A stretch of DNA of 64,000 bases from Candidatus Aminicenantota bacterium (GCA_011049545.1 DRHQ01000017.1:1-64000), one strand, 5' to 3'. Counted from the first letter of the stretch, positions 1 through 64,000 are shown. The notes: generated from the sequence alone by a model not told the origin. Numbers and translations are program-made.

Positions 1-288
1 ATCTTCAATGGGAAGAACAAAGCATGCGCTCAGGCACATTTGTCTTCCGGCTCCTGTAAGAGTTGGGCTGTTAGGAAAAAAGTCCCGCGCTATCATCACC
101 TCGAAGAATTTATGAGCCCAATGTTCCTCTTCTTTTTTTGTTCCCTCTGCAGAAGCAACGAAACGAGCAACCCTCCGGAAGAGATCAGATGGGGCTTTAT
201 CCAGGAATTCGCCTTTTTCGTTCTTCATGAAATATCGGGCCTTCAAAATCCTCAGTGCATTTTGCGAAAATCCGTTTGTAGCCGTCAT
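1..288 (-). CDS. nrdJ: Adenosylcobalamin-dependent ribonucleotide reductase, N-terminal part
   Basis: The gene reads leftward and leaves the window at base 1, so only the first 96 codons are present. The peptide starts MTATNGFSQNALRILKARYF and contains LFRRVARF, FFPNSPTLTGAG and LSACFVLPIED, which are hallmarks of the N-terminus of class II (B12-dependent) ribonucleotide reductases that make deoxyribonucleotides without oxygen. The Cys in LSACF corresponds to one of the family's redox cysteines. The ATG at 286-288 is preceded by AGGAGGAA at 291-298, which fixes the start. Two NrdR-box-like sequences lie directly upstream, supporting both identity and regulation. The family call is strong; the catalytic C-terminal half is not visible. 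Confidence 0.88.
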   Translation of the reverse strand, partial: MTATNGFSQNALRILKARYFMKNEKGEFLDKAPSDLFRRVARFVASAEGTKKEEEHWAHKFFEVMIARDFFPNSPTLTGAGRQMCLSACFVLPIED

Positions 289-315
289 TGTTCCTCCTGG
301 AGCGTATTGGAATTT

Positions 316-362
316 ATACTATATTTTGTAGCATAGGGACTATAGAACTCTATATAATGTAT
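316..362 (-). promoter_or_regulatory. Tandem NrdR boxes upstream of nrdJ
   Basis: Two 16-mers, ATACTATATTTTGTAG (316-331) and ACTCTATATAATGTAT (347-362), match the NrdR box ACACTATATATTGTGT at about 12 and 13 of 16 positions. They start exactly 31 bp apart, the same-face spacing known for paired NrdR boxes. They sit 28-75 bp upstream of the nrdJ start. NrdR is the nucleotide-sensing repressor of ribonucleotide reductase genes, so this is the expected operator. The divergent gene at 519 could also be affected. Confidence 0.75.
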
Positions 363-518
363 GTCAAGTAAAAATATATATTTTCTCAATTTAATAAAAT
401 CTATAGAATAACTTGATTGTAATACAAGGAAAATATAAACTGCTGTTACTATAATAAATAGAAAATAAGGTTCTTTTATGATGATAATTAATATCTAAAT
501 CATGATTTCTCAGGAAAA

Positions 519-1331
519 ATGTCCCTAAAAACTCTTATTCCTAAAGAACATGGTGCTTGGGTTATTTTAACCCTCCCTTATTTTGTTGGTGCGACTGTTG
601 GCGGGGGGATATCTGGAAGAGGAATCCTCGGATTCTTTGGCATTCTCCTTCTCTTCTTAAGCAAACAGCCACTGCATCTGATCCTTAAAATGAATTTTTC
701 TGAAGTTAGGCTTCAAAGGATTAAAAAGGGAGAGTTGTGGCAGGCATTTCTTCTTTTTTTAGGATGTGGTACTGGAATTTTCCTTAGGCTTATTTTTAGA
801 TATAGATTAGGGGATTTAATAAAAATCGGCCTAATAGCCTTATTTTTATTTCTCTTCCATACATATCTTGCTTTATACCGGAAAGAAAGAACATTGATTG
901 GAGAACTTCTAGGAGTTGCCCTCCTCACTATAAGCGCTCCCGTGGGCGTTGTCCTTTCAGGAGGGAAGCTGTCGAGGGGAACGCTCATCCTTTGGCTGCT
1001 TAACGTTTTCTATTTTTCAGGAAGTATTTTTTACATAAAGATGCGGAAAAAGGCTGCTCGGGCACGAAAAAAAATCCCGAGTTTTCCCCTTAATATAAAT
1101 TTGGTGAAGGAGTGTTTAGCTTATATTGTTCTCTTGATTATTATTCTTGTCCTTTTGGTATTTACCAAAGGCGTGCCAGTGCTGGTTCCTCTTGCTTTTA
1201 TTCCCATGGTAATTTATATACTTTGGAGTATTATTGTGCTTCGTCCCAGGTTTGAAATCATGAAGCAAGGTTTAATCCAAACCAGCCTTTCTTTAATTTT
1301 TGGTGTTTTAATCATCATTTTCTGGAGATAA
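519..1331 (+). CDS. YwiC-like family integral membrane protein
   Basis: A 270-residue, very hydrophobic protein that begins MSLKTLIPKEHGAWVILTLP. The N-terminal IPKEHGAW motif is the signature of the YwiC-like family. About eight membrane segments are visible (roughly residues 15-50, 75-93, 100-120, 125-150, 155-180, 200-220, 222-240 and 248-269), separated by basic loops such as KMRKKAARARKK. The function of the family is unknown; in Bacillus, ywiC lies near the nitrate respiration genes, and here nap genes follow 730 bp downstream, a weak contextual parallel. AGGAAAA just before the ATG is a short ribosome site. Family call firm, role unknown. Confidence 0.75.
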   Translation: MSLKTLIPKEHGAWVILTLPYFVGATVGGGISGRGILGFFGILLLFLSKQPLHLILKMNFSEVRLQRIKKGELWQAFLLFLGCGTGIFLRLIFRYRLGDLIKIGLIALFLFLFHTYLALYRKERTLIGELLGVALLTISAPVGVVLSGGKLSRGTLILWLLNVFYFSGSIFYIKMRKKAARARKKIPSFPLNINLVKECLAYIVLLIIILVLLVFTKGVPVLVPLAFIPMVIYILWSIIVLRPRFEIMKQGLIQTSLSLIFGVLIIIFWR

Positions 1332-1403
1332 TTTTTTTTACTTTAGTAAATTCTTCTTCTGCATCTTTAATCAAATAAGCCAGAGCATCTTGAAAACATT
1401 AAT

Positions 1404-1715
1404 TAACCTGATTTATTCATAAATTATGCCGACACCAATATTTATTTTCATTGATATCTGCTTGTTACGCTGATTTCACCTCTAGCAGAACATTCAATCA
1501 GTCTCAAATGCGCTTCTTTTTATTATATATCGGCATAATTTACCTTTCGGGCGGGCCGATTTCACCGCATCTGCTTCGTTACAGGGCATTTGCAGTGAAG
1601 AACCACAGCCGTATACCCTGTGCCTCGCATCCGACGACATATATTTTAAATAACATCGTCGTTGCGAGCGGAGCGTGGCAATCTGGCAAACTTGACCCGT
1701 GAATAATCCAGGTTA
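1404..1715. repeat. MITE-like dispersed repeat, copy 1
   Basis: A 312-bp element about 90% identical to the one at 39777-40088. It begins TAACCTGATTTATTCA and ends TGAATAATCCAGGTTA, which is the inverted complement of the start with two mismatches, so it has terminal inverted repeats of about 16 bp. Inside are nested hairpins: AAATTATGCCGACA pairs with a TCGGCATAATTT stretch near 1530, and CGACGA pairs with TCGTCG near 1640-1660. No transposase is encoded. An 83-codon reading frame is open in both copies but has no ribosome site and resembles no known protein. Confidence 0.8.
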
Positions 1716-1761
1716 ATGATTAAAATTGAATCGAGAATGTTATATTCTGGCGTTGATTTAG

Positions 1762-1926
1762 GATTCAAGCTGGAAAGAGCAGGGAATTCCAATTGAGTGT
1801 ATTGTAAGGTTTGAATTAATTAAAGATGACAAATGTCAGCCAGCTATTGATAAATTTCTTAAAAGATGTAAAAATTTTGAATCTGTGGGATATGCAGGAA
1901 TAGCAGATGGATATCAAAAGATATAA
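1762..1926 (+). pseudogene. C-terminal remnant of an unidentified gene
   Basis: A 54-codon open stretch directly after an in-frame TAG (1759-1761) and ending in TAA. It reads DSSWKEQGIPIECIVRFELI and ends ...NFESVGYAGIADGYQKI. The composition looks protein-like (balanced charges, coding-type codon use) but there is no start codon or ribosome site. It lies 46 bp after the MITE-like element. It may be the tail of a gene broken by rearrangement. I do not recognise the family. Confidence 0.3.
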
Positions 1927-1996
1927 TCTTCGGATCTGAAAAAACATAATTAAAAAAGGGGACATGATTTTGCTTCAGTCGGTCTTTTTGCTCATG

Positions 1997-2024
1997 TTGA
2001 TTAAAGAACAAATTCAGATATACT
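1997..2024 (+). promoter_or_regulatory. Candidate sigma-70 promoter for napA
   Basis: TTGATT (1997-2002), 16 bp, TATACT (2019-2024). It is placed 38 bp before the napA ATG. No convincing FNR (TTGAT-N4-ATCAA) or sigma-54 site is visible in the same gap. Confidence 0.4.
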
Positions 2025-2061
2025 GGATTTTGTCAGCGAAATATCTGAAAGGAGAATTACT

Positions 2062-4461
2062 ATGAAAAAAATAACCCGGCGGGAATTTATAGGCAAAAGT
2101 TCCATTACAATAACAGCACTTGGAGCCACTATATATCTAAATCCTTTTGAAGCCTTTTCTGGAGATCCCGATAAAGACCTTTTTTGGGACAAGGCGCCCT
2201 GCCGCTTCTGTGGAACTGGCTGTAGTGTCATGGTTGGAATAAAAGATGGAAAGATCATGGCTGTTAAAGGTGACTCTGAATCTTCCGTTAATCAGGGCAC
2301 ATTATGTGTGAAGGGTTATTCACTTCCATTCATCCAATATGGAATGGACAGGCTCACCCGCCCTCTAGTAAGGATGAAAAATGGGCAGTACGATAAAAAA
2401 GGTGAGCTCACTGAAACATCCTGGGATAAGGCAATGCAATTGATTACAGATAAGGCAAAACAGGCAATCAAAATGAAGGGGCCTGCCTCAGTAGCTATGT
2501 TTGGTTCGGGGCAGTGGACCATCTGGGAAGGATATGCAGCGGCTAAGCTATTTAAAGGCGGGATTGGTTCTAACAGTTTGGAAGTGAATGCCAGGCTCTG
2601 CATGGCGAGTGCAGTAGCTGGTTTTATGACCACCTTCGGCATGGATGAACCCATGGGAAGTTATGATGATATTGCTCATGCCGATATCTTTATACTGTGG
2701 GGAGCAAATATGGCAGAGATGCATCCTGTTTTATTCTCGAAAGTGACTGAAAGGCTTTTGGCTAACAGGAAATCTCAGCTGATCAACCTAACCACAATCT
2801 CAAACCTCTCTTCGCGCATGGCGGCCAGTGAAATTATCTTTAAACCCCAGTCCGACCTTGCTTTAGCCAACGGTATTGCAAACATTCTCATCAAAGAAAA
2901 TATGTACAATAAGGATTTCGTAAAAAAGCATGTGTTATTTAAGAGTGGAAAGGAAAATATTGGTTATGGACTAGAAGACAAATTTGTTTTTCAAGAAGAA
3001 GATAAGGTCGTTAATTTTGAAACTTACATGAATTATATATCCGCCTACACTCCTGAGTATGTGGAAAAGATCAGCGGCGTTTCACCATCTGACCTGCTCA
3101 ACTTGGCCAAGCTTTATGGTGACTCCAAGCTAAAGGTCATGTCTTTCTGGACAATGGGAATGAACCAGCATACCAGGGGCACGTGGATCAACAATTTGGT
3201 GTATAATCTCCACCTGTTATCTGGTAAAATCAGTGAACCGGGGAACCAGCCTTATTCCCTTACCGGTCAGCCCAGTGCCTGCGGTACCTGCAGGGAGGTG
3301 GGAACGTTTACCCATCGCCTTCCTGCTGATATGGTAGTTGCCCATAAGGAACATCGCAAGATTGCAGAAAAGATATGGAAACTGCCAGAGGGGACAATTC
3401 CTGCTAAACCGACTTATCACGCTACGGAAATGTTACGTGCCCTTGATAGAGGAGATATAGCCGTGTTCTGGAGCATGACAGCCAATCCATTCCAGGCTTT
3501 TCCCAACTTAAACCGTTATAGAAACGGCGCGCTCAAAGATGGTCGTTTCATCATCGTTTCGGATGTCTATCCCACTCGCTCAACTGAAATAGCCGATGTC
3601 GTTTTGCCGAGCGCCATGTGGGTCGAAAAGGAAGGTGCTTTTGGCAATGCCGAGAGAAGAACACATTTTTGGAAGAAGATGGTTGATGCTCCTGGTGAAT
3701 CAAGGTCTGACCTCTGGCAGATCATTGAATTCGCAAAAAGTATGGGACATGGAAAACTTTTCGACTTTTCGCCGTTAGATTATCCAATACCTCGACAGCA
3801 TAAAGCATCTGATGCCAGTCTTACGGCCGGCATCTATATGGAAAAGGCGTTGTGGGAAGAATATCGACAGTTCGGCCTTGGCCAAGGGCATGATCTTGCA
3901 CCATTTGAGGCTTATCATGAAACGAGGGGATTAAGATGGCCAGTGATCAATGGCAAAGAGACTCTTATCCGCTATAGAGAAGGATACGATCCTTACGTAG
4001 AAAAGGGCGCGGGCATTCAATTCTACGGTAATAGAGAACTAGAAAATAGAGCGATCATCTGGCTTCGGCCTTATGAACCGCCACCCGAAACTCCAGATTC
4101 TGATTATCCTTTCTGGCTTTGTACCGGAAGAGTTTTAGAGCACTGGCATTCAGGCACCATGACCAGAAGAGTTAGAAGTTTGTATAAGGCCTATCCTCAT
4201 GCTACGGCAAACATGCATCCCGAAGATGCAAAAATGCTTGAGTTAAAGGATGGCGATAAGATAAAAATATCATCAAGAAGAGGAGAAGTAATTCTGCATG
4301 TCGAGGTTGGAGGAAGAGTTACGCCTCAGCCAGGGATGGTTTATGTTCCGTGGTTTGATGAAGATGTTATGATAAATAATGTTACCCTGGATGCTTACTG
4401 TCCCATATCCAAGCAGAACGATTTTAAAAAATGTGCTGTAAGAGTAGATAAAATCTCGTAA
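2062..4461 (+). CDS. napA: Periplasmic nitrate reductase, catalytic subunit NapA
   Basis: 799 residues with a Tat signal (TRREFIGKSS, R6-R7). It reduces nitrate to nitrite in the periplasm using Mo-bis-PGD and one 4Fe-4S cluster. The cluster ligands are C47, C50, C54 and C82 in APCRFCGTGCSVMVG and TLCVKGY. FGSGQWTIWEGYAA, NARLCMASAVAGF (C180 is the expected Mo ligand) and LWGANMAEMHP are near-identical to NapA signatures. The C-terminal molybdopterin-binding domain is complete (GRVLEHWHSGTMTRR is typical of NapA). The start has AAAGGAGA upstream. napB follows almost at once; no napC, napD, napG or napH is in the window, so the quinol link and Tat proofreading protein must lie elsewhere or be replaced. 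Confidence 0.95.
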   Translation: MKKITRREFIGKSSITITALGATIYLNPFEAFSGDPDKDLFWDKAPCRFCGTGCSVMVGIKDGKIMAVKGDSESSVNQGTLCVKGYSLPFIQYGMDRLTRPLVRMKNGQYDKKGELTETSWDKAMQLITDKAKQAIKMKGPASVAMFGSGQWTIWEGYAAAKLFKGGIGSNSLEVNARLCMASAVAGFMTTFGMDEPMGSYDDIAHADIFILWGANMAEMHPVLFSKVTERLLANRKSQLINLTTISNLSSRMAASEIIFKPQSDLALANGIANILIKENMYNKDFVKKHVLFKSGKENIGYGLEDKFVFQEEDKVVNFETYMNYISAYTPEYVEKISGVSPSDLLNLAKLYGDSKLKVMSFWTMGMNQHTRGTWINNLVYNLHLLSGKISEPGNQPYSLTGQPSACGTCREVGTFTHRLPADMVVAHKEHRKIAEKIWKLPEGTIPAKPTYHATEMLRALDRGDIAVFWSMTANPFQAFPNLNRYRNGALKDGRFIIVSDVYPTRSTEIADVVLPSAMWVEKEGAFGNAERRTHFWKKMVDAPGESRSDLWQIIEFAKSMGHGKLFDFSPLDYPIPRQHKASDASLTAGIYMEKALWEEYRQFGLGQGHDLAPFEAYHETRGLRWPVINGKETLIRYREGYDPYVEKGAGIQFYGNRELENRAIIWLRPYEPPPETPDSDYPFWLCTGRVLEHWHSGTMTRRVRSLYKAYPHATANMHPEDAKMLELKDGDKIKISSRRGEVILHVEVGGRVTPQPGMVYVPWFDEDVMINNVTLDAYCPISKQNDFKKCAVRVDKIS

Positions 4462-4477
4462 AATGCAGGAGAGAAAA

Positions 4478-4921
4478 ATGAGATTTTTAAAAAAACTTGT
4501 AACAGCTTTGTTACTTTTATTTATCCCTATAATTTTGGACGCCTATTTGCATGAGTATTCAAAGGTCTATCAGGAGAGAGGACTGGCAACGGGTCAACCA
4601 GGAATAAACAGGTTCTCAGGAAATCCACCGGGTGAGACTACAGTTCTGGGTCGACCTTATGATGGGGCACCTCCTTTGGTATCTCATGATATTAATGGCT
4701 TAGCTATTAACGGGTCAGAAAATGAATGCCTTGATTGCCATATGGAAGGATTGGAATTGGACGAGGGGAATACGGCAACTAAAATCCCTGCTTCCCACTA
4801 TATAAATGAATATACAAAAGAACAGAAGAAAGATCAGGTTTTGGGGATTTGGTACAATTGTTTTCAATGTCATGTTCCTCAGTCTGAAGAAGAACCTCCT
4901 TATTCTCGTGAAAATCATTGA
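4478..4921 (+). CDS. napB: Periplasmic nitrate reductase diheme subunit NapB
   Basis: A small secreted diheme cytochrome c that passes electrons to NapA. Heme motifs CLDCH (residues 84-88) and CFQCH (128-132), the PPLVSHDINGL stretch, ASHY and CHVPQ near the end match NapB. An N-terminal signal anchor (FLKKLVTALLLLFIPIIL) is visible. An in-frame ATG at 4463 lies two bases after the napA stop, but GGAGA at 4468-4472 is well spaced only for the ATG at 4478, which also gives a normal signal peptide. Co-transcribed with napA. Confidence 0.92.
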   Translation: MRFLKKLVTALLLLFIPIILDAYLHEYSKVYQERGLATGQPGINRFSGNPPGETTVLGRPYDGAPPLVSHDINGLAINGSENECLDCHMEGLELDEGNTATKIPASHYINEYTKEQKKDQVLGIWYNCFQCHVPQSEEEPPYSRENH

Positions 4922-4990
4922 TTTATTTAATTCCGGATTTCTTCAATTGACTATTTCCCTATCTATTTAGTAAAATTTATTTGTAGTAAA

Positions 4991-5926
4991 ATGAGTATTC
5001 AATCCGTAAATAAAATGAAATATTTATCTTTACTCTTTTTTTTATTTATTCTGTTTAATTCCTTTTGCCAAAAAAATAGCGATGAGAAGAAAATCAAAGT
5101 TGACTTATCCAAAAGAGAAGAGATTCAATCTCTCCCTGGCGAAACGGAAGGGCCTTTAAGAGTTGCTGTTGCAGCTATGATATCCCCTGAGGAAAATTTT
5201 TTTCATTATAATGAAATTTTCGACTATGTCTACCGTAAGATAGGAAGAAAGATAATATTTAAGCAGAGAAAATCTTATCAAGAGGTAAACGAGTTATTGC
5301 GCCTGCAGGAACTGGATTTTGCTTTTATCTGCTCAGGAGCATATGTTGAAGCAAGAGAGGAGTTTGACGCAGAAATTCTGGTTGTTCCTCAGATAAAAGG
5401 AAAATCAAATTACCATGCCTATGTAATTGTCCGGGATGACTCAGGTCTCGCCAAATTTGAGGATTTAAAAGGACACGACTTTGCTTTTACTGATCCTTTA
5501 TCCAATACAGGATGTCTTTATCCAAGGTATCTTGTGAAGGGAATTAATCTTTCGGAAAAAATGTTTTTTTCTCGTGTGATTTACACTTATGCTCATGATT
5601 ATTCTATCAAGGCTGTAGAAAACAAAATTGTAGATGCAGCGAGTGTGGACAGTCTCATTTTTGATTATTTTAAGGGGAATAAACCTCAAGAAGTAGCTAG
5701 CTTGAAAGTCATAAAAAAGTCTGAGCCCTTCGGAATGCCTCCTGTGGTTGTTCATCCAAACATTGAACCTGATCTCAAAAGAACGCTTCAATCCGTTTTT
5801 ATCAACATGAGTACTGACCCTCAAGGCAAAGAGATATTATCTCATCTTGATATAGATAGATTTGTTTTAGGTAAGGATAGTGAGTATGAATCTATCCGGA
5901 AAATGAGAGCATTTTTACAAGAATGA
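4991..5926 (+). CDS. PhnD-type periplasmic binding lipoprotein, probable sensor partner
   Basis: 311 residues. The signal ends in a lipobox-like FILFNSFC (Cys near residue 26), so the mature protein is probably lipid-anchored. The body is the phosphonate/phosphite-type substrate-binding fold (PLRVAVAAMISPEEN, FAFICSGAYVEAREEF, FAFTDPLSNTGCLYPRYL, GMPPVVVHPNI). No ABC permease or ATPase is nearby; instead it is 4 bp from a histidine kinase. That arrangement resembles AioX/ArxX and related oxyanion-sensing binding proteins, some of which use a cysteine; FAFICSGAY carries one at the comparable loop. Ligand unknown. The ATG at 5015 (MKYLSLL) is an equally likely start; neither has a clear ribosome site. 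Confidence 0.75.
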   Translation: MSIQSVNKMKYLSLLFFLFILFNSFCQKNSDEKKIKVDLSKREEIQSLPGETEGPLRVAVAAMISPEENFFHYNEIFDYVYRKIGRKIIFKQRKSYQEVNELLRLQELDFAFICSGAYVEAREEFDAEILVVPQIKGKSNYHAYVIVRDDSGLAKFEDLKGHDFAFTDPLSNTGCLYPRYLVKGINLSEKMFFSRVIYTYAHDYSIKAVENKIVDAASVDSLIFDYFKGNKPQEVASLKVIKKSEPFGMPPVVVHPNIEPDLKRTLQSVFINMSTDPQGKEILSHLDIDRFVLGKDSEYESIRKMRAFLQE

Positions 5927-5930
5927 TGTC

Positions 5931-7367
5931 ATGAAATTCCAAATCCCACCTCTTAAACTACGCACTAAATTCATCGGGGCCATCATCATTGTTGTTGCCA
6001 TATTTGGTTCTCTAAACATTTTTTTTAACCGCCAGAGTACCTATAAGGCTCTCCAGAAAGAAGTTGATAAGAGGAGCTTGTTTTTAGCTCAAAGCCTAGC
6101 TGAAAGAAGCACCAAGCTATTGTTGTATGAAGATTTAATTTCTCTTCAGCTCCTTCTTGACCAGATTAGGCAAAGTAATACAGATGTTTCATATGGTTTT
6201 ATTACAGATAATCAAAATAATGTCGTAGTTCATACGTTCGGTTTTGATTTCCCTATGGAGCTACTAAATGCCAACAAGCTTAAAAAGGGGGAATCCTATC
6301 ATTTTCAGATAATCTCAGATGAACATAATAATCGTTATCAGGATATTATTGTGCCGATTCTAGAGGGAAAAATCGGCTTCCTCCGTTTGGGGATAGCAGG
6401 GGAAAGCCTGGTTGCAACGACTAATAAAGTCGTTATCATTTTAACAGGAATGGTTTTACTCTTTTTAGTGATTGGCATTATCGGAGCAGTCATTTTTGCC
6501 TATTGGATTACAAATCCCATCTCTAAGATTACAAAAGCCTTCGAGACTATCAACCTGAATGAAGAGATTAAGCCTCTGGAAATCAAGACAAAAGATGAAA
6601 TAAACATTCTAGCAAATAAATTTAATGAAATGGCATTACGTCTTCAAACGGTCCATTCAGATTTAAAAAAAGCCCAAAAAGGTCTTGTCCAGACAGAGAA
6701 ATTAGCTTCAGTGGGGACCCTCGCTTCAGGCTTAACCCACGAAATAAGTAGCCCTTTAGCTGGATTGAAGAATTGTCTGATTCGCATTAAAAAGAATCCT
6801 CAAAAATCCCAGATAAATAGATACTTTGGCCTTATGATGAACGCCATCCAAAGAATTGAGAAGGTTGTAATAGGACTTCTCAATTTCTCTCGACGAGATG
6901 ACTACCATTTTAAGCCTTTTAACTTGCCTGAAATAATCAACAGTGCCCTTTCTTTAGTGGAGTACAAACTCGAAAAGAGTGGTGTTGTGGTCGAAATAAA
7001 TTTTGATGAGAAGTTGAAAAACTGTATTGGAGACGGCCAGCACATTGAGCAGGTCATTATTAATCTTGTTTTAAACGCTGCAGATGCAATGCCTCAGGGA
7101 GGGAAACTTTCTATTTCCTCCTTCTGTGATAACTCATTAGCCTGTATTGCAATCGAAGATAATGGTGTAGGTATCTCCTGCGAGAACATCGATAAAATTT
7201 TTGATCCTTTCTTTACCACCAAAGAGCCAGGAAAAGGTACAGGATTGGGTCTTTCGGTTTCTTATAATATAATCAAGGAACATGGTGGAGATATTTCAGT
7301 AGAAAGTGAAGTGAACAGAGGTACAAAATTTATTTTCACTTTGCCTTTAAATTTAAATAGAGCATAA
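5931..7367 (+). CDS. Membrane sensor histidine kinase
   Basis: 478 residues: first membrane helix about 13-32, a periplasmic sensor region 33-165, second helix about 167-192, HAMP about 193-245, dimerisation/phosphoacceptor domain with H270 ([15 protein letters not shown]) and an ATPase domain (N box [15 protein letters not shown]1 IEDNGVGI, F box [12 protein letters not shown]2 GTGLGLSV). The H box reads HEISSPL rather than the usual HEINNPL. It sits 4 bp after the binding lipoprotein and 3 bp before an NtrC-type regulator, so the three are one signalling unit; the lipoprotein probably presents ligand to the sensor region. The natural target is the sigma-54 promoter at 8822. Confidence 0.9.
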
Positions 7368-7370
7368 AAA

Positions 7371-8711
7371 ATGAAAATTTTGATAGTCGAAGACGAAGAC
7401 ATTTTAAGGATTTCGATCGGGGATGATTTGAAAGAGGAAGGCTTCGATGTTTCTTTAAGTAAAAGTCCTATCCTGGCTTTGGATCTTTTAGCGAAAGAGG
7501 AATTTGAAGTGGCCTTGGTGGACTATAAAATGCCTGAGATGAATGGCATTGAGTTGTTAAAAAAAATTAAAGAAAGGCAACCTGACTGCACGGTAATTAT
7601 CATGACTGCCTTTGGAACAATTCAAACCGCAGTCGAAGCTATGAGACTAGGCGCTTATGATTACATAACCAAGCCTTTTTCTAATGAGGAGCTTGTCTTA
7701 GCCATAGAAAGAATTGTAGAGGTCCAATCTTTAAAAAGAGAAAATATTGAGCTTAAGGAACAATTAAAAGAAAGACATAGTTTTCATGAACTCATCGGAA
7801 AAAGTAAATCCATGCAAGAGATTTATGATCTGTCATCGATGGTTGCCAATTCGGACTCCACTGTCCTCATTACAGGAGAAACGGGCACAGGAAAAGAAAT
7901 GGTGGCGGATGCTATTCATTATACAGGGCTAAGACAAGATAGCCCTTATATAAAAGTTAGCTGTGCTCTTTTCTCAAAGGATATATTAGAAAGCGAGCTT
8001 TTCGGGCATGAAAAAGGAGCTTTCACTGGGGCAATCGCTGAAAAAAAAGGAAGATTTGAAATAGCTGACCGAGGGACTATCTTTCTGGATGACGTGGATG
8101 ATATTCCCTTAGAGCTTCAGGTTAAACTCTTGAGAGTTCTGCAGCAATTTGAATTTGAACGCGTGGGTGGAACTGAAACGATAAAAGTAGATGTCCGGAT
8201 TATTGCTGCATCAAAAGCGAATCTTTTAGAAAAAATCAAAAAAGGAGAATTCAGAGAAGATCTTTATTACCGTTTAAATGTGGTGCCCATTCATTTGCCT
8301 CCTTTGAAAGAAAGAAAAGAAGACATTCCTTTATTAATTGATGTTTTTGTTGAGAAATATTCATCAAATATACCCATGCAAATACCAAATCAAGTAATGG
8401 ATTATCTTTTGAATTATGGCTGGCCCGGAAATGTGAGAGAATTAGAAAACCTGATAGAAAGATTAGCTTCGACAGCACCTGATGGAAATATTACTACTTC
8501 CCAGCTTCCCCCCGAAATAATTTGGGAAGAGATCTGCCCCCAGGAAGAATGCTTGGATGGAAGTTGCTATGATGAAGTGATGAAACGTACAGAAATCAAT
8601 CTTATTAAGAGTGCTTTAGAAATGAGCGGGGGGAATAAGGCTAAAGCAGCGAGATTGCTTAAATTAAAGTCTTCCACTTTAAGAAGCAAAATAGAAAAAT
8701 ATAAACTTTAA
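7371..8711 (+). CDS. NtrC-family sigma-54-dependent response regulator
   Basis: 446 residues. Receiver domain 1-120 with acidic pocket E7-D8-E9, phosphoacceptor D51 (VALVDYKMPEMNG) and K101. AAA+ domain: Walker A GETGTGKE (169-176), intact GAFTGA (216-221), then GTIFLDDVDDI in the Walker B position. C-terminal Fis-type helix-turn-helix (GGNKAKAARLLKLKSSTLRSK). The GAFTGA motif means it should activate sigma-54 RNA polymerase. Two 14-bp direct repeats begin at its stop codon and a sigma-54 promoter lies 110 bp downstream, so its main target is probably the adjoining porin/Mo-enzyme operon. Confidence 0.92.
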   Translation: MKILIVEDEDILRISIGDDLKEEGFDVSLSKSPILALDLLAKEEFEVALVDYKMPEMNGIELLKKIKERQPDCTVIIMTAFGTIQTAVEAMRLGAYDYITKPFSNEELVLAIERIVEVQSLKRENIELKEQLKERHSFHELIGKSKSMQEIYDLSSMVANSDSTVLITGETGTGKEMVADAIHYTGLRQDSPYIKVSCALFSKDILESELFGHEKGAFTGAIAEKKGRFEIADRGTIFLDDVDDIPLELQVKLLRVLQQFEFERVGGTETIKVDVRIIAASKANLLEKIKKGEFREDLYYRLNVVPIHLPPLKERKEDIPLLIDVFVEKYSSNIPMQIPNQVMDYLLNYGWPGNVRELENLIERLASTAPDGNITTSQLPPEIIWEEICPQEECLDGSCYDEVMKRTEINLIKSALEMSGGNKAKAARLLKLKSSTLRSKIEKYKL

Positions 8712-8743
8712 CGATAATTCGCTCATTTCAACGATAATTCGCT
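8710..8743 (+). promoter_or_regulatory. Two direct repeats, candidate enhancer (UAS)
   Basis: AACGATAATTCGCT occurs at 8710-8723 and again at 8730-8743, starting exactly 20 bp apart (about two helical turns). The pair is 80-112 bp upstream of the sigma-54 promoter at 8822, the normal distance for an NtrC-type activator site. Both repeats are perfect. Confidence 0.6.
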
Positions 8744-8821
8744 TGTTTATTCATCTTTGTAAAGATATTCTCATCTTATAACTAATTTCTTTCCAATAAG
8801 TTAATCAATGATTCAGTCTTT

Positions 8822-8838
8822 AGGCACATTTCTTGCTT
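8822..8838 (+). promoter_or_regulatory. Sigma-54 promoter for the porin/Mo-enzyme operon
   Basis: AGGCACATTTCTTGCTT matches the -24/-12 consensus TGGCAC-N5-TTGCW with the invariant GG (8823-8824) and GC (8835-8836) ten bases apart. Transcription would start near 8848, giving a leader of about 110 bases before the ATG at 8960. It follows the sigma-54 regulator and the enhancer candidates. Confidence 0.75.
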
Positions 8839-8959
8839 GTATATGAAAGCTGGATACTATTATAATGAGCCCAATATCATATACAAGTAATATCAGCAAA
8901 GGAAAAAATTCGTTGTGCAGAAGAAAGTTGCCAATCTCATCAGAAAAAGGGGAGGAATA

Positions 8960-9982
8960 ATGAAATTTTTATTTCGCATGTTTTCTCTTGGATTAATTTT
9001 ATTTTTGTTCAGTCTGTCTCATGTTTTGGGGCAAGATAAAAATCCTTTGGAAGGATTTTCTATCAAAGGAAAAGCGTACTTTGACTATAGCTATTTGCTC
9101 AGTTCCAGTGGTCCTCTGGCCGAAAGCCAGGGAACAGGTTGGAATAGCTTTAAATTCCGTAGAGCTTACTTCACTTTAGAACATAAGATAAGCGATAAAT
9201 TCAAGTTCCGTTTCAGAACCGATGCTGACCGAAAAGTCGATGATAAAGCCAGGCCTTTTTTAAAACATGTTTATCTTGAATGGGGAAATTTAATACCAGA
9301 ATCCAAGCTTTATATTGGGATGACATTCACCCCTATCAAGGAAATAGCTGAAGCAGTATGGGGCTACCGAGGAGTGGAAAAAACATTGATGGATGTTTAT
9401 AAAGACCAAACTGGTGAAAGTGTCGATTTTGCCAGTGCTGATTTAGGTGTTGCCCTGAAAGGGAAAATTGTAAAGCGGCTTAATTACCATGTTATGGTTT
9501 CCAACGGTGCCGGCTATTCCCATCCCGAGGGAGATAAATATAAAAAATTTGCAGCTCAACTCCAACTGCTACCTGTCGAAGGACTTACAATTGCTGGCTA
9601 TATGGATGTGGAAAAACAAAATGTAGATTCAACCAATTATACCTATAGGGGTGATCTGCTTTATAAAAAAGGCAACCTCGCCCTCGGGAGTGAGATATTC
9701 CAGTACAAAGATAACCAAAATTCTCTGAAAAGAAGCGGCTATTCTCTGTTCGGAAATTACAAGGTTGCTAAGGAGATCAAGATTTTTGCCCGCTATGATT
9801 TTTATAACCCTTTTATTGATGTCACAGGCATAGATGATGACGAAATAACTTACATTATCATTGGATTTGATTATTCCCCCCATAAATTAGTGCATGTTAT
9901 GCCCAACATCAGATTCAAAAGCTATGCTGACGACAGACGCTCCGATGTTATAGCACTTTTGACATTTGAGTTGAAGTACTAA
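8960..9982 (+). CDS. Outer-membrane beta-barrel porin (phosphate-selective porin O/P type)
   Basis: 340 residues from the ATG at 8960 (GGGGAGGAATA ribosome site); an upstream in-frame codon at 8915 has none. A signal peptide ends near VLGQ. The mature part alternates polar and hydrophobic residues in strands: FSIKGKAYFDYSYLL, FKFRRAYFTLEHKI, KFKFRFRTDADRKV, KLYIGMTFTPIKEI, and it ends in an aromatic-rich strand (LLTFELKY). The conserved 'FRRAYFTLEHKISDKFKFRFRTD' type of pattern is that of porin O/P-like proteins. As the first gene behind the sigma-54 promoter it probably lets the substrate of the downstream oxidoreductase into the periplasm. Substrate not deducible. Confidence 0.75.
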   Translation: MKFLFRMFSLGLILFLFSLSHVLGQDKNPLEGFSIKGKAYFDYSYLLSSSGPLAESQGTGWNSFKFRRAYFTLEHKISDKFKFRFRTDADRKVDDKARPFLKHVYLEWGNLIPESKLYIGMTFTPIKEIAEAVWGYRGVEKTLMDVYKDQTGESVDFASADLGVALKGKIVKRLNYHVMVSNGAGYSHPEGDKYKKFAAQLQLLPVEGLTIAGYMDVEKQNVDSTNYTYRGDLLYKKGNLALGSEIFQYKDNQNSLKRSGYSLFGNYKVAKEIKIFARYDFYNPFIDVTGIDDDEITYIIIGFDYSPHKLVHVMPNIRFKSYADDRRSDVIALLTFELKY

Positions 9983-10011
9983 ACTTTGGTTGAGATGTTA
10001 AGGAGAAATTT

Positions 10012-11286
10012 ATGAAAAAATGCTTTTATTTTATCCTTCTTTTTGCTTTATATTTATCAACTGTAAATAGTATTCAAGCCGTTTCCTTAAAAGAACTAAA
10101 TAAGTTTGATTTATCCATCCAGTACAGAATAATGTATAATGCCAGCAATCTGCCAGGTTCCGGTGGTTCCACTTTTGCCGAGCATAACAATTATGATTTT
10201 TTTCGACAGCGTTTTCGTCTGTCCTTAGATGTTCAACCCACGCAGAGGGTAGGCGGATTTGTCCAACTGGAATTCAGAGGGGGATGGGGAGTAGGACCTG
10301 ATATTTCTGATCCCAGGGGAGGAGTAAGTGAAGCTGTTGTTTTCAATCGGCTGAACGCTCGAGGCATTCGGTATGGTTACGTTTATGCTTTTCTTGGAAA
10401 AGGCAAAAAATTGAATGCCGGAATTCTTCCTGTTTCTGATAAAGTTGGAGACACGCTTTTCAGTGCTACTTGGGATTTTAATGTCGGAGGGATTTCTTTA
10501 GAGGGAAAGTGTAACGAAAATACCTACCGGTTAGCATATTTAAGGCTGGTGGATACTTTAAGCTCAGGAGTTGACAGAGAGGGAGAATTCTATATTCTGG
10601 ATTTTCTTCACTCAAAATTTGGAGCCCATGTCTATTTTTTCAACAAAAGTAGCGTTTTTGGTTTACCAGGTCTCCTGGGGAGTAAGATAAAAGAAGGATG
10701 GTATGCTCTAACTTCTTCCTTCAATCTTGGAAAAGCAGATTTAAACGCTTTCTTTATGATCAACAACGGCAAATATGATGACATCTCCCACACTGGATTT
10801 GCTTTCAAAGGAGAGGGGAAATTCTCTTTTAACAAAACAGGCCTCTCTCTTCTCTGTATATACACGACAGGAAGTGAGGGAGGCACAGGAAGCAGATCTT
10901 TCTTAACCCCGATGGGAATACTGGGCTCAGGAGGTTATTGGGCTTACACTCATATTTTCACTCCTCAAGGACCGTCTGATGTGAATGATTTTGGTTTAGA
11001 AATAGGAAATAGTGGAGCAGGACTTTTCACCTCTCAGGCGCAGTTAAAGTTTCCTAAGATTTTAAAAAATCTGGATTTTAAAGTAACTGGAGGAATATTT
11101 TTTTCTGATAAAGAAAGGAATCAATCAAAATCCATGGGATATGAAGTAGGAGGAGAATTTTCGCTGTTCATAGACAAATATCTTGTTTTCGATATGGGCC
11201 TTTCCTATGCTCGGTTAGGAGATTTCTATGGAGCAGTGCCGAAAGGAATTTATGAGATATTTGGCCGATTTCAAATAGAATTTTAA
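10012..11286 (+). CDS. Outer-membrane beta-barrel protein
   Basis: 424 residues with a signal peptide (MKKCFYFILLFALYLSTVNSIQA) and a barrel-like body: FDLSIQYRIMYNA, FFRQRFRLSLDVQPTQRVGGFVQLEFR, IRYGYVYAF, LNAGILPVSDKVGD and a terminal strand YEIFGRFQIEF ending in Phe, the usual outer-membrane assembly signal. It is similar in style to alginate-export/porin-like barrels but I cannot assign a named family. AAGGAGA precedes the ATG; the gene follows the first porin by 29 bp and precedes the FeS subunit by 22 bp, so all belong to one transcript. A second channel for substrate or product is a reasonable inference. Confidence 0.65.
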   Translation: MKKCFYFILLFALYLSTVNSIQAVSLKELNKFDLSIQYRIMYNASNLPGSGGSTFAEHNNYDFFRQRFRLSLDVQPTQRVGGFVQLEFRGGWGVGPDISDPRGGVSEAVVFNRLNARGIRYGYVYAFLGKGKKLNAGILPVSDKVGDTLFSATWDFNVGGISLEGKCNENTYRLAYLRLVDTLSSGVDREGEFYILDFLHSKFGAHVYFFNKSSVFGLPGLLGSKIKEGWYALTSSFNLGKADLNAFFMINNGKYDDISHTGFAFKGEGKFSFNKTGLSLLCIYTTGSEGGTGSRSFLTPMGILGSGGYWAYTHIFTPQGPSDVNDFGLEIGNSGAGLFTSQAQLKFPKILKNLDFKVTGGIFFSDKERNQSKSMGYEVGGEFSLFIDKYLVFDMGLSYARLGDFYGAVPKGIYEIFGRFQIEF

Positions 11287-11308
11287 TTTAAAAAGGAGGT
11301 AAATGTTT

Positions 11309-12112
11309 ATGAAAAAAGGAAATAAAGAAGCGAATAGCTCTCGACGCCAATTTTTAAAACAGGCAAGTACTGTAGCTGCTGTTTCTTCTTTTGGCTTAGC
11401 AATGAATACAAAAATCCCAGGGCTCGGCGCAGAAGAAAAAGGCTTAGCCCGGTATGTTATGGTTGTTGATATGCGAAAATGTTACGGCTGCCGTGCTTGC
11501 ACTGTGGCTTGCAAAAGTGAATTTCAAGTCCCCCTGGGTGTTTTCCGGGCGGTTGTAAAAGAAAAGGATAGCGGGATTTTTCCTAAAGCAAAAAGATTTT
11601 TTCAACCTATCTTGTGTAATCACTGTGCTAACCCTCCATGTGTTGAAGCCTGCCCCGTTGATCCTGTGAAGGAGACCTATAAGCATAATGGAAAAGCAGT
11701 GGAATATGAAAAAAAAGCTACATTTCAGAGACCAGATGGGCTTGTTTTGGTGGATTATGAGAGGTGTATCGGCTGTCATGCCTGTGTAGAAGCCTGCCCC
11801 TATAAAGCTCGTTATGTGGATCCTATTAGATGGGCAGGAGCTGATACAGATAATAAAACCATCGGGAAATGCGTTTTCTGTTTTCATCGAATTGATAAAG
11901 GGGTTACCCCATCCTGTGTGAATACATGCCCTGCTGAAGCACGGATATTTGGAGATATGAATGATCCCAAGAGCAAAGTTTCTAAACTTCTAAAAGAACA
12001 CAAAACTCAAGTCCTCTTTCCAGAGGAGGGAACAAATCCCCATGTTTTTTATATCTCGTTCAAAGAAGGAATTTATGAGAAAGGAGGCGAGTGGATCGAT
12101 GAGATTAAATAG
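11309..12112 (+). CDS. Tat-exported four-cluster FeS subunit of a molybdoenzyme
   Basis: About 267 residues. The N-terminus carries a Tat motif (SSRRQFLKQAST...). Four ferredoxin-type cysteine groups follow: CYGCRACTVAC, CNHCANPPCVEAC, CIGCHACVEAC and CVFC...CVNTC, the DmsB/PhsB/TtrB/ArrB arrangement that wires a catalytic Mo subunit to its electron donor. AAAGGAGG at 11292-11299 suits the ATG at 11309 better than the one at 11303. Its own Tat signal places it in the periplasm independently, a feature known in tetrathionate-reductase-type FeS proteins. It overlaps the catalytic gene by 14 bp and is its obvious partner. No NrfD-type anchor accompanies this pair. Confidence 0.85.
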   Translation: MKKGNKEANSSRRQFLKQASTVAAVSSFGLAMNTKIPGLGAEEKGLARYVMVVDMRKCYGCRACTVACKSEFQVPLGVFRAVVKEKDSGIFPKAKRFFQPILCNHCANPPCVEACPVDPVKETYKHNGKAVEYEKKATFQRPDGLVLVDYERCIGCHACVEACPYKARYVDPIRWAGADTDNKTIGKCVFCFHRIDKGVTPSCVNTCPAEARIFGDMNDPKSKVSKLLKEHKTQVLFPEEGTNPHVFYISFKEGIYEKGGEWIDEIK

Positions 12113-14546
12113 AAGAAATTTTTTAAAACTAGGAATGATTAGCGGGAGTCTTTTATCCCTGAATTCTTTATCACGGTCAGAGAAATTAAAAGGTGAGATC
12201 AAAATAGGCGATTTTTCCCCTGAAACAGGGAAAAAGAGGAAGGCAATCCCTTCTGCCTGCTGGCAGTGCGTCTCTCGCGACGGCATCATTTGTTATGTCG
12301 AAGACTGTCGACTGGTCAAAATAGAAGGAAATCCAAAGCTTCCTCGAACCAACGGGAAATTATGCTCCCGAGGCCAGGCAGGGATCAACCAAGTCTATAA
12401 CCCTGACCGCCTTATCTATCCTCTGAAGAGGGTTGGCAAACGGGGAGAAGGAATGTGGAAAAGAATTTCCTGGGAAAAGGCGATTGATGAATTGACTTCC
12501 AAGTTAAAGGAAGTCTTGGATAGCGGCCATCCTGAGGAGATCATGCTTCATTATGGCCGCATGAAAGCAAGCTCAAGTAAAATAATCAAAGACCATTTTT
12601 TTACTGCTCTGGGTACCGGTACCATTGGAAATCACACTTCTATCTGCGAAGGTGGCAAATGGAGTGCCCAAGAGCTCGTTTGGGGGAAACACTACGATGT
12701 AAACGATGCCACCCATACAAACATGATTCTAAATTTTGGTTGTAATGTCTTTGAAGCCCATACCTCCCATATTCCTTTTGCCCAAAGAGTCATCAAGGCG
12801 GTGGTCGATCGAGGAGTAAAAATGGTCACCTTTGATGTTCGGCTGTCGAATACAGCTGCCAAATCAACTGAGTGGATGCCTATAAAATCTGGGACAGATG
12901 GTGCTGTAGCCCTTGCGATGTGTAATGTGATTATGAATAAGGGATTGTACGATAGAGAATTCATCAATACCTGGACTAATGTCACTTCGAGTCAACTGAA
13001 AAAGCATTTAAAGCCCTATACTCCGAAGTGGGCAGAAGGCATAAGTGGGGTTCCGGCTGAAAAAATCAAATCACTGGCCCTTGAATTTGCCAGAGCTAAG
13101 CCAGGGACAACCATTTCTTACAGAGGTGCAGTAGCCCATTACAATGGCAACGAGAATGAAAGAGCCATAAAAATGTTGGACGCTATATGTGGCTATATCG
13201 ATGTCAAAGGTGGAACATGTAAGGCTGTTGGACCCAGTTGGAAGAACTCTTTCAAAAAACCAAAAACAAAGACAAAAAAGCTAAAAATACTGGATGGATT
13301 CCCTGGTCAAGCTGCTTATCCGACCCATCACATGAGCCATTATGTTCTGAAAATGATTAAAGAAGGTTCCCACGGAAGGCCCAAAATCTACATTTCTTAC
13401 TGCTACAATCCTGCCTACGTCAATGGGGAGTGTAAGGAGAATATCGATATTCTAAAAGATGAAAAATTGATTCCATATCTTGTGGTTGTTGATGTTGCTG
13501 TTTCTGAAACTGCGGATCTGGCTGATTTGATTCTCCCTGATGCTACCTATCTTGAAAGATGGGATTGGGAGGATATGGTTTCCTACGACCAGATTCCTGA
13601 ATTTTACATCCGCCAACCTGCTGTTCCTCCTCTTGGGCAGTCTCGCGATTTTAAAGATGTGTGCTGTCAGATAGCAAAAAGACTTGGATTAGATTTAGGT
13701 TTTAGCTCAGCTGAAGAATTTGTGCGAGATGCTTGCGAAAATACTCCTGGAGTAAAAGAAGCTGGCGGCTTTGAATACATGAAAAAACACGGAGCCTGGG
13801 TCGACCCTAAGGCTAAACCCTTATACCGTTCCTTCGCCAAGGAAATAAAACCAGAAGACCTAAAGGGTACAATCGTCGATGAAGCAACAGGAGTTGTTTG
13901 GAAAGGAAAAGAAGGAGAAGATTATACATCGACTAAAGATGCTTACAAGAAATATGTTGGCCAGAAAATCGGGAATAAAGTTTTTAAAGGATTTCATCCG
14001 GATAAAGTCAACAAGTCAGGAAAATTTGAAATTTATTCCAACCTCTTGAAGAAGAAAGGCTTTAGTCCAATGCCGACTTATATTCCTATCCCTGAACACC
14101 AGAAGATGAAGCAGAATGAACTGGTTTTGACAACTTTTAAAGTGGCCGTCCAAACTCATTCTCGAACTCAAAACTGCAAATGGCTCACCGAGATTTATCA
14201 TGATAACCCAGCCTGGATTAATCCGAAGGTAGCAGCAAAAAAAGGCATAAAGGATGGCGATAGGATTAAGATAAAATCCGACGTGGGAGAAATTACAACA
14301 AGAGCCAAATTGACTGAAGGCATTATTCCTGGAGTTATTGCTATTTCCCATCACCTTGGTCATTGGGCGTATGGAGAGTATGCTTCAGGCGAAAAAACTG
14401 CTGAGCATGTCTGCGAGCCGGATTGTGATTTTAAATGGTGGAAAGAAAAGGGAGTTCACCCCAACTGGATTATTCCTAACTCTCCCGATCCCATAAATGG
14501 TCAGCAGCGGTGGATGGATACAGTTGTTACGGTGAGAAAGGCATAA
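12099..14546 (+). CDS. Tat-exported molybdopterin oxidoreductase, PsrA/PhsA/TtrA/ArrA group
   Basis: 815 residues from the ATG at 12099 (AAGGAGG at 12081-12087; upstream in-frame ATGs at 12042 and 12075 would spoil the Tat signal RLNRRNFLKLG). It is a DMSO-reductase-superfamily enzyme using Mo-bis-PGD. C183 in NHTSICEGGKW is the likely Mo ligand. The N-terminal cluster motif is unusual: C54-x2-C57-x7-C65, then C70 and C89, instead of C-x2-C-x3-C; D61 stands where the third ligand normally is. With a separate FeS partner, a TorD chaperone and no membrane anchor, it resembles ArrAB-type soluble periplasmic reductases, but sequence alone does not settle the substrate (arsenate, polysulfide, thiosulfate, tetrathionate, selenate and others remain possible). 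Confidence 0.8.
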   Translation: MRLNRRNFLKLGMISGSLLSLNSLSRSEKLKGEIKIGDFSPETGKKRKAIPSACWQCVSRDGIICYVEDCRLVKIEGNPKLPRTNGKLCSRGQAGINQVYNPDRLIYPLKRVGKRGEGMWKRISWEKAIDELTSKLKEVLDSGHPEEIMLHYGRMKASSSKIIKDHFFTALGTGTIGNHTSICEGGKWSAQELVWGKHYDVNDATHTNMILNFGCNVFEAHTSHIPFAQRVIKAVVDRGVKMVTFDVRLSNTAAKSTEWMPIKSGTDGAVALAMCNVIMNKGLYDREFINTWTNVTSSQLKKHLKPYTPKWAEGISGVPAEKIKSLALEFARAKPGTTISYRGAVAHYNGNENERAIKMLDAICGYIDVKGGTCKAVGPSWKNSFKKPKTKTKKLKILDGFPGQAAYPTHHMSHYVLKMIKEGSHGRPKIYISYCYNPAYVNGECKENIDILKDEKLIPYLVVVDVAVSETADLADLILPDATYLERWDWEDMVSYDQIPEFYIRQPAVPPLGQSRDFKDVCCQIAKRLGLDLGFSSAEEFVRDACENTPGVKEAGGFEYMKKHGAWVDPKAKPLYRSFAKEIKPEDLKGTIVDEATGVVWKGKEGEDYTSTKDAYKKYVGQKIGNKVFKGFHPDKVNKSGKFEIYSNLLKKKGFSPMPTYIPIPEHQKMKQNELVLTTFKVAVQTHSRTQNCKWLTEIYHDNPAWINPKVAAKKGIKDGDRIKIKSDVGEITTRAKLTEGIIPGVIAISHHLGHWAYGEYASGEKTAEHVCEPDCDFKWWKEKGVHPNWIIPNSPDPINGQQRWMDTVVTVRKA

Positions 14547-14611
14547 GCTTGTTGCTGGAATGAAGAGAGTTTTGGCCTCCAACCTTAAGGGAGGTTAGAG
14601 AGTAGAATGGA

Positions 14612-15286
14612 ATGAATATGCTTAAAAAGAAAAAGACGGATAGACAGCAGTCTTCTCAGAAGGCGTTTCAAAGAAGCGACGTTTATGGACTTTTATCCTT
14701 AATCTATTCTCAGGAACCGGACGAGAGTTTCATAGAGAAATTAAATAGTGGTAATTCTCGCCTCTTTTTTATAAAGGAAGGAATGTGGGATGAGAAATTC
14801 TGGACTCAATCTGTGAAAAAAATATGCGAGAACTTGGCTGTAGAATATACCCGTCTCTTTATTGGTCCCAAAGATCACATTTCTCCCTTTGAATCTCTTT
14901 ATAATTTTAAGAAAGGAGATATTAGACAAATTTGGGGTACTGCTACAGTTGAAGTAAAAAGAATTATCGAATCTGCTGGCCTCTCTTTTAGAAAGGATTA
15001 TGGAGGCATTCCTGACCATATCAGCATAGAGCTGGAGTTCATGCAGAAACTTGTAAAAAAAGAAGCAGAGCTTTGGAACGAGCAAAAAAATGGTTCTTTG
15101 TTGTTCAAGACGATTGAGCTAGAAAAGAAATTTATCGATGAACATCTTAAAGTCTGGATACCTGGTTTCTGCCAAAAAGTGATAGAAGCAGCCAGATATG
15201 ATTTCTACAGGAATGTTGCAGAATTGACCGGAGATTTTATAGTTACTGAAAAAGAAGAGGTCGAGAGTTTGCTTTCTTTTTTTTAA
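14612..15286 (+). CDS. TorD/DmsD-family molybdoenzyme chaperone
   Basis: 224 residues, mostly helical and without signal peptide, so cytoplasmic. LAVEYTRLFIGPKDHISPFESLY and GGIPDHISIELEFMQKL are the two diagnostic blocks of TorD-like chaperones. These proteins bind Tat signal peptides and assist insertion of the molybdenum cofactor before export. Lying 65 bp after the catalytic gene, it most likely serves that enzyme, as ArrD and TtrD do. The codon at 14612 (MNMLKKKK) follows AGAGTAGAATGGA; M3 at 14618 is an alternative start. Confidence 0.85.
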   Translation: MNMLKKKKTDRQQSSQKAFQRSDVYGLLSLIYSQEPDESFIEKLNSGNSRLFFIKEGMWDEKFWTQSVKKICENLAVEYTRLFIGPKDHISPFESLYNFKKGDIRQIWGTATVEVKRIIESAGLSFRKDYGGIPDHISIELEFMQKLVKKEAELWNEQKNGSLLFKTIELEKKFIDEHLKVWIPGFCQKVIEAARYDFYRNVAELTGDFIVTEKEEVESLLSFF

Positions 15287-15330
15287 GAATAGATTTGAAG
15301 AATTGCCCCTGAGCTTTACAGAATGAAAAA

Positions 15331-15936
15331 ATGTTAGAGACTCAACAACAAATTTCTTGTATCATTTTAGCTGGAGGAAAGAATGCAAGAATGGGACGAG
15401 AAAAAGCCTACCTAAAAATCGGAGAAAGGACGATTATCGAAGAGCAAAGCGATACCCTTAGCAGAATTTTTGATGAGATAATTATAGTAGCAAACTCTCA
15501 AAACTACTTTAAAAATATAGATGTTAAAGTTGTGACAGATATTATCCCTGACTCGGGTCCTTTGGGGGGATTGTATTCGGGTCTTGCTGTTTCCTCTAAT
15601 ATCCATAGCTTTTTAATCGCTTGTGATATGCCTTTTATTAATCTGCAATTAATTGATTATATGATAAAACAGATTGGAGAAAATGATATAGTTATTCCCT
15701 TATCTTCCAAGGGAATAGAAACGTTGTTTGCTATTTATTCGCTCAATTGTCTAGAAACGATAAAGAGGCAGATCGAATTCAGAAAGCTAAAGTTGCTAGA
15801 TATTTTGAGTTTTTTTAAAGTAAGATATATCTCGCAAGAGGAGATTGAAAAGTTTGATCCGAAAGAGTCTTCCTTTTTCAATGTTAATAGCCCCAAAGAT
15901 TATGAGGAGGCGTTGCAAATATGGTTGAAGAGATAA
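15331..15936 (+). CDS. mobA: Molybdenum cofactor guanylyltransferase MobA
   Basis: 201 residues. The nucleotide-binding signature IILAGGKNARMGREKAYL and the later VVTDIIPDSGPLGGLYSGL and LIACDMPFINLQLI are typical of MobA, which attaches GMP to Mo-molybdopterin to form the bis-MGD cofactor used by all DMSO-reductase-family enzymes, including NapA and the 12099 product. The upstream ribosome site is poor (AGAATGAAAAA). The 3' end overlaps moaA by 16 bp, indicating translational coupling. Confidence 0.9.
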   Translation: MLETQQQISCIILAGGKNARMGREKAYLKIGERTIIEEQSDTLSRIFDEIIIVANSQNYFKNIDVKVVTDIIPDSGPLGGLYSGLAVSSNIHSFLIACDMPFINLQLIDYMIKQIGENDIVIPLSSKGIETLFAIYSLNCLETIKRQIEFRKLKLLDILSFFKVRYISQEEIEKFDPKESSFFNVNSPKDYEEALQIWLKR

Positions 15937-16934
15937 AAAGAGAAAGAAAGAATAAGCTGATTGATTGCTTTGGCCGGAATATAGATTACTTGCGCCTTTC
16001 AGTAACAGATCGGTGCGATTTGAAATGTGTATATTGCCATCCTCCCCATAAAATTAATTATCTGGATCGATCAGAGATTTGTTCTTACTGGGAGCTCTTA
16101 CAGGTGGTTAAGGTGGCCTCTAAGCTTGGCATAGATAAGGTCAGGCTCACAGGAGGTGAATTATTCCTTCGCAAAGATATAATTGAATTCATAAGTTCTC
16201 TTCATGAAATTGAGGAATTAAAAGAAATTGTTTTAACCACAAATGGAACCTCTCTTCTTCCTCATCTGAAGAGACTTAAAGAAATAGGCATCCGAAGAAT
16301 TAATATAAGCTTAGATACATTGTCTGAGGATTTGTTTTATCGAATAACAGGCAGCCATAGATTTTTTACGGTCCTGGAGGGCATCCAGAGGGCTTTAGAA
16401 GAAGGCTTCATGATCAAAGTTAACATGGTTGTTTTAAGAGGGATAAACGAAACTGAAATCACAGAATTTATCAAATACTTTTTGAAAAATTCTGTAGAAG
16501 TAAGATTTATTGAATTCATGCCCCTCTGTGGTCCAGGATGGAGAGAGGATTACTTTTTTTCTTATGAAAAAATGAAAGAAATAATCAAGAAAAAATTTGA
16601 TATTCATCCTCTTCTTTCTTCTGGAGTAGCCCAGGAATTTGTTTTGAAAGACAGGAATGGTTTAAAGGGGAAAATCGGAATTATTGCTCCGGTGACCAGA
16701 TCTTTTTGTTCCTCATGTTCAAGGCTCAGGCTTTCGGCAAGTGGTGAGCTGAGACCCTGTCTTTTTTCGAGGACCAAAGTTGAGCTGTTGCCTATACTGA
16801 GGGGTAATCTCTCTCTTAGAGAAAAAGAAAAAATGATTAGAGAGGCTTTCAAAGAGGCAGTTAAAATGAAACCTGTGTCCATGTCTAAAGATCATGATGC
16901 AGATGATATTTATATCCGAAGTCTTGGAGGTTGA
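15921..16934 (+). CDS. moaA: GTP 3',8-cyclase MoaA
   Basis: 337 residues. Radical-SAM motif C32-x3-C36-x2-C39 (DRCDLKCVYCHPP), LTGGELFLRKD, TTNGTSLLP, and the second cluster C263-x2-C266-x13-C280 (FCSSCSRLRLSASGELRPC). It ends in Gly-Gly, which in MoaA is needed for catalysis. With MoaC it converts GTP to cyclic pyranopterin monophosphate, the first step of molybdenum cofactor synthesis. All key cysteines are present, so the enzyme should be active. It is in an overlapping operon between mobA and the moaC-moaB fusion. Confidence 0.95.
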   Translation: MVEEIKRERKNKLIDCFGRNIDYLRLSVTDRCDLKCVYCHPPHKINYLDRSEICSYWELLQVVKVASKLGIDKVRLTGGELFLRKDIIEFISSLHEIEELKEIVLTTNGTSLLPHLKRLKEIGIRRINISLDTLSEDLFYRITGSHRFFTVLEGIQRALEEGFMIKVNMVVLRGINETEITEFIKYFLKNSVEVRFIEFMPLCGPGWREDYFFSYEKMKEIIKKKFDIHPLLSSGVAQEFVLKDRNGLKGKIGIIAPVTRSFCSSCSRLRLSASGELRPCLFSRTKVELLPILRGNLSLREKEKMIREAFKEAVKMKPVSMSKDHDADDIYIRSLGG

Positions 16935-16936
16935 AG

Positions 16937-17866
16937 ATGATCGACATAAGCAGCAAATTTGAAACTCTAAGAGAAGCTAGAGCCGAAGCGCGAGTAAAAA
17001 TGGCTGAAAGTACTGTAGAAGCAGTAAGGAAAGGGCGAGTTCCTAAAGGAAACGTTTTAGAAATAGCTAGGGTTGCTGCTGTCATGGCTGCAAAAAAAAC
17101 ATCAGAACTTATTCCTTTTTGCCATCCCCTTCCCGTTGATTTTGTTGGCATTGATTATGAGATGAAAAAAAATGAGATTGCCATAAGATCTGAAGTCAGA
17201 TCTATCTGGAAGACTGGAGTGGAGATGGAAGCTTTAACAGCTGTTTCAGTGGCTGCCTTGACAGTTTACGACATGCTAAAGCCCTTGGATAAAGGATTGG
17301 TCATTGAAAGAATTGTCCTTCTTGAAAAGAAAGGAGGTAAGAGTGACTTTCAAGATCAGTTTCCAAAGCCTTTAAAAACAGGAGTTTTGGTCATCAGTGA
17401 TTCAACATTTAAGGGTAAGAGAAAGGATAAAAGCGGAGAGATCATTAGAAACAGGTTGAAAGAGTATCCAATTATCCTCGAGGAATTTAAAATTCTCCCG
17501 GATGATAAAGAAATAATTTCTAAAGAAGTCATAAGATTATCTGATAAACAAAAACTTGATATCATTATAACCACCGGGGGTACAGGTCTAGGTCCCAAAG
17601 ATGTCACCCCGGAAGCAACTAAAGAGGTGCTGGACAGAATTGTTCCTGGGATAACAGAAGTCATGAGAAGTTTTGGGCAGAAGAGGACACCGTATGCTAT
17701 GCTTTCCAGGAACCTAGCAGGAGTCAGGGGGAAAACTTTAATAATTAATTTACCCGGAAGTTCTCGAGGAGCGGAGGAGTCTATGAACAGCCTTTTTCCC
17801 GGAGTTCTTCATAGTATGAAAATGATCAGGGGAGGAGGACATAATAGTCCCAAAAAAAAGAAATAA
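16937..17866 (+). CDS. moaCB: Bifunctional MoaC-MoaB molybdenum cofactor protein
   Basis: 309 residues in two domains. Residues 1 to about 140 are MoaC (cyclic pyranopterin monophosphate synthase): RKGRVPKGNVLEIARVAAVMAAK, IPFCHPLP, GVEMEALTAVSVAALTVYDM. Residues about 150-305 are MoaB/MogA (molybdopterin adenylyltransferase): GVLVISDSTFKG, IITTGGTGLGPKDVTPEAT, LIINLPGSSRGAEES. GGAGG at 16926-16930 points to the ATG at 16937; a TTG six bases earlier overlaps the moaA stop. Such fusions are known in several phyla. The two activities are early and late in the pathway. Confidence 0.93.
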   Translation: MIDISSKFETLREARAEARVKMAESTVEAVRKGRVPKGNVLEIARVAAVMAAKKTSELIPFCHPLPVDFVGIDYEMKKNEIAIRSEVRSIWKTGVEMEALTAVSVAALTVYDMLKPLDKGLVIERIVLLEKKGGKSDFQDQFPKPLKTGVLVISDSTFKGKRKDKSGEIIRNRLKEYPIILEEFKILPDDKEIISKEVIRLSDKQKLDIIITTGGTGLGPKDVTPEATKEVLDRIVPGITEVMRSFGQKRTPYAMLSRNLAGVRGKTLIINLPGSSRGAEESMNSLFPGVLHSMKMIRGGGHNSPKKKK

Positions 17867-17867
17867 A

Positions 17868-18620
17868 ATGCCTGCAATTTTTTGGATTTTAGCCCCTATA
17901 CTCTTTTTTGTAGCCCTCGCTTATACTTCTGTAGGCTTGGGTGGAGGAAGCTCGTATTGGGCTTCTCTCTATCTTTTTGGGATTCCTTCAACCACGATTC
18001 CTCCTGTTGTTCTTTTCTTTAACATCATTGCTGCATCAGTAGCACTTTATAAATTCGGTAAAAAAGGATATTTTGTCCCAAAACTTGTTTCCCCTTTTCT
18101 GTTTGCCTCTATTCCTGCAACTTTTTTCGGTGCTCGGTGGCACCCTGACGAGAAAGTGTTATCTATCATTTTTGCAGTAATCCTCTTTTTTATAGCTTTG
18201 ATACTTATTTTTAAAAAGAAAGAAGCTAAAGTTAGATTTTCCCTCGATAAGAAAACGACCTGGGTTTTATCTTTTTTTCTCGGAGCTCTTCTCGGCTTTT
18301 TAGCAGGAATTATGGGCATTGGAGGAGGCGTATTTTTAGGGCCAGTATTGCTTTTGATCGGATTTGCTTCCCCGAAGTACGTTGCAGGCACCTGCAGCGC
18401 TTTTGTTTTAGTAAATTCAGTTGTGGGTTTGGGTTCCCATTATTTACAGGGAACGGTTGATTTTTCAGTTTTGCTTTTTTTAGGGCTTGCGGTCTTTGCA
18501 GGAGCTCAAGTGGGATCTTTTCTCGGTGCAAGAAAATTTTCGCCTCTTCTTTTACAAAGGATTTTCGCTTTTATTCTATTAGCTGTTTCTCTTAAGTTAG
18601 GTGTAGGAATTTCAGGATGA
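17868..18620 (+). CDS. TauE/SafE (TSUP) family anion transporter
   Basis: 250 residues with about eight membrane segments. Two related halves each carry a glycine-rich motif, VGLGGGSSYWASL near the start and GIMGIGGGVFLGPVLLL in the middle, the inverted repeat typical of sulfite exporter TauE/SafE proteins. Members move sulfite, sulfoacetate or other small sulfur or organic anions; some are found with molybdenum cofactor genes. Its place between moaCB (1-bp gap) and moeA (4-bp overlap) suggests a role tied to cofactor supply or to the oxidoreductase's sulfur-containing substrate or product. Neither is proved by sequence. Confidence 0.8.
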   Translation: MPAIFWILAPILFFVALAYTSVGLGGGSSYWASLYLFGIPSTTIPPVVLFFNIIAASVALYKFGKKGYFVPKLVSPFLFASIPATFFGARWHPDEKVLSIIFAVILFFIALILIFKKKEAKVRFSLDKKTTWVLSFFLGALLGFLAGIMGIGGGVFLGPVLLLIGFASPKYVAGTCSAFVLVNSVVGLGSHYLQGTVDFSVLLFLGLAVFAGAQVGSFLGARKFSPLLLQRIFAFILLAVSLKLGVGISG

Positions 18621-19819
18621 TACATTTTGAAGAAACCTTGCGTTTAGTTTTGTCTAACGCTCCCATTCTTCCAATCACTGAGAAAAACAATTATGAAATA
18701 AATTCTGATATTCTGGCTCAGGATATAAGGGCCAGAGAAGATTTGCCCCTTTTTTCTAACTCGGCCATGGATGGTTTTGCTCTTCGCTCTGAAGATACTC
18801 ATTCTGTCCCAGTTGATTTAAAGATAAAAGGATGCATTAAAGCCGGCGATTCTCCAGGGATAAAGGTAGGAGAAGGAGAAGCTGTGAAAATCATGACAGG
18901 AGCTCCTATGCCAGCAGGTGCAGATGCGGTTGTTATGGTGGAGGATACAGAAGAGAAGGAGAGAAATGTTCAGATAAAGAAATCGATTAAGAAAGGAGAA
19001 AACGTTCGGATCAAAGGAGAAGAAATAAAAAAAGGTCAAATTGGCCTAAAAAAAGGAATAAGGTTAAACCCGGCATCCTTAGGTTTCTTGGCTTCCATGG
19101 GTTATGAAAAGGTGAAGGTTTTTGGCAAACCCAAGGTTTCTGTCCTTATTACTGGCAGTGAATTGGTTAAGCCTGGTCTAAAGCTAATGCCAGGAAAAAA
19201 ATGGGAATCAAATTCAGTTGTCCTCAGTTCTGTCCTAGCTGAAGTAAATATTAAGCCGATTCTTTTAGGGATAACGAGAGATAACCTTCTGGATTTGGAG
19301 AGACAGATACAAGAGGGATTGAAAAACTCTGATATCCTCTTGATTAGTGGCGGAATTTCAGTTGGGGATTACGATTTTGTCCAGGAGATTCTTCTGAGGC
19401 TTGGAGTAGATAAAGTTTTCTGGCGTGTGGCTATAAAACCTGGGAAACCAACTTTTTTTGGGAAAAAAGGAGATAAATTAGTATTTGGACTTCCAGGAAA
19501 TCCTGTTTCGGTTTTAGTGACATTCTTGGAGTTTGTCCGCCCGGCCATCCTTAAAATGATGGGAAAAAGAGATGTCCTTCTTCAAGAAAGAGAAGCAATA
19601 CTTGAAGAAAAGCTCCAGAAAAAAACGGATCGAGCTTATTTTTTTAAAGGCATGTTTCAGGAAAAAAATGGAGTGGCTTATGTGAAATCAGCCGGACGGC
19701 AGCATTCCCACATTTTAGAATCTTTTACAGGAGCCAATTGTTTGATTTTTCTGGAAAAGGAAAAAAATATTTATGAAAAGGGAGAAAGAATTAAAATTCA
19801 AATTCTCCCCTGGAAATGA
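18617..19819 (+). CDS. moeA: Molybdopterin molybdenumtransferase MoeA
   Basis: 400 residues, a full-length MoeA. LPLFSNSAMDGFALRSED is the conserved substrate-binding region; KIMTGAPMPAGADAVVMVEDT, VLITGSELVKPG, LLISGGISVGDYDFV and VFGLPGNPVSVLVTF follow in the correct order, and a C-terminal domain IV is present. The enzyme inserts molybdate into adenylated molybdopterin made by the MoaB domain upstream. Overlaps the transporter before it by 4 bp and the MOSC gene after it by 4 bp, so it is within a tightly coupled operon. Confidence 0.94.
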   Translation: MIHFEETLRLVLSNAPILPITEKNNYEINSDILAQDIRAREDLPLFSNSAMDGFALRSEDTHSVPVDLKIKGCIKAGDSPGIKVGEGEAVKIMTGAPMPAGADAVVMVEDTEEKERNVQIKKSIKKGENVRIKGEEIKKGQIGLKKGIRLNPASLGFLASMGYEKVKVFGKPKVSVLITGSELVKPGLKLMPGKKWESNSVVLSSVLAEVNIKPILLGITRDNLLDLERQIQEGLKNSDILLISGGISVGDYDFVQEILLRLGVDKVFWRVAIKPGKPTFFGKKGDKLVFGLPGNPVSVLVTFLEFVRPAILKMMGKRDVLLQEREAILEEKLQKKTDRAYFFKGMFQEKNGVAYVKSAGRQHSHILESFTGANCLIFLEKEKNIYEKGERIKIQILPWK

Positions 19820-20286
19820 TTAATATGGAAGGAAAAGTTCTCTCTGTTTGCATAAGCTCTGAAAAAGGAACGAAGAAGAGAGAGGTCGATTCAGCCCGCC
19901 TTATCCCTAATTGCGGAATTGAGGGAGATGCCCATGCTGACAGTGGGCCTCGCCAGGTAAGTTTCCTTTCTATTGAAGAAATAAATAAAATGAAGAGGCT
20001 AATTCCGGATTTAAAGCCAGGAGATTTTGCCGAAAATATCGACACCCAGGGAATAGATATAGATCAAATTAAAATTGGAGACAGGATAATAATCGGAGAC
20101 AACATTATTTTAGAAACCAGCCAGATAGGTAAAGAATGTCACTCAGGCTGCGAGATTCAAAAGATCACCGGGGATTGCATTATGCCCAAAAAAGGAGTTT
20201 TTGCAAAAGTACTAAAAGGCGGGATTGTAAAAAGGAATGATAATCTTAGAGTAGAAATGCTAGGCCCTCAGAAATTTATTAAATAA
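19816..20286 (+). CDS. MOSC domain protein
   Basis: 156 residues making one MOSC domain: GIEGDAHADSGPRQVSFLSIEEI, GDFAENIDTQGIDID, GDRIIIGDNIILETSQIGKECHSGCEIQ. The MOSC cysteine is present (KECHSGC). MOSC domains bind molybdenum cofactor or persulfide sulfur and are often found at the end of cofactor operons, sometimes fused to MoaB or MogA. ATGA overlap with moeA shows coupling. The exact reaction of stand-alone small MOSC proteins is unknown. MoaD and MoaE were not found in this window. Confidence 0.85.
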   Translation: MINMEGKVLSVCISSEKGTKKREVDSARLIPNCGIEGDAHADSGPRQVSFLSIEEINKMKRLIPDLKPGDFAENIDTQGIDIDQIKIGDRIIIGDNIILETSQIGKECHSGCEIQKITGDCIMPKKGVFAKVLKGGIVKRNDNLRVEMLGPQKFIK

Positions 20287-20290
20287 ATAA

Positions 20291-20809
20291 ATGGTAAAAA
20301 TAAAAATTTCTCGAAATCAATTTTTAGTCCTTTTGGGATGCACTCTTGTATTTGTTATTGTATTGATAGTCGTCCTCCGGATTGTCTGGGGTGGAGTAAG
20401 ACAGCCTATCGCTTTTAATCACCAAATCCACGCAGCCAATGATCTCGAATGCCTGGACTGCCATCCGTATTATGAAGAACAAGCTTCTTCGGGAAGACCA
20501 ACTTTGGAGACTTGCATAACCTGCCATGAAGAACCTCTTGGAGAGAGCAATGCCGAAAGAAAGTTAATCGAATACATTAATTCTAAAGAAGAAATAAAAT
20601 GGGAAAGGCTTTACGATGTACCCGAAGATGTTTATTTTTCTCACAGGAGGCACGTGGTTCTGGGGAATATTGAATGTAGCACCTGCCATGGCGATATTGG
20701 CGAAAGTCCTCGGCCTCCTTCAAAGCCCATTAAAATAAAGATGAAGAAATGTATGAAATGTCACGAAGAAAAAGAGGTTGATAACGATTGTATAGCCTGC
20801 CATATATAG
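20291..20809 (+). CDS. Membrane-anchored pentaheme cytochrome c (QrcA/ActA-like)
   Basis: 172 residues: one N-terminal helix (about 10-33) that anchors the protein, then a periplasmic domain with five CXXCH motifs at 54-58 (CLDCH), 75-79 (CITCH), 129-133 (CSTCH), 154-158 (CMKCH) and 167-171 (CIACH). FNHQIH and FSHRRH supply distal histidines as in cytochrome c3/c7-like proteins. It opens a five-gene set with a Mo-oxidoreductase-like subunit, a FeS subunit, an NrfD protein and a tetraheme protein, the composition of Qrc or alternative complex III. It would carry electrons out of the complex. The start follows the MOSC gene by 4 bp. Confidence 0.82.
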   Translation: MVKIKISRNQFLVLLGCTLVFVIVLIVVLRIVWGGVRQPIAFNHQIHAANDLECLDCHPYYEEQASSGRPTLETCITCHEEPLGESNAERKLIEYINSKEEIKWERLYDVPEDVYFSHRRHVVLGNIECSTCHGDIGESPRPPSKPIKIKMKKCMKCHEEKEVDNDCIACHI

Positions 20810-20857
20810 GCGAAAAGTGAATATGTTATTGCTAAAAGTTTACGAAAGCGTGAATAA

Positions 20858-23317
20858 ATGAGTTTAAAAAGAAGAGATTTTCTAAAAATTATCGGAGGAT
20901 CAGCCCTGAGTTTTTCTCTCCTCGACTGTTCACCAAGCCCTTATCATTCATCAATAAGAAAAGGTCAATGGTCTCCTGGAGTTGAAAAATGGGTCCAAAC
21001 TGTTTGTCAGGCCTGCCCTGGAGGTTGTGGTATTTTAGTTAGGGTTGTTGATGGAAAGGCGGTAAAAATTGAAGGGAATCCTGCTCATCCTGTTAATCGG
21101 GGAAGACTTTGCCCAGTTGGCCAGGCTGGGCTTCAGGTGCTTTACAATCCTGATAGAATCAAAGGTCCTATGAAAAAAATAGGGGGGAGGAGTTCACGCG
21201 AATGGCGGAGCATAAGCTGGGAAGAAGCTATGGAGACATTGGTTTCAAAATTGAAGGAATTAAAGAACTCTGGTGACACCCATAAGTTGGTTTTGTTGAA
21301 TGGAGAAAAAAGAGGAATGATGGATGAGATTTTTAGCAGGTTCATGAATGTTTTCGGCTCTCCTAATTATTTTGGTGATGATTCCAATATGAGTCTTATC
21401 CGGGCTTTTTATCTTACCCAGGGGATCGATAGTTTATTAGCCTATGATTTTGAAAACAGCAATTATATTCTTTCCTTTGGCAGTAGTTTTCTATCCTCCT
21501 GGCCTTCGCCTGTTCAATCCATGAGAGCTTATGCTTTTTTAAGGCAGGGAAGATCCGGGAAAAAGGCGAAAATAGTTCAGGTCGAACCTCGATTTTCTAT
21601 AACTGCTTCTCGTGCAGATCGATGGATTCCCGTTGAACCTGGCACAGAAGGGATGCTTGCCTTGGGAATTGCCTATGTCATAGTAAAAGAAAGGCTTTAT
21701 GATAGAAGTTTTGTCGAGAAGTTTACCTTTGGTTTTGAGGATTGGAAAGATAAAGAGGGGAATACTCATTCTGGATTTGAGAGCTTGATTTCAAATAGAT
21801 ATCGATTAGATCTTGTCTCAGAAACTACTGGAGTTTCGGTTAGTACAATTGTCTCTCTTGCCAAAGAATTTGCCACCAATAAACCTGCAGTAGCCATCTT
21901 TGATAATAATGCCACCAATTATTCTAATGGTTTGTATAATGCTTTAGCTATTCATTCTTTAAACGCTTTGGTAGGAAGTATTGATGTACCTGGGGGCGTT
22001 TTAGTCCAGAGAAAAGTTCCTCTTCAAGATTTGCCTCCTGTGGCAGTTGATGAAGTAACAAGAAAGGGCCTTTTGCAGCCTGGAATAGATAGCTCAGCCA
22101 ATGGACGATTCCCTGTAGCGTCTTCAACGCCATCATTAATACCAGATAATATTCTTGAGGGAAGGCCATATCCTGCAAATCTGCTTCTTATGTATAAATC
22201 TAATCCTATATTCTCTTCGCCAAATTCAGAAAGATATCGAAAGGCCTTTGAAAAAATTCCCTTTATCGTCAGCTTTTCTTCTTTTATGAATGAGAGCACA
22301 CAATATGCCGACCTTATTCTTCCGGATAAAACTTATCTTGAAAAATGGCAGTATGCAGAGAGCTCTCCTGTTTCTAAAATTCCAGTGTTGGGAATAGGAA
22401 AGCCAGCGATAGAAAACCTATTCAATGCTAAGCCTACCGAAGATGTCATTTTGGACCTAGCTCAAAGGATGGGCTCATATTTTGCAGGTCATTTTCCCTG
22501 GGAAAATTCAAAAGATTTTCTCCTGTACAAAATTGATAATCTTTTCAAGGCGCGGAAAGGAATTGTTTTCGCTGATTATTTTGAAGAAAGCCAATTAAGA
22601 CTCCTTGAAGAGCGCGGCTGGTGGGTTCCTCAATTCACATCAGCTCGCGAATTTAAGGATGAATTAATGAGAAAAGGAGGCTGGTGGGATCCAGCCTATG
22701 ATTATGGAGTAAGGAGTTTTGTGTTTAGGTCTCCATCCAGAAGATTTGAGTTTTATTCTCAATTGTTTAAAGAAAGAATTGAAAAAATTGCCGAGCATGA
22801 AGGGGAAAGCAGTGAGGACAGAAAAGAAGCTATATTGCAAAATCTAAAAATAGAGGCGAAGGGAGATGATGTTTTTATGCCTCATTATGAAGAGCCGCGA
22901 TTTAAAGGGGATGCGAAGAAATACCCCCTTTATTTGTACATATATCAGCCGCTTAGTTTAGCTGAAGACCATGGTTCTAACCAGCCCTGGTTTCAAGAAA
23001 TTATGGGTTTTCACCTTAATATGACCTGGGATTCTTGGGCTGAAATTAATCCCGACACTGCCGCTGAATTGGGAATTTCAGATAATGACTTGATTTGGAT
23101 TGAGTCTGATTATGGAAGACTTCACGTTAGAGCAAAGATTTATCATGGAGCTATGCCTGATGTGGTTAGTGTTCCTTATGGATTGGGACATACAGCTCTT
23201 GGTCGATGGGCAAAAAATAGAGGGATTAATCCCATTGAATTGATACCGATAGATTTTGATGAGCTGACAGGCTTAGCTCTGAAATTTTCAGTGCGAGTAA
23301 AGATTTATAAAGCATAA
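20858..23317 (+). CDS. Molybdopterin-oxidoreductase-like subunit (QrcB/ActB-like), no Mo-ligand Cys
   Basis: 819 residues with a Tat signal (KRRDFLKIIGG) followed by SLLDC, a possible lipobox. The FeS motif is canonical: C50-x2-C53-x3-C57-x27-C85. Where catalytic enzymes of the family carry a Cys or Ser after SPNY, this protein reads SPNYFGDDSNMSLIRAF, with Met178 in the expected ligand position; no cysteine is near. This is what is seen in subunits that keep the fold but have lost the metal, as in Qrc and ActB. The C-terminal domain still has PDTAAELGISDNDLIWIES. The neighbours on both sides complete a quinol-oxidoreductase complex. Whether a pterin is bound cannot be told from sequence. Confidence 0.78.
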   Translation: MSLKRRDFLKIIGGSALSFSLLDCSPSPYHSSIRKGQWSPGVEKWVQTVCQACPGGCGILVRVVDGKAVKIEGNPAHPVNRGRLCPVGQAGLQVLYNPDRIKGPMKKIGGRSSREWRSISWEEAMETLVSKLKELKNSGDTHKLVLLNGEKRGMMDEIFSRFMNVFGSPNYFGDDSNMSLIRAFYLTQGIDSLLAYDFENSNYILSFGSSFLSSWPSPVQSMRAYAFLRQGRSGKKAKIVQVEPRFSITASRADRWIPVEPGTEGMLALGIAYVIVKERLYDRSFVEKFTFGFEDWKDKEGNTHSGFESLISNRYRLDLVSETTGVSVSTIVSLAKEFATNKPAVAIFDNNATNYSNGLYNALAIHSLNALVGSIDVPGGVLVQRKVPLQDLPPVAVDEVTRKGLLQPGIDSSANGRFPVASSTPSLIPDNILEGRPYPANLLLMYKSNPIFSSPNSERYRKAFEKIPFIVSFSSFMNESTQYADLILPDKTYLEKWQYAESSPVSKIPVLGIGKPAIENLFNAKPTEDVILDLAQRMGSYFAGHFPWENSKDFLLYKIDNLFKARKGIVFADYFEESQLRLLEERGWWVPQFTSAREFKDELMRKGGWWDPAYDYGVRSFVFRSPSRRFEFYSQLFKERIEKIAEHEGESSEDRKEAILQNLKIEAKGDDVFMPHYEEPRFKGDAKKYPLYLYIYQPLSLAEDHGSNQPWFQEIMGFHLNMTWDSWAEINPDTAAELGISDNDLIWIESDYGRLHVRAKIYHGAMPDVVSVPYGLGHTALGRWAKNRGINPIELIPIDFDELTGLALKFSVRVKIYKA

Positions 23318-23331
23318 TAAAGGAGAAAAGA

Positions 23332-24024
23332 ATGCCGCGTTGGGGAATGGTTATTGATCTTGATAAGTGTACTGGCTGTCAAGCATGTGTTATTGCCTGC
23401 AAGGCTGAGAACAATATTCCTTTTTCTTCACCCAAAGAAGCGAGGCTAAAAAGAATAATTTCCTGGATGTCTGTGTTGCCAGTAATGGAAGGAGAATACC
23501 CTGATCTGAGAGAAAGATTTATCCCCAGACCTTGTATGCATTGTGATAATCCTCCCTGTGTAAAAGTTTGTCCGGTAGGGGCTACATATAAAAATAGAGA
23601 AGGATTGGTTGCTCAGGTCTACACTCAGTGCATAGGCTGCCGTTATTGTACGAATAACTGTCCTTACACATTAAAATATTTCAATTGGTACACTCCTGAA
23701 TGGCCTAAGGAAATGGAAAATTATTTAAATCCTGACGTCCCCATTCGAAGCAAAGGAGTAGTTGAGAAATGTACTTTCTGCCATCATCGGCTCCAGAAAG
23801 CAAGAGAAAAGGCTCGTGCAGAAAATAGACGTCTTAAAGAAGGTGATTATGTTCCTGCTTGTGTTCAGACGTGTCCGACTGAAGCAATATACTTTGGAGA
23901 CCTGGATGATCCACATAGCCTTGTAGCTAAGCTTGCCAGAGGTCCTCGAGCCTTTCGTCTTTTAGAAGAACTGGGAACAGAACCTAAAGTGTATTATCTT
24001 ACTGAGGGAGAATGGCATGGATAA
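23332..24024 (+). CDS. FeS subunit of the Qrc/Act-like complex
   Basis: 230 residues with four cysteine groups: CTGCQACVIAC, CMHCDNPPCVKVC, CIGCRYCTNNC and CTFCHH...CVQTC. These should bind three or four clusters, as in PsrB, QrcC and the FeS domain of ActB. There is no signal peptide, so export would be by hitch-hiking with the Tat-carrying subunit encoded just upstream. AAAGGAGA precedes the ATG. The 3' end overlaps the NrfD gene by 8 bp. Confidence 0.85.
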   Translation: MPRWGMVIDLDKCTGCQACVIACKAENNIPFSSPKEARLKRIISWMSVLPVMEGEYPDLRERFIPRPCMHCDNPPCVKVCPVGATYKNREGLVAQVYTQCIGCRYCTNNCPYTLKYFNWYTPEWPKEMENYLNPDVPIRSKGVVEKCTFCHHRLQKAREKARAENRRLKEGDYVPACVQTCPTEAIYFGDLDDPHSLVAKLARGPRAFRLLEELGTEPKVYYLTEGEWHG

Positions 24025-25369
24025 GTTGGATGATCTTCTTGTCAGTGATGTAGCAAAAGAAGATGTGCCCATTCTTAAGCCTATTCTGCATACGGGCAAG
24101 AAATTTTATGCGGTGGTTTTTATACTCGTAGTTATTATTTTAATCGGCGTATATGCCTGGATTCTGCAGCTTAAAAAAGGATTGGGGATTACAGGATTAA
24201 ATCATCCAATATTCTGGGGAGTTTACATAACTAACTTTGTCTTTTTCATCGGTATTAGCCATGCAGGAACTCTAATTTCAGCTATCCTTCGTTTAGCCCA
24301 CGCGGAATGGAGAAGAGCCATAACGCGTTCGGCTGAAGTTATAACTGTTTTGGTCCTCTTTTTTGGCGTTTTTAACATAGTCACTGATTTGGGCCGGCCA
24401 GGTCGGATGTTTAAAGTTTTTACTGATGGCAAATTGGGTTCTCCTTTGCTCTGGGATGTTGTGAGCATTTCAATATATTTAGCAGCGAGCGCCATTTATC
24501 TTTATTTGCCTCTTATTCCAGACATAGCCTTGATGAGAGATAAATTAAGAAGTAAAACAAAGAGATTTTTCTATGGAATATTTGCGCTAAATTGGAAAGG
24601 GACAGAAAAACAATGGACCATTCTTGAAAAAGCCATATCTGTGATGGCTGTTATCGTTATCCCTGTAGCTATCTCTGTTCATACTGTTGTTTCCTATGTT
24701 TTTGCTATGACCATTCAGCCCATGTGGCACAGCACAATATTTGGCCCTTATTTCGTCACCGGAGCAATTTTTTCTGGCATTGCTGCCTTGATCCTTGCTA
24801 TGTATTTTATCCGGCGGAGCTATCATCTTGAGGATTATTTAAAGCCGGTTCATTTTAACAATTTGGGTTTATTGATGTTAGTCATGAGTCTCTTATGGTT
24901 TTATTTCACTTTTACTGAAAACCTGACCGCCTTTTATGGAGCTGAACCTGCCCATCTAGCAGTTTTCTGGAGTAAATTCACAGGAGCATATGCACCTTAT
25001 TTTTGGACGATGGTGGTGTGCTGTTTTGTAATTCCTCTCGTTATTTTATCCAATAGAAGAACGAGGACTGTTACTGGTACAATGGTAGTTTCAATATTCG
25101 TTATAATAGGGATGTGGCTGGAGAGATTTACAATAGTGCTCCCCACTTTAATAAATCCCAGACTCCCTTATGAAAGGGGCATATATCATCCTACTTGGAT
25201 CGAATTTGCTGTAACAGCAGGATGCTTTGCTGCTTTTATTTTGCTCTACATGTTATTTACTAAGTTTTTCCCCATAATTTCTATGTGGGAGGTGAAGCAA
25301 GGGAGAGAGAAAGGTATCAAAGAAACTGAGGAACGTATCAAGAGTTATCTTCCAGGAAAAGCACAATGA
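24017..25369 (+). CDS. NrfD/PsrC-family quinone-binding membrane subunit
   Basis: 450 residues with about ten membrane helices (first about 30-53, last about 402-425). GVYITNFVFFIGISHAGTLISAILRL, the RSAEVITVLVLFF helix and FVTGAIFSGIAALILAMYF match the PsrC/NrfD/ActC family that oxidises or reduces menaquinone at the membrane. The conserved His in GISHAG and charged residues inside helices are present. It completes the quinol-handling part of the complex. Overlapping start and stop codons on both sides show coupled expression. Confidence 0.9.
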   Translation: MDKLDDLLVSDVAKEDVPILKPILHTGKKFYAVVFILVVIILIGVYAWILQLKKGLGITGLNHPIFWGVYITNFVFFIGISHAGTLISAILRLAHAEWRRAITRSAEVITVLVLFFGVFNIVTDLGRPGRMFKVFTDGKLGSPLLWDVVSISIYLAASAIYLYLPLIPDIALMRDKLRSKTKRFFYGIFALNWKGTEKQWTILEKAISVMAVIVIPVAISVHTVVSYVFAMTIQPMWHSTIFGPYFVTGAIFSGIAALILAMYFIRRSYHLEDYLKPVHFNNLGLLMLVMSLLWFYFTFTENLTAFYGAEPAHLAVFWSKFTGAYAPYFWTMVVCCFVIPLVILSNRRTRTVTGTMVVSIFVIIGMWLERFTIVLPTLINPRLPYERGIYHPTWIEFAVTAGCFAAFILLYMLFTKFFPIISMWEVKQGREKGIKETEERIKSYLPGKAQ

Positions 25370-26586
25370 AAAAATCGAAAAATACTCCTTTTATTTTATT
25401 AGTTATCTTATTAGGAGTGATTTTCACCTATGGGATTTTGATTTCTTTAGGTGCCTCAGAAGAAAGCGAGACATATCCCTTTCCTGAGGATCCCTTAAAA
25501 GGACGTAAACTTTTCGTTAGTAAAGGCTGTATAAAGTGTCACTCAATCTGGGGAGTAGGAGATCCCCTTGGTCCTGATCTTGCCCAGATGAGTAAAAAAC
25601 AAAATCTTCTTCAGCTAGCGGGATTGCTTTGGAGCCACTCTCCAAAAATGATAGAAATTATGCAAGAGAGAGGAGTTACCCGCCCCACCTTCACTCCCCA
25701 GGAAATGGGAGATTTAATGGGCTATGTTTATTATTTCAATTATTTTGATCAACCAGGCAACTTTATTGAAGGAGAAAAATTATTTCTTGAAAAGGGTTGC
25801 GCCGAATGCCATTTCGTTGGTGAAAACGGAGGCAAAGATAAAATTTCATTGGATGATTATGGAAAGTACATCTCTCCTTCTTTTTTGGCAACCGGCCTCT
25901 GGAATCATAGCCCTGAGATACTTTCTGGAATGAATAGACAAGGTCTAAAACAGCCTGAATTCAAAGGCCAGGAATTGGCTCATTTACTGGCATATCTGCG
26001 GGGTGCGGCTATAAATCAAAACGGAGAAATCATATATGCGGAACCAGGAAGCCCCAAAAGAGGACAGGATATATTTAAGCAAAATAAATGTAACATGTGT
26101 CATGCTGTTTGGGACAAAGGGGGGAGAAAAGCTTCTGATTTGGGAAGAAGAGAATTGCGTCTGCCTCTGACTGAAATAGCTGGTAAATTATGGAGCCATT
26201 CAGGTCACATGTGGGAGGAGATGAAGAAAATCGGTCTTTCTTTTCCGGTCTTTTCGCCAAAAGAAATGGCTGATCTCATCTCTTTTCTTTACTTCATTCA
26301 GTTTTACGATGAAGAAGGAGATCCAAAAGAAGGGAAAAAGCTTTTTCGAGAAAAAACCTGTATTTTTTGTCATGCCTTAGAAGGTGAAGGAGAAAATGTT
26401 GGCCCTGATCTTGGGGAAAGTGAAGCTCATTTTTCGCCTATTTTTTTAGCCTCTGCCATGTGGAATCATGCCGTCGTGATGGAAGATATGTTGGAGGAGA
26501 AAGATCTGGCCTGGCCACGCTTTTCTGGAAATGAGATGCGGGATCTTGTTAGCTATATTAAGAAAGCTACCGAAATATCTAAATAA
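25366..26586 (+). CDS. Tetraheme cytochrome made of four repeated monoheme units
   Basis: 406 residues: N-terminal anchor helix (about 9-30), then four units of about 90 residues, each with a CXXCH (55-59 CIKCH, 145-149 CAECH, 242-246 CNMCH, 332-336 CIFCH). After each heme motif comes a shared block: LLWSHSPKMIEIM, LWNHSPEILSGM, LWSHSGHMWEEM, MWNHAVVMEDML, followed by PxF-(T/S/K)-x-x-EM-x-(D/H)-L. The Met in this block is a good axial ligand candidate. It is the last gene of the five and probably the soluble-side electron outlet. No named family is obvious beyond class I cytochrome c. Confidence 0.8.
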   Translation: MKKSKNTPFILLVILLGVIFTYGILISLGASEESETYPFPEDPLKGRKLFVSKGCIKCHSIWGVGDPLGPDLAQMSKKQNLLQLAGLLWSHSPKMIEIMQERGVTRPTFTPQEMGDLMGYVYYFNYFDQPGNFIEGEKLFLEKGCAECHFVGENGGKDKISLDDYGKYISPSFLATGLWNHSPEILSGMNRQGLKQPEFKGQELAHLLAYLRGAAINQNGEIIYAEPGSPKRGQDIFKQNKCNMCHAVWDKGGRKASDLGRRELRLPLTEIAGKLWSHSGHMWEEMKKIGLSFPVFSPKEMADLISFLYFIQFYDEEGDPKEGKKLFREKTCIFCHALEGEGENVGPDLGESEAHFSPIFLASAMWNHAVVMEDMLEEKDLAWPRFSGNEMRDLVSYIKKATEISK

Positions 26587-26594
26587 GAAAAGAG

Positions 26595-26635
26595 GAAAAA
26601 GGGAATTGTCTCTTTGAAAGCAAAGGTCCTTTTTC
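26595..26635 (+). terminator. Possible terminator after the long operon
   Basis: GAAAAAGG (26595-26602) pairs with CCTTTTTC (26628-26635), and an inner CTTTG-AAAG-CAAAG stem (26612-26625) sits in the loop; pyrimidine-rich TTTCT follows. It begins 8 bp after the stop of the last gene. Confidence 0.4.
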
Positions 26636-26773
26636 TTTCTGAGAATCGGTTAAACATAGAACCTGCATTGCAGGGGAGCGAAACCTTTCCTCGCTTGTCA
26701 ACGTAATTGCAAGGATGGTAAGGGCAGTCGAAGAAACCCTAAGATAAACTGAAAACAAATCCCTATAATTTTG

Positions 26774-26802
26774 TTGACAGAAAAATATTAATTATCTATT
26801 AT
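26774..26802 (+). promoter_or_regulatory. Sigma-70-type promoter for the cytochrome-porin gene
   Basis: TTGACA (26774-26779), 17 bp, TATTAT (26797-26802), 43 bp before the ATG at 26846. The strong match suggests that this gene is transcribed separately from the preceding operon. Confidence 0.6.
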
Positions 26803-26845
26803 ACTTTTCCGACTATATAAATAAAACATATAAAAGGAGTAAGGA

Positions 26846-28075
26846 ATGACTAAAAAAATTATCTTATCTTTTCTTTTTCTTCTGGGAATTTCTGCTGTGG
26901 CCTTCGCTCAAGCAGATGCTTATAAAGGGGAAAAGCTTTATCAGCTCAAATGCGGACGCTGTCATTTTGCTTATGCGCCAGAGAAGTATTCTCCTGAAGA
27001 ATGGAAGACATTGGTCAATGAAATGGGTCCCTTGTCTGGATTAGACGAGGAGAGCGAGAAACTCATATTGGATTATCTTACCGAGAAAGCCAGTGCGAAA
27101 GAGAGGGGCGCTCTTCCCACAAGCCCTGTTTTAGCTGGTTATGTTTACACCGAATTTTTTTCATATAAAGATAAAGTCGATACTTTTGACTCCCACTATT
27201 TAAACGTAAGCTTAGCCGGCCGTCTTCACCAGCGCGTATCATACCGGGCAGAATTTGAATTTGAACATGGCGGTGGCAGCGCTGAGCCCCCGTTTATTGA
27301 ACAAGCCTGGGTTGATGTCTGGTTTATGAGAAATATGGCCCTTAGAATCGGGGCTATGCTGACTCCTTTCAATCGCTTTGATGATTTTCACGGTCCACTC
27401 GAGAATTTTCTCGTCACTCGGCCCCAGATGTCGAGGGAAATCGGGGTAAGTGCCTGGAAAGAAGTAGGTATAAACTTTCACGGCAATCTGTTCATCCATA
27501 AGGATTTTTATATAAATTATGATGCCTATGTAATAAATGGTCTTGGGAGCGGAAGCCGATTGAGAAAAAGTCGTCAATACACGGATAATAATGATGCTAA
27601 GAGCCTGGGTTTTCGCCTGAGCGGAGTGATAGCAGACAGATGGGAAGTAGGAGCTTCTTATTATCGAGGCGCCTGGGATGATGACGGGGATTTAAATCTA
27701 ACCATGTATGGTCTTCACCTGCTGGGAAAAATTGGCGAATTCAGTCTTTTTGCTGAGTATTCTCACTCCTCTTCTGAAAATCCAGGACTCATAGAAAAGG
27801 GAAAAGCTGATGGTTTCTTTATCCAGGGATCATACTTGATAAACGGAAAATTTCGGTCAACTATTCGGTATGGGACTTTGGATTATCTGGACCCGGGAAG
27901 CCTCCTGGGAAGAAGTTCGACCGATTATGATACGAAAGCCATTGCCTTGGCCTTTAATTATTATCTAACTCGGCTAATTGTTTTCAAATTTGAATACGAC
28001 ATTGTTCAGGAAGGCCCGCGCAAGACAGATATAAGTAATAACGTTCTCTCTCTGCAAGTAGCATTTAGATTTTAA
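26846..28075 (+). CDS. Monoheme cytochrome c fused to an outer-membrane beta-barrel
   Basis: 409 residues. After a signal peptide (cut near AFAQA) there is a small class I cytochrome domain, about residues 24-83, with CGRCH (36-40) and M60 as possible axial ligand. From about residue 95 to the end it is a barrel: HYLNVSLAGRLHQRVSYRAEFEFEH, WVDVWFMRNMALRIGAMLTPFNRFDDF (a pattern common in porins), ending VLSLQVAFRF with C-terminal Phe. The order signal - heme - porin is that of Cyc2-type proteins, which move electrons across the outer membrane in iron oxidisers. This is an architectural similarity; I see no proof of function. AAAGGAG precedes the ATG. Confidence 0.75.
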   Translation: MTKKIILSFLFLLGISAVAFAQADAYKGEKLYQLKCGRCHFAYAPEKYSPEEWKTLVNEMGPLSGLDEESEKLILDYLTEKASAKERGALPTSPVLAGYVYTEFFSYKDKVDTFDSHYLNVSLAGRLHQRVSYRAEFEFEHGGGSAEPPFIEQAWVDVWFMRNMALRIGAMLTPFNRFDDFHGPLENFLVTRPQMSREIGVSAWKEVGINFHGNLFIHKDFYINYDAYVINGLGSGSRLRKSRQYTDNNDAKSLGFRLSGVIADRWEVGASYYRGAWDDDGDLNLTMYGLHLLGKIGEFSLFAEYSHSSSENPGLIEKGKADGFFIQGSYLINGKFRSTIRYGTLDYLDPGSLLGRSSTDYDTKAIALAFNYYLTRLIVFKFEYDIVQEGPRKTDISNNVLSLQVAFRF

Positions 28076-28100
28076 ATAATTTATTTTGAGTGAGAGTAGG

Positions 28101-28160
28101 CTAATATAAACGCAATATATATTTTTACAATGTCATTGCGAACCCTGAAAGGGCTTGGCA
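28101..28160. repeat. Short dispersed repeat, copy A (partial)
   Basis: The stretch from CTAATATAAACGCAATATAT through TGTCATTGCGAACCCTGAAA to GGCTTGGCAAT is nearly identical to 33080-33142. This copy stops where it meets the TPR remnant on the minus strand and supplies the last codons and stop of that frame. Confidence 0.65.
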
Positions 28161-28640
28161 ATTGGTTTTTCATAATATTGCTGAGCTTGGACATAGTTAC
28201 CTGAGGAAAGTTCAGAATTCCCTGCAGCGATCAGACCAGCGAATTCATTGGCTTCGATTGAAAGAATCTTCTGAATGCGTTGGATAGCTTGCTGATACTT
28301 CCCTTCTGCCAGATATATCTGACATAGTATCCAGTGTGCATTAATGAAATCCGGCTGGAGTTCCAAGGCTTGGTTTTCCCATTGCTCAGCTTTGGCATGA
28401 TCATCTAAACTCAAATAGATAAATCCTATGCCGTAATAATTATGGGCTTCCAATGGGTTGAGGAAAAGAGCTCTTTTCCTCCACCGCAACGCTTCATTAA
28501 ATTCGCCGAGGAACCAATTCACCCAGCCGATGTTTCCAACAGTTGCCCAACTAAATCCAATTGTCGGATATATTAAAGGGAAGCTGACGAGGATACCGAA
28601 TATGCTATCCCAATTCAGAAAATATATTTTTTTTCTTGAT
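28133..28640 (-). pseudogene. TPR-protein remnant
   Basis: On the minus strand a continuous frame runs from about 28640 to the stop near 28133. It starts without a credible initiation codon inside FLNWDSIFGILVSFPLIYPTIG and goes through at least three tetratricopeptide units: FNEALRWRKRALFLNPLEAH, HAKAEQWENQALELQPDFIN and YQQAIQRIQKILSIEANEFA. The final residues (AKPFQGSQ) are encoded by the dispersed repeat, so the true C-terminus has been replaced. It looks like the middle of a larger TPR regulator or membrane protein, cut at both ends. A GTG at 28520-28522 could start a shorter product, but no ribosome site supports it. Confidence 0.6.
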
Positions 28641-28667
28641 ATAATGATACTAATATAGTATCATTAT
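28636..28667 (+). promoter_or_regulatory. Promoter overlapped by a perfect 12-bp palindromic operator
   Basis: ATAATGATACTA (28641-28652), ATA, TAGTATCATTAT (28656-28667) is a perfect inverted repeat with 12-bp arms. It overlaps a promoter TTGATA (28636-28641)-17 bp-TATCAT (28659-28664). It ends 14 bp before the Rrf2-family gene, so autoregulation by that protein is likely. Confidence 0.75.
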
Positions 28668-28681
28668 AAATGTAAGCTAAA

Positions 28682-29101
28682 ATGCAACTAATTAATAGGG
28701 ATACTGATTATGCCATAAAGGCTCTTATGCATATCGCTAAACAGAATTCCGAGAGAATTCCTGTTTCAGAATTAGCCAAAATATTGGAAATTCCCAACCC
28801 TTTTCTAAGAAAGATTCTTCAGATATTGAATAAAAGGGGCGTGCTTAATTCATATAAGGGGAAAGGCGGGGGATTTTTATTGGCTTCTTCCCCGGATAAA
28901 ATATTCTTGAAAGACCTAATAAACATATTTCAAGGTCCGGTAAAACTTAATGAGTGCATTTTTAAGAAAAGTATTTGTCCAGACATCAAGATCTGTGCTC
29001 TGAGGACAAGGATAGATGCGCTAGAGAAACATGTGATTTCAGAATTAGAATCCATAACCCTAGCAAGTTTATTGGAGGATGGCGCATCGCTTCATAGTTA
29101 G
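28682..29101 (+). CDS. Rrf2-family regulator, NsrR-like with three cysteines
   Basis: 139 residues. An N-terminal winged helix (YAIKALMHIAKQ, IPVSELAKILEIPNPFLRKILQIL, GKGGGFLLA) is typical of Rrf2 proteins. Three cysteines in NECIFKKSICPDIKICAL (C-x6-C-x5-C) fit the cluster-binding region of NsrR and related iron-sulfur Rrf2 regulators, which respond to nitric oxide or iron status. Directly downstream are FmdE-like, DUF2249/hemerythrin and NifU-like genes, a set often linked with nitrosative stress, which favours an NsrR-like role. The strong palindrome upstream is its likely operator. Confidence 0.85.
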   Translation: MQLINRDTDYAIKALMHIAKQNSERIPVSELAKILEIPNPFLRKILQILNKRGVLNSYKGKGGGFLLASSPDKIFLKDLINIFQGPVKLNECIFKKSICPDIKICALRTRIDALEKHVISELESITLASLLEDGASLHS

Positions 29102-29128
29102 GAATTTATATTGAGGGGTAGATAAAAA

Positions 29129-29779
29129 ATGTCTCCTGATTTCAGAGATTTTTTGAAGGATGTCAGGCCGCTAAAACTTAAAGAGCCTCTAGCAGAAACA
29201 TTGGGAGCCTTCAAGCGGGAAGATGTCAATTTAGAATATAGCTTTATAGATACCGTCAAAATGGCCGGGCACGCCTGCCCTACAGTCACAGCAGCCTATC
29301 TCTGTTGCCAGGAAGCCTTGGCCAGGCTCTATCCCGATCAAATTCCTGTTCGGGGAGATATTACAATCACAATCTACGGAGAGGCGGACGAAGGCGTCTA
29401 CGGTGTTATGGGACAGGTTTTCAGTTTCTTGACCGGGGCAGCGCCGGCAACAGGTTTTAAAGGTCTTGGTCCTAAATTTAAAAGAAAAAATCTTCTTGTT
29501 TTTCGTCCCAAAAAAATTGACCCAAGCGCCGTGTGTTTTGAATTTAAGCGCTTGGATAACCACAACGAAGTTTTGATCAAATTCTATCCGCAGCGAGTTC
29601 CCTTTTCTTTAGAGAAAACAGAAAGATTGCAGGAACTTTTGGAAAAAGTGATTTGGGAGGCAGCTAAAGAGAAGGAAAAAAAAGAGTTTCAGAACCTTTG
29701 GATGGAAAATGTGAAGCTCATGCTTGTCGAAAAAAAAGATATACAAAAATGGCTAAAATTGGAAGAAAGGAGGATTTAA
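29129..29779 (+). CDS. FmdE-domain-like protein
   Basis: 216 residues, no signal peptide. MAGHACPTVTAAYLCCQEAL matches the GH-x-CP core of FmdE-type domains, a family named after a methanofuran dehydrogenase subunit but widespread in bacteria without that pathway. EADEGVYGVMGQVFSFLTGAAPATGFKGL continues the domain. A charged helical tail follows. The Cys and His may bind a metal. Its real reaction here is unknown. It lies 27 bp after the Rrf2 gene and abuts the DUF2249-hemerythrin gene, so it probably shares its regulation. Confidence 0.65.
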   Translation: MSPDFRDFLKDVRPLKLKEPLAETLGAFKREDVNLEYSFIDTVKMAGHACPTVTAAYLCCQEALARLYPDQIPVRGDITITIYGEADEGVYGVMGQVFSFLTGAAPATGFKGLGPKFKRKNLLVFRPKKIDPSAVCFEFKRLDNHNEVLIKFYPQRVPFSLEKTERLQELLEKVIWEAAKEKEKKEFQNLWMENVKLMLVEKKDIQKWLKLEERRI

Positions 29780-30997
29780 ATGAGTTTAACAAATAAGATT
29801 GATGTCAAAGGCTTAGAACACCAGGAAAGGGAAAGATTGATCTTCCCTCGCCTTGATGAACTTAAAAAAGGAGAAAGACTGAGAATAATCATGGAATTTA
29901 ATCCGGTGCCTCTGGTTTATCTGCTTGAAGCTCGAGAGGAATTTGAGGTCTTTTATGAGAAGGACGGACCTGCCGAATGGATTTTGAACGTAAAGAGAAT
30001 TGCTCTGAAAGAAGACAAAAAGAAGGAACTGAAAGAATTATTAACAGAGTTAAAAGGAGGAAAAGTATCTGATGAGACAAAGAAAAAAGCAAAGGATTTT
30101 TTCCGGTCAGTAGATGCCAAGACATTAGGTGTTGTCGAGCAGGAATTGATAAGAGAGGGTGTTTCCCATGATGAAGTGCGAAAAGGCTTATGTGATATTC
30201 ATCTTGAAGTTTTAAAGGATACTCTTGTTGCCAAGAGAATCGAAGTTTCTCCACCCCATCCTGTCCATACGCTTATGGAAGAACACCAGATTATTCAAGA
30301 GAACCTTAAAGAATTAAGCTCTCTAGTAGAAGGACTTAGAGGAAAAAATAGTTTTAAAAGTTTGGGAGAGGATCTGGAAAAGTTGAGAGAGATTGCTCAT
30401 CACTTAGTAGAAGCCGAAAGCCATCATCAGAGAGAAGAAGATGTTCTCTTTCCTGCATTAGAAAGCCACGATATCGTGGAACCACCTCAAATCATGAAAA
30501 TGGACCATGAGGAATTCCGTAAGAGAAAAAAAGAATTATACAAACTAGCTCATAATCCTGATGACTATGAATTTAAGGCCTTTAAGGAGAAGGTTATTGA
30601 GTTAGGTGAGTATCTCACTCTGGAACTTGAAGGCCATATTTTTAAAGAAGATAATATTCTCTATCAGATCGCCCTTCAGGTGCTGAGTCCAGAAGAATGG
30701 GAAGAAGTTAAAAGGGAGTGTGATAAGATGGGATATTGTTGTTTTACGCCTGAAGATGTGACAAAAGGGGAAGGAATTGTTGAGTTAGACTTACGATCAA
30801 TACCTCCCTTTGAAAGACATGTAAAGATATTTCAGTCCTGGGAGAGTCTAGAACAGGGGCAGGCCTTGAGGATCATTAATGACCATGACCCGAAACCTCT
30901 CCATTACCAATTTAAAGCTGAAGAGAAAGGGAAGTATGAGTGGGAATATGAACAAGAAGGTCCAAAGGATTGGATAGTAAAAATAAAAAGAATTTGA
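29780..30997 (+). CDS. DUF2249-DUF438-hemerythrin-DUF2249 protein
   Basis: 405 residues in four parts: DUF2249 (about 8-73, GERLRIIMEFNPVPLVYLLE), a DUF438-like helical segment (about 85-148), a hemerythrin HHE domain (about 158-305) and a second DUF2249 (about 335-405, GQALRIINDHDPKPLHYQF). Probable di-iron ligands are H169, H207/H208, H215, E220, H243, H286 and E290 (EEHQ, HHQREEDVLF, MDHEEF, GHIFKEDNILY). Proteins of this type bind or detoxify nitric oxide or repair iron-sulfur clusters (compare RIC/YtfE/ScdA). GGAGG precedes the ATG inside the previous gene's end. Confidence 0.82.
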   Translation: MSLTNKIDVKGLEHQERERLIFPRLDELKKGERLRIIMEFNPVPLVYLLEAREEFEVFYEKDGPAEWILNVKRIALKEDKKKELKELLTELKGGKVSDETKKKAKDFFRSVDAKTLGVVEQELIREGVSHDEVRKGLCDIHLEVLKDTLVAKRIEVSPPHPVHTLMEEHQIIQENLKELSSLVEGLRGKNSFKSLGEDLEKLREIAHHLVEAESHHQREEDVLFPALESHDIVEPPQIMKMDHEEFRKRKKELYKLAHNPDDYEFKAFKEKVIELGEYLTLELEGHIFKEDNILYQIALQVLSPEEWEEVKRECDKMGYCCFTPEDVTKGEGIVELDLRSIPPFERHVKIFQSWESLEQGQALRIINDHDPKPLHYQFKAEEKGKYEWEYEQEGPKDWIVKIKRI

Positions 30998-31088
30998 AAG
31001 AAAACAAAATGAAATTTTATCGAAGCCCAATAAGAAAACTAAAGTCTCCATCTTGGAAGATAACGATTCAAAAAAGGAGATATGTGTC

Positions 31089-31598
31089 ATGACTGACAAG
31101 AAGCCGACAGAAATATTAAGAGAAGAGCATGAAAATGTCCTTAAAAAATTAGATGCATTAGAAAAGGTTGTTAGTAATCTGGATAAGAAAGCAGAAATTT
31201 CAGCTGAACTAAAAGAATTGGCCTCCTTTTTTAAGACTGACTTCTGGATTCATTTTGCAAAAGAGGAAGAAGCTCTGTTTCCAGAAATGGAAAATTTCAT
31301 CCCCAGGGAAGGTGGCCCTACTGGAATTATGTTAATCGAACACGAAGATTTGAGAGCAACTAATGAACAGATTCAAGGAGCAGTTGATGAATATCTCAGA
31401 GAAATTGACAATTCAAAGGCCAGAGAAATGATTCAAGAGCACGGAAGTCATTTTATTGGATTATTAAGAGAGCATATTAATAAAGAAGATAGCATCTTGT
31501 TTAGGATGGCAGACATGCATCTTGATAGACCGCAATTAGATAAAATTATTAAGCTCTTCGGCGATATAGAAGAGAGATATAAACGCACTCAATCGTAA
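31089..31598 (+). CDS. Hemerythrin domain protein
   Basis: 169 residues from the ATG at 31089, chosen because AAAAAGGAGA ends 8 bp upstream; a TTG at 31053 is also in frame. Ligand motifs EEHENV, FWIHFAKEEEALFPEME, IEHEDLRATNEQI and LLREHINKEDSILFRMAD are in the order expected for a full four-helix HHE domain with a di-iron centre. It resembles the HHE part of the preceding gene. Such proteins bind oxygen or nitric oxide in the cytoplasm. Confidence 0.85.
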   Translation: MTDKKPTEILREEHENVLKKLDALEKVVSNLDKKAEISAELKELASFFKTDFWIHFAKEEEALFPEMENFIPREGGPTGIMLIEHEDLRATNEQIQGAVDEYLREIDNSKAREMIQEHGSHFIGLLREHINKEDSILFRMADMHLDRPQLDKIIKLFGDIEERYKRTQS

Positions 31599-31640
31599 TT
31601 TCTTAAAAAGAAATGAAAGATTACAAAGGAGGTAAGAAAG

Positions 31641-32123
31641 ATGACTGAGTTAGATCCAATTACAGAATTCAGGGAGGACCACAGAAAAGCAAGGGATGGG
31701 TTACTCGATATAATCGAGGCCTTGAAAGCAAAGGATGTTGTCCGGGCAAGGGAAATACTAGGTAATTTAAATATCTTACTAGGCCCTCATTTCAAATACG
31801 AGGAAGAAACTCTATATCCCACCTTGAAGGTTTTCTTGGGAGAATATGTTGACCAGCTAATAGAGGAACACGACGGAGTTATTGAAACTGCGCTTATTTG
31901 TGCTGAATTGTTAAAAAAAGACACTTTAACCGATGAAGAAGCAGAGCAGGCAGCACATGCTGCCAGGGCACTTTTGGTCCATGTCTCCAATTGTGATGGA
32001 CTGGCGATACTCTCAGAAAGACTAAGCTCGCAAGAACTTAAAGAATTAGGAGTAAAGTTTGCTGCGGCCAGAGAAACTGGCGTTTCTTTGCTTGATTGGG
32101 CGGAAAAAATAAGAAAAAAGTAG
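31641..32123 (+). CDS. Hemerythrin-like protein
   Basis: 160 residues. FREDHRKARDGL, LLGPHFKYEEETLYPTL, LIEEHDGVIETAL and the later LLVHVSNCDGLAIL place histidines and a glutamate in the HHE pattern; in the last helix the usual H-x4-E/D motif reads HVSNCDG, so the site may be modified. AAAGGAGG (31626-31633) is a strong ribosome site. Third hemerythrin of the cluster; probably part of the same response to reactive nitrogen or oxygen. Confidence 0.75.
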   Translation: MTELDPITEFREDHRKARDGLLDIIEALKAKDVVRAREILGNLNILLGPHFKYEEETLYPTLKVFLGEYVDQLIEEHDGVIETALICAELLKKDTLTDEEAEQAAHAARALLVHVSNCDGLAILSERLSSQELKELGVKFAAARETGVSLLDWAEKIRKK

Positions 32124-32359
32124 ATATAAGTTTTTTAGCATTAGACTCCAAAATATACAATCAGATATGAATCTTAGGGAGTTCTGCAGATTCAAAGATA
32201 ACGAATTTACCTGAAAGAGGCCTATTTCCAATAAGGGAAATAATAACTTCCTAAGGATGATAAAAAAGCTGTTTCTATTAGAAGGAGTAATAGATTTTGT
32301 GAAACTTCAAAGGAGGACGGAAAGAAAGGTAATGAAATTCAAAAAAAGGAGAATGTGAA

Positions 32360-32581
32360 ATGAAAGAAAAGGTAGAAAAAGCTTTAAAAGAAATAAGACC
32401 GCATCTTCAGGCGGACGGAGGAGATGTGGAACTGGTGGATGTTACCCCAGATGGAGTAGTGAAGGTGAGATTAACTGGTGCTTGTGCGGGATGTCCGATG
32501 AGTGAAATGACCTTAAAAATGGGTGTAGAGAGGCAGATCAAAAAGAGGGTATCGGAAGTCAAAGAGGTGATAAGCCTTTGA
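32360..32581 (+). CDS. NifU-like C-terminal-domain FeS scaffold
   Basis: 73 residues matching the NifU C-terminal domain: VEKALKEIRPHLQADGGDVELVDV and VRLTGACAGCPMSEMTLKMGVE with the CxxC (CAGC) that holds a transient 4Fe-4S cluster. The stand-alone form delivers clusters to apo-proteins. In the hemerythrin/Rrf2 context a role in replacing clusters damaged by nitric oxide is plausible. AAAGGAG lies upstream. The 236-bp gap before it contains no other convincing gene. Confidence 0.88.
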   Translation: MKEKVEKALKEIRPHLQADGGDVELVDVTPDGVVKVRLTGACAGCPMSEMTLKMGVERQIKKRVSEVKEVISL

Positions 32582-32592
32582 GTGTGGAGCTT

Positions 32593-32658
32593 ATGAATTT
32601 ATTAAAAAAAATGAGAATCAAAAAAGAAGATTTAATCCCACAATATGACAAACAATGA
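32593..32658 (+). CDS. Possible 21-codon leader peptide before the DsrE gene
   Basis: MNLLKKMRIKKEDLIPQYDK plus one residue, starting 12 bp after the NifU-like stop. Its TGA overlaps the ATG of the next gene (ATGA), which otherwise has no ribosome site. It could couple translation, but may be chance; the peptide resembles nothing I know. Confidence 0.2.
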   Translation: MNLLKKMRIKKEDLIPQYDKQ

Positions 32659-33071
32659 GTTTAGAGAAAAAAGGGCTGGGAATAATATTGCATAGTGGTT
32701 CCTATGACCGCCTCCACCATGGGATTTCAATTGCTTTGGCAGCATTAGCCCTGAATAGAGATGTGAAGTTATTCTTTACCTACTGGGCTTTGGAATATCT
32801 TAAGAGGAAAGAGTCGCCTGTATTTAAACTCGATGGAGAGGCTAAGGAACATAAAGATATTTTAGAGAAGAACATAGAAAGAGCACATTTACAGAAGGTT
32901 TCCGATCTTATTACTCAGATGAATGTCATGGGGGCAAAACTTTATGCATGTACAAGTTCTATGGCGCTGCTAAATATATCTAGAGATGAACTTATAGAGG
33001 AAGTAGATAAAAGCATGGGAATAACTAAATTTCTAACAGAAAGCGTAAGTGATCAAATTTTATTTATTTAA
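32655..33071 (+). CDS. DsrE-family protein
   Basis: 138 residues of the DsrE/DsrF fold: GLGIILHSGSYDRLHHGISIALAALALNRDVKLFFTYWAL and MGAKLYACTSSMALLNISRDELIEEV. One cysteine (YACTSS) sits where sulfur-carrier DsrE proteins have their active Cys. Members relay sulfur or act on persulfides; small ones with this layout are common beside redox regulators. The start is set by ATGA overlap with a short upstream frame. Last gene of the Rrf2-hemerythrin cluster. Confidence 0.75.
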   Translation: MSLEKKGLGIILHSGSYDRLHHGISIALAALALNRDVKLFFTYWALEYLKRKESPVFKLDGEAKEHKDILEKNIERAHLQKVSDLITQMNVMGAKLYACTSSMALLNISRDELIEEVDKSMGITKFLTESVSDQILFI

Positions 33072-33079
33072 TCTGCTAA

Positions 33080-33225
33080 CTAATATAAACGCAATATATA
33101 TTTTTATAATGTCATTGCGAGCCCTGAAAGGGCGTTGCAATCTCTTAAGATGAATTAACGAGATCGCACAGCCTGTTCCGAGCAAAGCGAAGGAATCTTC
33201 TCAGTTCCTCGCGATGACACTGGAA
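33080..33225. repeat. Short dispersed repeat, copy B (most complete)
   Basis: Starts CTAATATAAACGCAATATAT. The core is bounded by TGTCATTGCGAG (33110-33121) and CTCGCGATGACA (33208-33219), an imperfect inverted pair about 110 bp long. Inner GTTCCGAGCAAAGCGAAGGAATC is shared in part with the element at 63334. It separates the convergent DsrE and barrel genes. Confidence 0.7.
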
Positions 33226-33241
33226 TAATTTCGTTTGTATT

Positions 33242-33315
33242 ACTTTTATTCTAAAACCTTCAGCCTGACAATCCGTTCAAAATAATTACCAATCATTCCT
33301 TCTTTTTGGTTTTCT
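33242..33315 (-). pseudogene. Remnant of a cytochrome-gene 3' end
   Basis: About 70 bp close to identical to 38376-38450, the last codons of the monoheme gene on the minus strand; it would encode GNYFERIVRLKVLE and a stop. Nothing else of the gene remains, so this is a duplicated tail. Confidence 0.6.
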
Positions 33316-33325
33316 TTTAATTTTC

Positions 33326-34591
33326 CTAAAATTCATACCTTAAAATGAAGTAGACATTATCATTTTTTTCAAATTGACCAAAGAAAGTATAGTCTTTTTC
33401 TCCACCGAGAAAGATGCCTCCCGCAGCGAACCATACCCCACTTCCCAAATCATACCTTACTTCTGGATTGACGTAATAGTCTTTCTCATTGGGGCTGTAA
33501 AAAATAAACAAAGAAAATCGCAAGGTCTGATACTTCAAAAGCTGAGTAAGGCGCAAACTCAAAGTGTGGCGCCACTCTTTTCGCTGAGGAAAGGTCGAAG
33601 GAAGATTCTGTACATATTCAGTATAGTCCTGAATTCGCTCTCCATAGTATTGAAGGCCGAGGATTAAATTCTCTCCTAAGGCGCGCTGATAACCTGCTAA
33701 AAAACGGATCTGAGAATTTTCGATTCCCATATTTGTACCTTGCTGGTCATCCCGAGAATCGTAATAGCCGCCTTCTACGCTCAACACTCCTTTTAAAAAA
33801 GCTCCTTGCAAACTGCCGCCGTAAACATTGAGACGGGGATGCGAGAAAGTTAGCAGATTATCAGCAGAGTCCAAAATCATTCCCGGCGGACTCCCCCAAA
33901 ATCCTTTGTAGAAATACAATGAAAAGTCAAAATTACCTAGATATCGATACAGACGCCCAGCAATTTGTGTATTTTTAAAAGACATCTCAGGTTGAACTTC
34001 CTCTCGGTTGGCAATGGTTGGCAGAGGATCAAAGGCCAGAAGGCGCTCGCCGCGTGGCAGTACGTCTGCTCGATAAAAGGGGATGGCAATAATTTGAACC
34101 GAAACAAATTTAGGGAAGATGTTTATATTGATGGCATCCGAGCCAAATTTTAGATATTGCAGAGGCTGACCGGATAAAAATGCCACCCAATTTTTGGGAA
34201 ATACATCGTTAATAAAGACCAAATCGCCGACACCCCAAGTAATGATCTGTCGGCCAGCTCGGATATCAAATTTACCAAGCGTTAGATCTATGTATGCTTC
34301 GCGAACATCAAGATCCGCCAGTTTATCTACGGCATCATAGAATAGATCAATTTTCCCAAAAAGCTGGGTAGTTGCCCCGAAGCGCGTTATTTCCAATTGA
34401 ACTCGCTCATCTCCTAGCAGGTAATCAGGCAGCGGCTTGCCACTGAAGGTGCGAGCCTCTCCTGTCGCTGCAATTCGTAAAGAAAAATTGGTTTGCACAA
34501 AACCGTGAATATCGAAATCTTCAGCAATTAGAGGACTTATCCCTATTGAAAAAAGGAAAACTAACAACCCGGTACGTAAAAATCTTATCAT
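33326..34591 (-). CDS. DUF1302-like outer-membrane beta-barrel
   Basis: 421 residues with a signal peptide (MIRFLRTGLLVFLFSIGISPLIAED). FDIHGFVQTNFSLRIA, LEITRFGATTQLFGKIDLFYDAVD, LDVREAYIDLTLGKFDIRAGRQIITWGVGDLVFINDVFPKNW is the typical DUF1302/alginate-like barrel N-terminus; it ends with an aromatic strand (NVYFILRYEF). It is the last gene of a minus-strand operon with an MMPL exporter and a LolA-like protein, with a 4-bp overlap to the latter. Together they look like a complete lipid or hydrophobic-compound export path to the outer membrane. Substrate unknown. Confidence 0.8.
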   Translation of the reverse strand: MIRFLRTGLLVFLFSIGISPLIAEDFDIHGFVQTNFSLRIAATGEARTFSGKPLPDYLLGDERVQLEITRFGATTQLFGKIDLFYDAVDKLADLDVREAYIDLTLGKFDIRAGRQIITWGVGDLVFINDVFPKNWVAFLSGQPLQYLKFGSDAININIFPKFVSVQIIAIPFYRADVLPRGERLLAFDPLPTIANREEVQPEMSFKNTQIAGRLYRYLGNFDFSLYFYKGFWGSPPGMILDSADNLLTFSHPRLNVYGGSLQGAFLKGVLSVEGGYYDSRDDQQGTNMGIENSQIRFLAGYQRALGENLILGLQYYGERIQDYTEYVQNLPSTFPQRKEWRHTLSLRLTQLLKYQTLRFSLFIFYSPNEKDYYVNPEVRYDLGSGVWFAAGGIFLGGEKDYTFFGQFEKNDNVYFILRYEF

Positions 34592-35409
34592 TTAATCCAC
34601 TTCCGCGGTGCGCTTCGAAGATAGCGCTCAGAAAAAATGTCTTCCCTCAATCCGATATTGTAGCTTACTTCCTCAAAAGTCACGATTGTGCGGTGTCCAT
34701 TCTTAACGTTGGCCATGGTTCGTTGCATAATCGTCGCAATCCCCTGGACCGATTCGATTTTGCCTGCTGTGAAGATCTTGTACAGGTCACCACGTTTATC
34801 ATAGTATTCCTCTTTTAGTGGTAAGAAGGTCTCTTGATCAATCCATGAGACTTTGCGGCTGTAGAAAGCGCTTTTTTCTTCCTTTGGTATGCTTTCTACG
34901 ACATTCACAGATTTGCCGTTTAGCTCTTCTTCAGCATTTAGTGTGTGTGTATCTTCCACAACTTCTCGGCCGGAAATATCCTCGTAAGTAAAATCTGAGC
35001 CCACGAAACTGGAATTTTTATCATTGGCTGCAATTCGGCGCACCAGTTTAATAGATGGCACATACAGCCAGCGGTCATCATTTTTTCCAAGATACTTCCA
35101 GATCATAAAAGTCATCTCTCGAACATCGGCCGGTCGGTGGAAATACATGTAATACTTTTGCTCACCACTCTCGCCTTTATTGAGGCGGAGCATGGTCAAC
35201 TCACGGATTCGTTCCTTCCCGCTCTTACTGATAAGTTTCATCAAGACCTTAGCTTTCATATCTTTGCCTACATAGAAAAATATCTGCTGAGATTTATTTA
35301 TGATTTCCTGCCCGGATAGCTTTTCCTGGGATTCAGCCAATCCATGGGTCAAAAGCACAGAAAAAATCGTCATTGAAGTGATGAATCGGATTAATTTTTT
35401 ATCTAGCAT
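34588..35409 (-). CDS. Outer-membrane lipoprotein-sorting-like (LolA-fold) periplasmic protein
   Basis: 273 residues, signal peptide ending near HGLAES. KAKVLMKLISKSGKERIRELTMLRL, YYMYFHRPADVREMTFMIWKYLGKNDDRWLYVPSIKLVRRIAANDKNSSFVGSDFTYEDI is the strongly conserved core of proteins annotated as outer membrane lipoprotein-sorting proteins that accompany MMPL/RND exporters. A half-barrel lipid-carrier fold is expected. It follows the exporter by 15 bp and would carry its cargo across the periplasm to the barrel encoded next. AGGAGG precedes the ATG. Confidence 0.82.
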   Translation of the reverse strand: MLDKKLIRFITSMTIFSVLLTHGLAESQEKLSGQEIINKSQQIFFYVGKDMKAKVLMKLISKSGKERIRELTMLRLNKGESGEQKYYMYFHRPADVREMTFMIWKYLGKNDDRWLYVPSIKLVRRIAANDKNSSFVGSDFTYEDISGREVVEDTHTLNAEEELNGKSVNVVESIPKEEKSAFYSRKVSWIDQETFLPLKEEYYDKRGDLYKIFTAGKIESVQGIATIMQRTMANVKNGHRTIVTFEEVSYNIGLREDIFSERYLRSAPRKWIK

Positions 35410-35424
35410 AGGTTCCTCCTTTGC

Positions 35425-37719
35425 TTATCTTTTCATAAATCTAAATCCCACCATTCGCATCAAAGCAGGAAGAAGTATCAAGGTCGTCAGCGTGCTGAAG
35501 GACATCAACATGGCAAAAAAGGCTCCGACAGTAACATACGGCGTCAAACTGGCAAACACCAGGGGTAAGAATCCAAAGATGATGACAAAGGCATTTCGAG
35601 AAATGGCTCGAGCCGGCTCCTGAAATATGTAGCCGATGGTGTTTTCCAAATCGCCGCACTCTTGAAACTTGCGTCGGAATCTCTGGATGAAATGAATGGC
35701 GAAATCAATGGACAGGCCGAGAGCCAGCGACGAGCAGACAGCGATGGGCATGTCATAGTCTTTCCCGATGAAACCGATTAAGCCATAGGACAGAACAATC
35801 GCAAAAGTTAAGGGCATCATCGAGATAAAGGCCAAACCAGGGGAGCGAAATAGAATGAGCATCAAAATAAACACGGCTAAAAATCCACCCAGCACGGCTT
35901 TCAGCATACCTTTCACCATCAAGTCCTGCCAGACCTTATTGATGTAAGTGAGGCCGGACCAGCGGATTTCAATGCCTTCGGGAACATGGTTATTATCGAA
36001 GAACTGCTGCACAGCCTGTTCAACCTTTTCCATATCCCGGTTGTCCCCCCGTTTCATTTGCACCCAAATATTGGCCTTCTGGTAATCATAATCCACAAAG
36101 TTATCAAGGTCGTTGGGGTTGCCGGACATAAGAAAAAGAAACAGATATTGTCCGATTTCATCCTGGCTTTCAGGAATTCTGTTCTGGGCTTCAGACCCTC
36201 CTTTTAGTACTCGTTCTACCCGCTTCACGATATCTGCCACCGAGGAGGTCTTGCCCACCACATCCCTTTCTTCTAGATATTTTTGAAGTTCGCTGATGTA
36301 GGCCATGACTTCAGGCCTTTTGATGTCGTCAGGCTGATGGCCTTCAATAGCCAAATACGCCATATAGGTGCCGCCGAAGTAGTGGTTCATCACTCGGTCA
36401 GCTATACGGATTTTGTGGTCTTCGTTGAACCAATTCACAGGGTTATCGTTCACCACAATTTTGGTGAGTCCCCAGATTCCAACAGCTAAAAGGGCTGCAG
36501 CTCCAAATACGATTATTCGACTTTGCCCAAAGGCAAAACGACCCACTCCGGGCAGAAGCTTAGTTAAAAGCGAAGGCTTCTTTTCTCGCTTCGCGACCTT
36601 GGCTGATAGTTTTTCTTCCCTAATCAGCATAATGGATGCCGGGATAAGGGTCACCGTCAAAAGCCAGGCGGCCATGACGCCAATAGCCACAAAAGCACCG
36701 AAAACTCGGACCGGTGGGATAGCGGCCAAAGTCAGAGAGCCAAATCCGACGGCCGTCGTTATGGATGTATAAAACATCGGGGTAAAGAGCTCGTCCGTAA
36801 CCGCCAGGAGGGTTTGCTTCCGGTCTTGCAGTGCAGGATAGCGGTCGTAAAATTCACTCAAAATGTGGACGGAATCCAGCACGGCTATAGGCATCAAAAA
36901 GATGGGTATCATGGAGCTCATGATGTGTACTGTAAAGCCAAGGCCAATCATTGCGCCCATGCCCCAAGCCACGCTGAACATGGCTACAATCATCGGAGAA
37001 ACAACGAGCGAGGCCTTGCGAAACAAAAAGAACATCAGCAGAAAAATCACAAGGCCGATCAGTGGAGCCAGGATGCCCATTTGTAAAAACATCTCAGAGC
37101 CAAAGGTATCCTCTGCAACCGGCAGGCCAGCGATGTAGTAATTTTGACCTCTTCCCAATTCCTTTTGCACCACCGACTCGATTTCCTTGGAAATGTCGTA
37201 GCTCATATCTTTTTGCTGAATGGGGATATACAGGGCTACAGCATCACCGTCTTTAGAGACGATCTTCTCAACAAAGAGCGGATTATCATAAATGCTCGCT
37301 TTGATGGCCTCAGCATCCTCTTTTGTTTGGGGCACGGTCTCCATGATTCGCCGCACCTGCATCATCCCACCCTCGGAGATGACATTATCTGTTGTGGTGA
37401 AGCTTATGACATCCTCAATGACTACTCCATCGATTTTCAGGATATCTTCAGTGATGCGGGCGATCTTACCTAAAGTTTCGGTTTGAAAGATACCGTTTTC
37501 ATCTGTGATGCCCAAAACAATAATATCCCGGATACCAAAGTCCTTTTTTACCTGATCATAGAACACCCGATCGGATTGATTCGCTTCAAGCATGTTTTCC
37601 GGGTCGGTGTCGATATGGGCCTTAGGGAATTGGAACAGAAACAAGCCGGTCAGGACTAGTATCAGGATGATGACCAGTTTAGGGTGATCAATCGAAAAAT
37701 AGGTCAACTTTTTAAGCAT
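35425..37719 (-). CDS. MMPL/RND-superfamily exporter (HpnN-like)
   Basis: 764 residues from the ATG at 37719, which has GAGGAGGAAAGC upstream; the in-frame ATG at 37743 has none. There are twelve membrane segments in two sets of six plus two large periplasmic loops. KLVIILILVLTGLFLFQFPKAHIDTDPENML, LMPIAVLDSVHILSEFYDRY and the second-half LALGLSIDFAIHFIQRFRRK are signature segments of MMPL/sterol-sensing-like RND exporters, which move lipids or hydrophobic molecules using proton motive force (D in VLDSVH and IDFAIH). Operon: ArsR, this gene, LolA-like, DUF1302-like. The stretch is visibly richer in G+C than the molybdoenzyme region. Confidence 0.88.
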   Translation of the reverse strand: MLKKLTYFSIDHPKLVIILILVLTGLFLFQFPKAHIDTDPENMLEANQSDRVFYDQVKKDFGIRDIIVLGITDENGIFQTETLGKIARITEDILKIDGVVIEDVISFTTTDNVISEGGMMQVRRIMETVPQTKEDAEAIKASIYDNPLFVEKIVSKDGDAVALYIPIQQKDMSYDISKEIESVVQKELGRGQNYYIAGLPVAEDTFGSEMFLQMGILAPLIGLVIFLLMFFLFRKASLVVSPMIVAMFSVAWGMGAMIGLGFTVHIMSSMIPIFLMPIAVLDSVHILSEFYDRYPALQDRKQTLLAVTDELFTPMFYTSITTAVGFGSLTLAAIPPVRVFGAFVAIGVMAAWLLTVTLIPASIMLIREEKLSAKVAKREKKPSLLTKLLPGVGRFAFGQSRIIVFGAAALLAVGIWGLTKIVVNDNPVNWFNEDHKIRIADRVMNHYFGGTYMAYLAIEGHQPDDIKRPEVMAYISELQKYLEERDVVGKTSSVADIVKRVERVLKGGSEAQNRIPESQDEIGQYLFLFLMSGNPNDLDNFVDYDYQKANIWVQMKRGDNRDMEKVEQAVQQFFDNNHVPEGIEIRWSGLTYINKVWQDLMVKGMLKAVLGGFLAVFILMLILFRSPGLAFISMMPLTFAIVLSYGLIGFIGKDYDMPIAVCSSLALGLSIDFAIHFIQRFRRKFQECGDLENTIGYIFQEPARAISRNAFVIIFGFLPLVFASLTPYVTVGAFFAMLMSFSTLTTLILLPALMRMVGFRFMKR

Positions 37720-37765
37720 GCTTTCCTCCTCATTAGATATCAATCAGAAGCAGCCAGTTTCGCTT

Positions 37766-38095
37766 TTATTTCAAGTTTTGAATACCCTTCATTAGTTTCT
37801 CGTTCTCTTTTAATTGTTCGAAGAGCACCTCTCTCATAATATCGCATGCTTGGATCACTTTAGGATTTGCAATCCGGTAATAAATGTTGATGCCATCCCT
37901 TCTTGACGCCAGTATTCCCTTCTGCCGCATTACCGCCAAATGTTGGGAGATATTTGCCTTAAGAGCACCCACGCGTTCCGCCAATTCGTTTACGGTCATA
38001 TCTTTATCGCGTAAAGCATTCAATATCTCAAGGCGTTTGGCATTTGCTAATGTCTTGCAGACATCAGCATGAAGTTCATAAATTCTTTTATTCAT
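37766..38095 (-). CDS. ArsR-family winged-helix repressor
   Basis: 109 residues: ELHADVCKTLANAKRLEILNALRD, MTVNELAERVGALKANISQHLAVMRQKGILASRRDGINIYYRIANPKV. It has two cysteines, C13 and C84 (IQACDIM), far apart in sequence but possibly near each other in the dimer; the classic ELCVCDL metal motif is absent, so it is not a standard arsenic sensor. A persulfide- or oxidant-sensing type is possible. It heads the MMPL operon (46 bp gap) and has a perfect-consensus promoter and an inverted repeat upstream, fitting autorepression. Confidence 0.85.
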   Translation of the reverse strand: MNKRIYELHADVCKTLANAKRLEILNALRDKDMTVNELAERVGALKANISQHLAVMRQKGILASRRDGINIYYRIANPKVIQACDIMREVLFEQLKENEKLMKGIQNLK

Positions 38096-38113
38096 ATTAA
38101 GCCACCCGATAAA

Positions 38114-38134
38114 TAACCTGATTTATTCATAAAT
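38114..38134. repeat. Solo end of the MITE-like element
   Basis: TAACCTGATTTATTCATAAA at 38114-38133 is identical to the left end of the copies at 1404 and 39777; identity stops one base later. It lies in the leader of the ArsR gene, between promoter and ATG. Confidence 0.7.
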
Positions 38135-38148
38135 ATCTGAATTATATA

Positions 38149-38195
38149 GTTTCGAAATCATGAAACAATTATACAAAAAATAATCTTATTGTCAA
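38149..38195 (-). promoter_or_regulatory. Consensus promoter and inverted repeat of the ArsR-MMPL operon
   Basis: On the minus strand: TTGACA (38195-38190), 16 bp, TATAAT (38173-38168), both hexamers perfect. Just downstream GTTTC and GAAAC (38149-38153, 38162-38166) form an inverted repeat with an 8-bp spacer, a good ArsR-type operator position. Confidence 0.7.
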
Positions 38196-38383
38196 GGTTT
38201 CTGCACAAAAAAATTTACTGCGGCTGGGAAATTTTACATTTGCCTTGGATTAAGGCTTGCTTGCCTCTAAGTTCCAGCGTCCTTCTATATTTTTAGCACT
38301 TAAGGGATCTTTTTAACTTCATCAATGAACTGCTTCGCTATCTCAACCTTAATATTATTTATTTTAATGACATTACTTCATTT

Positions 38384-38995
38384 TTATTCTAAAACCCTTA
38401 GCCTGACAATCCGTTCAAAATAATTACCCTTCATCCCTTCTTTTCCTTTTCCCTTTACAGATTCTCCCTTAGTTAGCATCACTTGGAGCTTTAATTCGGC
38501 ATCCTGAGCATCATCACCAGGTCGGACGCTCATAGGAAGGGCAGTAATTTTTGCTCCTTCAAATCCTTTCAGCTTATCGCCTACGACTCGGCATGATAAG
38601 GGTAAATTTACATTCCATCCAGGAGCAAACTTTGACATTGAATTGCTTTTTATCCTCTGAGGATCTACATACAACCAGGCGTTTCTGAAAGGAGCTTCTA
38701 CTTTATCTCCTTTTTTGCGGCCGATCACAGTTAGAACTGTTCTAATCTCACCTCTCTGTACCTCAATCAAGAAACTGCCGTCAGCTTGCATAAGGGACTT
38801 TTTGGTCTCTTTATCCAGAATATCAATAATTGTATTCGCCTCATCCTGCCAGGGACCATTGTTGGCATGGCAGACAAGGCAGTTTTTAGATTTACTCAAA
38901 AGACCTACAGCAGGGGGATAGGAAAAAGAATACTGATAAAGACATATTACTAGCCCCAATACTGATAATAATATTAGGATGGTTTTAGCTTTCAT
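38384..38995 (-). CDS. Secreted monoheme cytochrome-like protein
   Basis: 203 residues, signal peptide or anchor at the N-terminus (TILILLSVLGLVICLYQYSFSY), one CLVCH motif at about residues 39-43 (SKNCLVCHANNGPW), then a beta-rich region (SFLIEVQRGEIRTVLTVIGRK, PFRNAWLYVDPQRI, ELKLQVMLTKGESVKG) and YFERIVRLRVLE at the end. The heme motif makes it a probable periplasmic electron carrier; the rest matches no family I can name. The 3' end of this gene also occurs as a remnant at 33242-33315, so a second copy once existed. AGGAGAG lies before the ATG. Confidence 0.7.
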   Translation of the reverse strand: MKAKTILILLSVLGLVICLYQYSFSYPPAVGLLSKSKNCLVCHANNGPWQDEANTIIDILDKETKKSLMQADGSFLIEVQRGEIRTVLTVIGRKKGDKVEAPFRNAWLYVDPQRIKSNSMSKFAPGWNVNLPLSCRVVGDKLKGFEGAKITALPMSVRPGDDAQDAELKLQVMLTKGESVKGKGKEGMKGNYFERIVRLRVLE

Positions 38996-39144
38996 TTTCT
39001 CTCCTCTTTATTTTGTCTCAAAAAATATTTCCTTGCTAAAGACTCCATCGATAGCCTAACAAAATACCTGGGATATGGATTTCTGCCAATCATCTCTTCT
39101 TTATCAAAGAGGTAATATTTCGTAAAGAACTAGAGATAATCTAC

Positions 39145-39735
39145 TCAAATCCAGCCAAATCGAATGAGTGATTTGCTTGCTTTCCAGGCAAAAAGTGCGG
39201 CCATTCCAATAAGAATGATGGTTAAAATTGGATTGAAGGCATCGTAAACTTGTAACCCTAAAATAATGGCAGTAATCACTAAGAACAGGCAGAAAGTTGC
39301 CAATCGCTTACGCTTGACTCGATAAGGTTTTAATTGGGCAGCAAAGTTATCGGGCGCGGCGTCACCGGGGCCTATTTGAGACATAAGGGATTCAATTTTA
39401 GGCTGAAGGTTGAAATGGACATTAGATAATAAACTCATGAGAGTGAATAAGATGAGCGTTTTAGTTAGCATAATCCAACTTTTCCAAAGGGTCTCAATGC
39501 CTAACGGACCAAAAATCAGAAGTAACACACCAGAAACTGCTACCGTGCATTGGAATACGTAACATCTGGTTGCACCCCTTCGGATTATATTCTCCATGTA
39601 TCGATCAGTATTGTAGTTAAATGATGATCCCAATAAAGCTCGTTCATTAACGACAATAAGATTAAACAAAGGCACTGACATGAACACGAAACCTATCACA
39701 TGAAGAAATTTCAATACATTGTTAAAAACTTCCAT
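39145..39735 (-). CDS. Four-helix membrane protein, DUF2269/CopD-like
   Basis: 196 residues. Helices at about 10-30, 55-78, 85-105, 143-163 and 167-185. FLHVIGFVFMSVPLFNLIVVNERALLG and ARRGATRCYVFQ-like loops resemble DUF2269 proteins; the first helix carries a His (LHVIG) as in CopD-like membrane proteins that may hold heme or copper. A related protein is encoded at 55963. It follows the same direction as the cytochrome gene at 38384, 149 bp away. Function unknown. Confidence 0.55.
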   Translation of the reverse strand: MEVFNNVLKFLHVIGFVFMSVPLFNLIVVNERALLGSSFNYNTDRYMENIIRRGATRCYVFQCTVAVSGVLLLIFGPLGIETLWKSWIMLTKTLILFTLMSLLSNVHFNLQPKIESLMSQIGPGDAAPDNFAAQLKPYRVKRKRLATFCLFLVITAIILGLQVYDAFNPILTIILIGMAALFAWKASKSLIRFGWI

Positions 39736-39776
39736 AATTCCCTCCTCTGATTGCCTTTCATTTTATGAGGTTTAGC

Positions 39777-40088
39777 TAACCTGATTTATTCATAAATTAT
39801 GCCGACATCAATATTTATTTTCATTGATATCTACTCGTTACGCTGATTTCACCTTTAGTAGAACATTCAATCCGCCTCAAATGCGTTACTTTTTATTATA
39901 TGTCGGCATAATTTACCCTTTGGGCGGATCGATTTCACCGCATCTGCTTCGTTACAGTGCATTTGCGGTGAAGAACCACAGCTGCATACCCTGTGCCTCG
40001 CATCCGATGACATATATTTTAAATAACATCGTCGTTGCGAGCGGAGCGTGGCAATCCGGCAAACTTGATCCGTGAATAATCCAGGCTA
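39777..40088. repeat. MITE-like dispersed repeat, copy 2
   Basis: Same length (312 bp) and about 90% identity to 1404-1715. Ends TAACCTGATTTATTCA and TGAATAATCCAGGCTA. The same hairpins are present, with several paired changes. No transposase. It sits between the divergent genes at 39735 and 40548. Confidence 0.8.
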
Positions 40089-40312
40089 ATATCTTTTTAT
40101 CTCTTTAAAAATAATCTAATCTTGAGCATCAGTAATACTTTTATTTTTCTGGTCCTACGCAAAATTAGGTGCGCTGTAGTTTTTATGGGAAAAATTCCTA
40201 CTATATTAAATTATCCTCTTCAAAGCTATTTCCGATAATGCCTATCATCCCAAGAGGCATTATACGCTGATGAAAATCCTTGTCAATTATTATAGACAGC
40301 ATGTTACAAAGG

Positions 40313-40374
40313 AAGCATCTCCAAAACCTTTGTCATGAACATAGCAGCCAGTTATCACGGAAATGGAGATGCTT
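40313..40374. repeat. Isolated inverted repeat, 11-bp arms
   Basis: AAGCATCTCCA (40313-40323) and TGGAGATGCTT (40364-40374) are perfect complements separated by 40 bp. The loop shows no gene. The region 40089-40547 otherwise holds only A+T-rich sequence and the promoter below. Origin (mobile-element scar or folded RNA) unclear. Confidence 0.45.
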
Positions 40375-40392
40375 ACCGTTACAAAATAAATA

Positions 40393-40433
40393 TTGAAAAT
40401 TAGTAAACCTGTGTGATATTATATTACTATCAC
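40393..40433 (+). promoter_or_regulatory. Candidate promoter with inverted repeat upstream of 40548
   Basis: TTGAAA (40393-40398), 18 bp, TATTAT (40417-40422), overlapped by GTGATA-N9-TATCAC (40413-40433). The repeat could be an operator; no matching regulator can be named. Confidence 0.35.
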
Positions 40434-40547
40434 GATAGAAATTATAAAATATATAAATATAATAATAAAATTGTTAGAGAAGTGAGTATTCCTAATCTAA
40501 AAAAAAAGAATTATTTCTTATTGATTCCAAAAAAGAGGAGGTGTGTT

Positions 40548-41024
40548 ATGAAGCACATGATTTTTTTGATGGTTGTAACCCTGATATTACTCGGAGCTTT
40601 ATTCTCTGGTAGTGAGCTCAGGGCACAAGAACATCCTGGTGAGCACCCAGGGAAGGCAGAAAAAATCAAACCCGACCAGGTCAAAGAGGCTATTCTCGAC
40701 TACATCCGTTTGGACACAAAGCTGAAGGGAGACTCTTTTTTAATCTGGGACGATAAAGAACAAAGGGTCTGGAATCTTGATTTCTCTGAACTTCATAAAA
40801 AGGTGATGGTCCTCGAAGATAAGACTTATTTTGCGTGTGTTGATTTCAATGCGCAAGTGAAACAGCCTGATGGATCAGTAAAAACAGCTACTCTCGACAT
40901 TGATTTCTGGCTGGAAAAAGGGGAAGACGGCAATTTAAAGGTAAGTATGATAAAGATCCATAAGGTTGGAGGCGTGCCAAGGTATAAGTATGAAGGAGAT
41001 AAGATTAAACAGATTAAGGAATGA
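40548..41024 (+). CDS. Secreted protein of unknown function
   Basis: 158 residues from the ATG at 40548 (AGAGGAGGTGTGTT upstream). Signal peptide ends near LRAQE. The mature part starts with a His-rich [12 protein letters not shown], then [36 protein letters not shown], and a C-terminal beta region [22 protein letters not shown]. It does not contain heme motifs. The last codon overlaps the ATG of the thioredoxin-fold gene (ATGA), so the two are translated together. No known family recognised. Confidence 0.7.
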
Positions 41025-43255
41025 GGAAAAAGAGAAATATCTCGCAGAGAAATGTTGGTCTGGGTGTTCTCATTTGCCTTTGTATTGTCATTGTTCTTTT
41101 TAGTATGAGAGGTTTTTCTATGAAGAGCGAATTGAACTCTGAAGAAGCAAAAAAAGTCCATCAATCCAATGATTCTTCTTCCGATAGAGAGAACGGCCAC
41201 AACCGTCTCATTTTTGAGAAAAGTCCTTACCTTCTGCAGCATGCTGATAATCCAGTTGATTGGTATCCCTGGGGTGAAGAAGCCTTCTTGAAAGCGAAAA
41301 AAGAAGATAAGCCTATCTTTCTCTCCATTGGCTATTCTGCCTGCCACTGGTGTCAGGTGATGGAGCGAGAATCATTCGAAGATGAAGAAGTCGCTCAACT
41401 CATGAATCATTATTTTGTTGCCATCAAAGTGGATAGGGAAGAACGTCCGGACATTGACAACATTTACATGACTGTCTGTCAATATATGACCGGTTCTGGT
41501 GGTTGGCCTTTGACTATCATCATGACACCGGACGAAAAGCCCTTCTTCGCCGGCACCTATTTCCCCAAACAAGCTAAATTTGGACGGTCAGGATTGATGG
41601 AGATCCTTAATCAGATCGCTTCACTATGGGAAAAGGACCGGCCGAGTGCTCTTCAGGCTGGAAACCAGGTCACTCAGACTATTAAGAACATATCCTCATC
41701 TCCAATGAGTGGAGATCTTACAAAGGAGAATCTGAAACAGGCCTATCAAAAGTTTAAGGATAGTTTTGACGAAACCAATGGTGGTTTTGGCCTGGCACCC
41801 AAGTTTCCAAGTGCCCACAATCTTTCACTCCTTTTACGCTGGTGGAAGAGAAGCGGTGAGGAGAAAGCTTTAAAAATGGTTGAAAAAACCTTAGATGCCA
41901 TGTGGAAAGGAGGAATGTATGATCACTTGGGTTTTGGTTTTCACCGCTATTCCACTGATTCCAGATGGCTCGTTCCCCACTTTGAAAAGATGCTCTATGA
42001 CCAGGCAATGCTTGCCATTGCCTATGTTGAGGCCTACCAGGCGACAGGGAAGGCGCAATATGCAGAAGTAGCCAGGCAAATCTTCACTTATGTTCTGAGG
42101 GATATGACCTCTCCTGAAGGAGCTTTTTACTCTTCCGAGAATGCCGATAGTGAAGGAGAAGAGGGGAAATTCTATGTCTGGACGCAAGATGAAATCAAGG
42201 CGATCCTTGGAGAGGAGCATGGAGATTTCTTCTGCCGATTTTACGGCGTAACGAAAAAGGGCAATCTTGAAGGAAGCAGGAGTGTACTTCACATAAGCAG
42301 ATCACTTGAAGCATTTGCCAGGAATGAAGGAATGACGCCTGATGAACTCAAGAAAATTCTAGAACAATCTCGCCAGAGACTGTTTGCTGCTCGCGAGAAA
42401 AGGATTCATCCTTCCAAAGATGACAAGATTCTCACTGATTGGAACGGACTCATGATTGCTGCTTTTTCCAAAGGAGCTCAGGCGCTGAATGAGCCCGAGT
42501 ATGCTGGTGCCGCCCGTAATGCGGCTGATTTCTTGCTAAAAGAACTACGCCGTAATGATGGCCGACTTCTGCATCGGTATCGAGAAGGCGAAGCTGGTCT
42601 GCCAGGCTATATTGATGATTATGCCTTCCTTGTCTGGGGCTTGACCGATCTTTACGAGGCTACCTTTGAAGCGCGTTACTTACAGGAGGCACTGACTCTC
42701 ACTGATGATATGCTAAAACTATTCTGGGATGACAAAGAGGGAGGTCTCTATTTCACCGGTGCCGATAATGAAAAGCTCATAGCCAGGATGAAAGATGTCT
42801 ATGATGGAGCGATACCTTCTGGGAACTCCGTAGCCTCTCTGAATCTCCTTCGTCTTGGCCGGATAACCATGAGGCAGGAGCTCGAAGAAAAGGCGGAAAA
42901 GGCAATAGAAAGCTTCGGCAAGACGATCAGCCGCTCACCAACTGGGTTTTCACAGTTTCTCATTGCCTTGGACTTTGCTGTTGGTCCGACAAAAGAGATT
43001 GTTATTGCTGGTGATTTGCATCAAGAGGATACCAATCTAATGCTGCATACGATTCGCAGCCGTTTTCTTCCGGGAAAGGTTTTAATCCTCCATCCAGAAG
43101 GTGAAGAGGGCAAAGCCATTGAGAAAATTATACCTTTTATAAAGGGTCAGAATAAAATCAATGAAAAGGCTGCAGCCTATATTTGTGAAAACTACACATG
43201 TAAATTGCCTACCACAGATGTGCAAAAAATGATTTCGTATATTGAATCTGAATGA
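41021..43255 (+). CDS. YyaL/SSP411-like thioredoxin-fold protein (DUF255)
   Basis: 744 residues. One N-terminal helix (about 13-30) may anchor it. [47 protein letters not shown] (thioredoxin-like CHWC) and [19 protein letters not shown] are the DUF255 domain; the rest is an (alpha/alpha)6-type barrel ([69 protein letters not shown]). This two-domain protein is widespread; its activity is unknown, possibly redox or sugar-related. Length and all motifs are normal. Confidence 0.88.
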
Positions 43256-43299
43256 TTGAAAAGTGTGCGGATTAAATTCAAGTTTCCATTTTCGATTGC

Positions 43300-43343
43300 T
43301 TGACAATAAAAATAAGGGGAAATATATCTTAAAACAAGATATA
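43300..43343 (+). promoter_or_regulatory. Promoter with palindromic operator for the second Rrf2 gene
   Basis: TTGACA (43300-43305), 17 bp, TATATC (43323-43328). The -10 is the first arm of TATATCTT-AAAAC-AAGATATA (43323-43343), a perfect 8-bp inverted repeat. Its place 29 bp before the Rrf2 gene suggests autoregulation. Confidence 0.65.
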
Positions 43344-43371
43344 ATAATTAATATAACAAAGGAAAAATAAG

Positions 43372-43836
43372 ATGATAAAGCTCACAAGAAAAACTCAATA
43401 TGGAATAAAAGCATTGTTAGATTTATCTTTACATGAAAAAGGTAGCCCTGTTTTTTTAAAAGAGATCGCTAATAGAGAAAATATTCCTCTTAAATACCTA
43501 GAGCAGATTTTTATTTCCTTAAAAATAGCTGGTTTTGTTCGAAGTAAGAGAGGCGCTCATGGAGGATATCAATTAATAAAACCGGTTGAAAAGATAAGAA
43601 TTAGTGAAGTCATCCAGGCTTTAGAAGGAGATTGGAATTTAGTCGAGTGTGAAGAGATGGAGAGCTGCTGTTCCACCCTTAATGCGTGTGTAATTTATGA
43701 AGTTTGGGAAAAGGCAACGAAAGCCTTGAGTTCTGTTTTTGAAGGAACTTCTCTTAAGGATTTACTGCAAAGGTATGATATTTTAGGACAGAACAAGGAA
43801 GAACTTTTAAAAATGAAGCAAAAATGGCTTCATTAA
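43372..43836 (+). CDS. Rrf2-family transcriptional regulator
   Basis: 154 residues: LTRKTQYGIKALLDLSLHE, VFLKEIANRENIPLKYLEQIFISLKIAGFVRSKRGAHGGYQLIKP, ISEVIQALEGDW is the standard Rrf2 winged helix. Cysteines: VECEEMESCCSTLNACVIYEVW, four in a region where IscR and NsrR bind a cluster, though the spacing is not that of either. A CymR-like cysteine-metabolism regulator is another possibility. The stop codon directly touches a 49-bp repeated sequence shared with 52574-52622. Confidence 0.82.
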   Translation: MIKLTRKTQYGIKALLDLSLHEKGSPVFLKEIANRENIPLKYLEQIFISLKIAGFVRSKRGAHGGYQLIKPVEKIRISEVIQALEGDWNLVECEEMESCCSTLNACVIYEVWEKATKALSSVFEGTSLKDLLQRYDILGQNKEELLKMKQKWLH

Positions 43837-43881
43837 AAAGAAATTGCTATTCCCGTAGTTAATGCCCAATCAGAAGCTTCA
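43833..43881 (-). pseudogene. Tail remnant of the outer-membrane protein gene at 52575
   Basis: 49 bp identical to 52574-52622. On the minus strand it encodes EASDWALTTGIAISF and the stop, the C-terminus of the protein at 52575. Sequence beyond 43881 does not match. It lies next to the sigma/anti-sigma pair whose paralogue adjoins the intact gene. Confidence 0.7.
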
Positions 43882-44107
43882 TTGATTTCTAACCGGTCCC
43901 ACTGACAACCCCCCAGAAAGTCTTTGTTCATCACCGCATGTATTCTAAACCATGTACCTAAGCACAGAGTTAACTTTTTCGTGCGGATGGGATCAATCGA
44001 TATTTCTGATGCGCTTGAGAAGAGCTTCTTATACTTATAAAAAAGCCATCTTGCAAAGATGACAAAAGAAGATAGTGGAAATATAAAAATAAGTGGCAAA
44101 ACATAAT
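43882..44107. other. Gap without recognisable gene
   Basis: Between the repeat remnant and the sigma-factor promoter there are only short frames in either direction with no ribosome site or family resemblance. Nothing else is recognised. Confidence 0.4.
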
Positions 44108-44136
44108 TTGACAGATTATAATTATTTTAATAGGAT
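44108..44136 (+). promoter_or_regulatory. Candidate promoter for the ECF sigma operon
   Basis: TTGACA (44108-44113), 17 bp, TAGGAT (44131-44136), 18 bp before the ATG. An ECF-specific autoregulated promoter cannot be excluded. Confidence 0.4.
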
Positions 44137-44154
44137 TTTTTTTATAAGGAATAT

Positions 44155-44721
44155 ATGAGCGGGCTAAAAGACAAGAAAAAACAAAGAAAAGAATTTGAAG
44201 AGATAGCTTTGGTACATATTGATTCATTATATCGAACAGCTTTATATATGACTAAAGATGAACAAGAGGCTGAAGATTTAACTCAAGAAACTTATCTTAA
44301 GGCTTATCGTTTTTTTGCTAATTTTGAGCCAAGAACAAATTGTAAAGCATGGTTATTTAAAATACTGCAAAATAATCATTTAAATAGATGCCGAAATAAA
44401 AGTAAAGTTTCTTTTTTAGAAGAATTTAATGAAATTAACCCGTATTGTTTTCAATTGATCCAAGAAGAGGAGAGTAATCCTGAGAAGAATTTTTTTAAAA
44501 ATTTATCGAGTAAACATATCAGACGAGCTATAGAAGATTTGCCTGAAGAGTGGAGATTGACTGTAATTTTGGCTGATATAGAAGATTATTCTTATAAAGA
44601 AATAGCAGAAGTAACTAAATTTCCTATAGGAACTGTGATGTCAAAACTGCATAGAGGGAGGAATTTGTTACGAAAGAAACTTCTGAAGTATGTTAAGGAA
44701 GAAAAATTGATAAAGGAGTAA
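44155..44721 (+). CDS. ECF-type RNA polymerase sigma factor
   Basis: 188 residues. Region 2: LVHIDSLYRTALYMTKDEQEAEDLTQETYLKAYRFFANFEPRTNCKAWLFKILQNN. Region 4: IRRAIEDLPEEWRLTVILADIEDYSYKEIAEVTKFPIGTVMSKLHRGRNLLRKKL. These define group 4 (RpoE/SigE-like) sigma factors. It is followed 4 bp later by a zinc-finger anti-sigma gene, the normal partner pair. The signal is unknown; neighbours suggest envelope or efflux functions. AAGGAATAT precedes the ATG. Confidence 0.92.
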   Translation: MSGLKDKKKQRKEFEEIALVHIDSLYRTALYMTKDEQEAEDLTQETYLKAYRFFANFEPRTNCKAWLFKILQNNHLNRCRNKSKVSFLEEFNEINPYCFQLIQEEESNPEKNFFKNLSSKHIRRAIEDLPEEWRLTVILADIEDYSYKEIAEVTKFPIGTVMSKLHRGRNLLRKKLLKYVKEEKLIKE

Positions 44722-44725
44722 GGAG

Positions 44726-45517
44726 ATGGACCATCTGGAAGCAACAAAACATATTTATACCTTTTTAGATGATGAATTGTCTCAAAAAAAAGGATTAGCC
44801 CTAAAGAAGCATATAGACTCTTGCTCTGATTGTCAGCAGAGAATAGCAACTGAGAATAAGTTGCGATCTGTCCTCAAGGAGAACCTTCTCAAGCAAAAAA
44901 CTCCTTTTTACGTAAAAGAGGAGATAAAGAACGAAATGGAGAAAATTGATAGAGAAAGCGTTATCCGAGAAAAATATAGAATTCCTTCTCAGCTAAGACC
45001 TATATTTGTTTCTATGTTAGGAGGGCTCATATTTTTAGGAGTCATCTCTGGGATTTTCTTTTATAAATGGCAAGAGGCTACAAGGGAGTCAACAATTTTT
45101 CCACGATTAGCAGCCAAACATATTGTCTTTGCTTCTCAAGAGAATCTCGTTGATATTTCAAGCAGTGATATGGAAGAACTCGTTACTTGGTTTAAAGGAA
45201 AGGTGGACTTTCCTTTTTCAGTGCCTTTTTATTCTGAGGAGCTAGACCTTTTAGGAGGAAGACTTTCTGAATTACATCAGAAGGGGGCTGTTCATTTATT
45301 TTATCAATGGGGGGATTGTCAATTTTCCTTCTTTACTTTTGAGTGTGCGACGAAAAACTTTCCTGGGGCTCATAGGAAAGAATATAATGGGAAAGAATAT
45401 TATATCGCTAAATATAATGATCAGTTTATTATTCTTTGGATGAGCAATGGTCTAGGTTATGCTCTTGTGTGTGATGATGAGGAAGAACTTTTTGAGATTG
45501 CCTCTCAGATATTATAA
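44726..45517 (+). CDS. Membrane anti-sigma factor with zinc finger
   Basis: 263 residues. The N-terminal ZAS domain has H-x3-C-x2-C (KKHIDSCSDCQQR) that binds zinc and holds the sigma factor. One membrane helix (about 92-113, VSMLGGLIFLGVISGIFFY) is followed by an extracytoplasmic domain ending in FIILWMSNGLGYALVCDDEEELFEIASQIL. It is a close paralogue of the protein at 51732 (over half of residues the same, with identical zinc motif). Pairs with the ECF sigma factor encoded before it. Confidence 0.85.
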   Translation: MDHLEATKHIYTFLDDELSQKKGLALKKHIDSCSDCQQRIATENKLRSVLKENLLKQKTPFYVKEEIKNEMEKIDRESVIREKYRIPSQLRPIFVSMLGGLIFLGVISGIFFYKWQEATRESTIFPRLAAKHIVFASQENLVDISSSDMEELVTWFKGKVDFPFSVPFYSEELDLLGGRLSELHQKGAVHLFYQWGDCQFSFFTFECATKNFPGAHRKEYNGKEYYIAKYNDQFIILWMSNGLGYALVCDDEEELFEIASQIL

Positions 45518-45610
45518 TCTGAATTTTTCATAAAAACTGTCGACACCCCATTTTTTTTTCGAAGATACTAGCTTTTTACTTTAACTTTTCTCCGTAAATA
45601 ATCCAGGTTA
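45515..45610. repeat. Internally deleted MITE-like derivative
   Basis: Left end TAATCTGAATTTTTCATAAA resembles TAACCTGATTTATTCATAAA; GTCGACACC follows as GCCGACACC does in the full copies; the right end CCGTAAATAATCCAGGTTA matches the full element with one change. The middle of about 215 bp is missing. The left end includes the stop codon of the anti-sigma gene. Confidence 0.6.
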
Positions 45611-45745
45611 GAAAATTTAAGAATTTTTTATTATTGGGAATAATTCCACGCTTACTTTTGTTGTATATAGTGAATTCTAAAATGACGGATTTACAATTTT
45701 ATTAGCGTAAAGGCAAATTACCTCACTAATTGGAGGCACTTACAA

Positions 45746-48700
45746 ATGATTAAGACTGCAATCAAGAGCCCCTACATTATCATCGTTGTGGCCCTAGCGA
45801 TTATTGTCTTGGGGATCACTTCCTACCAGAAGATTCCAGTGGACCTCCTTCCCATCTTTAAAACACCTGCAGTTCAGATTATAACCTTTTACCCGGGTAT
45901 GCCGCCGGAGGTGATGGAGCGAGACATCATGAGCCGCCTGGAAAGATGGACAGGTCAATCAGTAGGTATCGAACATCAGGAGGGCAAAGCAATGCTTGGG
46001 GTGTGTATTGTCAAGGACTTCTTCCGCGAGGGGATCAGTCTGGATACGGCTATGAGCCAGGTCACGTCCTACGCGGTTAGCGACATGTTTTACCTGCCAC
46101 CGGGCACAATCCCACCCATGGTTATGCCTTTCGATCCCATCGCTACAGTGCCGCTCTGTCTTGTAAGTGTATCCAGTCCCGGGATGAATGAGAAAGAGCT
46201 TTACGACATCGCTTACTTCGAGCTTCGAAATCGTCTGCAGTCCATCCAGGGAGTTATCGCTCCCGCGGTGTACGGCGGGAAGCTCCGGCGGATTTTGGCC
46301 TATGTTGACCGCGCCAAGCTCGAGGCGCGCGGACTTTCTCCCATGGATGTTGTCAATGCCCTTAAAAGACAGAATGTCTTCATTCCTGCGGGAAGTATCA
46401 AAGCCGGTGACATCGATTACCAGATCTTCGCCAATGCCATGCCGCCACGAGTGGAGCAGCTCAACGATATTCCCATTGCTATCCGCCATGGCTCTCCTGT
46501 ACTGCTGCGAGACGTTGCGCGTGTCAGGGACAGCAGTCAGATTCAAACGAATATCGTTCGCATCAATGGACGAAGACAAGTCTACATCCCTATTTACCGT
46601 CAGCCAGGCGCAAATACTATTCAAATTGTCGATGCTATCAAGCGCAACCTCAGCCGGATCCTACAACGGCTTCGCGAGATGGATCCCAGAGCAAAGGACC
46701 TGGCACTCGAGGTAGTGCTAGATCAATCGGTATACGTCCGCAATTCGATAAAAGGGCTTGAAATCGCAGGAGCATTGGGAGCAATCCTAGCAGCCCTTGT
46801 CGTATTCCTCTTCCTTGGTAATATCCGGTATACTGTGATTATCGTCCTGGCAATCCCACTTTCTATCCTTGTAGCTATCATTGGACTTTTTTTCAGTGGG
46901 AATACAATTAATGCGCTCACACTGGGAGGTCTTGCCCTTGCTATTGGCATCTTGGTGGACCAGTCCATTGTCGTGCTCGAAAATATTGGACGTCACTGCC
47001 GCATGGGGAAGCCAGCTCCTCAGGCTGCCTATGATGGTGCGAAAGAAGTTGCACTTCCTATATTTGTCTCGACCCTTACCTTAGTCATTGTCTTCTTCCC
47101 AATTGTTTTTCTCTCCGGCATGGCAAGGTTTTTATTCACTCCGCTCGCCATAGCAGCGACCTTTGCTATCATAGCCTCCTACCTTATTTCTATCACTCTT
47201 ATCCCGGCTTACTGTGCGCGCTACCTGAAGCTGGAGAAGAAAGTGGATAAGGATGCGTCCAATGAGGAAGGAGAAGGGGATACCTACCATGACCTAGATA
47301 AGGACAAAGGCGGAAATAAACCTGGAGATTCCTGCCCAACCGAAGAAAGGAAGATATCGAGCCGTTACACCGCCCTCGTAGAGAAGGCACTTAGTAAACC
47401 ATACATTGTCCTTGTGCTTGGCGGAGCAGCTGTGCTGCTGGTCCTATCCTTATTTCTCCTCAGTCGTACCGGGACCGAGCTTTTTCCTCAGGTCGATGCG
47501 GGTCAGTTCCAAATATTCGTCCGTCTTCCGTCTGGCAGCCGCATTGAAAAGACCGAAATCACCATTGCAGAAATCGAGAAATTGCTTATTGAGGAAATGG
47601 GAGAGCCTGACCCTGAATACCCCAAAGTCGAGCGTCAGCCGGATTCGAACCTCAGGATACTTATTTCTAACATGGGGGTTCTAATGGATTGGCCCGCCGC
47701 TTATACACCCAATACAGGGCCCATGGATGCATTCATATTGGTTCAGCTTAAGAACAAAAGTGGAATGCCGGATACTTTCGAATATGTTTCCCGAATTCGA
47801 GAGAAACTTCGTGACCGCTTTCCAGGCGTGGAGTTCTCCTTTGATACGGGAGGCATGTTGACGGCTGCACTCAACATGGGGGAACCTGCGCCCATACATA
47901 TCCAGGTTGCAGGAAGTAAGCTTCAAATTTCCCACCGCATCGCCAGTATCGTTGCGCGTGAAATGTCGAAAGTACAGGGTGTGACAGATGTCCGCATTGC
48001 ACAACGGCTCGACTACCCAATCATCCAACTGGAGATCGACAGGATAAAAGCCGCCTATGCTGGAATAAATGCTGAGGAAATCATGAAGAACCTGGTTACC
48101 ACTACCAATTCCAGCATTAACTTCGATCCAGCCTTTTGGATTGATGAGAAGACTGGCAACCATTACTTCATTGGTGCCCAGTACGCCGAGTCAGACTTGA
48201 ACTCGCTGGAAACGCTGAAAAATATCCCTGTTACTGGTTCCGACAGCAAAGCCCCTGTTCCGCTTCGTACCCTTGTCCAGATGACCCGTAAAACCGGACC
48301 TACAGTAATCAACCATAGGAATATCACTCGTGTGATGGATATCTATGCATCGGTTCTTCCTGAGTACAAAGTTGGCTCTGTGGTTGCGCGGTTAGAGGAC
48401 CGTCTCCAGAAATCCGAGGAACTCAGGCCAATCCCCAGGGTTTCTGACAGAGGTGTTTATTTCGAGGTTACAGGATCAGAGTTCGCCGGAAAAGGCTACT
48501 CCTACAATATGAGGGGTGAGGTAGAGATCATGAGGAATTCATTCAGACAGTTCGCATTCGGACTAGTGATCGCTGTCATCCTCATTTACCTGGTGATGGT
48601 GGCACAGTTCCGGTCCTTTGTGGAACCTTTCATCATCTTACTGACAGTACCCCTTGGTTTCATTGGAGTGGGATTATTACTGTTTTTAAGCGGAACAGCC

Positions 48701-49069
48701 CTGAACATCCAATCGTTTATGGGAATCATCATGATGATCGGCATTGTCGTTGAATATAGCATCGTCCTCGTCGATTTTGCCAATCGGCGGGTCGAGGAAG
48801 GTGTAGACATCCGGAGGGCGATTCTCGATGCCACCCAGGTGCGGCTGCGTCCGATCCTGATGACATCGATGACGACCTTTCTGGCCATTCTGCCCATGGC
48901 TTTTGGTTTCGGTGGAGGAGAGGCCAATGTGCCGCTTGCCAGGGCCATTATCGGTGGCGTTCTTGGCGCTACTGTCCTGAGCCTGTTTGTGGTGCCATGT
49001 ATCTATATCATCTTAAAGCGTCCCTCCCGTGCTAGAGGTCCTGCGATAGATATTGCAACAAGAGCGTAA
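45746..49069 (+). CDS. RND efflux permease (HAE1/AcrB-like)
   Basis: 1107 residues, a complete inner-membrane RND pump. It starts MIKTAIKSPYIIIVVALAII and has PVDLLPIFKTPAVQIITFYPGM, two large periplasmic loops and twelve membrane helices. In helix 4 the relay reads GILVDQSIVVLENI: D405 is kept but the second Asp of AcrB is Gln406. In helix 10 the AcrB Lys is Glu1003 (GIVVEYSIVLVDFANRR), nearer to CusA. The loop after helix 6 has an extra acidic insert (VDKDASNEEGEGD...). Substrate cannot be fixed; drug, bile or metal efflux are possible. G+C is visibly higher than in the flanking genes, suggesting transfer. Adaptor and outer-membrane genes follow. Confidence 0.92.
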   Translation: MIKTAIKSPYIIIVVALAIIVLGITSYQKIPVDLLPIFKTPAVQIITFYPGMPPEVMERDIMSRLERWTGQSVGIEHQEGKAMLGVCIVKDFFREGISLDTAMSQVTSYAVSDMFYLPPGTIPPMVMPFDPIATVPLCLVSVSSPGMNEKELYDIAYFELRNRLQSIQGVIAPAVYGGKLRRILAYVDRAKLEARGLSPMDVVNALKRQNVFIPAGSIKAGDIDYQIFANAMPPRVEQLNDIPIAIRHGSPVLLRDVARVRDSSQIQTNIVRINGRRQVYIPIYRQPGANTIQIVDAIKRNLSRILQRLREMDPRAKDLALEVVLDQSVYVRNSIKGLEIAGALGAILAALVVFLFLGNIRYTVIIVLAIPLSILVAIIGLFFSGNTINALTLGGLALAIGILVDQSIVVLENIGRHCRMGKPAPQAAYDGAKEVALPIFVSTLTLVIVFFPIVFLSGMARFLFTPLAIAATFAIIASYLISITLIPAYCARYLKLEKKVDKDASNEEGEGDTYHDLDKDKGGNKPGDSCPTEERKISSRYTALVEKALSKPYIVLVLGGAAVLLVLSLFLLSRTGTELFPQVDAGQFQIFVRLPSGSRIEKTEITIAEIEKLLIEEMGEPDPEYPKVERQPDSNLRILISNMGVLMDWPAAYTPNTGPMDAFILVQLKNKSGMPDTFEYVSRIREKLRDRFPGVEFSFDTGGMLTAALNMGEPAPIHIQVAGSKLQISHRIASIVAREMSKVQGVTDVRIAQRLDYPIIQLEIDRIKAAYAGINAEEIMKNLVTTTNSSINFDPAFWIDEKTGNHYFIGAQYAESDLNSLETLKNIPVTGSDSKAPVPLRTLVQMTRKTGPTVINHRNITRVMDIYASVLPEYKVGSVVARLEDRLQKSEELRPIPRVSDRGVYFEVTGSEFAGKGYSYNMRGEVEIMRNSFRQFAFGLVIAVILIYLVMVAQFRSFVEPFIILLTVPLGFIGVGLLLFLSGTALNIQSFMGIIMMIGIVVEYSIVLVDFANRRVEEGVDIRRAILDATQVRLRPILMTSMTTFLAILPMAFGFGGGEANVPLARAIIGGVLGATVLSLFVVPCIYIILKRPSRARGPAIDIATRA

Positions 49070-49096
49070 TAAGAAAAAACTTATAGGAGAGAGTAG

Positions 49097-50230
49097 ATGA
49101 ATAAAATGGTCGCATCAAAGATCGTAATCACACTCCTGGTAACGTTAAGCTGTGTGTATTTTTCAGCTTGTCGGAAGGCCGATAGCACACAGGAAACGGG
49201 GATACATGCAGATGAAGGTCTGCCGACCGTTGTCATAGTGAATCCTGCCCGAGATGAAGTGAAACAGAGTCTGATGCTTTCTGGAAGTCTAGAGCCTTAC
49301 GAAAAAGCGGCCCTCTACGCCAAAGTCACTGGATTTCTAGAAAAAGTCTATGTGGACATAGGCGATGTGATCAAGAGAGGAGATATGTTGGCCCGGCTGA
49401 CAGTGCCTGAGGCACTGTCAGAACTAAAGCGTGCGGAGGCGGAAGTTGTCAAGGCCAAAGCCAATGCCGGACTAGCTGTCATCACCTATAGGCGCCTTGC
49501 AGATCTTCAGACTTTGGAACCCGGAGCCATCACTCAACAAGACGTGGATCTCGCATCTGCACAGCTTGGGATAGCACGTGCCGAGGTGCAAGTCTCCGAA
49601 GCTACGGTTACAAGGTTTCGAACCTTATTGTCTTATACGACGATCCGTGCACCCTTTGCTGGCACAGTAAAAAGAAGGTTTGCGGACACCGGCATGTTGA
49701 TTACAGCAGGTGCCACGAACAGCGAACCTATCGTCGAAGTTGTACGCACAGATAAACTTCGATTGGTCATATATATTCCTGAATCGTTGGCACCTTATGT
49801 TCGGCGGGGCCAGAAAGTTCTGTTCACCCTTGATGCGTTCCCCGGGGAATCTTTTGAGAGAACTGTCTCTCGGATTGCAGGAGCTCTTATGGAGGATACA
49901 AGGAATATGCGGGTGGAGATCGACATCGATAATGCATCAGGTAAATTTCTTCCAGGAATGTACGCGACCGTTCATCTCGCTTTCAAGGACATCTCCGATG
50001 CACTAACGATCCCAGCAACCGCTGTGCAAGTTAAGGAGGGCAAGACATGTATCTGTACCGTCGAGGATGGAGGCATTCACTGGATTCCAGTGACGATCTT
50101 GCAGGACGATGGCGCAGAGGTTGTAGTGGCGGGCGAACTGAGGCCAGGAGCAGCAGTAGTTGTGGCGGGGCCAACGCTTCTCGAAGAGGGCCAGAAGGTC
50201 CAAATGAGAAAGGAAGGAGCAATAAAGTGA
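49097..50230 (+). CDS. RND efflux periplasmic adaptor (membrane-fusion protein)
   Basis: 377 residues with a lipoprotein signal (LSCVYFSAC, C25). SGSLEPYEKAALYAKVTGFLEKVYVDIGDVIKRGDMLARL is the lipoyl/barrel-sandwich domain, followed by a helical hairpin (about 105-165), beta-barrel (IRAPFAGTVKRRFADTGMLI, LRLVIYIPESLAPYVRRGQKV) and a membrane-proximal domain. It links the permease to the outer-membrane channel. It begins 27 bp after the permease and its TGA overlaps the ATG of the channel gene. Higher G+C than surrounding native genes, like its partners. Confidence 0.9.
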   Translation: MNKMVASKIVITLLVTLSCVYFSACRKADSTQETGIHADEGLPTVVIVNPARDEVKQSLMLSGSLEPYEKAALYAKVTGFLEKVYVDIGDVIKRGDMLARLTVPEALSELKRAEAEVVKAKANAGLAVITYRRLADLQTLEPGAITQQDVDLASAQLGIARAEVQVSEATVTRFRTLLSYTTIRAPFAGTVKRRFADTGMLITAGATNSEPIVEVVRTDKLRLVIYIPESLAPYVRRGQKVLFTLDAFPGESFERTVSRIAGALMEDTRNMRVEIDIDNASGKFLPGMYATVHLAFKDISDALTIPATAVQVKEGKTCICTVEDGGIHWIPVTILQDDGAEVVVAGELRPGAAVVVAGPTLLEEGQKVQMRKEGAIK

Positions 50231-51702
50231 TGTGGAATCCACTGAAGATACTTTCTATATATCCTCTAGTGTGTTATTGCCGGATAGGGCTTCTGGGATT
50301 TGTGCTCTGCGTAAGTGGCTGTTCAACTTATCAGCATAGGTACCCAGTAGTACCTGATATCTTGAAATCACCCTATGAACAGAAGGGGGAACTGCCTTCC
50401 GATCTAAAAGACGTGGCCATCGAGGTGCATAAGAGTGATCATAATGAAAACAAGGCAGAGGTGAAAACGATTCAGCGAATCAGTCTCGCCAATGCACTGG
50501 ACCGGGCTCTTGCAGAAAATGTGGATATAGGTCTTGCCCGGGCTGAAGAACAGATTGCGCAAACAAAAGATCAGGTCTCTAAAGGAGTCCTGTTGCCGGT
50601 TTTGGAATTCAGCGGAGGAGCCGCACGAACCGATGGCCGGGTCCAGGGAAGTTTTGGCGAACTTCGTGATGTGGAATTTAACACTTATAATCCACAGGTC
50701 GCCATGGGCTACCATATAAACCTCGGATCGCAGATTCATAAAGCGCTGGCTACACGGCGCGATCTGGACTTCGCTGTTCTCCAAACGCTGCACACCGAGC
50801 AGCGCCTTCTACTCCGTGTTATCGAACTTTATCAGAATCTAGCCCTGTCAAGAATAGGCATAAAGATTGCCGAACAGCTTGTTGCCGACAGTGAGCAGTT
50901 TGTACGCATCGCTTCAACAAGAACGGCCTTAGGTGTTGGCTTGGGCTCAGAGGTGGCTCGTGCAAAAGCAAAGCTTGCTTCAGATCGCCAGCAATTAGTG
51001 CAGGCGCGAAACATATGGGAAACCTCCAGTGTACGGCTGGCAGTAGTCCTCCGGCTAAATCCCCGTGTGCTTCTTGAACCCACTGATGAGAAGTTGGTGC
51101 CCATAAATCTCATCCCATCACCTGAAACTTGGAAAGTAGAAGAGAATGTCAGAGTGCGTCCCGATATAAAAGCCGCTGTTCGGCGTACGATGGCTGCATC
51201 TCACCAGGTGTCTGCTGCATGGTGGGATTTGCTTGGTCCTGAACTCACTGCCGAGGTGCGGCAGATCTACATAGGCGATCGCTTGAGTAGCGGTTTTAAT
51301 GACCGGACAGATTCCAGGCTCTTACTTTCCTGGACATTCTCTTTTGACAAAATCGGTCGGATAAATCAACGTAAGGCCGAAGAAGCTTTGGCCCGGCTTA
51401 ATTTGATGAAAATAGAAGACAAAGCGTTTGGTGAGGTGCAGATTGCAAGGCAAGAAATTCATGCGGCTATGGAACGGATACGACTGGCTAAAGATGGACT
51501 CGAAGCAGCACAATCCAACCATCACATCAGCTTGGCTCGGTTTCAGGCTGGTATGGCCATCGTACTTGAGGTGCTCGATGCAGAGGATGCACGTGCCCAG
51601 GCACAGCTGGACATCGCTCTCTCCATTGTCGCCTTCAATCTGGCACAAGTGAGGCTCCTGACTGCTGCAGGGATCATCCATCGGGATCTTTTTGGCAGGT
51701 AG
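50230..51702 (+). CDS. TolC/OprM-type outer-membrane efflux lipoprotein
   Basis: 490 residues. Start at the ATG sharing bases with the adaptor's TGA (TGATG); a longer in-frame opening from 50047 lies inside the adaptor gene and lacks a signal. The signal ends in VLCVSGC (C31), a lipobox. Two repeats of long helices (ALDRALAENVDIGLARAEEQIAQTKDQV; GSEVARAKAKLASDRQQLVQARN; FGEVQIARQEIHAAMERIRLAKDGLEAAQSNHHISLARFQAGMAIVLEVLDAEDARAQAQLD) match the outer membrane efflux protein family. Completes the tripartite pump. Confidence 0.88.
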   Translation: MWNPLKILSIYPLVCYCRIGLLGFVLCVSGCSTYQHRYPVVPDILKSPYEQKGELPSDLKDVAIEVHKSDHNENKAEVKTIQRISLANALDRALAENVDIGLARAEEQIAQTKDQVSKGVLLPVLEFSGGAARTDGRVQGSFGELRDVEFNTYNPQVAMGYHINLGSQIHKALATRRDLDFAVLQTLHTEQRLLLRVIELYQNLALSRIGIKIAEQLVADSEQFVRIASTRTALGVGLGSEVARAKAKLASDRQQLVQARNIWETSSVRLAVVLRLNPRVLLEPTDEKLVPINLIPSPETWKVEENVRVRPDIKAAVRRTMAASHQVSAAWWDLLGPELTAEVRQIYIGDRLSSGFNDRTDSRLLLSWTFSFDKIGRINQRKAEEALARLNLMKIEDKAFGEVQIARQEIHAAMERIRLAKDGLEAAQSNHHISLARFQAGMAIVLEVLDAEDARAQAQLDIALSIVAFNLAQVRLLTAAGIIHRDLFGR

Positions 51703-51731
51703 CAGTCAAGCACCCATAACAAGAAGTCAGA

Positions 51732-52526
51732 ATGGATCATCGAGTAGCAACTAAACATATTTATGCTTTTTTAGATGATGAATTGTCTCATAAGGAAAAA
51801 CTAGCCCTAAAGAAGCATATAGACTCTTGCTCTGATTGTCAGCAGAGGATAGCCTGCGAGCATAAGCTGAGATCTGTCCTTAAGGAGAGCCTTCCCGAGG
51901 ATAAAGCCCCTTTTTGTTTAAAAGAAAAGATTAGGAGCGAAATAGAGAAAATTGACAGAGAAACCGTTATTTGGATTAAATATAGAATTCCTCCTCAGCT
52001 CAGACCAATCTTTTCTTTTATGTTAGCAGGACTCATAATTTTAGGAGTCATCTCTGGTATTTTCTTTTATCAATGGCAAAGAGCTACGAGGGAGTCAACT
52101 ATTTTTTCTCTATTAGCTGCCAAACATATTGTCTTTGCTCTTCAGGAGGATCCGATTCAGATAACAAGAGGTAATGCTGGGGAACTCGTTGACTGGTTTA
52201 AAGGAAAAGTGAGCTTTCCTTTTTCGATGCCTATTTTTTTTGAGGCTCCGGATTTTTTAGGAGGAAGGCTTTCTGAGTTACATCATAAAGGAGCAGTGCA
52301 TTTGATTTATCTCTGGGGGGATTGTCGGGTTTCCTTCTTTACTTTTAAGAGTATGGCTAAAGATTTTCCTCAAGGTTATAGAAGAGAGTATAAAGGAAAG
52401 GACTGTTACATCACCAAGTATAATAATCAACTTATTATTCTTTGGAGAGGCGAAGGTAAATTAGCGCACGCTCTTGTATCTGATGATGAGGAAGAACTCT
52501 ATGAAGTAGCCTCTCAAATAATGTAG
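51732..52526 (+). CDS. Anti-sigma factor paralogue without adjacent sigma gene
   Basis: 264 residues, with the same zinc motif H-x3-C-x2-C (HIDSCSDCQQR), a membrane helix (about 92-113) and the same outer domain (LGGRLSELHHKGAVHLIYLWGDCRVSFFTF...ALVSDDEEELYEVASQIM) as the protein at 44726. No sigma factor precedes it; the efflux channel gene does. It may bind the sigma factor at 44155 or a distant one. The base composition returns to the A+T-rich native level right at this gene, which marks the edge of the efflux cassette. Confidence 0.8.
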   Translation: MDHRVATKHIYAFLDDELSHKEKLALKKHIDSCSDCQQRIACEHKLRSVLKESLPEDKAPFCLKEKIRSEIEKIDRETVIWIKYRIPPQLRPIFSFMLAGLIILGVISGIFFYQWQRATRESTIFSLLAAKHIVFALQEDPIQITRGNAGELVDWFKGKVSFPFSMPIFFEAPDFLGGRLSELHHKGAVHLIYLWGDCRVSFFTFKSMAKDFPQGYRREYKGKDCYITKYNNQLIILWRGEGKLAHALVSDDEEELYEVASQIM

Positions 52527-52574
52527 ATAGGAATAATTCTGAAACGTCATTTTTTTGGCTAAACGGCTCTCTCC

Positions 52575-53321
52575 TTAAAAAGAAATTGCTATTCCCGTAG
52601 TTAATGCCCAATCAGAAGCTTCAGTAGAGAATCCTTTTCTGATACCAAAATCAAAATCAAATCCTCCGCTTTCCCAGATAAAGCCAATCAAGCCCGAATT
52701 TTCTGGGTGTCCGTCACGCTTAAAAGAACCATTAGCCTCTGCAACCAATCGAAATCTCCCTTCAAAAGGATACTCGAGTATGATCCCCCAGATACCATGA
52801 GGAGCAAATTCTTCTCTATCGAGTTCTCCACCTAAATTAAGATGGTAAACTAAATCAGATGTTTTGCCTGAGAAGACCACAATACCTTCAATGCCTGCTT
52901 TCCTTTCACCCTCAACTGTGGAAGGAAGAAGGACCCCCAGTTCTACAGCAAAACTTGATCCTTCTTTGTTCTGAAGTAATCCCTCGCGCAATACTCCTTT
53001 TAAGAACAGGGCTGGTTCTGTCAACTCGCTATCTCGGTCTTTCCCTTCCTTGTAAACTTGGAGGTCAAACTCACCGACAATCTCCCAATTTTTCGATATT
53101 CCATAGTTAATCCTGAGACTTGGAATGAAAATCTCATTTTGCCCTTTATCGTAACTCATACTAAAGAGCCCTAATTCGATTTCCCATTCGTTTTTATCTG
53201 CCACTGCGGCATCCGTTGAAACAAAAGGTCTGTAAGCAAAACCATCAGAAACAATAAGCATAAATGAAATTATAAAAAAGGGGAAAGTGGAGAGAAAAAT
53301 GATTGATGAAATTTTTCTCAT
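52575..53321 (-). CDS. Outer-membrane beta-barrel protein of unknown role
   Basis: 248 residues from the ATG at 53321 (GAGGAGAAGGGATAAGAAT upstream); a longer frame to 53363 overlaps nothing useful. Signal peptide ends near DGFAY. Repeating strands: EWEIELGLFSMSYDKG, IFIPSLRINYGISKNWEIVGEFDLQVYKE, SSFAVELGVLLPS, DLVYHLNLGGELD, FDFDFGIRKGFSTEASDWALTTGIAISF with terminal Phe. Similar in design to small transporter-like barrels found beside cytochromes. It follows an octaheme cytochrome gene by 38 bp in the same direction. A copy of its last codons lies at 43833. Confidence 0.7.
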   Translation of the reverse strand: MRKISSIIFLSTFPFFIISFMLIVSDGFAYRPFVSTDAAVADKNEWEIELGLFSMSYDKGQNEIFIPSLRINYGISKNWEIVGEFDLQVYKEGKDRDSELTEPALFLKGVLREGLLQNKEGSSFAVELGVLLPSTVEGERKAGIEGIVVFSGKTSDLVYHLNLGGELDREEFAPHGIWGIILEYPFEGRFRLVAEANGSFKRDGHPENSGLIGFIWESGGFDFDFGIRKGFSTEASDWALTTGIAISF

Positions 53322-53359
53322 ATTCTTATCCCTTCTCCTCGTAAAATAATTTTGATGAT

Positions 53360-54595
53360 TCATTCAAACTTCCATTCAATAACCTCTTTTAATGCCCATT
53401 CAGGAGATTTATCTTTGTGACAATTATTGCAGCCATTGGGTGTCCCATTCCTGATAGTAGCCAGGGGCGATATGAATGTGAAACTATGGTCTCTTGCATC
53501 CCACTTCATAGCGTTTTTACCAGTTTTCGGCATGTGGCACTCGATACATCTGCTTCCCAGATTATTTAACTCGTGATGGGTATGTTCTGAAAGGTCATTT
53601 TTGAATACTGCATATAGAGCATTATCTCCATGGCAGGGGAGACAGAGTGAGTTATTCTCGCCAGACTTTACAGTGAAAGAGGTGTAGCGGCTGCCATGCG
53701 TGTCATGACAGGTAAAACAACGAAGCCCTTTACGGTACATCTTGCTCTGGATAAAGGTATTTCCTTGAACCCGATTCTTATGAGCATATCCATCAGCCCA
53801 CATCTCATAGGCATTCTCTCCTGTTGGCTTGGCATAGACCCAATATTTCTTTAAATCCTCCTCTGGCTTATAACCAACAGGCCAGGCATAATTTTCAAAC
53901 TCACCTTTAGGAGGGCGGCCGCTCATATGGCATTGGAAACAAATCATATTGCCGCGCTCATGATTAAGGTTGGCAGGATTGATGATATGTCCTTTTCCTT
54001 CTTCTTCTACATGAAGACTGCCAGGGCCATGGCATGATTCGCAGGTGATGTTCCGTTCTGCAGGTATCTTTGTCTTAGTATTAAAGCCTGTCGTATGGCA
54101 TCCCTCGCATAATTTTGAGGTGGGGCGCTTATTCCATTCTTTCGGGTAGACGCCCTCCCGTGCCCACCAGTCATTTTTCGGCTGATATGTAACCCATTCC
54201 TTTGTTTCTACATTCCACTGGGCAGGTAGCATATAATAGTCATCACCGATCTTTTTTGCATACCGCTGCTTAAATCGGCTTCCGACCAGCATGTCCACAT
54301 CCTCTAGAGTGAATGGAAGATGGAAATCCTTACTTGAAAAGTCCCCGAGGATATTCTTATTCGGGCCTTCCTTTATCGCTTCCTGTTCCATCTTGCTGTG
54401 AAGGGTAGTTTTCCAGCCTTGATAATGTTCTTCATGACATACAGCGCATGACTCTGAGCCTGCATATTCTTTAATACCTTCCTTTTGGGGTTTATCATAA
54501 GAATGAGCCAGGAAAACAAGGGCTAGAATCAAAACTAAAATTGCATTTATCAAAACTCCCTTTTTCTTCATAAATTGCAAAATAGATTTTCTCAT
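53360..54595 (-). CDS. Octaheme c-type cytochrome (c554-like)
   Basis: 411 residues from the ATG at 54595 (GGGGAGGA upstream; ATG at 54598 is too close). A helix near the N-terminus (VLINAILVLILALVFLAHS) exports or anchors it. Eight CXXCH motifs: CAVCH, CEGCH, CESCH, CFQCH, CFTCH, CLPCH, CIECH, CNNCH. YAGSESCAVCHEEHYQGWKTTLHSKM at the start is typical of cytochrome c554/octaheme proteins. There is no CXXCK, so it is not a standard NrfA nitrite reductase. Possible roles are electron transfer to the barrel encoded next or reduction of a nitrogen or sulfur compound. Confidence 0.82.
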   Translation of the reverse strand: MRKSILQFMKKKGVLINAILVLILALVFLAHSYDKPQKEGIKEYAGSESCAVCHEEHYQGWKTTLHSKMEQEAIKEGPNKNILGDFSSKDFHLPFTLEDVDMLVGSRFKQRYAKKIGDDYYMLPAQWNVETKEWVTYQPKNDWWAREGVYPKEWNKRPTSKLCEGCHTTGFNTKTKIPAERNITCESCHGPGSLHVEEEGKGHIINPANLNHERGNMICFQCHMSGRPPKGEFENYAWPVGYKPEEDLKKYWVYAKPTGENAYEMWADGYAHKNRVQGNTFIQSKMYRKGLRCFTCHDTHGSRYTSFTVKSGENNSLCLPCHGDNALYAVFKNDLSEHTHHELNNLGSRCIECHMPKTGKNAMKWDARDHSFTFISPLATIRNGTPNGCNNCHKDKSPEWALKEVIEWKFE

Positions 54596-54766
54596 CATAA
54601 TCCTCCCCTTAAACTCATTATCTCCAATCACATTTGTTCTTCAAGCAAAAGTTTTTATTTTTCGACCGAGAAGATTAAGAATTTTAGCATTACGTGTCCA
54701 GACATTATTTATAGAAATTTGCTTTATTTATCATAGATTCCAAATTTCCCTTATTTTATTGTACAA

Positions 54767-54797
54767 TATTAATATTATATTTCCTATTAATATTATA
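54767..54797. repeat. A+T-rich direct repeat in a divergent promoter region
   Basis: TATTAATATTATA occurs at 54767-54779 and 54785-54797, 18 bp apart, in the 440-bp gap between divergent cytochrome genes. Each contains the palindrome AATATT. It could be an operator pair; otherwise the gap holds only A+T-rich sequence and the promoter below. Confidence 0.3.
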
Positions 54798-54874
54798 GAT
54801 AATATAAATATTCATATTTTTTATCAAGATTAATCAATAGACCCAGTACTAACCAAAACAAAACCATAAAAATC

Positions 54875-54903
54875 TTGACAAAATTAATTTGTAGAAGTAA
54901 TAA
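54875..54903 (+). promoter_or_regulatory. Sigma-70-type promoter for the triheme cytochrome operon
   Basis: TTGACA (54875-54880), 17 bp, TAATAA (54898-54903). The leader to the ATG at 55036 is about 125 bases. Confidence 0.5.
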
Positions 54904-55035
54904 GATATTATTTATATGTTTGATAGAGAAAATTATTAATATTAAATAAATAGAAAGATTTTTAGAAAAGCGCGATTTCGCACTCTTAGAGAAAAGCAAC
55001 TATCTCTCATTAATACCAGAAAAGGAGGTCTAAAT

Positions 55036-55938
55036 ATGAAAAAACCAATTTTACTGTTGATAGCCATCCTGGCGGTCCTGATTTTTGGACTTGCCTACAG
55101 CAGCTCTCAAGCTCAGAAGAGGGAGAGGCATCAACAAGAAGAAGCTCTGAATGCTCTTTATGCTCCGCTTCCCAGCTCGCTGGACGCTCTATATCCCCCG
55201 CAAGCAGAACAACCAATTTTCTTGTTCAGGATGATGGAGATGGCGACACCTTATGTGGGCATTGTTGTCGACCTGTTTGAGAATGACCTTCAGAATGCCA
55301 AAAATAATTTTGAAAGGTTCAAAGCCCAGTATGTTGATGTCTCGAAACTGGTACCTGAATGGAAGAAAAGTTATCTGCTAGACCCTGTGGAGGAACTTGG
55401 GGAAGTCCTAAAGACGGGAGACCAGGATGAAGTAATGGCGGCATATGAGAAAGTAGGTAACATATGTCATGACTGTCACCTAGTGAATATGGTTAAAGTT
55501 CAACAAAAATTCCATTGGCAGGATTTTCGGACGATAAAGGTCAAAGACCCTCTGACTGATGAGCAGGTGGATTTTCGCCTACTGATGCAGTATCTCGTCA
55601 CAAATTTTATAGGAATCAGTGTGGATACTATAGAAGGCCAGAAAGAAAACGCTCAACAACAGTTTCAAGGTTTCAAGGCGAGATTTCAGGCAATGAAGGA
55701 TACCTGCGAGGAATGTCACGCTACAGAAGAGAGGAAGTATTATGTTGATGAGAGCGTGCAAGCTTTGGTGGATGAGATGGGGAAGGCTTTAAATAAACCT
55801 TCTGTTGATCCGAAAGAGGTGGAAACACTTGCCCAGAGGATTGGGATGGAGAGTTGTTTCAAGTGCCATTTGGTCCATCTCCCGGCTGCCATGGTTAAGT
55901 ATCAACGGGAGAAATGGGAAAATATCAATAGAAATTAA
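55036..55938 (+). CDS. Triheme cytochrome with internally duplicated helical units
   Basis: 300 residues, signal anchor 5-22, CXXCH at 144-148 (CHDCH), 224-228 (CEECH) and 274-278 (CFKCH). The body is a duplication: residues about 63-160 (FRMMEMATPYVGIVVDLFE...KNNFERFKAQYVDV...) align with about 180-290 (FRLLMQYLVTNFIGISVDTIE...QQQFQGFKARFQAM...). Each unit should have two hemes, but where the second has CEECH the first has VPEWKK, so one heme has been lost. Helical bundles with C-terminal heme recall cytochrome c'. Strong ribosome site AAAGGAGGT. A membrane protein follows. Confidence 0.75.
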   Translation: MKKPILLLIAILAVLIFGLAYSSSQAQKRERHQQEEALNALYAPLPSSLDALYPPQAEQPIFLFRMMEMATPYVGIVVDLFENDLQNAKNNFERFKAQYVDVSKLVPEWKKSYLLDPVEELGEVLKTGDQDEVMAAYEKVGNICHDCHLVNMVKVQQKFHWQDFRTIKVKDPLTDEQVDFRLLMQYLVTNFIGISVDTIEGQKENAQQQFQGFKARFQAMKDTCEECHATEERKYYVDESVQALVDEMGKALNKPSVDPKEVETLAQRIGMESCFKCHLVHLPAAMVKYQREKWENINRN

Positions 55939-55962
55939 ACTTAAAAAAGTGAGGTGAGGTAA

Positions 55963-56466
55963 ATGAATGATATTTTTAAATTGATTTCACTCTCTATCTT
56001 GAATTGGCTCCATTTGATTGCGACAGTGGTCTGGATTGGCGGAATAGGCACCAATTTATTGATTCTAATGCCCTCCATGAGAGAGGCTTTGGAGCCTCCG
56101 ATGATGGGGAAGCTGATGGGCGCGGTGATGAAGAGGTTCCGTAGCTTAGTCTATGCCAGCATTGCGGTACTGGGTGTAACTGGAATTTTGATGAACTTCC
56201 TAAATGAGAACTATCTGGGTTTATTGCGGTTCGGAAACCCTTGGAGCCAAATTTCTTTAATCAAACACATCTTCACGGTAGCCTTAATTATCCTCGCAGT
56301 ATACGCTTTCGAAGGCCTTGGCCCAAAGGTCTCCAGACTTGCCGTAAAAGGTCCTTCACCGGAACTAGCTGGTCTTCAAAGGTTGCAGATCAAGCTTGCC
56401 ACCACAGGTTTAATCATGGGCATTATAATCCTCCTCTTGACAGGCATAGCAACAGCTATTTCATAG
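55963..56466 (+). CDS. CopD-like four-helix membrane protein
   Basis: 167 residues: helices about 9-31, 55-76, 91-113 and 138-161. LNWLHLIATVVWIGGIGTNLLILMPS matches the first helix of CopD/DUF4149-like proteins, with histidines (LHLIA and IKHIFTV) that could bind heme or copper within the membrane. It lies 24 bp after the triheme cytochrome and is probably its membrane partner. The protein at 39145 is a distant relative. After it comes a 297-bp A+T-rich gap without other features. Confidence 0.65.
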   Translation: MNDIFKLISLSILNWLHLIATVVWIGGIGTNLLILMPSMREALEPPMMGKLMGAVMKRFRSLVYASIAVLGVTGILMNFLNENYLGLLRFGNPWSQISLIKHIFTVALIILAVYAFEGLGPKVSRLAVKGPSPELAGLQRLQIKLATTGLIMGIIILLLTGIATAIS

Positions 56467-56763
56467 AGAGCTGAGTTCGCATCTCAATCCTGGGGGCTAG
56501 TCCGCTACTTATTATAATATCCACTATTTCATTTACAATTTGTCGAGTTCAAAGCCATTTAGGAGTGATTTTATAGTTACTCTATAATTAATGTGGAATT
56601 CAATCTGTATTTTATGTAAAATATTTTTTATGAAGATAAACGAATACTTAGCTGCGTTTTTCTTTCAAATTCTCAAAGATTGAAAAAATTCAGGTGTAGT
56701 GAAACTCAATCTATTAACTGAAGAATGTTTTAATTGATTTAATTATCACAAGACAGACATGAA

Positions 56764-57348
56764 ATGAAAAATTTATTTTTATTTCTATTATTTAGTTACG
56801 TTTTATTTTCTTCTACTAGTAATGCGTCTGAGATCGAGGGGATTGTTTCAAGCCAATCTAAAAAACTAGAGAATGCTGTAGTCTATATAAAGAAGATTGA
56901 AAGTAAAAAATTTTTGCCGCCAAAAAAGCCAGTGGTTTTATATCAAACCGGACTTAGATTTGTTCCGCATGTTCTGCCCGTGATTGTCGGGACTACCGTT
57001 AATTTTCCCAACGAAGATGATGTCCTTCATAATGTTTTTTCTCCTGGACACATAAATAGATTTAATCTGGGGACTTACCTTCAAGGTTCAAACAAAGCTG
57101 TGAAATTTAACAAACCAGGAGTAGCCCTGCTTCTCTGTAATATTCATCATGAAATGTCGGCTTTTGTCGTCGTCGTTGAAACCCCTTACTTCGCAGTTAC
57201 CGACAGCAATGGGAATTATAGAATAAGCAATGTACCTCCGGGTAAATACAGCCTATCCGTCTGGCATGAGGAGATGAAGCCTCAAATCAAGGAAATCAAA
57301 ACTTCGGACAAAGGAATTATCACTATTAATTTTATGATGAAAAAATAA
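56764..57348 (+). CDS. Amicyanin-like cupredoxin with carboxypeptidase-regulatory-type tail
   Basis: 194 residues, signal peptide ending NASE. The copper ligands are visible: H89 (DDVLHNVFSPG), then C125-x2-H128-x2-M131 (LLCNIHHEM), the amicyanin spacing. The last 50 residues (PYFAVTDSNGNYRISNVPPGKYSLSVWHEEMK) form a carboxypeptidase-regulatory-like beta sandwich. A type I copper site means periplasmic one-electron transfer. Proteins of this make are often labelled methylamine utilisation proteins, but no methylamine dehydrogenase is present. A similar protein starts at 63533. It precedes the kinase by 21 bp. The ribosome site is weak. Confidence 0.8.
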   Translation: MKNLFLFLLFSYVLFSSTSNASEIEGIVSSQSKKLENAVVYIKKIESKKFLPPKKPVVLYQTGLRFVPHVLPVIVGTTVNFPNEDDVLHNVFSPGHINRFNLGTYLQGSNKAVKFNKPGVALLLCNIHHEMSAFVVVVETPYFAVTDSNGNYRISNVPPGKYSLSVWHEEMKPQIKEIKTSDKGIITINFMMKK

Positions 57349-57369
57349 ACATAGACAAATTAGATTGAT

Positions 57370-59715
57370 ATGAGAAAAATCTTTCATTGGATAGATTCCC
57401 GATTCGGGATCCAGGGCAAATTAACTATTATATTCATTTTATTTTCAATGCTCCCTCTTGTTTTTATTGGCCTCTATGCGATTCGGAACCACCTCGATTC
57501 CATGAAGATAAGAAGTTTGCAGAATATTAAGATTGACATCCAAGAATTAAAGGAAAGAACTTCCGCTTTTTTTGCCAATACCGAGAGCGAGATGCGGTTG
57601 TTGTCGCGCACGACCGAAATGACTCGTTTTCTTGAAAGTCTTGAAAGCACTGGCCCTGCCGACTCAAGTATGCAGGTTGAAGTTGAAAAAGAAATTTTAG
57701 GATTATTGGAAAATAAATCTTACTATACAAAAATAGATGTCTTAAATAATAAAGGCAAAGAGGTTTTTGCCGTTTTATTTGATAGGAATATTCCGTACCT
57801 GCTGCCCCCGGAATATTTATCCGACAATCCTTTCTGGTTTTATCTTTATGCTGTTGAAGGTATGAAATCGGGTGAAGCACTAATTCTTCCCTCCGAAATA
57901 ATGCATCCTGAAAAAAAAGAAATCATTCAGACCATAAGTCTTGTTATGCCCATGTTTGACCATCAGGATGAACTTATTTCTATGCTCATCGCGCATATGG
58001 ATTTCCAGGAATTCATCGGTTTGTTTGACATTTCCAGAAGAATTTACGGCGGAAAAATTGTTATAGTCGACAAAGAAGGCTATTACATATACAACTCCCT
58101 TGAAAATGATTGGAATAAACTCCTTGCCAATCGTGGCCAGAAAAACCTCTTTAATGATTACCCTCAACAGATGGCTGATCGCCTTCTTGCAGGTGGCCAG
58201 GGTACGATTACTGAAGATCAAGATAGAATAATTGAGTACGCAACCATTTTGCCCCAGAACATCAGGGAGGCCGGTTATTACATCATTTTCATTGACGTGG
58301 CGACCTCAGTAATTTTTTCCAGGATTCAGCAATTTCAGAAGTTATTTATCTTCCTAGTAATGATTGTCGGCATTATTTCAGTTTCGGTCGGTTATCTGAC
58401 GGCACGACATTATCTCAAACCGATAAAGCATCTTATTAGGGGGGCAAAAAATATAAAGGAAGGGAACCTTGATTTTAAATTTTCCACTGAAAGTCGTGAT
58501 GAAATTCAAATTTTAGTCGAAAGTTTTAACCTTTTGATAAAAAAAGCCCAGAAAGCACTTAAAGAAAGCGAAGAGCGTTTTATCCAGATCTTTAAGCAAA
58601 GCGAATATGCAATAATCATATTTGATCCCAAAAATCATAAAATAATAGATGCTAATCCAACAGCATTAAGGATTTATGGATACACAGGAAACGAACTAAT
58701 AAAGAGTGATATTTCTTTATTATTCGAGCCGTTGAGTTATCGAAGATTCAAAAAAGTCACTGATTCGATTGAAAAGAATGAAAAATTCTATGTTGAACAG
58801 ATTGACAGTTTGAAAAAAGATGGGACTAGCTTCAAAGTTGCGGTTCTCGGGAAAATCATTAAATTAGTAAATGTTAATGTTATCTTGTGTGATTTCCGGG
58901 ATTTGACCGAAGAGAACCGCATGAAAGAAGAGGCGCAATTGATTCAAGAAAAGTTAATGCACACCGATAAAATGGCATCCCTGGGGATACTTGCCTCAGG
59001 CGTTGCACATGAGATTAATAATCCCACCAATTCTATTATGTTGAACACTGCAGCTTTATCAGAAATTTGGGAAAATTTGATGCCCATCATCGATAGATAT
59101 TATGAAGAGAACCAAGATTTCACAGTCAAGGGAATAAAATATTCAGAAATCAGGGAAAAAGTTCCCCAGCTGGTCCGAGGGGTATCAGGTGCTAGCAGAC
59201 GAATCAAGAATATCACGAGTAATTTAAAAGATTTTGCCCGTCCAGAGCCAGATGGTTTTAAGAAAGATGTGGACATCAATAAGGTCATTAAGACGGCTCT
59301 TTCTCTTATCAGAAATCTCCTTTTAAAATCAACAAAGCATTTTTCTGTCAGTTATGGAAACTCCATCCCTCCCTTTAAGGCAAATTTCCAGAAGCTTGAA
59401 CAGGTGATAATTAATCTAGTACAAAATGCATGTGAAGCCCTGACTGATGCAAATAAAAAAATAAGTTTATCAACATCGTATAAAGAGAAAACAAAAAATA
59501 TAGAAGTGATAATTGAAGATGAAGGTAGCGGGATCCTGAAGGATAACCTTGAACATATTACAGATCCCTTTTTTACAACCAAACGGAGCAGTGGCGGCAC
59601 AGGATTAGGTTTATCAATCGCTTCTTCCATAATCAGGGATCATGGAGGAACGCTAAATTTTATCTCAGAGGAGGGTAAGGGGACTGTTGTCACCATCAAC
59701 TTACCTGTAAAATGA
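57370..59715 (+). CDS. Membrane histidine kinase with Cache-like, HAMP and PAS domains
   Basis: 781 residues: helix 1 (about 18-38), a 280-residue extracytoplasmic sensor of Cache type (about 40-318, RIYGGKIVIVDKEGYYIYNS), helix 2 (about 324-345), HAMP (about 346-398), PAS (about 400-515, IIIFDPKNHKIIDANPTALRIYGYTG), phosphoacceptor H547 (LASGVAHEINNPTNS) and ATPase domain (NLVQNACEAL, IEDEGSGI, GGTGLGLSIA). All catalytic boxes are intact. Together with the next gene it forms a two-component system whose likely target is the sigma-54 promoter at 61552. Stimulus unknown. Confidence 0.9.
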   Translation: MRKIFHWIDSRFGIQGKLTIIFILFSMLPLVFIGLYAIRNHLDSMKIRSLQNIKIDIQELKERTSAFFANTESEMRLLSRTTEMTRFLESLESTGPADSSMQVEVEKEILGLLENKSYYTKIDVLNNKGKEVFAVLFDRNIPYLLPPEYLSDNPFWFYLYAVEGMKSGEALILPSEIMHPEKKEIIQTISLVMPMFDHQDELISMLIAHMDFQEFIGLFDISRRIYGGKIVIVDKEGYYIYNSLENDWNKLLANRGQKNLFNDYPQQMADRLLAGGQGTITEDQDRIIEYATILPQNIREAGYYIIFIDVATSVIFSRIQQFQKLFIFLVMIVGIISVSVGYLTARHYLKPIKHLIRGAKNIKEGNLDFKFSTESRDEIQILVESFNLLIKKAQKALKESEERFIQIFKQSEYAIIIFDPKNHKIIDANPTALRIYGYTGNELIKSDISLLFEPLSYRRFKKVTDSIEKNEKFYVEQIDSLKKDGTSFKVAVLGKIIKLVNVNVILCDFRDLTEENRMKEEAQLIQEKLMHTDKMASLGILASGVAHEINNPTNSIMLNTAALSEIWENLMPIIDRYYEENQDFTVKGIKYSEIREKVPQLVRGVSGASRRIKNITSNLKDFARPEPDGFKKDVDINKVIKTALSLIRNLLLKSTKHFSVSYGNSIPPFKANFQKLEQVIINLVQNACEALTDANKKISLSTSYKEKTKNIEVIIEDEGSGILKDNLEHITDPFFTTKRSSGGTGLGLSIASSIIRDHGGTLNFISEEGKGTVVTINLPVK

Positions 59716-59734
59716 AAACAGAGGAGGATTACAA

Positions 59735-61162
59735 TTGGCATTGTTTCCGAATCTTCCGATTATGATTGTTGATGACGAAGAGAGCGCTCTGGAAAGCTTT
59801 GAAACCACACTGAGACTAGGTGGTATCAATAACATACTTAAATGCAAGGACAGTCGGAAAGTCTTATCCATCATTACCGAGCGAAAAATCGAATGCATGC
59901 TGCTGGATATTAGCATGCCCCATATTTCAGGCTTAGAATTGCTTCCGAAACTGAAAGAAGACTTCCCGAACATCCCTATTATTATCATTACCGGGATAGA
60001 TGAGGTCGATACCGCAGTGGAATGCATGAGAAATGGTGCCGATGATTATATGGTCAAGCCGGTTGAAAAGAACCGGCTGATTTCAGGGGTAAAACTAGTT
60101 ATTGAACTGGAAGAGATGAAAAAGAATTATTCCCTTTTGCGGCAGCAATTTTTTTCAGATAAACTTGAACACCCGGATGCCTTTGCCGAAATAATTACTG
60201 CCAGTCCATCTATGAAATCGATCTTTCAGTATATCGAAGTAATAGCCTCCAGCCCTGAGCCTGTCTTGATTACCGGAGAGACAGGCGTAGGAAAGGAATT
60301 GATTGCCAAAGCGATTCATAATCTCAGTAAAAGGGAGGGTAATTTTGTTGCGGTCAACGTAGCAGGCCTTGATGATCACATCTTTTCCGACACACTCTTT
60401 GGCCACGAAAAAGGAGCTTTTACAGATGCCCATCATGCCCGAAGCGGTATGATCGAGCAAGCCTCTGGTGGCACTCTTTTCCTGGATGAAATTGGCGAAC
60501 TGAGCATCACCTCTCAGGTAAAACTGCTTCGCCTGCTCCAGGAGTATGAATACTACCCCTTGGGTTCGGATATTTTAAAATACTCTGACGCCCGAGTCGT
60601 TATTGCAACCAACCATGAGTTAGAAACTATGCTCGAATCTGGACAATTCCGCAAAGATCTTTATCACAGAATTCGTGTTCACCAAGTCCATGTCCCTCCC
60701 CTCCGGGAACATCTGGAAGATATTCCGCTTCTTGCCGACCATTTTCTAGAACAGGCTTCAAAAAAATTGCAGAAAAAAAAGCCCACGGCTCCCAAAGAGT
60801 TGATCCCCTTATTGCAGGCTTATCATTTTCCGGGCAACGTAAGAGAGCTGCAGGGTATGGTATTCAATGCGGTCAGTACACATAAATCAAAGGTGCTCTC
60901 CCTTGATTCCTTCAAGGCGACCATGTTTAAACAGGAAGACCTGAAAGTATCGGATTTAAGCCAATTCATTGATGATCCTGGTTCGCTTGTGACGTTTTCC
61001 AGCAAATTGCCAACCCTCAAGCAGGCCGACCGGCTCCTCACAGCAGAGGCAATGCGGCGGGCCAAAAAGAATCAGGCGATTGCTGCCCGCATGCTTGGAA
61101 TTTCCAGGCAAGCATTAAACAACCGCTTGAAGCTTTTCAAACAAAAACTGATCAAAACTTAA
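59735..61162 (+). CDS. NtrC-family response regulator with GAFTDA loop
   Basis: 475 residues. It starts at a TTG with GAGGAGG seven bases upstream; no better ATG exists. Receiver 8-125 with D58 (MLLDISMPHISG); AAA+ with Walker A GETGVGKE (181-188) and FLDEIGEL; Fis-type helix-turn-helix at the end (NQAIAARMLGISRQALNNRLK). The sigma-54 contact loop reads GAFTDA (227-232) instead of GAFTGA. This variant also occurs in functional family members to my knowledge, and a perfect sigma-54 promoter lies 390 bp downstream. Paired with the kinase encoded 20 bp before. Confidence 0.9.
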   Translation: MALFPNLPIMIVDDEESALESFETTLRLGGINNILKCKDSRKVLSIITERKIECMLLDISMPHISGLELLPKLKEDFPNIPIIIITGIDEVDTAVECMRNGADDYMVKPVEKNRLISGVKLVIELEEMKKNYSLLRQQFFSDKLEHPDAFAEIITASPSMKSIFQYIEVIASSPEPVLITGETGVGKELIAKAIHNLSKREGNFVAVNVAGLDDHIFSDTLFGHEKGAFTDAHHARSGMIEQASGGTLFLDEIGELSITSQVKLLRLLQEYEYYPLGSDILKYSDARVVIATNHELETMLESGQFRKDLYHRIRVHQVHVPPLREHLEDIPLLADHFLEQASKKLQKKKPTAPKELIPLLQAYHFPGNVRELQGMVFNAVSTHKSKVLSLDSFKATMFKQEDLKVSDLSQFIDDPGSLVTFSSKLPTLKQADRLLTAEAMRRAKKNQAIAARMLGISRQALNNRLKLFKQKLIKT

Positions 61163-61551
61163 CTCACTTTCTGAGAGAACCAATAAGTTTAGCTCCTCCA
61201 GAATATTATGTCTTCCTTTTTCTCCGGCTCTTTAACATTTTGACTCATTGTTTCCTCATACTTATCTGAAGTTACCGGATTTGATTTGAATCATTTCTTA
61301 GAGATATGAAGGGGTGCAATATTATTTGCTTTGTCAATTCATTATTTTTTATAGAAAACTATTGAATTAGCCATATTTAAACTACAAAAGCAAAATTTCT
61401 GTCAATTTTATTTGCATCACTTTGCTTCCTGGCCCAAAAGGGCGAAAAAACAATTTCATCTTTCTTTTACAGCTATTTTTTAGAACATTTAGCCTGAAAA
61501 CAATTCTTACAATTTATTTTAGGGAAATTTAGTTATTGGTTTAGACCAAGC
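61163..61551. other. 389-bp gap upstream of a sigma-54 promoter
   Basis: No gene is seen. TGTCAATT occurs at 61332-61339 and 61400-61407, a weak candidate for activator half-sites. No clear terminator follows the regulator gene. Confidence 0.3.
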
Positions 61552-61567
61552 TGGCACTAACCTTGCA
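61552..61567 (+). promoter_or_regulatory. Perfect sigma-54 promoter
   Basis: TGGCACTAACCTTGCA matches TGGCAC-N5-TTGCA at every defined position. Transcription would start near 61578, at or next to the GTG start codon of the receiver gene at 61579. It should drive that gene and the cytochrome-porin after it, under the regulator at 59735. Confidence 0.85.
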
Positions 61568-61578
61568 TATATTCTAAT

Positions 61579-61956
61579 GTGGTTGAAAAGGATGTCGTCC
61601 TTGTAGAAGAGGAAAAGGATTCGCTTCTCTCCGTTAGCTTGATACTGAAATTCAATGGATATAAAGTGACTATCTTTAAGAGTTTTAATGAGGCATTGGA
61701 AAAAATCCTGGCCTTCGAAAAAGAATCAAGTTTCTATGAGCTTCTAATAACCGATATTCCAGTATCCCGATTAGCCAATAAGGACCTTGCAGATAAACGC
61801 AGTAAATTGAACAATAAATTCCCGATTTATGTGATAACAGATTTTGTGGACAAGAAAATACTCAAGGAACATGAAGAAAAGGGCTTTTATTTAATAGAAA
61901 AACCCCTGCATCCACAGGATTTGTTGAAATATATAAATAAAACTTTTAAAGAATAA
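61579..61956 (+). CDS. Stand-alone receiver-domain protein
   Basis: 125 residues, one receiver domain. VVLVEEEKDSLLSVSLILKFNGYKVTIF gives the acidic pocket, LLITDIPV the phosphoacceptor Asp (about residue 55), IYVITD the switch Thr and IEKPLHP the Lys. Around the Asp the sequence departs from the usual D-x-x-MP. The GTG start coincides with the predicted sigma-54 transcription start, so the mRNA would have almost no leader and no ribosome site. Output is unknown; it may sink phosphate from the kinase at 57370 or fine-tune it. The cytochrome-porin follows 14 bp later. Confidence 0.65.
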   Translation: MVEKDVVLVEEEKDSLLSVSLILKFNGYKVTIFKSFNEALEKILAFEKESSFYELLITDIPVSRLANKDLADKRSKLNNKFPIYVITDFVDKKILKEHEEKGFYLIEKPLHPQDLLKYINKTFKE

Positions 61957-61970
61957 AAAAGGAGAATGTA

Positions 61971-63236
61971 ATGAAAAAAGTATGGAAGTTTTGGTTGTTC
62001 GGTCTTTTCGGATTTATAATGTTTAGTTTTCTGGTTCAAACAGCACAATCGCTCCCCACATTTTCAAGGAAATTCGAGACCAGTTGTTCCACCTGCCACG
62101 TGTCTGTTCCTAAACTTACAGCTTTCGGAGAAAGCTTTAGGCTTAATGGTTATCAAATTCCTGAAGGTGATGAGAAATACATAAAGCAAAAGCCTACTTC
62201 TTTAGGGGCAGAACCATGGAAAGAAGTTTGGCCTAATGCCATCTGGCCTGGTGCTATACCCGGTTCATTTCCCCTGTCTGCCTGGATAATGTTTGATGGG
62301 AAGGCACCCTTACAAGGAGCGAATAAGGAGTTAATATTTGACTTCCCCCACGAGGTTGAAATATTTATGGCCGGAATTCTGGGGGAGAATGTTCCCTTCT
62401 TCGCTGAAGTTGAAATTGAGGGAGGAGAAGTAGGGGCTGAAGCCTGGTTGGGTTTTTATAGTCTTTTTAATTCTGACAGAGCTCTTAATTTAAGGGTTGG
62501 CACATTCGAGGTTAATCCTTTGCCCATGTTTTTTGATCATTTGAGGTTAGGCAAGGAGCATTATCTGTATAATAACTGGCGTATGCCTGGGAGCGAGAAT
62601 AACTTTCGATTAAGAGGTGGAAAGCCAGGTCTTGAACTGAATGGAATCGTTGGCAGTCGTTTTTATTACAGTACGGGGATATTAAGTCCTGGGGGCGGTC
62701 TTGATGGCTATGGAACTTTTCGCTTCAAATTAGGGGGAACACCTTATAATCGCTCTGCTCCCACAGAAGAAGCTGCAGATAAAGCAATTGGCGTCCTACC
62801 AACAGGATTTTGGGTCGATAATGCCTTCGAACTCGCTGCTTTCGCCTATTTTGGGAAAACGGACGTTGCTGCAGATGTTCCTGATTCCTTTAACCGTTTG
62901 GGAGTAGGTGCCCGCTGGACGTATCAGAATTTTGATCTCGCCGCTGCCTATATTCTTGGAAAAAACAATGATCCCTTCGCTACCGGAGCTACAGGAAGCG
63001 AGGTGGATTCTAAAGGCTTCCAGATAGAAGGCTCTTATTATATTTTCCCCTGGCTGATTGCCGAGGCAAGATATGAGACCTTAAAGTTAGATGATACTGT
63101 AACCCTACTGGATCAGAAAAACACTATAGTTGGACTTATATGGATGCTCAGGGCTAACGTTAAATTAGTAACTGAAGCTACTTTTAGCAATACTTCGGAT
63201 AATATCCTTAATGTCCGCCTGATTTTCGGCTTTTAG
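61971..63236 (+). CDS. Cyc2-like fused cytochrome-porin
   Basis: 421 residues. Signal peptide ends near AQSLP. Directly after it, PTFSRKFETSCSTCHVSVPK (heme motif 39-43) and LTAFGESFRLNGYQIP form a short heme segment like the one that opens Cyc2 iron-oxidation proteins. The rest (about 95-421) is a barrel: FPLSAWIMFDGKAPLQ, VEIFMAGILGENVPFFAEVEIEGG, LNLRVGTFEVNPLPMFFDHLRLG, FRLRGGKPGLELNGIVG, and it ends NILNVRLIFGF with terminal Phe. AAAGGAGA precedes the ATG. Under a sigma-54 promoter and beside two cupredoxins, it is likely an electron conduit in the outer membrane. Cyc2 identity is by motif and layout only; donor and direction are unknown. Confidence 0.75.
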   Translation: MKKVWKFWLFGLFGFIMFSFLVQTAQSLPTFSRKFETSCSTCHVSVPKLTAFGESFRLNGYQIPEGDEKYIKQKPTSLGAEPWKEVWPNAIWPGAIPGSFPLSAWIMFDGKAPLQGANKELIFDFPHEVEIFMAGILGENVPFFAEVEIEGGEVGAEAWLGFYSLFNSDRALNLRVGTFEVNPLPMFFDHLRLGKEHYLYNNWRMPGSENNFRLRGGKPGLELNGIVGSRFYYSTGILSPGGGLDGYGTFRFKLGGTPYNRSAPTEEAADKAIGVLPTGFWVDNAFELAAFAYFGKTDVAADVPDSFNRLGVGARWTYQNFDLAAAYILGKNNDPFATGATGSEVDSKGFQIEGSYYIFPWLIAEARYETLKLDDTVTLLDQKNTIVGLIWMLRANVKLVTEATFSNTSDNILNVRLIFGF

Positions 63237-63333
63237 TCAGCGTTTTTGGGCTAGTTTGAAGTTTTGGTAGTGACGGACAGGATTCCTGTTCCTCTCTTGA
63301 TTGCAGACCGTGATAGGAAAGGGATAGATTAGG

Positions 63334-63391
63334 GATCCTGTTCCGAGCAAGGGAGATTGCTTCGTCCCCTTCAGGACTCGCAAAGACATGA
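63334..63391. repeat. Short dispersed repeat, copy C (inverted, partial)
   Basis: GATCCTGTTCCGAGCAAGGG and, further on, AGGACTCGCAAAGACATGAG correspond to parts of the element at 33080-33225: the first in the same orientation, the second as the complement of its TGTCATTGCGAG end. It lies in the 296-bp gap before the last gene; nothing else is seen there. Confidence 0.5.
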
Positions 63392-63532
63392 GAGGAATCA
63401 TATCTGCTTCCAGCCAGGGCAACTTTCTACTACAGGTTCATTATATTTTATCGAAAAAAGGGTTAATAAAAAGTTCCATAAATTTCTTATCTTAAGAAAA
63501 AAATATAATATGAAAGAAAGGGAGGAAACAAG

Positions 63533-64000
63533 ATGAAAATACAAAAAATTATGAAGGCTATAATCTTTGCATTATTCATAATGAGTGGGTCATTTTTTAC
63601 ACTCACTCTCTTCCCAAATGGGAGTAGCGGTGAAAATGAAAGCGAAACTGGGATTATTACCGGGACAGTAAAAGTTTCCAGGGCTCGCCACTCGGGTGAC
63701 GTTGTGGCTTACTTAGAAAGAGAGGGCCTTAAAAAGGAATACCCTCCTTTGGAAAAGCATAGCACCCTTGACCAAAAGAACCTTGTGTTTATTCCCCGGG
63801 TGCTTCCGATATTAAAAGGAACAACAGTAGACTTTCGAAACAGTGATGATGTTCAACACAATATTTTTGCCCCTGGGAAAGTTGAAAAATTTAATTTGGG
63901 AACATGGGGACTTGGAGGAATAAAAGAGTATACTTTTAGTAAGCCTGGTGAAGTAGTCATACTCTGTAATGTTCATTCTGAGATGGTTGCTTATATAATT
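63533..64000 (+). CDS. Second amicyanin-like cupredoxin, 3' end beyond window
   Basis: 156 codons are visible from the ATG at 63533 (GGGAGGA upstream), then the window ends in frame. Signal peptide KAIIFALFIMSGSFFTLTLF. Copper ligands H109 (DDVQHNIFAPG) and C145-x2-H148-x2-M151 (LCNVHSEM), the same spacing as the protein at 56764, with which it shares FVPHVLP/FIPRVLP, GTTVxFxNxDDV and the FNLGT stretch. It is thus a paralogue, probably also followed by a regulatory-like tail. It is close downstream of the cytochrome-porin and a plausible redox partner. Confidence 0.8.
   Translation, partial: MKIQKIMKAIIFALFIMSGSFFTLTLFPNGSSGENESETGIITGTVKVSRARHSGDVVAYLEREGLKKEYPPLEKHSTLDQKNLVFIPRVLPILKGTTVDFRNSDDVQHNIFAPGKVEKFNLGTWGLGGIKEYTFSKPGEVVILCNVHSEMVAYII

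Follow-up and report, generated by a model that had tools for sequence, protein, structure and literature searches.

Is the cytochrome-porin gene near the end of this stretch of DNA (64,000 nucleotides, hereafter the window) part of an electron path across the outer membrane, and if it is, which way would the electrons run? An earlier note, made from the window alone, described a six-gene module in which two copper proteins flank a two-component system, a lone receiver and a Cyc2-like cytochrome-porin. It compared this layout with the operons of acidophilic iron oxidizers and proposed a sigma-54-controlled electron path that had not been described. The phylum is probably Acidobacteriota, because two same-phylum genomes, among four near-complete f33 genomes, carry the site of the Acidobacteria probe HoAc1402 in their 16S.

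Gene order, copper proteins and the sigma-54 site

Open reading frames for the six genes, all on the plus strand, were found at the positions proposed, with the last running off the window. CupA (56764-57348; open reading frame and Pfam) is a predicted secreted type-1 copper protein with an amicyanin-type loop (LCNIHHEM) and a C-terminal carboxypeptidase-regulatory-like domain. It is followed by a membrane histidine kinase with a dCache-like periplasmic sensor, HAMP, PAS and HATPase domains (57370-59715; open reading frame and Pfam) and by an NtrC-type sigma-54-dependent response regulator (59735-61162; AtoC/NtrC-like at 338 bits, under the equivalog cut-offs). Pfam matches to the kinase, the sigma-54 activator and a receiver domain bear out the complete two-component system. 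Downstream are a lone receiver-domain protein (61579-61956; open reading frame with a weak receiver match) and the Cyc2-like cytochrome-porin (61971-63236), which has a signal peptide, one CxxCH, a PKL motif, a predicted beta-barrel and a terminal F. After a spacing of 296 bp comes CupB (63533-64000 in the window, ending at contig position 64183), a second type-1 copper protein with a carboxypeptidase-regulatory-like domain.

Both copper proteins are thus present, but CupB is not the end of the module, which reaches 5.2 kb past the window. Directly 3' of CupB on the contig are genes for a Rieske protein (64188-64712), a b6-like cytochrome b (64715-65476), a subunit-IV-like protein (65493-66380), an octahaem cytochrome c of 844 residues with 8 CxxCH motifs (66385-68919) and a monohaem c (68916-69350). 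The genes from CupB to the monohaem c lie head to tail with intergenic gaps of -4 to 16 bp and therefore form one operon by spacing.

The copper site had been described as amicyanin type, which holds for the ligand loop and not for the family. The type-1 ligands H...C-x2-H-x2-M are kept in all 36 of the module cupredoxins, CupA and CupB included, and the C-x2-H-x2-M loop is that of amicyanin. The amicyanin model TIGR02657 (NCBIfam), however, scores 15.4 bits against a cut-off of 110.2. Pfam gives weak matches to plastocyanin-type copper domains in the window cupredoxins, and in a profile comparison amicyanin stands further from the cupredoxins than CuNIR copper domains and plastocyanin do. Unlike amicyanin, the module cupredoxins carry the additional C-terminal domain and lack a methylamine dehydrogenase context. 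CupA and CupB are the only two such cupredoxin genes in the genome.

The sequence TGGCACTAACCTTGC (61552-61566, plus strand; TGGCAC-N5-TTGC) is a -24/-12 site with zero mismatches, the sole perfect one within the 64 kb, and would serve as a sigma-54 promoter for the receiver and cytochrome-porin genes. With rpoN, the sigma-54 gene, also encoded in the genome, activator, site and sigma factor are all present for the window locus, and the proposed regulatory setting is upheld. Because the predicted transcription start (about 12 nt past the -12 element) almost coincides with the receiver's GTG start codon, it is uncertain that translation begins at this GTG.

Kinship of the cytochrome-porin with Cyc2

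Cyc2 proteins are identified by AXPXFAR[QK][TY], CXXCH and PXL motifs, a length of at least 365 residues and a porin, the 16-strand C-terminal part (PMC8406198). The window haem-porin has 421 residues and the N-terminal stretch SLPTFSRKF-ETS-CSTCH-VSV-PKL; CXXCH is present with PXL four residues on (CSTCHVSVPKL), and SLPTFSRKF fits AXPXFAR[QK][TY] with three conservative changes. CXXCH and PXL are invariant across the Cyc2-like family, while the Cyc2 motif is found in its strict form in 20/33 members and in a relaxed form in 32/33. Searched by itself, the window protein has no Pfam or NCBIfam match. Its family profile, by contrast, matches a canonical Cyc2 profile from end to end (hhalign probability 99.5, E 8e-23, columns 1-449 versus 1-442), the latter having been built from one same-order homologue and named plasmid homologues from Acidithiobacillus (including an A. 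ferrooxidans plasmid), Caballeronia, Paraburkholderia, Methylocystis, Ideonella and Polymorphobacter. The resemblance to Cyc2 first noticed at the N terminus is therefore confirmed at the family level.

In a tree whose canonical sample leaves out named cluster 1 and cluster 3 members, canonical Cyc2 comes out as one clade, with full support and a long branch leading to it; the proteins of the module are placed elsewhere. Because the profile match is full length and the placement lies outside the canonical clade, we take the window haem-porin to be a full-length Cyc2 homologue on a separate branch and not an established member of a characterized cluster. Like Acidithiobacillus Cyc2, Mariprofundus Cyc2-PV1 and Leptospirillum Cyt572, the module proteins combine a signal peptide, a motif resembling the FAR[QK] type, one CxxCH and PXL with a porin-length C terminus and full-length profile similarity. 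They differ from canonical Cyc2 in their branch, in the cupredoxin and Rieske/cytochrome b complex that recur as their partners and, for the window copy, in a conservatively degenerate motif. Strict monophyly of the module-linked proteins found no support, since partnerless ones nest among them in the tree.

Besides the homology to Cyc2, several features are consistent with a predicted outer-membrane barrel holding a haem plug. Pfam matches Porin_O_P, the class of fold that PMC8406198 reports for Cyc2, in 4/33 family members; a C-terminal F or Y is found in 29/33; and the window protein has 17 amphipathic segments, a modest excess over the 12.3 +/- 2.1 of shuffles. AlphaFold2, run from two sequences only (the window protein and one relative), gave a pLDDT of 28.6, too low to lend the barrel support. 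PDB sequence searches with the protein and with the family profile returned no match, a plasmid search with the window protein gave an N-terminal match only, and a search of viral contigs found no relative. Conservation of the porin part is poor.

Conserved partners in relatives

The first search, outside the whole-genome set, yielded one relative, the contig L004 of a Desulfobacterota-type MAG, on which the order is Cyc2-like protein, cupredoxin, one extra gene, Rieske protein, cytochrome b, octahaem c and monohaem c. Among about 100 relatives, a close Cyc2-like copy (69%) was found only in G098, where it is followed by a cupredoxin. Searched at E <= 1e-40 with a profile built from these two sequences and the window protein (A1), the 396 genomes of the phylum yielded 32 with the family. 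Of the 32 evaluable loci, 31 have a cupredoxin next to the Cyc2-like gene, counting one (L115) through a reading of an over-extended open reading frame and setting aside three cut by contig ends (L103, L127 and L131). The Rieske, cytochrome b and octahaem set lies 3' of the Cyc2-like gene in 19 of the 25 loci with at least 7.5 kb downstream; four loci come from one genus, and these conservation counts are not independent. G098 has another gene set after its Cyc2-like/cupredoxin pair, with CuA/SCO1 genes. That every Cyc2-like protein of the class is part of the module was rejected, since the partners are missing from nearly all of about 40 other loci.

The six window genes did not travel together in the neighborhood survey, so the module as the earlier note drew it is not supported. 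The lone receiver has no counterpart at other module loci and is private to the window genome. In 12 of about 31 loci an NtrC-type regulator lies upstream in the same orientation; these adjacent regulators form no single clade in a tree, so that one orthologous group is not supported and sigma-54 control has probably been recruited more than once. Of 34 Cyc2-like genes, 3 (the window, L108 and L123) have a perfect -24/-12 site in the 500 bp before them, compared with 0.013 expected from dinucleotide shuffles and 0 observed on the opposite strand. The conserved unit is the Cyc2-like/cupredoxin/Rieske-cytochrome b set, not the six window genes.

By sequence comparison, the genes after CupB resemble the Rieske/cytochrome b complex of anammox bacteria, and this complex ranks just behind the cupredoxin as the module's strongest conserved partner. 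Among solved chains the window Rieske protein best matches 9rk3 (E 2e-30) and 9rk4 (E 5e-27), with b6f next at 1e-15; the two best are Kuenenia Kustd1480 and Kuste4569, with Rieske potentials of +335 and +303 mV, respectively (PMC12954380). The Kuenenia complexes comprise a b6-like cytochrome b, subunit IV, a hexa- or octahaem c and an NAD(P) oxidoreductase and are proposed to bifurcate electrons to NAD(P) (PMC12954380). The contig holds the anammox-type set of Rieske, b6, subunit IV and multihaem c genes, as do Kustd1480-1485 and Kuste4569-4574. In 15 loci an Nfn/GltD-like oxidoreductase that matches NfnA/Nfn large subunits stands between the cupredoxin and the Rieske protein, so the likeness to Kuenenia extends to this subunit in relatives. 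The window copy, however, has no Nfn-like NAD(P) oxidoreductase gene in its complex (Nfn/GltD-like genes occur elsewhere in the genome), and the module differs from the Kuenenia complexes in adding a cytochrome-porin and a cupredoxin.

Direction of electron flow and implications

We favor, at a probability of roughly 0.6, the reading that the locus encodes a trans-envelope conduit linking an extracellular partner to the quinone pool, with a slight lean toward inward flow. This reading draws on the Cyc2-like/cupredoxin pairing, the recurrent downstream complex, the Cyc2 profile match and the conserved haem and copper ligands. The outer-membrane cytochrome-porin would exchange single electrons with an extracellular redox partner, for which dissolved Fe(II) is our best guess; the type-1 copper proteins would ferry electrons through the periplasm to the octahaem cytochrome; and the latter would belong to an anammox-type Rieske/b6/subunit-IV complex joined to the quinone pool. 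In the window genome, the NtrC-type regulator and sigma-54 would drive the receiver/cytochrome-porin transcript. Points that speak against a conduit are the modest barrel signal with its low-confidence structure model, the separate Cyc2 branch, the lack of detected oxidases and RuBisCO in the window genome, the Nfn-like gene missing locally and the differing set in G098.

We lean slightly toward uptake because all biochemically tested Cyc2 proteins are iron oxidases (PMC8406198), because of the analogy to A. ferrooxidans, because PF00115, the heme-copper oxidase/NOR superfamily, which includes nitric oxide reductases, is found in 29 of the 31 relatives that carry the Cyc2-like family, and because NapA scores over its cut-off within the same 64-kb window. 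Inward electrons might be spent on nitrate reduction by NapA here and on cytochrome oxidases in most relatives, with uphill flow through the Rieske complex as well. In A. ferrooxidans, rus combines Cyc2 with copper proteins, and petI combines bc1 with an accessory NAD-linked protein (PMC10654088). The present locus likewise joins a Cyc2 homologue and copper proteins to a quinone-linked complex, here within one gene cluster. Unlike rus and petI, it has no oxidase genes, its copper proteins are of a different family, sigma-54 regulation is indicated at the window locus, and a b6/subunit-IV/octahaem complex there replaces bc1. A rus operon (cyc2, coxBACD and rusticyanin) was not recovered: COX1 was not found in the genome, and the cupredoxins have the C-x2-H-x2-M loop. 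Aerobic iron oxidation is unlikely in the window genome because no heme-copper oxidase, cytochrome bd or RuBisCO was detected in it at 89.7% completeness.

An outward conduit is a tentative and less probable alternative, in which the Rieske/cytochrome b complex would oxidize quinol and pass electrons via the octahaem c and the cupredoxin to the Cyc2-like porin and a high-potential extracellular acceptor, possibly Mn(IV), chelated Fe(III), oxidized humics or an electrode. Loci with the Nfn-like subunit could form NAD(P)H in parallel, by bifurcation. The missing oxidase and RuBisCO in the window genome fit this direction, as do the potentials of the Rieske kin in the proposed bifurcating complex and the presence of cluster-3 Cyc2 genes in known iron reducers, a cluster that FeGenie scores as probable oxidation and possible reduction (PMC7005843). 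A search for an MtrC/OmcA-type decahaem cytochrome gave no match over cut-off. Outward flow is opposed by the iron-oxidase activity of each tested Cyc2, by the PF00115 genes of most relatives, by NapA as an internal acceptor and by a haem potential near +208 mV, which would hardly suffice to reduce Fe(III) oxides of low solubility. It is improbable that no extracellular transfer takes place at all, the haem-porin acting as a redox-gated channel or sensor while the copper proteins pass electrons within the periplasm, with the Rieske complex as source and NapA or an oxidase as recipient. Such a role would agree with the many partnerless Cyc2-like paralogues in the class, with the CuA/SCO1 genes linked to the pair in G098 and with the weak conservation of the porin part; yet the constant partner is the cytochrome-porin rather than a periplasmic reductase, and the homology to Cyc2 is full length.

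For Aminicenantes, iron-oxidation genes (homologues of Cyc2 or sulfocyanin) are already on record, as are homologues of Cyc572 for Acidobacteria (PMC7005843, PMC10654088). We found no description of the Cyc2-like/cupredoxin/Rieske arrangement in the open-access literature searched, and the proposal of an undescribed electron path across the outer membrane is supported as probable. The recurrence of the set in the phylum suggests an undescribed electron exchange with iron or other extracellular material. In the trans-envelope conduit that we favor, a large branch of Cyc2-like proteins is joined by a copper carrier and a quinone-linked complex that are both defined, so that the direction, partner and energy coupling become testable; carriers for such work include four genomes from a single genus (f33 g69), with assemblies of 1 to about 10 contigs. 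A Cyc2-like gene by itself is no sure sign of aerobic iron oxidation, since no terminal oxidase was detected in the window genome. A further reading, which we consider rather unlikely, has the Cyc2-family porin connected by a copper protein to an electron-bifurcating Rieske/cytochrome b complex of the anammox type, with outside exchange coupled to NAD(P)H turnover in either direction. If true, it would amount to a whole-envelope extracellular electron pathway encoded in one cluster, throughout the phylum and into Desulfobacterota.

Surroundings of the cytochrome-porin module

Directly ahead of the module, at window positions 53360-56466, we found a minus-strand cytochrome with eight CxxCH motifs, a c'-like cytochrome with three, and a CopD-like membrane protein. 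Within the module, at 61552-61580, the predicted sigma-54 start site nearly coincides with the GTG codon of the lone receiver gene, and the receiver would therefore be either leaderless or translated from a different start. An ATG in another frame overlaps this GTG.

Cyc2 and Cyc2-like genes in relatives

In a relative encoding a close copy (69%) of the window Cyc2-like protein (G098), the Cyc2-like gene and cupredoxin are followed by an alternative partner set (L034, 12355-15870): a COX2-like CuA membrane protein, a NapH-like protein with Fer4_5, a fusion of COX2 to cytochrome c, and SCO1. Histidine kinase and NtrC genes come next after SCO1. The Cyc2-like gene of another genome (L118, G336) is broken by an in-frame TAG, thus leaving an ORF without the haem motif; the cupredoxin and Rieske complex genes that follow are still present. 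A same-order genome (G042) encodes a canonical Cyc2 (L071, 8485-9897), which matches Caballeronia at 45% and a homologue on an A. ferrooxidans plasmid at 37%.

Other respiratory clusters in the window

Genes for a pentahaem cytochrome, a molybdopterin-type protein, an FeS protein, an NrfD-like protein, and a multihaem cytochrome c (20291-28075) form an alternative complex III/Qrc-like cluster. At 2062-8711, NapA, which scored above the TIGR01706 cut-off, is accompanied by a dihaem NapB-like gene. Behind this pair lie a binding-protein-like gene and the genes of a histidine kinase and an NtrC regulator. The window that carries the module thus holds a second respiratory cluster with an NtrC-type system.
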